Below, one piece after another: positions 1 through 27,027 of a stretch of DNA of 27,027 bases. Under the pieces are notes generated by a model. That model had not been told where the DNA came from. It was given only the letters and a program-made list of their open reading frames with translations, and ran no database searches. Numbering within the stretch: the stretch's first letter is position 1; the number at the start of each line of letters is the position of its first letter. Source of the DNA: a virus; IMG/VR virus record IMGVR_UViG_3300035698_028364, positions 1-27,027 of that record. One strand, 5' to 3'. Made by a program: the position numbers and the translations under genes.

Positions 1-22
1 GGCCAGTAAATATCTGGACTCT

Positions 23-91
23 CCACGGGACTGGTACAAATCTGCAGATTCCACGGGACCGACTTAATAATTTAGGCAGGCTCCACGGGAC
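23..91. repeat. Three copies of a CCACGGGAC repeat
   Basis: CCACGGGAC occurs at 23-31, 51-59 and 83-91. Two copies sit in the longer shared string CTCCACGGGACTGGTA and the middle one reads TTCCACGGGACCGAC. The unit is GC-rich in an AT-rich setting and the start-to-start spacing is 28 and 32 bp. Read leftward, the copies follow the GTGGATATG-type element at 113-140, so they may lie in the leader of a gene beyond the left edge. The role is unknown and the array may continue outside the window. Confidence 0.6.
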
Positions 92-112
92 TGGTATAGT
101 AATATGTCGAGG

Positions 113-140
113 TTTAGTGTGGATATGTTGGTATGTTCAG
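113..140 (-). promoter_or_regulatory. Left-arm element, copy 1 (GTGGATATG family)
   Basis: The 26 bp at 113-138 are identical to 953-978. The core GTGGATATG lies at 119-127. The element follows a hairpin (178-202) that may end the previous leftward unit, so it would be at the promoter or leader of the next leftward gene, which lies outside the window. It does not resemble the host TTG/TAnnTTTG promoter. A phage-specific promoter or operator is an inference. Confidence 0.5.
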
Positions 141-177
141 ACCCGCTTTTGTTTTTTTTTTTGTAGTTAAAGATAGA

Positions 178-202
178 CCCCTGCCCCAATATAGGGCAGA
201 GG
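178..202 (-). terminator. Hairpin downstream of the 208-aa gene
   Basis: CCCTGCCC at 179-186 pairs with GGGCAGAGG at 194-202, with one mismatch and a short AT loop. Read leftward the hairpin is followed only by a weak U-rich stretch (TCTATCTTT), so it is a plausible but not classical terminator for the gene ending at 253. A second small stem (ATTCTC with GAGAAT) lies just upstream at about 204-229. Confidence 0.45.
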
Positions 203-252
203 TATTCTCGGGGTCTTTTGCGTGAGAATCTCGATCATCTAAATTTTAGTCG

Positions 253-879
253 CTAAGCGGCAACAAGTTCAGCTTCAACGGCCTTTTTGATCGCTTCAAG
301 TTCCTCTTTTGAAGGAGCTTTGAATACGAATGTGTCAGATGAAGTCACCTTATCGACAACGTTTTTGCGATACAGTGGAACCAATGATCCCTCTGCGTAC
401 ACGCCTTTGTCGTCTTTTTTGATGCCAGCTTTTTCAGCTGCATCGGCAATTCCCTCCTTGTCATAGATAATCTGGTTTTCGTCCGACTTGGACATGTAAA
501 CCGGGAAAACACCTTTTGGATATCTTCCAACACACTCCAGGCTCAATGGTAGTTGAAAACGCTCTCCAACATTCTGCTCGAAGAATTGCCACAAAGGCAT
601 GATCTCTTCTGAACGTTGGTTCAAGCATTCCAATTTTTCATTTCCAGAGTTTGCAACGGCCTTTGATAAATCGCCAATGGCAATGAACGAACCCATTATG
701 GTTTGCTCGTTGAACCTTCCGTGATCAGTGATGAGGTATTTCCTTGTGGAATTTTGCCCATCACCAAATACAATATCCTTGATTTCCAAGGTATCATTGG
801 CCTTTAACTTCTCTCCAGTGCTGTGAATGAAACTGGTGAGGTTCTTATAATCTTCCGAATTAAACAATACATTTTTCAT
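253..879 (-). CDS. Hypothetical protein, 208 aa
   Basis: I do not recognise this protein. It is 208 residues, soluble, mixed in charge, with no signal peptide or membrane segment. The C-terminal part (about residues 190-206) is a predicted charged helix rich in Glu, Lys and Ala. The ATG at 877-879 is the natural start and is preceded by an AT-rich leader. The gene stands alone: a GTGGATATG-type element lies 79 bp upstream and a hairpin lies 50 bp downstream, so it is probably transcribed as its own unit. Two inverted copies of AGACCCCGAG flank it (207-216 and 924-933). The separate transcription and its place in the left arm suggest an early or accessory role, but no function can be assigned. 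Confidence 0.8.
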   Translation of the reverse strand: MKNVLFNSEDYKNLTSFIHSTGEKLKANDTLEIKDIVFGDGQNSTRKYLITDHGRFNEQTIMGSFIAIGDLSKAVANSGNEKLECLNQRSEEIMPLWQFFEQNVGERFQLPLSLECVGRYPKGVFPVYMSKSDENQIIYDKEGIADAAEKAGIKKDDKGVYAEGSLVPLYRKNVVDKVTSSDTFVFKAPSKEELEAIKKAVEAELVAA

Positions 880-952
880 AAATATCGATATTTATATAAG
901 TAAATAAATCAATTAAATGCAGAAGACCCCGAGGAATTCAAGATTCCCATGT

Positions 953-980
953 TTTAGTGTGGATATGTTGGTATGTTCGG
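953..980 (-). promoter_or_regulatory. Left-arm element, copy 2 (GTGGATATG family)
   Basis: This is the second copy of the 26-bp perfect repeat also found at 113-138. Read leftward it comes directly after the hairpin at 991-1012 and 79 bp before the start of the 208-aa gene, which is the position expected of a promoter or leader element. The core GTGGATATG is at 959-967. Confidence 0.55.
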
Positions 981-990
981 GTAAAGGGTT

Positions 991-1012
991 AAAAGGAGCC
1001 TAAGCCCCTTTA
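991..1012 (-). terminator. Hairpin ending the leftward small-membrane-protein unit
   Basis: Read leftward, AAAGGGGC and GCTCCTTTT form a stem with one A/C mismatch around a four-base loop, and the T run lies within the 3' arm. It lies downstream of the 65-aa membrane protein gene and directly upstream of the left-arm element at 953-980. Confidence 0.45.
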
Positions 1013-1095
1013 TTGTTTAGAGATTTTCTAAAATCCACTCATTTCTGTTTACTTTTAAGTTTTAGATATTACTGGTTAATCACACCAGTTGCACA

Positions 1096-1194
1096 ATGTT
1101 AAATACTTCACAGCTGGTTCACACATCAAATGCTACCTATAAGGCTATTGCTGGATTTAACTACTACAACAATATTACTACTATTGAGGCATAA
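1096..1194 (+). CDS. Possible 32-aa peptide
   Basis: An ATG at 1096 opens a 32-codon frame ending with TAA at 1192-1194. The peptide is rich in Asn, Thr, Tyr and Ala and matches nothing I know. The sequence upstream resembles the phage 33-bp promoter motif: an ATATT block, a GGTTAA block and TTGCAC just before the ATG, with the overall length kept but the middle block shifted by 2 bp. It is the only rightward frame in an otherwise leftward region, and the rest of 880-1374 shows no other gene. It may well be spurious. Confidence 0.22.
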   Translation: MLNTSQLVHTSNATYKAIAGFNYYNNITTIEA

Positions 1195-1374
1195 AGACAG
1201 TTTGTTTCAGGTTAGTCCCAGTCCATCTACATATCATTTATGCTGCCACTACAATGATTACTTAGATTATATCCTATAATTAGGCATCAAAAGCAGTTAT
1301 ACTTTTTTGTTTTCATCATTGCTTTATATTCCTCTACTCATAGAGTATGGATTGTTAAAAGAACACCTAATCAC
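1195..1374. other. Non-coding stretch, nothing recognised
   Basis: The 180 bp between the possible 32-aa peptide and the 65-aa membrane protein gene are AT-rich, with only very short frames on both strands and no convincing hairpin or repeat. I see no gene here. Confidence 0.5.
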
Positions 1375-1572
1375 TTAGGCTTCTTCTTCGTGAAATTCCC
1401 CTTTCTTCTTTGCTTCTTTGAAGCATTTAACTGCCACTCCCATGGAAATCGTAGAGAGGGTTCCAATAATAAATGCCTCGAAGGCGTTATGAGAAAGATA
1501 CTCAATGCTAAGCACAATGCCGTAGACACCAGTGATAAATAATACAAGAAATGCTTTTCCATAATGACTCAT
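1375..1572 (-). CDS. Small two-helix membrane protein, 65 aa
   Basis: The product has two hydrophobic segments, roughly residues 7-24 and 32-48, joined by a short polar turn. The C-terminal tail is charged (Lys-rich, then Glu-rich). This size and layout fit a small phage inner-membrane protein such as a holin-like or exclusion protein, but no family motif is visible, so holin is only one possibility. The endolysin gene of this phage lies elsewhere (6341-6835), so gene order does not support a holin call. The ATG at 1570-1572 was chosen because it gives a protein-like frame. An overlapping 63-aa frame on the same strand is less protein-like and was discarded. The upstream 53-aa gene ends at a UUCG hairpin terminator, so this gene probably has its own start or depends on readthrough. 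Confidence 0.7.
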   Translation of the reverse strand: MSHYGKAFLVLFITGVYGIVLSIEYLSHNAFEAFIIGTLSTISMGVAVKCFKEAKKKGEFHEEEA

Positions 1573-1608
1573 ATGTTTATAGTTAAAGGTTAAAAATCAA
1601 ATTGAGTA

Positions 1609-1625
1609 AAAGCCCCGAAGGGCTT
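1609..1625 (-). terminator. UUCG-tetraloop terminator
   Basis: Read leftward, AAGCCC-TTCG-GGGCTT forms a perfect 6-bp stem with the very stable UUCG loop and runs straight into TTTTAC. It begins 2 bp after the stop codon of the 53-aa gene. Confidence 0.75.
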
Positions 1626-1627
1626 AA

Positions 1628-1789
1628 TTATGCATAAACCAATCCTTTTACCTCTGGAATGCCAATTGGTTTTGACCTTGCTTTCATATCGTAAGCAATA
1701 ATGCGTTGTGATCTGGCCTTATCGATGGCCGCTTCGCGCTTCAACCTCACGATCTTATCATGAGAGAGCACTTGTACAATATTTTCCAT
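1628..1789 (-). CDS. Hypothetical basic protein, 53 aa
   Basis: This is a 53-codon frame from the ATG at 1787-1789 to the TAA at 1628-1630. The product is basic and largely helical in its first 35 residues (many Arg, Lys, Ala, Ile), with a Pro/Gly-containing tail. I recognise no family. Support for a real gene comes from context: a GTGGATATG element lies 13 bp upstream of the start and a near-perfect UUCG terminator begins right after the stop. This makes a compact single-gene transcription unit. Confidence 0.6.
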   Translation of the reverse strand: MENIVQVLSHDKIVRLKREAAIDKARSQRIIAYDMKARSKPIGIPEVKGLVYA

Positions 1790-1797
1790 ATCATGGC

Positions 1798-1815
1798 TAA
1801 GAGTGGATATGGAGG
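1798..1815 (-). promoter_or_regulatory. Left-arm element, copy 3 (GTGGATATG family)
   Basis: The core GTGGATATG at 1803-1811, preceded by GA, lies 13 bp upstream of the 53-aa gene start. It is more divergent from copies 1 and 2 outside the core. The short distance to the ATG would suit an operator or a promoter giving a very short leader. Confidence 0.4.
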
Positions 1816-1836
1816 CTATTTCTTTAGGAAGAGGAA

Positions 1837-1908
1837 TTAATCCTCCTCAATCCCTGTCCAATCGAACCATGAGTCTACATAGTCCCATATTTCATCATCT
1901 TCAAACAT
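1837..1908 (-). CDS. Possible acidic microprotein, 23 aa
   Basis: The frame from the ATG at 1906-1908 to the TAA at 1837-1839 encodes a 23-residue peptide made mainly of Asp, Glu, Trp, Phe and Ile. Such acidic aromatic peptides can mimic DNA or bind basic proteins, but that is speculation. A left-arm element lies 28 bp upstream and another lies downstream, before the 53-aa gene, so it occupies the same position as a gene in the repeated unit layout. It is short enough to be chance. Confidence 0.35.
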   Translation of the reverse strand: MFEDDEIWDYVDSWFDWTGIEED

Positions 1909-1934
1909 ATCGTTATAGTTTAGTCCAAGTCCAA

Positions 1935-1958
1935 GAGTGGATATGATGGATTAGTTCG
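1935..1958 (-). promoter_or_regulatory. Left-arm element, copy 4 (GTGGATATG family)
   Basis: The core GTGGATATG is at 1937-1945, followed after a short spacer by a GTTCG block that is also present in copy 2 (953-980). It lies 28 bp upstream of the 23-aa frame. Confidence 0.4.
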
Positions 1959-2042
1959 TTTGTTTCTATTCTTGAAAATTTCGGAACCCCGGGTGTCTTC
2001 CCCCTGAGAAAAAGTGGCGGGGACCTTTAGTATAGTGGACTG

Positions 2043-2190
2043 CCACTCCACACACATATCCTCAAATCCCAATCTCCTAATCCCAACCTCTCCAACACAA
2101 TTCCCAATCCCGCGCCTATTCTCAACTCAACAACCTCCTACCCAGAGCAACTTCTCCTCTTAATCATCACCCTACCTCCTATCCCCACAA
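2043..2190. other. Strongly G-depleted tract (G-rich on the minus strand)
   Basis: The plus strand has only four G residues in about 148 bases, while C is abundant. The complementary strand is G-rich and almost free of C, with several GGG runs in the repeated context GGGATT or GGGAATT. AATCCCAA-like units recur. The tract lies directly downstream of the leftward operon ending at 2179 and has no open frame with a start codon on either strand. Just beyond it, AGTGGC and GCCACT form an inverted repeat near 2015-2047. The role is unknown: a G-quadruplex-forming RNA 3' end or a DNA-processing site are possibilities. Confidence 0.6.
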
Positions 2191-2388
2191 GTAATCCACA
2201 TCTTTGTGATCACCCCAGTAAATGCTGTCCATACGTCGTTGGAGCTCTTTGTCTATAGCCTTTATCTTCTCAGTATGAGAGTTGGTTTCTACTGGGAGAC
2301 CTGTATTTGAATTGTAGAGCTCTGTTAACAGATCTGATTTTATGCTCTTTAGATCTGAAATAGAGAGATCTTTAATAAATATTAACAT
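2179..2388 (-). CDS. Hypothetical protein, 69 aa
   Basis: This is a 69-residue, helix-rich, charged protein that I do not recognise. Residues 8-60 look like a helical hairpin with regularly spaced Leu, Ile, Lys and Glu; the C-terminal end is acidic and aromatic. It is the last gene of the leftward exonuclease operon and lies 43 bp after the stop of the 42-aa gene. The G-depleted tract begins right at its stop codon. No function can be proposed. Confidence 0.6.
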   Translation of the reverse strand: MLIFIKDLSISDLKSIKSDLLTELYNSNTGLPVETNSHTEKIKAIDKELQRRMDSIYWGDHKDVDYLWG

Positions 2389-2431
2389 GATTATAAAAGT
2401 TTAGTTATACTCGTCTTTAAGGAATTGTTCT

Positions 2432-2560
2432 CTACTTTAAACCCAATGTATGCCTCTCTGTCTTTACATGGAATACTTCGATTATAGGTATGGACGGCTC
2501 TACCGGATCTATGCCAATGAAGGTCTTACCATGAATACCTGGGACATCTGGTTTTTTCAT
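2432..2560 (-). CDS. Hypothetical protein, 42 aa
   Basis: The frame runs from the ATG at 2558-2560 to the TAG at 2432-2434. The peptide is rich in Pro, Ile, Lys and Val and looks like a small beta-stranded domain. It has no recognisable motif. It starts one base after the stop codon of the 71-aa gene (2562-2564), which is the tight spacing of translationally coupled genes and the main reason to accept it. Confidence 0.6.
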   Translation of the reverse strand: MKKPDVPGIHGKTFIGIDPVEPSIPIIEVFHVKTERHTLGLK

Positions 2561-2561
2561 A

Positions 2562-3394
<833 letters not shown>

Positions 3395-3435
3395 CTATTC
3401 TCGTGCCAGGAATTTAATAATATAGTAGAAAGTCA

Positions 3436-3455
3436 TTGCAAATATAAGTTAACTT
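3436..3455 (-). promoter_or_regulatory. Phage promoter motif, leftward copy
   Basis: Read leftward: AAGTTAA, 7 bp, TTGCAA, with TATATTTG (a perfect TAnnTTTG -7 element) overlapping the TTGCAA. The spacing is the same as in six rightward copies. It would drive the exonuclease operon. The rightward gene at 3486 has only a partial match (TTGTATATT at 3456-3464), so this spacer may hold divergent promoters. Confidence 0.6.
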
Positions 3456-3485
3456 TTGTATATTATAAAATAATTCGTTATAAAA

Positions 3486-3680
3486 ATGGATAAGTTGTCG
3501 AAAAGAACTTCTGATTATGTATGCCTGGAATGTGGGGAGCCTTACCTAAACGATGGGCAGAAGTCTGGCATACCTTATGTGTCTACCTGGTTTAAGTCAG
3601 AGTGCGGGGTATGTGGGAAAAGGAAAAGTGTGACGCACATCAGGGCATTCAATTACTTACGGAAACAAAATGGATCATAA
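3486..3680 (+). CDS. Small zinc-ribbon protein, 64 aa
   Basis: Four cysteines form two CxxC knuckles (Cys13/Cys16 and Cys40/Cys43) separated by 23 residues, which is the pattern of a zinc ribbon. The C-terminal third is basic and helical. Such small phage proteins may bind nucleic acid or contact RNA polymerase, but nothing in the sequence decides between these. It is the first gene of a long rightward operon (3486-6835). The next gene starts 12 bp after its stop. A partial phage promoter motif (TTGTATATT) lies about 30 bp upstream of its ATG. Confidence 0.75.
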   Translation: MDKLSKRTSDYVCLECGEPYLNDGQKSGIPYVSTWFKSECGVCGKRKSVTHIRAFNYLRKQNGS

Positions 3681-3692
3681 CAATAAATAAAG

Positions 3693-3938
3693 ATGAGTAT
3701 AGAGGAAGCGGTCAAGGACCGGGTAAGAAAATTGATGGATGGGGGTACTCTTCCCGAGGAAGAAAGTGCCGGGGGTCATGAGGGTAAGTTCATTAAACTT
3801 GAGATCTCCCTAGGTGACAACAAACCAACTAAAATGGTAGATAAATTGAGCGGTAAAAAGGGGATTATGAAAAATGCCCGTAAAAAGTTAGGCAAGGGCC
3901 TATTGATAAAGAAGAAGGATGAGGATACCCTCATATAA
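3693..3938 (+). CDS. Hypothetical basic protein, 81 aa
   Basis: The protein has an acidic N-terminal half and a very Lys-rich C-terminal half ending with the string GKGLLIKKKDEDTLI. A similar string, KGGILIKKHSDG, occurs at the N-terminus of the 193-aa protein encoded two genes downstream. No known family is recognised. It lies between the zinc ribbon and the wHTH-like gene in the same operon, with 14 bp to the next start. The Lys-rich tail suggests contact with nucleic acid or with the capsid interior, as inference only. Confidence 0.65.
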   Translation: MSIEEAVKDRVRKLMDGGTLPEEESAGGHEGKFIKLEISLGDNKPTKMVDKLSGKKGIMKNARKKLGKGLLIKKKDEDTLI

Positions 3939-3952
3939 AAATATACCTAGAT

Positions 3953-4276
3953 ATGGCAGAGAAAATAATACAAGTACCTGTAGATGATAAATCCTTTACG
4001 AGGGAGTATCTGGAACTGATAACACGTAACCAACTGACACCGTTGGAATATGTTATACTGGCAGAGATCGTAAAGACAGGGGTAGTTGGTAGGAAAGAGA
4101 AGAAGGACATACGTGGACGTACAGGTGTGGGACAGTATAGTTTGAACAATATCTTTTCCAACCTTAAGCAGAAGGGTTACCTGTACCATAATATAGTGGA
4201 TCAGACTTATGAGAGTTTGTTGGAAGTTCCAGGAGATGTAGATAAACTTATTTTCCAATTTCAATTCTATAAATAA
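3953..4276 (+). CDS. Winged-helix-like DNA-binding protein, 107 aa
   Basis: Residues about 27-80 have the pattern of a winged helix-turn-helix: a helix with LTPLEYVILAEIV, a basic linker, then a Gly-containing turn and a helix of the type YSLNNIFSNLKQKGYL, followed by a beta-wing. This fits a small phage regulator or a small-terminase-like DNA binder. I cannot separate the two from sequence alone. The large terminase is about 5.5 kb downstream, so neighbourhood does not prove a terminase role. Its stop codon overlaps the next start (TAATG). Confidence 0.6.
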   Translation: MAEKIIQVPVDDKSFTREYLELITRNQLTPLEYVILAEIVKTGVVGRKEKKDIRGRTGVGQYSLNNIFSNLKQKGYLYHNIVDQTYESLLEVPGDVDKLIFQFQFYK

Positions 4277-4857
4277 TGATAATTCCAAAAAGAAGTAAAC
4301 TTAAAAAGAAGTGCAAAGGAGGGATACTGATAAAGAAGCATAGCGATGGTGCTAAGATAAGGTTGTCAGAAGCCCTTGATGCTGCCCGTAAAGATGAGGG
4401 TATTCATGGTGAGGGGAAGGTATATGGGTCTCTGATGAAGTTCAAACATCCTGTATCCAACGCTGATATAAACTTCAATGAATATAAGGACTTCCTACAA
4501 ACCGTAAAGTGGAATGATGCTGATAACCAGGATCTATACCGTATGTACAGTACTAAATTAGGTGGTAAGCCTGATAGCCAAACCATAGGTAAATATCTAA
4601 ATGATTCTTATGATACAAATAAGAACATTATCCTGGAGGGCATTAGATCAAGCGGAAATGATTATGTAGATGTAAATTCAACCATAGGTGCTGCGGGTAC
4701 CAATAACAGGATGGGTCAACTGGAGGACATGGCCAATAGCCGTAAATCTGTTATAGCACGTGGGAATATCATGAACAACCAGAATAACTATCTCGCACAA
4801 GATCCTAAAAGTGACTTGGCAGAGTTTGAAAGCAAGTTGATAAAACGAAAGAAGTAA
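4276..4857 (+). CDS. Hypothetical protein, 193 aa, possible virion protein
   Basis: The N-terminus (first about 22 residues) is strongly basic and contains KGGILIKKHSDG, similar to the C-terminus of the 81-aa protein at 3693-3938. The middle part is soluble and mixed alpha/beta, the region around residues 120-170 is rich in Asn and Gly, and the C-terminus is again basic. It is coupled on both sides by TAATG overlaps (4274-4278 and 4855-4859). A virion or head-associated role is plausible from the operon, which also contains the endolysin, but I recognise no family. Confidence 0.65.
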   Translation: MIIPKRSKLKKKCKGGILIKKHSDGAKIRLSEALDAARKDEGIHGEGKVYGSLMKFKHPVSNADINFNEYKDFLQTVKWNDADNQDLYRMYSTKLGGKPDSQTIGKYLNDSYDTNKNIILEGIRSSGNDYVDVNSTIGAAGTNNRMGQLEDMANSRKSVIARGNIMNNQNNYLAQDPKSDLAEFESKLIKRKK

Positions 4858-5108
4858 TGAACAAACAAAATAGCTATATTGGAGAGGGTGATCCTGTTAC
4901 ATTAAGGCAAGATATTCCTAACAAACCTATAATGGTTGTAGAGAAAGTCGAAAGGGCAAAGCGTACAGATAAGGATGTGACCAAAGATACAACTCATCCT
5001 AAAAGCTCTCTGATGGGATTCCGTTGTATATGGTTCACCACAGATGGTACTCTGCAGTCACATAGATTCAGTTCAAAGGATTTGATCAGGGTGGACGATG
5101 TCGATTAG
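4857..5108 (+). CDS. DUF2158/YodC-like small protein, 83 aa
   Basis: The layout matches the small SH3-like barrel family called DUF2158 (YodC-like): an opening GDPVTLRQD strand, a V-E-K-V strand, a central CIWFTTDG turn, and a closing strand with the pattern SSKDLIRVDD. The usual length is 60-80 residues, as here. The biochemical role of the family is unknown. It overlaps the previous stop (TAATG) and its own 3' end overlaps the next gene by 11 bp. Confidence 0.6.
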   Translation: MNKQNSYIGEGDPVTLRQDIPNKPIMVVEKVERAKRTDKDVTKDTTHPKSSLMGFRCIWFTTDGTLQSHRFSSKDLIRVDDVD

Positions 5109-5535
5109 GAGACCTAACTACGACGAATACAATAGATTTTCAGGACCTACAAACATAGAAGGTACCATCTCCCATATGAACAGGGAAGTGGTATTTATCT
5201 TACGACCAGAGGATTTTGATAAGGATTTTGATATAAAGAACCTGATCTTGGAGAAAGTGTTGGATGTATCCATCGTACCAAATTACGATCGTACATTTAT
5301 CTTCATTCCTGCTGAGGACGATCTGCACATAGTGTGGCAAGATATAGAGTTTGCCGAACTCATTATCGACAATGAAAAGAAATACGTAAAACAGATCTTG
5401 TATAGGCTACATACAACTGATGTGCTGAAATACAGATATGAGAATGAGGTTGATTTGAAGGGGAAGCTTTCTTCTAATTTTGGATTTGCCTATGATAGAT
5501 GGTTGAGGGAAATATGGAAAACAAATGAGATTTAG
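5098..5535 (+). CDS. Hypothetical protein, 145 aa
   Basis: This is an acidic alpha/beta protein rich in Asp, Ile and aromatic residues, with no signal peptide, membrane segment or recognisable motif. It starts at an ATG inside the last codons of the DUF2158-like gene and its own end overlaps the next gene by 11 bp, so all three are probably translated together. The operon context (structural or lysis genes) is the only hint of function. Confidence 0.65.
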   Translation: MSIRRPNYDEYNRFSGPTNIEGTISHMNREVVFILRPEDFDKDFDIKNLILEKVLDVSIVPNYDRTFIFIPAEDDLHIVWQDIEFAELIIDNEKKYVKQILYRLHTTDVLKYRYENEVDLKGKLSSNFGFAYDRWLREIWKTNEI

Positions 5536-6094
5536 ACCTTTTACATTTGACGGTCACGACATCACAATAGACCGGCACGAGATATTGCTCCATAAGGAAT
5601 TTGAGGAAATATGGGAGCATGAGAAAAACAAAACCAAAGAAGATCCAACCGGTAAATATAAGCGTTGGGCCTACAATGTGATCAAGTACATTTACCTATC
5701 AGAGGACTTTACCTGCGACTATCAAGAACTGTCTAACGAGGATCGGGAGCAATATGCTGCTCAGGATTCCGGATTTGGAAAAGATGATATATGGAATCCA
5801 GAAGTCAGGGCTGCAAAAAACAAATACAAAGAATTGCAGGATACCAGGTTGCTGAAACTTCTTAGGTCTTCTTATAGTGTCATAGATAAACTTAGGGATT
5901 TCTTTACAAATCTGTCCCTAGAAGATGAGGATGACAATGGAAGGAAAAAAGTATCCAGTAAAGATACTATAGCCAACCTATCCAATCTAGGTAAAGTAGT
6001 AGATGGATTACAGACGTTGGAAGATCAGGTGAAAAGGGAACGAGAGGCAGATAAAGGTACTCGTGGAGATGCCACGCCAGGATATAATAACTAA
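5525..6094 (+). CDS. Hypothetical helical protein, 189 aa
   Basis: The first 100 residues are charged and aromatic. The second half (about residues 95-180) is predicted to be long helices with heptad-like Leu/Ile spacing, an acidic loop with DEDDNG, and a terminal coiled coil. This layout is common in phage tail, scaffold or assembly proteins, but no family is recognised. It overlaps the upstream gene by 11 bp and the next likely start is 4 bp after its stop. Confidence 0.65.
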   Translation: MRFRPFTFDGHDITIDRHEILLHKEFEEIWEHEKNKTKEDPTGKYKRWAYNVIKYIYLSEDFTCDYQELSNEDREQYAAQDSGFGKDDIWNPEVRAAKNKYKELQDTRLLKLLRSSYSVIDKLRDFFTNLSLEDEDDNGRKKVSSKDTIANLSNLGKVVDGLQTLEDQVKREREADKGTRGDATPGYNN

Positions 6095-6098
6095 TACT

Positions 6099-6338
6099 AT
6101 GGAACCCGGAACTAGAGAACAAGCAGATCAACATATTGAACAAGTCAACCAGAAAATAATGGAAACCCTTTCAAGTGTTCCTGCATTCATCTTCTGTGAG
6201 GCGAGAGACTTATCACTTCCAATAAGCGAGATCATATGCTACTCTGTCAATTTTGATCAGACAGATAATCGTGCTAAAAAGAAAAAGATATTAGAAGAGA
6301 TACAAAAAATTATTGATCACGAATCGAAATTTGTATAA
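6099..6338 (+). CDS. Hypothetical protein, 79 aa
   Basis: I start this gene at the ATG at 6099, just after the stop of the previous gene (6094). An in-frame ATG at 6063 would give 91 residues but with an unusually long overlap. The product is a small helical protein with a hydrophobic central segment (about residues 22-50, including one Cys before EARDLSLP) and a basic C-terminus. It immediately precedes the endolysin gene (2-bp gap). A holin role is possible from that position, but the hydrophobic segment is not a clear membrane helix. Confidence 0.6.
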   Translation: MEPGTREQADQHIEQVNQKIMETLSSVPAFIFCEARDLSLPISEIICYSVNFDQTDNRAKKKKILEEIQKIIDHESKFV

Positions 6339-6340
6339 AA

Positions 6341-6835
6341 ATGGGAAAGTATAATTATGGAACCACAAGTAAAACCAGGGCCGAAGGTATATCCTCCTTT
6401 ATATGGGATACTGCATGTAGGGCACTTGATATGAGTGATGACCTGGATTGGGGTGTAGGCCCATACGGTGGAAAGAGATCTGAGAAAGAGCAGAACGACC
6501 TGTTTAATAAGAAAAAATCCAAGTTGGATGGATATAAGAAGAAGTCATTTCATCAAACCGGTAATGCATTAGACCTGGTCCCAGTCATAGATGGAAAAAT
6601 GACATGGGAGTTTGACTGGGCCTTTATTAAGATTGCCAAGTTAATGTTGACAGCATTCGATGACCTAAAGGGAGAAGGACGTATTCCAAAAGATATATAC
6701 CTCCACTGGGGAGGGTTCTGGAAATCTGAAGATCGGAGTGGCGATGGGGATATGCAAACTGGGGAAATGGGATGGGATGGCCCACACTTTGAGCTTAGGA
6801 GCAAACCTCAAATACGTCATTTTGAAAGATTTTAG
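6341..6835 (+). CDS. Endolysin, L-alanyl-D-glutamate peptidase type (M15)
   Basis: The zinc-peptidase signature SxHxxGxAxD is present at Ser69-His71-Gly74-Ala76-Asp78, and the third zinc ligand His149 sits in GPHFEL near the C-terminus. This is the VanY/M15 fold used by phage T5-type L-alanyl-D-glutamate endopeptidases, which cut the peptide stem of peptidoglycan to release progeny phage. The length of 164 residues is typical of a single-domain enzyme with no cell-wall-binding module. There is no signal peptide, so export needs a holin or another route. It is the last gene of the rightward operon that starts at 3486. Confidence 0.88.
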   Translation: MGKYNYGTTSKTRAEGISSFIWDTACRALDMSDDLDWGVGPYGGKRSEKEQNDLFNKKKSKLDGYKKKSFHQTGNALDLVPVIDGKMTWEFDWAFIKIAKLMLTAFDDLKGEGRIPKDIYLHWGGFWKSEDRSGDGDMQTGEMGWDGPHFELRSKPQIRHFERF

Positions 6836-6871
6836 GTAAAGGTATTGTAAAGTATAATCAAAATCGTTATT

Positions 6872-6904
6872 TTATAACATTCATTTGTTAAACCTTATTT
6901 GCAA
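6872..6904 (+). promoter_or_regulatory. Phage promoter motif before the 168-aa gene
   Basis: TTGTTAA at 6885-6891 is followed after 7 bp by TTGCAA at 6899-6904, with CTTATTTG as the -7 element. The upstream block is a weaker match (TTATAACATT). The ATG at 6907 is only two bases after the motif, so the mRNA would be leaderless or nearly so. Confidence 0.7.
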
Positions 6905-6906
6905 CA

Positions 6907-7413
6907 ATGATTTTTAAGCTATTCAACGATGAATGGAGAATAGGACATGACCAGATTAGTGGTCATTTTGAGTATAACCAGGCACTGTACCGCAACAAGA
7001 TAGAGAAGGATCGCATTGCATACGAGGCACTAGGGGAACTCATCACCGAATACACGGAGAAGCACTCACGAAAAGTCATGTATTTAAACCTACTCCAGTC
7101 ACAATTATTGATTTCCTCAGTACTTGAAAAGTACGATGAGAAGGCAAGGATCTTAAAGGAGATCCAATTAAAGATGGTCCCAGACCACGATTTGAAATGT
7201 AAAAGTTGTCTCTTCGTATCAAAGATAAGAGATGCCATGGACGATCTGGAAGATGACGGAACTAGTGCAGATATCGCAACAGTTCGAAAAGAGATGAAAG
7301 TGAAGGTATACTTAGAAGAATACCCCATGGTACCGAAAGATTGTTTTAATGTACCTGACGAAAACATCCCACCAGAATTATTATCAATCCTAAAAAAGGC
7401 TAAAAGTGCATAA
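6907..7413 (+). CDS. Hypothetical protein, 168 aa
   Basis: This is a helix-rich soluble protein. Residues 25-95 look like an antiparallel helical pair with regular Leu, Ile, Glu and Lys, followed by one CKSCLF pair of cysteines (around residues 98-103) and an acidic loop. A single CxxC is not enough to claim zinc binding. Its last bases overlap the start of the phosphoesterase gene (7406-7413), so the two are co-translated and may work together. I recognise no family. Confidence 0.65.
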   Translation: MIFKLFNDEWRIGHDQISGHFEYNQALYRNKIEKDRIAYEALGELITEYTEKHSRKVMYLNLLQSQLLISSVLEKYDEKARILKEIQLKMVPDHDLKCKSCLFVSKIRDAMDDLEDDGTSADIATVRKEMKVKVYLEEYPMVPKDCFNVPDENIPPELLSILKKAKSA

Positions 7414-8164
7414 AAAATACGTGGTCATTTTCGACCCGCATATACCTGCACATAACAGGACTTTAATGTCGGCATTATTGACCTACATTTACCTGAACAG
7501 GGACGAGATCTCTGGGATTATATTAGGCGGGGACTTTATCGATGTGAAAGCATTGTCGTTCCATGACCTAGGATTAACAAAAGATATAGAGCTGGGAGAA
7601 GAGTATGAAAGTACAGGCACGGTATTAGATGCTATAGATCAGGCACTAGGAGATCCCACAGGAGTTGTAAAAGACAAGAGCTTCCTTTTTGGGAACCATG
7701 AAGACCGCTTCAAGAGATTTATCTCCAAACACAATAATGATAAATTTGGATCTGCACTAATCAATATTGAAGAAGGGTTAAATCTGGTAAAACGTGGATA
7801 TAAGGTAAAAGATGATTGGAAGGAAGACTTCTTCCAACTAGGGAATTACCAGGTATGGCATGGCACCTACACTCCTAAATACGCATATAATAAACATGCG
7901 GAAATGTACGGGGAGAATATTCTGTTTGGGCATACTCATAGATATAACTCAGGTTTCATATTTGGGGTCACGGCCATTAACTGTGGATGGATGGGTGATA
8001 GAGATCACCCTTTCTTTAGCTATATGCCATTTTCACAACGCAAGCAATGGGTTAATGCCATTACTACTGTAGATGTAGTAGATGGGATAGCTTTCCCAAA
8101 TGTCCATTTCTGGAACGAGGATCTAAAGAAGGTAGTCATAGACGGAAAGATATACAAAGGATGA
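7406..8164 (+). CDS. Calcineurin-like metallophosphoesterase
   Basis: All core motifs of the two-metal phosphoesterase fold are visible: Asp10-Pro-His12, GGDFID with Asp43, GNHED with Asn97 and His98, His152, and GHTH at 175-178. These residues bind two divalent metals and hydrolyse phosphomonoesters or phosphodiesters. The natural substrate cannot be read from sequence; phage members act on nucleotides, nucleic acid ends or signalling molecules. The length of 252 residues is usual. The start is a GTG at 7406 inside the end of the preceding gene. A strong terminator follows at 8196, so the two-gene operon 6907-8164 ends here. Confidence 0.85.
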   Translation: MHKKYVVIFDPHIPAHNRTLMSALLTYIYLNRDEISGIILGGDFIDVKALSFHDLGLTKDIELGEEYESTGTVLDAIDQALGDPTGVVKDKSFLFGNHEDRFKRFISKHNNDKFGSALINIEEGLNLVKRGYKVKDDWKEDFFQLGNYQVWHGTYTPKYAYNKHAEMYGENILFGHTHRYNSGFIFGVTAINCGWMGDRDHPFFSYMPFSQRKQWVNAITTVDVVDGIAFPNVHFWNEDLKKVVIDGKIYKG

Positions 8165-8195
8165 GTTGAATTGTTTATTGGATATATGATAGAGT

Positions 8196-8225
8196 CCACC
8201 CTAATAAGGTGGCCTTTGTTTTTAC
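8196..8225 (+). terminator. Rho-independent terminator
   Basis: CCACC and GGTGG (8196-8200 and 8208-8212) form a perfect 5-bp stem around a 7-base loop, followed by CCTTTGTTTTT. It ends the phosphoesterase operon and overlaps the 3' end of the convergent secreted-protein gene. Confidence 0.8.
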
Positions 8226-8632
8226 ACATCGTATATCTCTATAAATACAGCTCCATACGTATCAGAGCTCTGATCTATAACACCAAACTCAGATATCACA
8301 ACCTTTCCAGAATCCTTGTAAAATATCAAGTTTAAAAGCACGCCTTCAAATACTGCATCTATGATTGTCATAGATTCACCTTCATCTGTTTTCTTAACTT
8401 CCATAGACTCGTAAGGCAATCTATATATTTCAATTATCACACCATCCATAATTTCATTTTGATATAGTAATTTCATATCGTAATCGATGTTCCATCTGAT
8501 GGTTTTGTCCTCGATCTCATTACGATCATTTCCTACCTGTATGGTAGTTTTCTTGTGTGTTTCTCCAAGTAACCACTGTGCCTGGGCATAGGTTACTGTC
8601 AATATTAGGGCACATAATATAAATAGCTTCAT
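8222..8632 (-). CDS. Secreted protein with signal peptide, 136 aa
   Basis: The N-terminus is a clear Sec signal peptide: MKLF, a hydrophobic core of about 12 residues, then AQAQW, with likely cleavage after the second Ala of AQA. This Ala-Gln-Ala/Gln pattern is common in Bacteroidota. The mature part of about 117 residues is beta-rich, with strands such as IRWNIDYD and VIIEIYRL, and has no Lys/Arg-rich or metal-binding motif. It is expressed alone, antisense to its neighbours, with a host-type -7 element just upstream (8638-8645). A cargo gene active in the infected or lysogen-like host is the natural inference, for example surface modification or superinfection exclusion. The family is not recognised. 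Confidence 0.75.
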   Translation of the reverse strand: MKLFILCALILTVTYAQAQWLLGETHKKTTIQVGNDRNEIEDKTIRWNIDYDMKLLYQNEIMDGVIIEIYRLPYESMEVKKTDEGESMTIIDAVFEGVLLNLIFYKDSGKVVISEFGVIDQSSDTYGAVFIEIYDV

Positions 8633-8637
8633 GCCTA

Positions 8638-8645
8638 CAAAGATA
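8638..8645 (-). promoter_or_regulatory. Host-type -7 element upstream of the secreted-protein gene
   Basis: Read leftward the sequence is TATCTTTG, a full match to the Bacteroidota -7 consensus TAnnTTTG, ending 5 bp before the start codon. No good TTG is seen at -33. The phage-specific GTTAA/TTGCAA blocks are missing, so this gene may use host transcription at any time. Confidence 0.5.
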
Positions 8646-8714
8646 AATTAAACTTTATTTAAATAATTATAAAATAAATATAGAAAGTACATGAGACTTA
8701 TAAAGTCCTAGATG

Positions 8715-8785
8715 CTACCCCGAGACTCAAACTCTGAATCTTCAGGATCAAAACCGGACGTGTTAATCAATTCCACCAGAGGGAA
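8715..8785 (-). tRNA. Degenerate tRNA-Gln(UUG)-like sequence
   Basis: The anticodon loop TTTTGAT (anticodon UUG), the D arm (GTG with CAC) and a T loop (TTTGAGT) are present. The T stem is about 3 nt too short on its 3' side and the acceptor arms pair poorly (TTCCCTC against CGGGGTA, two mismatches and a G-T pair). It is probably a decaying gene, last in the leftward tRNA cluster. Confidence 0.5.
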
Positions 8786-8817
8786 ATAATGTTGGCTATC
8801 TTATACATTAAGCAGGG

Positions 8818-8899
8818 TGTCGGACGGGACTCGAACCCCACCCGATTAAACGAGACCTGGTTTTCAAGACCAGTGGCTGCCCATCGCAGCTCCTTAATT
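8818..8899 (-). tRNA. Degenerate tRNA-Ser(UGA)-like sequence
   Basis: The anticodon arm is perfect (CTGGT, loop CTTGAAA, ACCAG; anticodon UGA). A long variable arm typical of Ser is present (CTCG with CGGG), as are a D stem (GCTG with CAGC) and a T loop (TTCGAGT). The 3' acceptor GTCCGAC has no matching 5' arm: the bases at the expected position are AT-rich. The T stem lacks about 2 nt. This is most likely a pseudo-tRNA. Confidence 0.5.
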
Positions 8900-8911
8900 C
8901 TCCAGTATTTT

Positions 8912-8980
8912 GAGGTTCCGGTCGGATTCGAACCTTCAGGCAGAGGTTTTACAGACCTGACCATACCCTGAATTGTTACC
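8912..8980 (-). tRNA. Degenerate tRNA-Tyr(GUA)-like sequence
   Basis: An anticodon arm CAGGT, loop CTGTAAA, ACCTC (anticodon GUA, one mismatch) and a normal T loop TTCGAAT are visible. The D arm is shortened, the T stem is mismatched, and the 3' acceptor CGGAACC has no partner at the 5' end. It is probably non-functional. Confidence 0.45.
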
Positions 8981-8988
8981 AATAAAAG

Positions 8989-9064
8989 CGGTCCCTATGG
9001 AATTCGAATCTATCTGAATTCCTGCGTGACAGGCAGGAGGCCACACCAAGCAGCCCAAGAGACC
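8989..9064 (-). tRNA. tRNA-Asp(GUC)
   Basis: This is an intact cloverleaf. The acceptor GGTCTCT pairs with AGGGACC (one G-T pair), the anticodon arm CCTGC, loop CTGTCAC, GCAGG is perfect (anticodon GUC), the discriminator is G, and the T arm has one mismatch. Confidence 0.85.
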
Positions 9065-9067
9065 ATG

Positions 9068-9141
9068 TAGCGGGGGCCGGATTCGAACCAGCGACCTTCG
9101 GGTTATGAGCCCGGTGTCCTAAGCCCCTAGACCACCCCGCT
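9068..9141 (-). tRNA. tRNA-Met(CAU)
   Basis: The acceptor AGCGGGG pairs perfectly with CCCCGCT, the D stem GTCT pairs with GGAC, and the T stem GCTGG pairs with CCGGC (one G-T). The anticodon loop is CTCATAA. Three G-C pairs next to the loop (GGG/CCC) resemble initiator tRNA, but the paired A1-U72 and the Y11-R24 pair are elongator-like. An Ile2 (lysidine) identity cannot be excluded from the gene alone. Confidence 0.88.
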
Positions 9142-9150
9142 ATTTATTAT

Positions 9151-9226
9151 GTTGTCATGGTAGGATTTGAACCTACGGCCAGCACCTTATCAGGGTGATA
9201 CTCTGCCAGGCTGAGTTACACGACAA
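9151..9226 (-). tRNA. tRNA-Ile(GAU)
   Basis: The acceptor TTGTCGT pairs with ATGACAA (one G-T pair). The anticodon loop is CTGATAA (anticodon GAU), the D stem is CTC with GAG, and the T loop is TTCAAAT. It looks intact. Confidence 0.85.
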
Positions 9227-9268
9227 TGTATTATGTCTTAAATATTGCCAACATTTGTGACAAACCTG

Positions 9269-9340
9269 CGCTCCCTGAAGGACTTGAACCTCCGGCCTTA
9301 TGCTTAACAGGCATTTGCTCTACCACTGAGCTAAAGGAGC
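9269..9340 (-). tRNA. tRNA-Asn(GUU)
   Basis: The acceptor GCTCCTT pairs with AGGGAGC (one G-T pair), the discriminator is G, the anticodon loop is CTGTTAA (anticodon GUU), the D arm is GCTC with GAGC, and the T loop is TTCAAGT. The outermost anticodon-stem pair is mismatched. Confidence 0.85.
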
Positions 9341-9343
9341 ATG

Positions 9344-9417
9344 AGCCAAAGGCAGGATTTGAACCCGCGACAATCTCATTACAAGTGAGGCGTTCTGGCC
9401 AACTGAACTACTCTGGC
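9344..9417 (-). tRNA. tRNA-Thr(UGU)
   Basis: The acceptor GCCAGAG pairs with CTTTGGC (one G-T pair). The anticodon arm is CCTCA, loop CTTGTAA, TGAGA (anticodon UGU), and the T loop is TTCAAAT. It lies 3 bp from tRNA-Asn, consistent with a common precursor. Confidence 0.87.
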
Positions 9418-9473
9418 TTAGTACTATTTTGTGATAAGTATCGCTTTTCAATACTTTTCGCTAATTTTTACTG

Positions 9474-9545
9474 TAATGGGTATGGGAGTCGAACCCCTGT
9501 ATTTGGGCTGAAAACCCAACGTCATGGCCACCAGACGGATCCACC
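9474..9545 (-). tRNA. tRNA-Glu(UUC)
   Basis: The anticodon arm is perfect (TTGGG, loop TTTTCAG, CCCAA; anticodon UUC), the D stem GTC/GAC is typical of Glu, and the T loop is TTCGACT. The acceptor stem is weak (GGTGGAT against ACCCATT, with two G-T pairs and one mismatch), so function is likely but not certain. It is the first tRNA of the leftward cluster, 56 bp from tRNA-Thr. Confidence 0.72.
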
Positions 9546-9551
9546 GTAAAG

Positions 9552-9580
9552 CAAAAAAGCCTCATATTTCTACGAGGCTT
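9552..9580 (-). terminator. Leftward terminator just upstream of the tRNA cluster
   Basis: Read leftward, AAGCCTC pairs with GAGGCTT around a 10-base loop and the stem runs into TTTTTTGC. It faces the same way as the tRNA genes and lies 7 bp before tRNA-Glu, so it must end a short leftward transcript arising in 9581-9825 or act as an attenuator of the tRNA operon. Confidence 0.72.
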
Positions 9581-9605
9581 CTGATTTATGAGTTATTTGT
9601 TGTTT

Positions 9606-9686
9606 TTACATCAAATCTGAATCAAGAAAACCTCGCATATATGTGCCACTGTCAACTCCTTCCTTGGAATTCACCGACCACGTCAT
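9606..9686 (-). CDS. Possible 26-aa peptide
   Basis: The frame from the ATG at 9684-9686 to the TAA at 9606-9608 encodes 26 residues of balanced composition (Met, Ser, Gly, Asp, aromatic). The leftward terminator at 9552-9580 follows 25 bp after the stop, so a short transcript carrying this peptide would explain that terminator. There is no recognised family and no strong promoter. The rest of the 9581-9825 spacer shows only the rightward terminase promoter. Confidence 0.25.
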   Translation of the reverse strand: MTWSVNSKEGVDSGTYMRGFLDSDLM

Positions 9687-9793
9687 CGCGGCACAAATGC
9701 TTATATTTTCTCGATATATTTGCTTCATTACAAATTTAGTTCTTTAACATATACTGAATTAATGAATTAAGGTTTAGAAATTAGGCAATTATT

Positions 9794-9826
9794 TTGTATA
9801 TTATTTTTGTTAACACTAATGTGCAA
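9794..9826 (+). promoter_or_regulatory. Phage promoter motif before the terminase gene
   Basis: TTGTATATT (9794-9802), TTGTTAA (9807-9813) and GTGCAA (9821-9826) occur with the same spacing as the other copies. The last block is one base off the consensus. The motif runs into the terminase ATG at 9826, so either the message is leaderless or translation begins at a later Met. Confidence 0.7.
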
Positions 9827-12096
9827 TGTCTGATGAATCAATAAAACCCGATAAGAAACGGAAAGACGGGTATAGATTAATACAAAAAAACAGGGAGTGG
9901 CATAAGAAAACAGGGATACCTACGCTTGAGTCCGTCATGGAAATGAACAAGCATCAGTGGGGATTATCTGGGTACAAGCCCTTATCTGAAAGATTTAATC
10001 CGGATTGGTTTAGATCTGCCGCACTTGATCAGAGCCGTAACGGAGGTAAATATACCAAAGCTCCATATGGCTCTAAAGCGTATAGAGAATACTGGGATGC
10101 CCAATATGATCGATGTAAGAAAGGGTACAGGACCCATGGATTCTTTTGTCCTGGAGACCTATACTTCTTTCTCAATTTTTATGTACTTCCAGTTCCTGTA
10201 GAGGACCCTATCACAGGAGAAATAGATAGATTAATGGGTCACCCCTTATTCTGGGAAGTACACTACTTGTTTGCGCACTATGTTGAATGGGGACGTAAAA
10301 ATAAAAGTGACGGGGTATGTCTAAAACCCCGTGGTGTGGGATGGTCTGAATATGTGGCCAGTATGGGCTGTAATATGTACACCACTCGTAAGGGTTCTGT
10401 GACCTCCTTCCTGGCATCTAATGAAGATTATCTACTTAAGGATGGTATCATGTCCAAAGCATGGCGCTGCCTGGACTATCTGAACGAAGAGACCCAGCGA
10501 GGTATGAAGAAACTTCGTCAAAAGCAGGATGCCAAATTACATAAGAGAGCCTCCACAGTTAACGGAGAAGGTAACGAGATTGGATGGAAGTCCGAGGTCA
10601 TAGGAAAGATTGTAGACAGGCCAGATAAAGTAAGGGGTAACCGTACCAATTTGCTGGTATTTGAAGAGGCAGGGTCTTTCAAAAACTTCCTTAAATCTTT
10701 AGCGACCAGTCTGCCATTAGTGGATATTCAAGGAAAACGATTTGGCTATAGGATAGCTTTCGGAACTGGTGGAGATGAGTCCTCTAAAGGAGAAGCCATA
10801 GAAGGGTTGATGACATGTTTTTACAAACCGAAATCAAACCAGATGCTCCCATTCAGGCATAACTTCGTAGAAGGATTTGTAGAATCTGTAGAGACCGGGT
10901 TCTTCTTCCCTGCCTACTGTTGTTACATGGATTTCATGAATCATCAGGGAGTCACGGATTATGAAAAAGCTTATAATTACTTTCAAGGAGAGCGCAAGAT
11001 GCGGGAAGATGAAGGGGATATAGATGGGCTTAGGCACTATAAAGCAGAATATCCATTCTTCCCAGAAGAAGCATTCGCTAAATCCGGTACCAATATATTC
11101 AATACAATAAAGGCTGCCAACCAGATGGTCAAGCTAAAATCTGATCCAAATTTCCCAAAACCAATGCGTGGGGAACTTCAGTGGATTTATAAAAAAGGGA
11201 CAAGTAAAATAGTAGGGGTTGATTTCATAGAAACAGTGAACGGAAAATTACTGCTCATGGAAAAACCTGAACGTGATGCTATGGACTTTAAGTATAAGAA
11301 CTTATATGTTGGTGGCATTGACTCAATTGATTTTGGATCTGGTAATTCCCTTGTTGGTAAAGATGGGTCAAAATTCTGTGCGGTTATAAAGAAGAGGTTC
11401 CTACACGCCGAGAAAACGGGGAATATATACGTAGCCCTGTATTTAGATCGTCCTTCGGATGAGCGAGAAGCTTACGATATGGCAATGAAAATGTCCGTAT
11501 ACTTCAATTGTAAATTCAATGTAGAGCGTACACGTAAGGAAGTCATCTCACATTTTAGGCACCATGGGTTGCTTAGATATATGTCCAAACAACCTAGTAT
11601 TATAGGAAGCAATATAAACCCAAATGCTACCAAGACAGATAATGCATATGGTACACCTATTGATGGAACTGGAAAGATAATCGTGCATTATCTAAATAAG
11701 ATCAAGGACTATGTACAGGACTATAGTGAATTGATCTATTTCGAGGATATGATCAAGGAGATAATAAACTATGCATACGAAAGAAAACGAGCATTTGATA
11801 TAATAGTAGCAATGGGAATGGCCGAGATGTTAGATGAAGATATGGATGCTAGAGGTACAACGGCAAATAGCGAGAAGCCGGTAACAACCCATATGAAACT
11901 GATTGGGTACTACATGGATCCTTCGACCGGGTATAAGAAATATGGCCCTATTCCGGACGATGTATTAACTACTCGTAAGACGGCACAGCAGATGTATAGC
12001 GATCTTGGTATGGAGCATGAAGTAGATGAATCGCCATTGAATTGGATTGATACAAGTGATGAAGCCCATGGAAAGCTTGTTTTTGAATTACAATAA
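9826..12096 (+). CDS. terL: Terminase large subunit (packaging ATPase and nuclease)
   Basis: This is the motor ATPase that cuts concatemeric phage DNA and pumps it through the portal. The Walker A-like motif LKPRGVGWS lies at residues 166-174 (Lys167 and Arg169 with the Gly-Val-Gly loop) and the Walker B LLVFEEAG at 276-283, with the catalytic Glu pair 280/281. The RNase H-like nuclease domain begins with GGIDSIDFG at about 496-504 (Asp499, Asp502). At 756 residues it is longer than most terminases but fits crAss-like phages. The ATG at 9826 overlaps the promoter motif, so a start at Met38 or Met40 should be considered. The gene is followed by a tandem GroES gene with its own promoter, and is separated from the portal by the plasmid-type replicon. 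Confidence 0.93.
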   Translation: MSDESIKPDKKRKDGYRLIQKNREWHKKTGIPTLESVMEMNKHQWGLSGYKPLSERFNPDWFRSAALDQSRNGGKYTKAPYGSKAYREYWDAQYDRCKKGYRTHGFFCPGDLYFFLNFYVLPVPVEDPITGEIDRLMGHPLFWEVHYLFAHYVEWGRKNKSDGVCLKPRGVGWSEYVASMGCNMYTTRKGSVTSFLASNEDYLLKDGIMSKAWRCLDYLNEETQRGMKKLRQKQDAKLHKRASTVNGEGNEIGWKSEVIGKIVDRPDKVRGNRTNLLVFEEAGSFKNFLKSLATSLPLVDIQGKRFGYRIAFGTGGDESSKGEAIEGLMTCFYKPKSNQMLPFRHNFVEGFVESVETGFFFPAYCCYMDFMNHQGVTDYEKAYNYFQGERKMREDEGDIDGLRHYKAEYPFFPEEAFAKSGTNIFNTIKAANQMVKLKSDPNFPKPMRGELQWIYKKGTSKIVGVDFIETVNGKLLLMEKPERDAMDFKYKNLYVGGIDSIDFGSGNSLVGKDGSKFCAVIKKRFLHAEKTGNIYVALYLDRPSDEREAYDMAMKMSVYFNCKFNVERTRKEVISHFRHHGLLRYMSKQPSIIGSNINPNATKTDNAYGTPIDGTGKIIVHYLNKIKDYVQDYSELIYFEDMIKEIINYAYERKRAFDIIVAMGMAEMLDEDMDARGTTANSEKPVTTHMKLIGYYMDPSTGYKKYGPIPDDVLTTRKTAQQMYSDLGMEHEVDESPLNWIDTSDEAHGKLVFELQ

Positions 12097-12129
12097 TTGT
12101 ATATTGCCCTTGTTAAGACACACTTGCAA
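12097..12129 (+). promoter_or_regulatory. Phage promoter motif before the GroES-like gene
   Basis: This is a full 33-bp match: TTGTATATT, 4 bp, TTGTTAA, 7 bp, TTGCAA. It starts at the base after the terminase stop codon and ends 8 bp before the start of the GroES-like gene. Confidence 0.78.
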
Positions 12130-12137
12130 AATGAAAT

Positions 12138-12779
12138 ATGTATAACAAACCTGAAGAAGTTAGTAAAATCAAACCAGTGCGCGATCTGATATCTGTTCGT
12201 GTACTCACGCCTGCAGATATAAAAACTCCATCCGGAATTATAGGTGTAAAACAGACAACAACAAAATGGCATGGTGATGAAATCTATGAAGGAGAAGTCC
12301 TGGAATTAAGTGATAAGGCCAAAAAGAACAGCATACTTAAACCGGGGGATATTATCCTATTCCATAGATTGCATGATGGCTATATACCTACCAGTGGGGA
12401 CCAGTACATCAAAATGGTGCCATGGTCTATGGCACTTGCCAAGAAGTTAAATGGCTTGGAGTTACTGAATGTTGAGAAATTACAACCACTTACGGAACGA
12501 ATTATTGTAGAACAAGATACATTACAGGATACAAAAAATGGCATCTATGTAGGCAATTCAAGAACGACCAGTATCTACGATTCAGATACAATGGGAGGTA
12601 GAGTGATTGGAATTGCAGATGATGTTGATGAAGATATTGTAGTTGGAGATCGTGTACGATGGGAAAACCATGCAGGTACCCAAATAGATGTACAGACCTT
12701 TGATGCATCTGGAAAGGCTGTTAAGAAGGATTATAGACTGATTATTATTCATGATGTTCTGGCAAAGTTACTGAGTTAA
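12138..12779 (+). CDS. Tandem GroES-like (Cpn10) co-chaperonin, two domains in one chain
   Basis: Two successive GroES-like units are visible. Unit 1 (about residues 12-103) opens with PVRDLISVRVL, has the mobile-loop pattern TPSGIIGVKQ, then EGEVLEL, KPGDIILF and a closing strand before WSMALAKK. Unit 2 (about residues 116-213) repeats this order: PLTERIIVEQ, mobile loop NGIYVG, GGRVIGIA, VVGDRVRW, LIIIHDVLAKL. GroES is about 97 residues, so each half is one full domain. GroES caps GroEL and helps proteins fold; phages such as T4 encode a replacement (gp31) for capsid folding. Both halves keep a Gly plus hydrophobic residues where GroES contacts GroEL. Two-domain Cpn10 is known from chloroplasts (Cpn20). 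It has its own phage promoter, beside the terminase gene. Assignment is from pattern only. Confidence 0.8.
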   Translation: MYNKPEEVSKIKPVRDLISVRVLTPADIKTPSGIIGVKQTTTKWHGDEIYEGEVLELSDKAKKNSILKPGDIILFHRLHDGYIPTSGDQYIKMVPWSMALAKKLNGLELLNVEKLQPLTERIIVEQDTLQDTKNGIYVGNSRTTSIYDSDTMGGRVIGIADDVDEDIVVGDRVRWENHAGTQIDVQTFDASGKAVKKDYRLIIIHDVLAKLLS

Positions 12780-12803
12780 CTTACAAATCCACCAATTTTG
12801 AAA

Positions 12804-13062
12804 ATGATTATGAAGATTTTTAAAAAGCTAAGCATCTACGATGAAAGTATAAAAACGATTGCATCGGATAACACTACCGCCTTACAAATGGAAAATATCA
12901 CAGAAAGAGAAAGAGATAAATTCGCAATAGAATTTGGGGATTGGGTAAGTAACACAGAAAGTAAGTGTTTGGTCTAAAAATGGAGAATATAGTGGATTGT
13001 TTACAATGGACAATGAGCAATTACTTGATAAGTACAAACAAGTGTTAGCAGCTGAGCAATAA
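12804..13062 (+). pseudogene. Frameshifted small gene
   Basis: A frame from the ATG at 12804 runs for 57 codons (KIFKKLSIYDESI..., charged and protein-like) and stops at 12975-12977. A second frame, shifted by one base, continues with VWSKNGEYSGLFTMDNEQ and ends at the TAA at 13060-13062. The join lies around 12950-12965. Together they look like one protein of about 85 residues broken by a single indel. The family is not recognised. A real programmed frameshift is less likely, as no slippery heptamer stands out. Confidence 0.55.
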
Positions 13063-13064
13063 TT

Positions 13065-13271
13065 TTGAACCACTTACAAACGGAAAATAAATATAGTTTT
13101 ATAGATAGTGAGAAACGAGATTTTCTTAGAGATAAGAATGGTGAAGTAATAAGTATCCTTTGTGATACATGGTAAGATGCAGAAGATTAGCTTTTGTCAG
13201 AAGGCTAAAAATATGGATGGACAAATACTGGTGTGCATTATTACGATTGGTCAGGGGAATTTCCTGATTGA
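13065..13271 (+). pseudogene. Decayed gene with three in-frame stops
   Basis: One frame runs from a TTG at 13065 to the TGA at 13269-13271. Its codons are protein-like throughout (for example SFIDSEKRDFLRDKNGEV early and KYGWTNTGVHYYDWSGEF late). It is interrupted by TAA at codon 37, TAG at codon 42 and TAA at codon 48. No ATG is present at the expected start. Three nonsense changes in one frame argue for an old, unselected pseudogene. It borders the leftward plasmid-type replicon. Confidence 0.6.
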
Positions 13272-13279
13272 TGTAGATA

Positions 13280-13513
13280 TTATAATGGGTCAGGTCCCGT
13301 AAGATCGCCCATATCCATTCCTTCCAACCATTCCAGGTATCCCAATTTTGTTTTAAACATCCTTTTAGAGGTATCCATATCTGGAAACAAGTGTCGTTCC
13401 ATAGTATTTACTTCGTTGATCAATCTAACAAGATCCGGATCTAGTGTAGTAATAATAGACCCTGGCATTGATCTCTGTAAGTTCTTTAAATTAACATAAA
13501 AATAGTATCCCAT
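13280..13513 (-). CDS. Hypothetical protein coupled to rep, 77 aa
   Basis: This is a 77-residue acidic helical protein with a short hydrophobic N-terminal strand and an acidic, Gly/Pro-rich tail. It contains no recognised motif. Its ATG overlaps the stop codon of the replication initiator gene (TAATG on the minus strand), so it is translated with rep. Small genes in this position in plasmids can be copy-number or accessory replication factors, but nothing in its sequence shows that. It ends the leftward replicon next to the decayed genes at 12804-13271. Confidence 0.65.
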   Translation of the reverse strand: MGYYFYVNLKNLQRSMPGSIITTLDPDLVRLINEVNTMERHLFPDMDTSKRMFKTKLGYLEWLEGMDMGDLTGPDPL

Positions 13514-14529
13514 TATGATCGTTCAAACGGTATCTTTACTTTCCTGGTTACTGAATAATATTCCTTTTTTTGATATGCCTGCTCAATATGATGAACGAAC
13601 CACTCTTGCTCATTCCTCAATCTTGTAACACGCTCCCTCTCCCATGGCTTGGTCATATGATCAAAGATAATAATGTTCAATACATGTAGGGGTATCTTTG
13701 TCTTATAACCATTTAATTTTTTCTCAGGTATTTTAGGAAATTTCCCAAGATATAATGACATGTTTCTAAATGCCTCTGTATTATGGAATTGTTTATTAAT
13801 ATCTGAGCTATTAGTACTCTTGTCCGGCTCCCTGAAAGGTATCTCAACAGTATCTCCGTCGCGGTCCATGGATACTCTTACGGAATGTACAGACCTCCCC
13901 TTTTTAAGTGGTTTGAACCTAGGTTTAAAATCTGTAGTATCCCATATGTCTTCAAACGGCTCTACAAGAATCCTTCTTTTAATATGACTCCAGGTATAGT
14001 TTGGTTTTAAGAATATCTCCCTGAGCTCGTCCAGTGTGTATACCTGCGATTTATTATACCTTGTAGATAAGTTTGACAAGATAGATAACCAGCGTTTACT
14101 GGCCTTATAACATAATTTTAATCTCTGGTCAGAATCTATGTTTGTGAATCCCCCATTTAAAGCTTTGACAGCATAAAGGTAATGAGTGGCGAATGGTGTA
14201 ATTTGGGCCAGGTACTTTCGTTTATTCGGATAGTGCTTCCATGTAACAAGGAAACTCGTCTTACCATAGTGGAATTCTTTATCCTCTTTGGATACTCCGT
14301 TGATGAACTTTATTTCACTTACCCTCAATTCGTCCATAGCCTTATCCACCCGCTTGTAATCTGTAAGGCCCTTGATCGTATTTATCTCATCATGACCTAT
14401 ATCAAAAGTGCAGACATCGTCAGGTAATGTATCTGTGTTGAAATCAAAGTTCTCGAACAACTTTACCATCTTTGGGTCGAAGGGCTTAAACTTACGCTGG
14501 ATCAGGTTCATGATATCCATGGCCAACAT
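13513..14529 (-). CDS. rep: Plasmid-type replication initiator, Rep_3 (RepE/RepB) family
   Basis: The second half carries the winged-helix signature of Rep_3 initiators: a helix with SKRWLSILSNLSTRY (about residues 144-158), YTLDELREIF (164-173), a helix HIKRRILVEPFEDIW (182-196), and the wing RFKPLKKGRSVHSVRVS (204-220). These match, element by element, the iteron-binding winged helix of RepE, Pi and RepB type proteins. Such proteins bind repeated iterons, open the origin and load the replisome; as dimers they repress their own gene. The length of 338 residues is within the family range, with an unrecognised extra C-terminal part of about 110 residues. The iteron array lies 485-615 bp upstream of its start and three more iteron copies lie 120-285 bp upstream. 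ATG at 14529; a second in-frame ATG three codons later is also possible. Confidence 0.8.
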   Translation of the reverse strand: MLAMDIMNLIQRKFKPFDPKMVKLFENFDFNTDTLPDDVCTFDIGHDEINTIKGLTDYKRVDKAMDELRVSEIKFINGVSKEDKEFHYGKTSFLVTWKHYPNKRKYLAQITPFATHYLYAVKALNGGFTNIDSDQRLKLCYKASKRWLSILSNLSTRYNKSQVYTLDELREIFLKPNYTWSHIKRRILVEPFEDIWDTTDFKPRFKPLKKGRSVHSVRVSMDRDGDTVEIPFREPDKSTNSSDINKQFHNTEAFRNMSLYLGKFPKIPEKKLNGYKTKIPLHVLNIIIFDHMTKPWERERVTRLRNEQEWFVHHIEQAYQKKEYYSVTRKVKIPFERS

Positions 14530-14648
14530 TTAAAAATCATAGGATGATTCAAGTACAAATTTATTGGACTCTACAATTCTTAATGCTTTGGAGCTTATGA
14601 GTAAATTCGTCATGTACTAATTTTTGACAATTATAAACATTGATTAAA

Positions 14649-14664
14649 ATACAATTCGTGTGTT
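14649..14664 (-). repeat. Iteron, inverted copy near rep
   Basis: Read leftward this is AACACACGAATTGTAT, matching 14 of 16 positions of the consensus AACTCACGKATTGTAT. It lies 120 bp upstream of the rep start. Confidence 0.55.
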
Positions 14665-14735
14665 ATGGATATTTATGAGTAAAGTTTGTCATTAATGCGC
14701 CCCACAATCTTAAAACGCACAAAAAGTTCCAAATA

Positions 14736-14751
14736 ATATAATACGTGAGTT
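14736..14751 (-). repeat. Iteron, inverted copy
   Basis: Read leftward this is AACTCACGTATTATAT, 15 of 16 positions matching the consensus. With the direct copy at 14798-14813 it forms an inverted pair separated by 46 bp, a layout that in Rep_3 plasmids often marks the autoregulatory operator. Confidence 0.65.
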
Positions 14752-14797
14752 TTAATTAATATTATATAAATCACTGTATATCAATTCATTATACCTT

Positions 14798-14813
14798 AAC
14801 TCACGTATTGTAT
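14798..14813 (+). repeat. Iteron, isolated direct copy
   Basis: AACTCACGTATTGTAT, a perfect consensus copy, lies 200 bp away from the main array and pairs in inverted orientation with 14736-14751. Confidence 0.75.
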
Positions 14814-15013
14814 GGCGAGTGCTCTGTGGGTTACCATCCGGTTTATGAGTCTTTGTACATAATATCCAACAACAGAGATTGTAAATTTTGTTAATTTTCC
14901 TTTTAAGCTTTTTTTTAATTAAATTCATATATCTCCCTTAACGATCTTTATAACAATAATTAACTATTAACAGTATGGTCAAAGTACTTAAGATCAATCA
15001 GTTACACTATATT

Positions 15014-15144
15014 AACTTACGGATCGTATCAATTATGTCACGTATTGTATTTATATAATCACGGATTGTATGTACTTAACTCACGGATTGTATCATACCT
15101 ACCCTAAGACTCACAGATTGTATTAAAATACTCACGTATTGTAT
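15014..15144 (+). repeat. Iteron array, six direct copies
   Basis: Sixteen-bp copies of AACTCACGKATTGTAT lie at 15014-15029, 15035-15050, 15056-15071, 15078-15093, 15108-15123 and 15129-15144. The last eight bases are nearly invariant (one copy reads GATCGTAT). Start-to-start distances are 21, 21, 22, 30 and 21 bp, that is two or three helical turns, so all sites face the same side of DNA. This is typical of iterons for Rep_3 initiators. They could also, or instead, be the centromere bound by the RHH partition proteins whose gene ends at the last copy. Confidence 0.85.
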
Positions 15145-15428
15145 TATAAGCTTGATCCTGATGTAGACTTTTCAAGCTTGTGGAGCATCTCCTCAAGAAT
15201 TGATTCCATCAATTTACCATGATTCTTTACCTTGAATCTCTTACAGAGGGTCTTATATCCATCGACTACTTCCCGACGAATACGCATGGAGGTACTATCG
15301 ACTTTACACTCTACCAATTGCTGTTCTTGGAATAGGTCCAATTTGAACTGTTCTGTGGTTACATTTAGTATTTCTTGTGGGTCTATATTTCTAATGTGCC
15401 CGCGTAGGGATAATTTTTTATTCTTCAT
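15144..15428 (-). CDS. Ribbon-helix-helix protein 2, partition adaptor candidate
   Basis: The C-terminal half (about residues 46-88) follows the ribbon-helix-helix pattern: a short strand STSMRIRREVV, a helix with DGYKTLCKRFKV, a turn, and a helix GKLMESILEEMLHKL. RHH dimers insert a beta ribbon in the major groove and often bind repeated sites cooperatively. The same region of the neighbouring 126-aa protein lines up with it (DSxxxRIxRxx, then two helices), so the two are paralogues. It overlaps that gene by 11 bp and its stop codon touches the last iteron. By position it is the distal gene of a ParA-RHH-RHH operon and may be a centromere-binding adaptor or repressor. Confidence 0.7.
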   Translation of the reverse strand: MKNKKLSLRGHIRNIDPQEILNVTTEQFKLDLFQEQQLVECKVDSTSMRIRREVVDGYKTLCKRFKVKNHGKLMESILEEMLHKLEKSTSGSSL

Positions 15429-15798
15429 GAGGGTATGGATCTAGTTTTATGAATTCTCTAAGTATGGCATTTATAATTCTTCCCGTATCTTTTTTCCGTA
15501 AGTTGAACGCCAGCTCCTCGAACACGAGCCAGATATCTCGATCTATTCTTACGGCATTGCTATCTTTTCCACGGACATGTTGATACTTATTTGCTATCTT
15601 ACGTACCTGGTCCTCATAGTTTAGTGCCTTCACTTCTGCCATTGTTAAGTCATGCACATCTTCTTCAAGGTCTGACGTTTCAGTTTCCTTTACCGGTTTA
15701 GTATCTTTCGGTGTATCGATCTGTACTTCACGTTTCCGCTTGGATGCCATCTGACTGAATTCTCCAAGATCGTCACTAGGTTTTTTCTTTGGTGTCAT
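15418..15798 (-). CDS. Ribbon-helix-helix protein 1 with disordered N-terminus, ParB-like adaptor candidate
   Basis: The first about 50 residues are Lys, Glu, Thr and Ser rich and look disordered, which is common in adaptors that stimulate ParA ATPases. The C-terminal part (about residues 78-118) has the RHH pattern: strand NAVRIDRDIW, helix FEELAFNLRKK, turn, helix GRIINAILREFIKL. It resembles the TraB/DUF3408-type partner found beside ParA-like proteins in Bacteroidota mobile elements, although I cannot prove membership. Its start overlaps the parA stop (ATGA at 15795-15798), so the two are translationally coupled. The expected job is to bind the centromere and recruit ParA. Confidence 0.72.
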   Translation of the reverse strand: MTPKKKPSDDLGEFSQMASKRKREVQIDTPKDTKPVKETETSDLEEDVHDLTMAEVKALNYEDQVRKIANKYQHVRGKDSNAVRIDRDIWLVFEELAFNLRKKDTGRIINAILREFIKLDPYPHEE

Positions 15799-16451
15799 GA
15801 TTTTATTATTTTATAGAACTCATTAAATAATTTGATCACTTCACTATTGTGTAATGGCTTAACAGTACTCATGTCACGATCATAGGCAATCCAATGATGT
15901 AATCCATTTGATAACATGTTCAATCGATCCTTGTATACTTCCCGAATGTTCTGATACTCACCAGTATTATCTATCTTATTCACAATTCCATAAGCCCTAC
16001 CTGTAAAATACTGACTACTGTATGACTTTAACTCTGCAATAAATTTCTCTTGTCCAGATATATCCCTCCTACGTGCAACAATTGGTATAAAGATAAAATC
16101 AGATCTCTTGACATAAGACATTACCCTGAGAAACTCATCACTTCCAGGGGTATCAAAAATTATGTAGTCATATTTGTTATGATACTGACCAATGAATTTA
16201 GAGAATTGCTTTTCCTGGTACGTTCCATGGGCAATGATTGGAAATGGTTCGTAACCGGAATCCTGTAACTCGGTCCCATATACCTGAAGGTCCCGTGTAC
16301 GTATCTCATAAAGGGATTCTGAAAAGTCTGCATCGATGACCAGAATATTCTTATCTGTTTTATATTCCAACATAGTGCTCAACAATCCTACCAATGTTGT
16401 CTTCCCTCCCCCACCCTTTGAGGACATGAATGATATATACTTTGTTTGCAT
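15795..16451 (-). CDS. parA: ParA-family partition ATPase
   Basis: The deviant Walker A box SSKGGGGKTT (Lys12 as signature lysine, Lys17 and Thr18 binding nucleotide), the A' box VIDADFSES (about 38-46) and the Walker B box YIIFDTPG (about 96-103) identify a ParA/MinD-type ATPase. At 218 residues without an N-terminal DNA-binding domain it is of the small (type Ib-like) class, which normally pairs with RHH adaptors, as found here. It moves plasmid copies to daughter cells by ATP-dependent binding to the nucleoid. I start it at the ATG at 16449-16451; a longer frame would need a TTG start three codons earlier. It leads a three-gene leftward operon with both RHH genes. Confidence 0.88.
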   Translation of the reverse strand: MQTKYISFMSSKGGGGKTTLVGLLSTMLEYKTDKNILVIDADFSESLYEIRTRDLQVYGTELQDSGYEPFPIIAHGTYQEKQFSKFIGQYHNKYDYIIFDTPGSDEFLRVMSYVKRSDFIFIPIVARRRDISGQEKFIAELKSYSSQYFTGRAYGIVNKIDNTGEYQNIREVYKDRLNMLSNGLHHWIAYDRDMSTVKPLHNSEVIKLFNEFYKIIKS

Positions 16452-16619
16452 GGATATCAATTAAAATGTAGTAATATTTCTATGGATAGCAATTAATCAA
16501 TTATGTTACAAATATGCATATCTAGTAAATACGAATCAAGTAATCTAAATATTAATTATATTTATTTGCATATACAAATGATAATAGAGTACTTAATATA
16601 TGCATTTAGATATACCTCT

Positions 16620-16646
16620 GTTAACATGTTAACAAACGTGTTAACA
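16620..16646. repeat. Three GTTAACA repeats
   Basis: GTTAACA occurs at 16620-16626, 16628-16634 and 16640-16646. Each contains the palindrome GTTAAC. They lie about 170-195 bp upstream of parA, next to the palindrome at 16666-16709, and could be operator sites. Confidence 0.5.
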
Positions 16647-16665
16647 AACTACTGTTTGAGTATGT

Positions 16666-16709
16666 ATGCGTATGCAGCAGCGTGCGAGTTTTCGAAGCAG
16701 CATACGTAT
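16666..16709. repeat. Imperfect palindrome upstream of parA
   Basis: ATGCGTATGC (16666-16675) pairs with GCATACGTAT (16700-16709) over 10 bp with one G-T pair, around a 24-base centre that contains TTCGAA. There is no T run on either side, so it is more likely a protein-binding site or cruciform than a terminator. Confidence 0.5.
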
Positions 16710-16758
16710 GCACATATGTAGTAATGGATTGACTGTTTTAAATTTTTTAACTTTATAT

Positions 16759-16778
16759 TTGGTAATTAATATTTGCAA
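16759..16778 (+). promoter_or_regulatory. Phage promoter motif before the 61-aa gene
   Basis: TTGGTAA, 7 bp, TTGCAA, one base off consensus in the first block. It ends 28 bp upstream of the ATG at 16807. Confidence 0.6.
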
Positions 16779-16806
16779 TCGTAACTTTAAAACTCCAAAT
16801 CTAATT

Positions 16807-16992
16807 ATGTCAGCACACCAGGGATTATTGTCACAGATACAAGACAGCAAGATCACATTTGTTACCAATGGTGATATAACATATGATAAGATAAAGGAAA
16901 CACTAATATTGTTGGACAACCTGTCCAAAAGGAAAATAGAATCTACAGAGAACCATCGAAAAATCAAACAGACTGGAGTAAACCAAAAGTAA
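16807..16992 (+). CDS. Hypothetical protein, 61 aa
   Basis: I start this gene at the ATG at 16807, which follows the phage promoter motif by 28 bp. A longer frame from 16666 would begin inside the palindrome and contain an unlikely low-complexity start. The product is a small helical protein with a Thr/Asp/Gly strand region in the middle and a basic tail (last 20 residues Lys/Arg-rich). It matches no family I know. It lies between the partition operon and the portal operon and its transcript would run on into the hairpin region at 17012-17189. Confidence 0.6.
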   Translation: MSAHQGLLSQIQDSKITFVTNGDITYDKIKETLILLDNLSKRKIESTENHRKIKQTGVNQK

Positions 16993-17011
16993 AATCATTT
17001 TATGAAAGAAT

Positions 17012-17189
17012 CTCAGTGTGTACATCTGAGTATAATGATAAGGTACTATACTTCGGCTGCAAATGACCTTTGCTGCCGTTGGAACGGGTAAAATAAGTCC
17101 CGTGTGAAATGCGTTGTGTACACCTTTCCCAATTTCGTGCAATCGGGCACGACATCCATTCACGCCGGCATCAGAATCTCAAAATTGGG
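17012..17189 (+). other. Multi-hairpin region, candidate structured RNA or DNA site
   Basis: Four hairpins follow each other in a gene-free and relatively GC-rich segment: CTCAG/CTGAG at 17012-17030; CGGC-T-GCAAA with TTTGC-T-GCCG at 17054-17078 (9 bp plus one T-T mismatch, 5-base loop); ACGGG/CCCGT at 17084-17103; and an outer stem CCCAATTT/AAATTGGG (17128-17135 with 17182-17189) enclosing TCGTGC/GCACGA (17135-17152). None has a T run, so they are not terminators. The portal promoter at 17252-17271 starts downstream, so the structure belongs to the transcript of the 61-aa gene or acts as DNA. The remaining part of 17190-17322 holds only the portal promoter. Confidence 0.55.
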
Positions 17190-17251
17190 GGTAGTGGGGA
17201 AATGGGCCGTGGAACAGGGCCTTCAGTACTTCACCTCTTCAGGTCTTATAT

Positions 17252-17271
17252 AAGTTAACACATCTTTGCAA
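17252..17271 (+). promoter_or_regulatory. Phage promoter motif before the portal gene
   Basis: AAGTTAA (17252-17258), 7 bp, TTGCAA (17266-17271), preceded by a TTATAT block. It lies 51 bp upstream of the portal ATG. A second TTGTTAA at 17285-17291 and a GCAATG at the start codon resemble pieces of the motif too. Confidence 0.6.
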
Positions 17272-17322
17272 TTCATCTAAATTTTTGTTAAATTATCTGG
17301 GATACAGGTTTAGCCCTATGCA

Positions 17323-19599
17323 ATGAAAAATTATTATAACGTAAAGATCAGTGATTACGAAGTGTCGGAATCTGGTAAATCAGACCCTAAATACCTCTCT
17401 GCCTATATGGACGACATGATTACCGACCTGGTAGTGGATCAAAAGGGGAAAAGGCGGGAGAAGATGCTGAAGATGAGGAATCTTTATGATGGTCTACGCG
17501 ATAGGGATGAGTTCTCTTACCTTGAGGACAACTACGGTATAGGAAGTCCACATGATATAAAATTTATTCCTATAATCAGGAATAGGATAGACGTACTTAT
17601 CGGCCTGATGAGCGCTGCTACTTTTGACTTCCAGTGTACAGTAATGGATCAGGATAGCCTTTTCCTGATGATGCAAGAGAAGAGTTTCGCTGTACTCCAA
17701 AAAGTATATGATATGGTGCAGGACTACGCCGCAAGTATACAGAAGCAATCATCGATTACTGACGAAGAAACTCAACAACCACATATTCCTCAAAATATTA
17801 AAAAATTCATAGAGACTGCAAAGAGGGATGTAGATCGTGAATGGAGGAGTGTTTTTGTAAGTGCTGCCAATAAGCTGATCAAGTACTATCTACACGATAT
17901 AGATATAGACATGCACCAGAAGCGCAGGTTACTTTTTGAAGACCTGTTAGTGGTAGGAGAGATGTCTTATAGAGTATTATCAAAACATCATGGTGAAGTA
18001 CCTCAAATCGAGGTATTGTTACCTGAGAATTGTTACTACGAACTTCCACGGGACAAGAAATACCTCAAGCAAACTGAGCGATTTGTTTATGTCAAGTACA
18101 TGACCAAAGCAGAGATACTTTCCGATTGGGGACATCTTATGGAAAAAACAGATAGAGAGACCCTTTTTGAACTTCCTACAAAATCCTATACACATACATT
18201 GCGTACTGCCAGGGAAGAGGATATGGTTGGTACAGATAAAGAGACTCATCGCTATCTCAATGAAAAGCAAATACATAAAGTCTATTTGTGTGAGTGGATA
18301 GCTAACAATGAATACGATATAGACCCTGATGTAGAAAAGAGCAGGATGCGAGTGAGTGGTCGTAACAAAGTATTCAAGAAAGCCTATAGAAAAGATCGAT
18401 ACGAAGGAGTAAGGATTGAAGATGATATTTACCTGGAAATGGGTAAAAGTGAATTTGTACGTAGGACATCAAAAGATCCTAAGAATGCAGAACTGTCATT
18501 CAATGGAATTAGATTTTCAGATAGGGGAGGGGAACCGTATTCATTGATCTGGAAATGTAAGGATATCCAGGACATGCATGACATCATGATATTTCACCGG
18601 GATGTGTTAACAGCCAATGCTGGAGTGGACGGATCCAGGGTCAATTTACAGGCAATGCCCGATTTTCTGGGAGCTAGTATGGAAGAGCGGCTCATGAAAT
18701 ACATAGGGTATAGAAAACAGGGAGTCGAACTTATCGACACGACAAAGGAAGAGGCCAGGAGTTTTCAGCACTATGGTGATTTTAAAGGAGGACTAGATGG
18801 GAATACCATCGTTGCTATAAATTCCATTATTAGTATGCTGGATGAGGAAGCCTCTAAGATTACCGGTGTCACTCACCAAATGTTGGGAAATATAATGCAG
18901 CGAGAAGCTGTATCCAATGTAAAAACCGGACTACAGCAAACCTCATTGGTCACAAAGAATTTATTTGATCATAACGATACGATTACCAAACATATCCTGA
19001 ATGATATATTGTGCATGACACAAATGTCCTTTAGAGATACCAATGGGTTTACCGGATCTTTTGTACAGCGTACCGGACAGCAAATTTTTCACCTTATACC
19101 TAGAGACTTTTGTTTTTCTGATTATAATATTCACATCACCAGTACAAGTGAGGAATATACCAAGGTACAATTGATCCGTGGGTTAGCCTCTGAATTGATT
19201 AATGCCCAGGCTATACGTCCACACGTACTTGTAAAATTAATCGCCACAGACTCTCTACATGAGATGATAGAATTCCTAGAAGAGGAGTTCAAAATCACGG
19301 AAGGTCAAAACCAGCAATTGGCACAAGTACAGCAGCAATTGGATGAGCTTACAAAAGAGAATAAAGAATTAAAATCTAAAGCTAAGAAAGCGGAGGAACA
19401 AAATGTAGCTATTGAGAATGCCAGATTGAAACTTGATCAGTGGAGCAAGGGTAAAGAGCTGGAAATAAAGGAATACTCCGAATACAATAAGAAGGACTTT
19501 AATGATAAGAATATAGAGCTCAAAAAAGAGATCGTAAAACTTGAAGCCAGGGAATTGGAAATCGGTAATGGTCAACAACGAGAAGTTAAAAATTTCTAA
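17323..19599 (+). CDS. Portal protein
   Basis: The portal is the dodecameric ring at the capsid vertex through which DNA enters and leaves. The 758-residue product has the layout of large crAss-like portals: an N-terminal charged helical region with the YLEDNYGIGSP segment (about residues 66-76), a region with IPIIRNRIDVLIGLM (about 84-98), a long alpha/beta body, a region of stem-type helices around residues 500-560, and a Gln/Lys/Glu-rich coiled coil at about 660-745 near the C-terminus. There is no enzymatic motif. It starts a rightward structural operon in which the next three genes follow with TAATG-type overlaps or a 2-bp gap. Recognition rests on overall character and position, so it is strong but not proven. 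Confidence 0.82.
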   Translation: MKNYYNVKISDYEVSESGKSDPKYLSAYMDDMITDLVVDQKGKRREKMLKMRNLYDGLRDRDEFSYLEDNYGIGSPHDIKFIPIIRNRIDVLIGLMSAATFDFQCTVMDQDSLFLMMQEKSFAVLQKVYDMVQDYAASIQKQSSITDEETQQPHIPQNIKKFIETAKRDVDREWRSVFVSAANKLIKYYLHDIDIDMHQKRRLLFEDLLVVGEMSYRVLSKHHGEVPQIEVLLPENCYYELPRDKKYLKQTERFVYVKYMTKAEILSDWGHLMEKTDRETLFELPTKSYTHTLRTAREEDMVGTDKETHRYLNEKQIHKVYLCEWIANNEYDIDPDVEKSRMRVSGRNKVFKKAYRKDRYEGVRIEDDIYLEMGKSEFVRRTSKDPKNAELSFNGIRFSDRGGEPYSLIWKCKDIQDMHDIMIFHRDVLTANAGVDGSRVNLQAMPDFLGASMEERLMKYIGYRKQGVELIDTTKEEARSFQHYGDFKGGLDGNTIVAINSIISMLDEEASKITGVTHQMLGNIMQREAVSNVKTGLQQTSLVTKNLFDHNDTITKHILNDILCMTQMSFRDTNGFTGSFVQRTGQQIFHLIPRDFCFSDYNIHITSTSEEYTKVQLIRGLASELINAQAIRPHVLVKLIATDSLHEMIEFLEEEFKITEGQNQQLAQVQQQLDELTKENKELKSKAKKAEEQNVAIENARLKLDQWSKGKELEIKEYSEYNKKDFNDKNIELKKEIVKLEARELEIGNGQQREVKNF

Positions 19600-19601
19600 T
19601 A

Positions 19602-20330
19602 ATGAATATCATACTAAAACAAGAGCATATCAAAACTAACCTAGTGGATGAGGACGGTACCTGGATCCAGTTCGAGGACTTTATAGGTTTCTCTACAGCA
19701 AATGAAAACGAAGGATTCAACAACTTCAATGATTCCTTTGTTGATGAGGAATCAAATCCGTACCCAGCACTATCAGGTGCTGCTCTACTATACTATGCGG
19801 TATTTAACAAGTACAATTCAGAGAATGTGGTGGAGGCAGATGTAAGTGGAGATGCACTTCGTGCAGATCCTACTGTCACGGTTGCAGATTATGCAGATGT
19901 GTCGTACAAGAACCGGCTGAACGTGACAACAGGAGATGGGTGGTACACTATCCACGTGTTTCTTCTTCCAACAGACAGTCCTGGAGAGGTACACTATGAT
20001 ACTGCTCAAGGAAAGGTACTCGATGAGAATGTGGACCAAATCTTTTTGGAGAATCTGAAAGATGTAACAGGGATTCAGCACATCGAGATTCAGAAATTCT
20101 TTATGCCAAAGAATGAAATTAAACTGAACGCCATGGCTGCTGAACTTTCTGATATGGCCATTGAAAATGGTATTTGCAGTGATGCGTACTGGAAACTATG
20201 GAAATCTGTCATGTTCTTCGAGTCTCAGATCATCGGAGCTAAGATCAAATTCTACTCAGGATATCAGTACAAAGCCCAGGAGATGATTGAAGAGATGTCC
20301 AACATTAATCCATATAACGTGAACTGCTAA
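19602..20330 (+). CDS. Structural protein candidate, 242 aa
   Basis: The protein has an acidic beta-rich N-terminal half, Asp/Val/Ala-rich strands around residues 75-110, and a helical C-terminal third with AELSDMAIENG and a final YQYKAQEMIEEM helix. No family is recognised. It starts 2 bp after the portal stop codon and overlaps the next start (TAATG at 20328-20332), so it is made together with the portal and may be a connector or tail component. Confidence 0.65.
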   Translation: MNIILKQEHIKTNLVDEDGTWIQFEDFIGFSTANENEGFNNFNDSFVDEESNPYPALSGAALLYYAVFNKYNSENVVEADVSGDALRADPTVTVADYADVSYKNRLNVTTGDGWYTIHVFLLPTDSPGEVHYDTAQGKVLDENVDQIFLENLKDVTGIQHIEIQKFFMPKNEIKLNAMAAELSDMAIENGICSDAYWKLWKSVMFFESQIIGAKIKFYSGYQYKAQEMIEEMSNINPYNVNC

Positions 20331-21178
20331 TGGACGAGTTGACAAGAATCGCTTTTGAAGAGAACCTGGTTAAGGAATTCGGATCTCTGGATGGTTCGAT
20401 CTATTCCAGGAAACGGTTTATTGCTTATATCAAAAAGCTACTCGAAGCAGGGGGTATCGGTAAGGAATACCAATTCAAGGCAGGTGTGGACCTAGAGGTT
20501 GATGTAAAAACTATTGGAGAGAATATCTATGAAGTCACTTACCTTTATAACAAAGGAGATGGCCCTACTGCTACTGTAACCAATTTCGTAGCGGAGTGGG
20601 GACACGAATTTGCTGAAGGAGAATTGAATATACATGTAGATGTGACCAGGAAGGATTACCCTCTGAATTCAGTATTGTGGGATAGTGGAGAAGTTTTTCC
20701 AGAGATTAGTGAGAACTTATCCTCATTAGGTGATATAGGTAAAAATGGTCACTATCTTGCGGATACTACTAACGCCAATTTCATATCTGGGACAGACACT
20801 GTAGTTGCACAAGGAGGAACTTATAATGATACAAATGGAAAGAATGGTATCTTAAAATCTACTATTACCAGACAAACAAGACATTTTTATGGTAGCATAG
20901 CCTCCCCATCAAGTTCTATTGTTTTAACAAGCCTATCATCTGTATTGGGAAGTTTGCCATCCGACTTAGAAATAGATCATGGTAAAACCCCACATAACTG
21001 TATCATCATCACTACTGGGGATATAGAGGTATATGCCAGTGGTCTCATGGTAGGAATGACCAAATTAGAGAATGTTACCCTCAATCCAAACACCAGCTTC
21101 CCTGAATTCTCTAAAGATTATAAAGTATATATTTCAACCGGTACCTCTACAGGAACCTTTACATTCCAGATTAATTAA
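20330..21178 (+). CDS. Structural protein candidate, 282 aa, tail-related
   Basis: The N-terminal part (about residues 1-40) is helical. Residues 45-115 have alternating strands that resemble an immunoglobulin-like or beta-sandwich domain. The C-terminal 130 residues are Ser, Thr and Gly rich with beta character, ending with a repeat of STGTSTGTFTFQ type. Composition and position before the giant fibre gene suggest a tail or fibre-attachment protein. It shares TAATG overlaps with both neighbours. No family is recognised. Confidence 0.65.
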   Translation: MDELTRIAFEENLVKEFGSLDGSIYSRKRFIAYIKKLLEAGGIGKEYQFKAGVDLEVDVKTIGENIYEVTYLYNKGDGPTATVTNFVAEWGHEFAEGELNIHVDVTRKDYPLNSVLWDSGEVFPEISENLSSLGDIGKNGHYLADTTNANFISGTDTVVAQGGTYNDTNGKNGILKSTITRQTRHFYGSIASPSSSIVLTSLSSVLGSLPSDLEIDHGKTPHNCIIITTGDIEVYASGLMVGMTKLENVTLNPNTSFPEFSKDYKVYISTGTSTGTFTFQIN

Positions 21179-24100
21179 TGATAACGATCGATAGTATAGC
21201 ACGAAACTTACCTTTGGTACCTTATAAAGAGGAAATCAAGATAAATTACTCAGGGGAGACATCAGGAACCATATTCGCCGAGATCCAAGGACCAAGTGGT
21301 ACATGGCACACAGCTTATATTACTTCCAGACAGTCCGGATATTTGACCTGTAGGGAATTACCTTACTCATTGGTTACTTGTGTTGTACGATTGTTACAAG
21401 GAAGTACCTATTCAAATCAGGTGAGCTATGACCCTGTACAGGTAAATAATGATGGAACACCGGTACCCTATACAGTACGAATAAACCACACCAAGAATAA
21501 CAATCCTGTAATTATCTCCAGAGAAATGCAAGGAGGTCACCACGTTTTTGACAATGTGTATGACTTCCTTTGGTTCCCTCAAACATTAATGGAGAGGGCC
21601 ATGACAGCATCTGTGAAAGGAAGTGATAGAGTGATCAGGACATATGCACTGGATGACCTCATCAGTATATCATCAATGCCCTACCCATTGTTGGACGTAG
21701 ATTTTGGTGTGGATGGATCTTTCCGTAATTACTGGGTATTACAGTCAGAATCTAAAAAAGAATTATCTGCAGCAACACTGATCGAGTATGCCCCGGATTG
21801 GCAAGGAGGTATTCCCCCTTTTTATGAAAATCCAGATGAAACCGGGTCGTTTGACCGATATGTATTTCCAATAGGAGTAGAGTGGGATGATGAGCGAGAA
21901 TTTACTGCAAATAATTGGACAAACGTACAAGAAGATAAGCATAATTGGAAACGTGTACAAGAGGCAGGACTGACCAATCCAGAAGTGAATTTTTGGTCAC
22001 GGCCTATTCCTATAAATGCCAATCAGGTAGATTGGTACCAGGAGAATAGGTTCATACGACTTTTTGAAAAGCCAAAACAGACAGGATCTGAGCACATACA
22101 TGTATATTCTTTCTATAAAGGTGAAACAAACAGGTTTGCCAACTTTGATATGCATGGAAATAACTATTATTTCTATGATCGACAGCCTGCACAGCGTGCG
22201 TGGGCAGATCTATCCACAGAAGAGAAGGAAGCATACGAGACGGAGCACGGTACAGTAGCAGACCCATTGGATGCAACTGTAGTGAAGAATATCAACAAGC
22301 TATGGATGATACTGGCCACTAAGGATATTTATGGAAATCTTAAGAGTGCCTGGTCAGCTCCTCAGTTGATCAAGGAAGGCGAAGGAGATCTGGTAAGGTA
22401 TTCCGTTTCCGGCAAGGGGGATATTAACGCTACGCGCCAGTATATCGCTGACAACAACATTCTGGATACACAAGAGATTGATGACCTGTATGAAGGCATC
22501 GGTTGGACGGATACCTATCAATATGGGGCACATAACTACATGGCCTATCGCGAATCTGCTGCAGATGAGTGGCAGGTGAGGAAGACTGCTGGAGAGCTTG
22601 GACAGTTCACCAAGGATTACTACAAACCATATCCGATTAATTATTACGACCGGATCAATAACATCCGTACTCGTGGTAACTACATACCTAATGGCATCAA
22701 TGCCCAGAATAATCCTGAAGACGAGATCGCCCAGTACAACTGGACCGATGCTCCACCGGCACCTTCGGATGTACCTATAGGATGGGAAATATACCGGGCC
22801 TCCACGGTAATGGCGCTCGATGAAACCAAGATGTTTGGAGAATGGACCATACAACTGGTTTCAGGACGATCTCCAATTTCAGACTATGTGCAGGCTTCCT
22901 ATGAGGCATTTCTGACCAAGATAGAAGGAACAGCCACACCAGGTGGTGACGAGGTGACCAGGGAATTTGATACAATCCAGTTGGATGCAAAGATGTTCAT
23001 AGAAGGTAAATCGATATATACTCTTAGTGAAGAGACTATTTACTTTGTATGGAAAAGGATATATAATTCTGGGAATCCGGACTCTACCGTTATTTACAAC
23101 AATTTTGGGAAAGTATGGAATAGTGGTACAGGAAAATATGAGAGTGATCCAGGAACCTTGGTCAGTACACCGCCTACCGGATTTTCTATATCTAACGGTG
23201 GAAGGACTTTAACAATAGATCATACAACAGTAGATTCGTCTGCTATTTTTGAACTTGGACAATATAGGGATGTAGAAGGTAATCAAGATTTTGGAGGTAC
23301 TTCTACCAATTATATAGAGTACCTTGCTGAAAAGACTATTGGTGATTATAAGGATCGCGTTGTACGTTCGGTAGTGGTTTCTGCGGAAACTCAGCAATTT
23401 GTAATAAAGGGAAATTCGGATATGACTTCCTTGGCTAAGGAGGACTTTATAGGAAAATCCAATATAAATATCAAGGCATTTGCTACAAATGTTGACTATA
23501 CTGCGGGAGGATGGTACAAATGGAACCATGTACATGATTTCAATTCGTTAAAGGAAGCTTCCAATGCAGTGGAATGGAAGGCAATAGAAGAAGCTATAAG
23601 TACCTATTGGATTAGCCTATCAGATACGGATATGAATCATAACGTACTATGGAGCGATGATGGGTTTGACCAGGAGGGTACAACATTCAACGTATATAAA
23701 TTCCAGGCACCTGCAGGAAATATTACTGTATATGATTACATAACAATCACCAGGATTAAAGAGGGTACCAATGCTGTAGATATAAAGTTGGCCCCGGAAT
23801 CCTTTGCAGTCCCGTTAAATATAGACTCAGATGCCTTTGATGGGGTTTCCAGAAAGGTATTTAAAGTTTCTGGACAAAACATCAAATTCCCAGTGTATAA
23901 TTGGGAGTTGGTAGATAAAAATGGTAATCTTATCGCAACTAAATTAGGGGCTACACAATTTGTATTTGACGCAGATAATAGTGCCAGTGTAGGGGACGAA
24001 GATTACAAACCTGCGGACATACCTACTTTTGTGGGACTTGTACCGATTACGGTACGTGTAACAGAGACTTCTTTAGGTATAAGTAGCCTATTTGAAGAAG

Positions 24101-26556
24101 GGCTAATTTCAAAAATAGCCGGAGGCGGATTGGCCATCAAAGGAGATAATGGTGAAGGGGGTATATCAGTGATCTACGACAACAATGATCTGGTACCTTC
24201 CAAGTCTGATGGTACTCCTATTGACGCAGTCAATGAGCAGACAACTATACAGGTATTCAAAGGAACAACTCCCATGCTTGGCGGTATCAGTGGGAATCAA
24301 TTTAAAATTGTTCTTCAGGCACTTCCATCAGGAGTTGTTGCAGGAGTACAGGATTACCTTACAATCAATGTGACAAGTTTGCCGGTCGCAGATAAGTCTA
24401 CAGTCTCATTCAAGATATATGAGAACAACATAAATCCAATTCAAGATGGTAGTGGTAATGATGTTGTATTTACATATAAACTCCTAAAGTCTAAGGCTGG
24501 TACAAATGGGTACACCATATCGATGACCAATGAGGCTCAGATCATAAATACAGATAGTAAGGGAGAGATCATTAAACACACGATGGATGGTAACACCAAT
24601 GCCCTGGCCAAATCCTCCATGAAGCTATATGATGGAGCTTCGGTAATAGATATTCGTGCAAACACCTTTTCCTTTAAATACAATGGTGTGACCATGCCTG
24701 TAATGCAGGAAAACTCAACTGCAAAATATTTCTGGCTACCTAATGGAGTTGGATCAAGTAATGGTGAATTATACATAAAGGCCATGAAGGCATCTTCTGA
24801 TTTTTATGTATTGAGCAATTCAACTGTCTTGCCAAGTACTCAGATAGATATAGGGGTCTCAATATCATACAATTCACAGACATTGTCCAAGTCATTGTCC
24901 CTGACCACAGTAGTAAGTCCACAGGACATGTTGAACATCAGAATCATTCCGAGAACAGCTACGGCTTTTGGACCAAATGATTTAAGTACATCGGCTTTGT
25001 ATTTTGATATAAAGTTCTACGCCGGAAATACGGAACGATCTCCATGGAGTACTCAGTATATTGTTAAAATCAACGGAGGAACTGTAACAGGAGTATATAA
25101 CAATTCTACCAAGACATTGACCATTACCAAAGCACGGGTAGTAGCTTTTCTGAATGCTGGGGTTACCTTCGAATGTGGTGGAGTGGTAGGATATATAGAT
25201 ATCCACAATACACAGGTATCAGAAGGTATTGTACAATTATTCTGCAAAGACGAAACACTTGCTTCTGGAGAAGTGAAATTGGATAATCCATTTGCCGCAC
25301 TTGGATCTCCATATGGAAGTATCATTTCGTATGATGAGGTGAGAAACGGAACCTCTACTTTTAGCAAGGCATCAAATAGCCGGACATGGTATAAAAGTTC
25401 TGTAGAAGCCATCTGGACCGTATTCCGAAATAAAAGTGATGGATACTGGTCAGCACCTATGCGTGTGGTTGGTGAGCGCGGACTTCCTGGAAAAAACCTG
25501 GTACAAGTAAAGATGTATTACAAACCTGGAACAGATACGACATCTATTCAGTGGTGGCTCAATCGCTGGGACGATCATTATCTACAGAGTACCCTGAATA
25601 CCTTCCTGGGCACATGGCAGTGGGGCTGGAGAGAGTGGAGTCAGGATATCCCAATCAGTGGAGAGATCTACTTCACAGAGAGAACATATGAATATGTTGG
25701 TTCTGGAAATGGGGACCAGGGAGCTAATAACGAATATCTTACATTTGCGGGATCATCGTGGAGTAGACCAGGACGTTTGACCGGTTTTGCAGGGATGGAA
25801 CCTGTATCTGTATTCTATAAGACATCGAGTACCACAGCGCCATCTAAACCTACGTTTACAACCTATACCGCTGCTTCAAATCATGTTCTATGGAAGATTG
25901 ATCCAAGTGCTGTAGGTGCAGGTACCTATGACTATATCTGGATCTCCATGGCTAAAAAAGACTCTAACGGGAATATAGTTGGAAGTTGGACAACCCCAGT
26001 AATATGGAAAGCGGCTAGAGGATATGATGGGTTAAAAGGGGCCAAGGGAGATAAAGGGGACAAGGGAGATAAAGGGGACAAGGGAGATAAAGGTGATATA
26101 GGAGTAATAGGATATGATGGACCAAAAGGGGATAAGGGTGATAAGGGTGATAAGGGTGATCCTGGGGTAGCTGATGGACTTCAAAAAGTCTGGATAATTC
26201 AGTCTCAAGGCACAGTTGCGTTGACGACATCCCCAAAGTCTGTTACAGCAAAAATAGATGTTGGGGATACTTTATCTAAAAGATTATTGTTTACATGTGC
26301 TACTAGATTGTATCATAATAGTAATTCATCTAGTAACGGTACGATAACTATATGGGGAAGAACTTCTGTAACAGGAACCCCAGTACCCTTATCTAATGGA
26401 GTTGGGATTGTTTGGGCAAAAACCAGTGGATTTCCAATGTCACTCACGCACATATACTTTGATACGGGATGTACATATAGGTATTTTGAAGTTGCGCTTA
26501 GCCATGATGGGGGGTCATCGTATGGGACTATATTAAAAATTGAAAGACTGAGTTAA
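21178..26556 (+). CDS. Giant tail fibre protein with collagen-like tract, 1792 aa
   Basis: This is very probably the receptor-contacting fibre. The N-terminal about 150 residues are a beta domain likely to anchor the tail. The long middle has repeated segments with a WS-P or W-T-P pattern after DxxGN turns (for example DIYGNLKSAWSAPQ, KSDGYWSAPMRV, DSNGNIVGSWTTPV), suggesting tandem beta modules. Residues about 1615-1663 are Gly-X-Y triplets dominated by GDK, a collagen-like trimeric stalk. The last about 125 residues form a beta-rich head domain, a usual place for receptor binding. The triplets are encoded by near-identical 18-bp and 9-bp DNA repeats that can change length. The start overlaps the preceding stop (TAATG). 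Confidence 0.85.
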   Translation: MITIDSIARNLPLVPYKEEIKINYSGETSGTIFAEIQGPSGTWHTAYITSRQSGYLTCRELPYSLVTCVVRLLQGSTYSNQVSYDPVQVNNDGTPVPYTVRINHTKNNNPVIISREMQGGHHVFDNVYDFLWFPQTLMERAMTASVKGSDRVIRTYALDDLISISSMPYPLLDVDFGVDGSFRNYWVLQSESKKELSAATLIEYAPDWQGGIPPFYENPDETGSFDRYVFPIGVEWDDEREFTANNWTNVQEDKHNWKRVQEAGLTNPEVNFWSRPIPINANQVDWYQENRFIRLFEKPKQTGSEHIHVYSFYKGETNRFANFDMHGNNYYFYDRQPAQRAWADLSTEEKEAYETEHGTVADPLDATVVKNINKLWMILATKDIYGNLKSAWSAPQLIKEGEGDLVRYSVSGKGDINATRQYIADNNILDTQEIDDLYEGIGWTDTYQYGAHNYMAYRESAADEWQVRKTAGELGQFTKDYYKPYPINYYDRINNIRTRGNYIPNGINAQNNPEDEIAQYNWTDAPPAPSDVPIGWEIYRASTVMALDETKMFGEWTIQLVSGRSPISDYVQASYEAFLTKIEGTATPGGDEVTREFDTIQLDAKMFIEGKSIYTLSEETIYFVWKRIYNSGNPDSTVIYNNFGKVWNSGTGKYESDPGTLVSTPPTGFSISNGGRTLTIDHTTVDSSAIFELGQYRDVEGNQDFGGTSTNYIEYLAEKTIGDYKDRVVRSVVVSAETQQFVIKGNSDMTSLAKEDFIGKSNINIKAFATNVDYTAGGWYKWNHVHDFNSLKEASNAVEWKAIEEAISTYWISLSDTDMNHNVLWSDDGFDQEGTTFNVYKFQAPAGNITVYDYITITRIKEGTNAVDIKLAPESFAVPLNIDSDAFDGVSRKVFKVSGQNIKFPVYNWELVDKNGNLIATKLGATQFVFDADNSASVGDEDYKPADIPTFVGLVPITVRVTETSLGISSLFEEGLISKIAGGGLAIKGDNGEGGISVIYDNNDLVPSKSDGTPIDAVNEQTTIQVFKGTTPMLGGISGNQFKIVLQALPSGVVAGVQDYLTINVTSLPVADKSTVSFKIYENNINPIQDGSGNDVVFTYKLLKSKAGTNGYTISMTNEAQIINTDSKGEIIKHTMDGNTNALAKSSMKLYDGASVIDIRANTFSFKYNGVTMPVMQENSTAKYFWLPNGVGSSNGELYIKAMKASSDFYVLSNSTVLPSTQIDIGVSISYNSQTLSKSLSLTTVVSPQDMLNIRIIPRTATAFGPNDLSTSALYFDIKFYAGNTERSPWSTQYIVKINGGTVTGVYNNSTKTLTITKARVVAFLNAGVTFECGGVVGYIDIHNTQVSEGIVQLFCKDETLASGEVKLDNPFAALGSPYGSIISYDEVRNGTSTFSKASNSRTWYKSSVEAIWTVFRNKSDGYWSAPMRVVGERGLPGKNLVQVKMYYKPGTDTTSIQWWLNRWDDHYLQSTLNTFLGTWQWGWREWSQDIPISGEIYFTERTYEYVGSGNGDQGANNEYLTFAGSSWSRPGRLTGFAGMEPVSVFYKTSSTTAPSKPTFTTYTAASNHVLWKIDPSAVGAGTYDYIWISMAKKDSNGNIVGSWTTPVIWKAARGYDGLKGAKGDKGDKGDKGDKGDKGDIGVIGYDGPKGDKGDKGDKGDPGVADGLQKVWIIQSQGTVALTTSPKSVTAKIDVGDTLSKRLLFTCATRLYHNSNSSSNGTITIWGRTSVTGTPVPLSNGVGIVWAKTSGFPMSLTHIYFDTGCTYRYFEVALSHDGGSSYGTILKIERLS
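26020..26166 (+). repeat. Collagen-like minisatellite inside the fibre gene
   Basis: A DNA unit of about 18 bp encoding GDKGDK recurs in tandem in the first block, and a 9-bp unit GGTGATAAG recurs in the second block. The two blocks are separated by a short non-repetitive part encoding DIGVIGYDGP. Such identity at DNA level favours slippage and recombination, so the stalk length may vary between isolates. Confidence 0.8.
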
Positions 26557-26614
26557 TAGCATAGCGATATATGGTCCTTTTGTGTATTGTATTATTTCTT
26601 TTATCTTTTATTTT

Positions 26615-26647
26615 TTGTATATTATACTTGTTAAGAAATACTTGCAA
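26615..26647 (+). promoter_or_regulatory. Phage promoter motif after the fibre gene
   Basis: This is a full 33-bp match: TTGTATATT, 4 bp, TTGTTAA, 7 bp, TTGCAA. It lies 58 bp upstream of the start of the last gene in the window. The flanking spacer 26557-26705 shows no terminator. Confidence 0.78.
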
Positions 26648-26705
26648 TACCTATATAGGCTGTCTATCAACGAATGAGATGTTACAAGCATAAACCGCAT
26701 AATCA

Positions 26706-27027
26706 ATGATAAATAAAACACCGCAGGAATCAATAGAAGGATTAGTTAATTTATTGACTAATTTGGAAATCAACAAAGTTAATGTTGACGGTTCAAAGGT
26801 ATTGTCAGATAATAATTATACCAACGAGGAGAAAACTAAAGTAGCAGCCAATACTACAAAGGTATCTAATGCAACCCACACAGGAGATGTTACCGGATCT
26901 GGAGAACTGACTATTGGTAATGCAAAAGTAACAAACGAAAAATTATCGGACGTACCCACGATGACCATTAAGGGGAAAAACACAACCGGAACTGGTTCTG
27001 TTTTAGATTTATCGGTATCAGAAGTAA
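26706..27027 (+). CDS. Tail fibre or collar protein, partial
   Basis: The gene starts at the ATG at 26706 and runs off the right edge after 107 codons. The visible part has an N-terminal helix, then the pattern THTGDVTGSGELTI, a KVTNEKLSDV segment and a TMTIKGKNTTGTGSVLDLSV segment. This string of motifs (THTGDVTG, then KL-N/D, then T-KGNN-TG-S--LDL) is widespread in phage tail fibre and appendage proteins and usually lies in repeated shaft modules. It has its own phage promoter 58 bp upstream. The C-terminal part that would show receptor binding is missing. Confidence 0.75.
   Translation, partial: MINKTPQESIEGLVNLLTNLEINKVNVDGSKVLSDNNYTNEEKTKVAANTTKVSNATHTGDVTGSGELTIGNAKVTNEKLSDVPTMTIKGKNTTGTGSVLDLSVSEV

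Follow-up and report, generated by a model that had tools for sequence, protein, structure and literature searches.

A tandem GroES-like co-chaperonin gene in the head gene cluster of a crAss-like-affiliated phage and its relatives

Does the gene that follows the terminase gene in this phage encode two GroES domains in a single chain, and what would such a protein do for the phage? Work on tandem GroES proteins has been confined almost entirely to plastids, and how an even number of domains is fitted to a seven-fold ring is an argued puzzle. The window analyzed here comprises the entire virus record (27,027 bases), which is linear and therefore a fragment. The gene is an open reading frame with an ATG start and a TAA stop that encodes 213 amino acids (aa), its coordinates and length being exactly those of the preliminary description, and it adjoins the terminase gene as had been claimed there, with 41 nt between the terminase stop and its own start (Table 1). 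The nearest annotated relatives of the terminase were from crAss-like phages of Bacteroidota (25-36% identity), and on this sequence likeness the lineage is called crAss-like-affiliated. The window further contained six tRNA genes (Asp, Met, Ile, Asn, Thr, and Glu) on the minus strand just upstream of the terminase (8988-9545), the ORFs listed across this cluster being by-products, and a 1792-aa tail-fiber-like protein (21178-26556) with GDKGDKG repeats of collagen type toward the C end. Apparent intein-like or homing-endonuclease interruptions with LAGLIDADG-type text were seen in the open frames of the terminase genes of relatives, at L105 (3-2489) and L002 (8001-12230).

Table 1. Coordinates of the features of the window considered in the text.
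Feature	Coordinates	Strand	Evidence or remark
Tandem (two-domain) GroES/Cpn10-like co-chaperonin gene	12138..12779	+	213 aa; Pfam Cpn10, AF2 model, Foldseek
N-terminal GroES domain, residues 1-111	12138..12470	+	PHROG_3188 E 3e-5; Pfam Cpn10 E 0.011 (below cut-off); VIA-align
C-terminal GroES domain, residues 112-213	12471..12776	+	Pfam Cpn10 E 7.3e-7 (above curated cut-off); PHROG_3188 E 3.8e-7; full-length Cpn23 match
Predicted mobile loop, domain 1, residues 26-46	12213..12275	+	pLDDT below 50; motif SGIIG
Predicted mobile loop, domain 2, residues 130-147	12525..12578	+	pLDDT below 50; motif NGIYV
Candidate promoter motif GTTAA-N7-TTGCA	12112..12128	+	Exact match upstream of the co-chaperonin gene
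Terminase large subunit (crAss-like PHROG_6681)	9826..12096	+	E 2.3e-68
Minus-strand genes including a ParA-like ATPase (15795-16460)	13280..16460	-	Split the double GroES gene from the portal gene
Portal protein (PHROG_6547)	17323..19599	+	E 7.4e-47
Short conserved marker gene	4857..5108	+	Orthologues in L003, L006, L106, L108, L109, L111, and L116

The 213-aa protein is two Cpn10/GroES domains in tandem in one chain. It falls in the Cpn10/GroES superfamily by its match to the Pfam profile PF00166 (Cpn10), which reached E 2.3e-10 over the whole protein with two stretches matched. When the halves were scored alone, Pfam was strong only for the C half, the N half obtaining 16.2 bits and staying below the cut-off of 21.1 bits, whereas PHROG_3188 (co-chaperonin GroES) matched each of them. 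A family profile built from the related double proteins only, with the window protein left out, scored the full protein at 52.2 bits, the N half at 25.1, and the C half at 18.2, compared to a best score of 10.3 bits among 2000 shuffled sequences, and the profiles of the N and C halves were themselves mutually homologous (hhalign 97.2%, E 2.9e-11). Each chain thus carries two GroES domains head to tail as in the Cpn20 type, and the earlier proposal of GroES-type halves in a single chain agreed with the Pfam, PHROG, family profile, and structure matches alike. The profile ADH_N (PF08240) also matched three of nine family members scanned (best E 4.8e-4) and alcohol dehydrogenase chains appeared lower down in the Foldseek and VIA-align fold lists, as might be expected if the protein were no co-chaperonin but some unrelated beta-barrel, or a GroES-like domain from a zinc alcohol dehydrogenase. 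However, Cpn10 matched all nine members and did so more strongly than ADH_N, the protein has no Rossmann domain, the whole-length matches were to co-chaperonins only, and the loop motifs are conserved in the relatives, which makes such an origin of the matches hardly credible.

The AF2 model used for the fold searches, with 21 related sequences as input, had a mean pLDDT of 69.8 and a pTM of 0.68, and an earlier model with homologues covering the N half only (pLDDT 48) was left out of these searches. Besides residues 1-3, the only long stretches of pLDDT below 50 were 26-46 and 130-147, and these two coincide with the predicted mobile loops (Table 1). Both domains have a flexible loop, modeled as disordered, with a glycine-hydrophobic GroEL-binding motif at residues 32-36 in the N half and 134-138 in the C half, in line with the mobile loop that had been proposed for each half. 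The top two Foldseek matches in the PDB were Cpn20 (7ekq_R; 214 columns, TM 0.61/0.66) and Cpn23 (7ekq_Q; 230 columns), with all single-domain GroES proteins ranked below them. VIA-align placed model residues 3-211 on Cpn23 (Z 13.2, 178 residues, rmsd 3.9 A), in a list that includes Cpn23 without Cpn20 and whose lack of Cpn20 says nothing about that protein, and aligned the N half (residues ~5-105) to GroES chains with Z of 9-11. When the family profile was compared with PDB sequences, Cpn20 was the best match (7.5e-9, two stretches) and came first again with more members included. A GroES beta-barrel was found in each domain; the C half had the poorer model (block pLDDT 42-87) and an uncertain alignment over its last 30 residues, and its fold rests mainly on the full-length Cpn20/Cpn23 matches together with the Pfam match. 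For the structure prediction put forward earlier as a check, the whole chain was modeled; it superposed full length on Cpn20/Cpn23 with loops predicted in both halves, and the Cpn20 layout invoked there gave the best full-length structure and profile match. In this middling-confidence model the inter-strand segments span about 8 (N half) and 6 (C half) residues, with a short helix at 59-64, and from this spacing neither half appears to have room for the GroES roof hairpin, so that the protein, like gp31, would form a more open lid.

The origin of the best structural matches in 7ekq, a chloroplast ClpP complex with a Cpn11/20/23 cap, could also suggest a modulator that occupies or alters the host chaperonin or another seven-fold ring (e.g., ClpP) and does not fold a client. 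This entry, however, holds the only solved tandem co-chaperonins, so the match is uninformative on ClpP, and the gene lies among late head genes and not among early takeover genes; a modulator is accordingly rated as quite improbable.

No match to the 213-aa protein was obtained by tblastn in phages at E 0.01, with chance-level ones at E 10, and pattern scans for it in viral and genome contigs found nothing. The relatives were reached by anchoring on the terminase and portal and then on the double relatives themselves, which came up only after portal anchoring followed by searches with relatives. The sole match of the genome-contig scan with the double relatives was an ordinary bacterial GroES from Lederbergia, and no host was found. 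The double proteins form a group (group 2) of the window and 16 further IMG/VR records with one copy each (~195-209 aa), including near-identical records and amounting to about a dozen distinct sequences. PHROG_3188 matched each half separately within one frame in L110 (G052), G049, and G061. The claim that phage GroES analogues are single-domain was thereby contradicted, with the double gene present in at least 16 related records and co-chaperonins of ~200 aa known in Cellulophaga phages.

The order terminase - double GroES - portal, with the portal directly following, was conserved in all eight group 2 loci whose gene order was examined. The window has this order too, but with a minus-strand insert before the portal, and the split of the double GroES gene from the portal gene by this ParA-like block was seen only in the window phage. 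A further 99 loci (group 1) encode only one GroES domain, which in nearly all cases follows an extension (median of 74 residues), and the gene is located two to four genes upstream of the terminase. The group 1 gene lies just upstream of the orthologue of the short conserved marker gene, which is not so in group 2 or the window. Group 1 proteins (e.g., L048:7062-7661) have a longer loop region and were unannotated in the GenBank records examined. As no locus with both the single and the double type was found among the loci compared and their positions differ, the double gene appears to substitute for the single one from another position. A "putative chaperonin" of crAss phage cr109_1 [NC_055892 (L004), 100-450] gave a weak match to the group 1 GroES profile (E 8.6e-5). 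On this match, a GroES-like gene upstream of the terminase may be widespread in Crassvirales.

Within group 2, pairwise dN/dS was 0.09-0.34 over the full length and 0.06-0.21 with the halves taken apart, and the low values of each half indicated purifying selection on both. A small domain tree (90 aa, low support) clustered the N half of the window protein with other N halves, which makes it probable that the duplication preceded the divergence within group 2, and placed its C half with low-resolution GroES branches. The glycine-hydrophobic loop motif was identified at both sites in most family members. In group 2, L111 excepted, the N-domain loop mostly has a hydrophobic third motif residue and the C-domain loop a D or N; L111 lacks a recognizable N loop motif. 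In the window protein this third residue is G in the N loop and V in the C loop. The D or N in the C-domain loops and the N loop of L111 without the motif mean that not every loop need bind GroEL, and the residue pattern suggests that the two loops may bind it unequally. The degenerate third position of these C-domain loops in the relatives and the N-loop motif missing from L111 would, along with the fixed position between terminase and portal, also fit a GroES-fold protein that has been recruited into the head or portal vertex, as a scaffold, connector, or plug, and has ceased to act with GroEL. This is regarded as unlikely, since the motif is retained at both sites in most members and, as a weak argument, since the portal and other structural proteins of Cellulophaga phage phi18:3 are supported by MS/MS while its ~200-aa co-chaperonin is assigned by similarity only.

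The preliminary description had also given the gene its own late-type promoter. The recurrent motif upstream of the gene (Table 1) had further exact copies at 6887, 17254, and 26630 on the plus strand and at 3453-3437 on the minus strand, and a copy with one mismatch at 9809, upstream of the terminase. The sites lie in intergenic gaps ahead of genes. The window contained eight sites with up to one mismatch, a number reached in none of 100 shuffles, for a motif derived partly from those same sites (the exact copy at 26630 was not used in the derivation). It was absent from all relatives checked, and in 10 of 12 relatives a TTTTAATATTAT-like AT-rich motif with up to three mismatches was found ~28-47 nt upstream in the terminase-side gap of the double gene (best sum of 18 compared to at least 25 in 30 shuffles). 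A separate promoter for the double gene is plausible in the window and in the relatives; the recurrent upstream motif stands, but "late promoter" is a candidate label only, the motif being partly self-derived. The motif ACTTRCAAAW, at first taken for a promoter, was rejected as its frequency was at chance level, and scans for sigma-70 promoters were likewise at chance level.

The conserved domains and loops, the purifying selection, and the location among head genes best support a phage co-chaperonin of two GroES domains fused head to tail that lids host GroEL, and this role is considered probable. The double protein would be made together with the head genes, and its chains would form a ring of seven positions, either among themselves or as three chains with one single-domain GroES. 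The mobile loops would bind host GroEL, and the ring would lid the GroEL cavity during the folding of one or more phage head proteins, in the way that T4 gp31 serves gp23. A Cpn60 gene was found in none of 20 related records, four of them >150 kb, though the records may be incomplete, so that the partner should be the host GroEL. By analogy with T4, the major head protein is a candidate client, in keeping with the capsid protein proposed in the preliminary description; that of the relative L107 has 470 aa, about the size of gp23, for which gp31 helps, and no major capsid gene was recognized in the 27-kb window.

The symmetry mismatch between a two-domain chain and the sevenfold ring, which the preliminary description had said must be solved, is real in principle, but published work on Cpn20 and linked GroES shows that a seven-fold ring accepts 6 or 8 domains, and linked constructs with six to eight of them are functional on GroEL (PMC5780408). 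Possible solutions for the phage protein are six domains, eight domains of which one stays idle, or a ring of three double chains and a single GroES. The last has a parallel in 7ekq, whose seven domains come from two Cpn20 chains and one chain each of Cpn11 and Cpn23. A self-standing tandem co-chaperonin family with diverged loops, mixed strong and weak contacts, and a lid dedicated to phage head proteins is proposed more tentatively and is doubtful at present; its mixed-contact ring might, for example, follow 3x2+1=7 with a host or phage single-domain GroES.

Such a family would show that phages, too, have arrived at the tandem GroES layout. The findings also suggest that a co-chaperonin gene, single or double in form, is common beside the terminase and portal genes of large Bacteroidota phages, which points to a folding need in head assembly. 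With its short genes and a likely bacterial partner, the phage tandem family would offer a simple test system for the symmetry puzzle.

Among known co-chaperonins, two head-to-tail GroES domains with a loop each also occur in chloroplast Cpn20/Cpn21/Cpn23 (Chlamydomonas and Arabidopsis) and in Plasmodium apicoplast Cpn20. These tandem proteins work as homo-oligomers or with single-domain partners (PMC5780408). In contrast to Cpn20/Cpn23, the phage protein is encoded in a head gene cluster, has 17-18% identity to them, and appears to have a shorter or missing roof segment in each domain. No evidence was found for common descent of the tandem layout in phages and the plant and apicomplexan Cpn20 group, the domain tree containing no plastid sequence, and the phage protein is Cpn20-like, not a Cpn20. 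T4 gp31 and the PHROG_3188 analogues are likewise phage-encoded with a GroES fold and a loop, and the N half of the modeled protein aligned to gp31 with Z 9.7. The single-domain gp31, the model phage co-chaperonin, has loops of 22 residues compared to 16, no roof, and a larger cage, and is needed for the 56-kDa gp23 (PMC6318259). The roof hairpin missing in gp31 would, judging by sequence length, also be lacking in the 213-aa protein. gp31 forms a plain homoheptamer of one-domain chains, whereas the 213-aa protein has two domains per chain and is therefore not of the gp31 type.

The sister-clade single-GroES protein (L048:7062-7661) comes from related phages and the same neighborhood, with a domain homologous to both halves, but it has one GroES domain behind a ~75-aa extension and its gene lies upstream of the terminase. 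A partial precedent is PHROG_13932, the long (~200-aa) co-chaperonin GroES proteins of Cellulophaga phages phi18:3 and phi38:1. The third match to the model in BFVD was the 200-aa "Chaperonin cpn10" of phi18:3, with 232 columns across both halves. As in the window family, the C half of PHROG_13932 proteins matches Cpn10 and the gene lies beside the terminase and portal genes, gp096 of phi18:3 (~200 aa) two genes before them and gp089 of phi38:1 (194 aa) directly before them. The N half of PHROG_13932, on the other hand, is GroES-like by fold only, its gene is upstream of the terminase, and each of the two phages encodes a single-domain Cpn10 elsewhere as well. Neither the 213-aa protein nor its eight relatives matched PHROG_13932 at E of 0.1 or below, and comparison of the two family profiles showed no detectable sequence relation (hhalign 1.3%). 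The two cpn10 genes each of phi18:3 (NC_021794; L194 and L201) and phi38:1 (NC_021796; L203 and L204) include single-domain proteins of 84 and 91 aa, respectively, whose pairing with the ~200-aa protein parallels chloroplast Cpn10/Cpn20. Cpn10 is a listed core gene of Pervagoviridae (PMC8776804), and GroEL or GroES genes occur in some phage DNA polymerase neighborhoods (PMC11348598). No description of a tandem or two-domain phage GroES was found in open-licence papers. With the Cellulophaga proteins as partial database precedents, the double proteins described here are a phage co-chaperonin family with the Cpn20 tandem layout in the head gene cluster.
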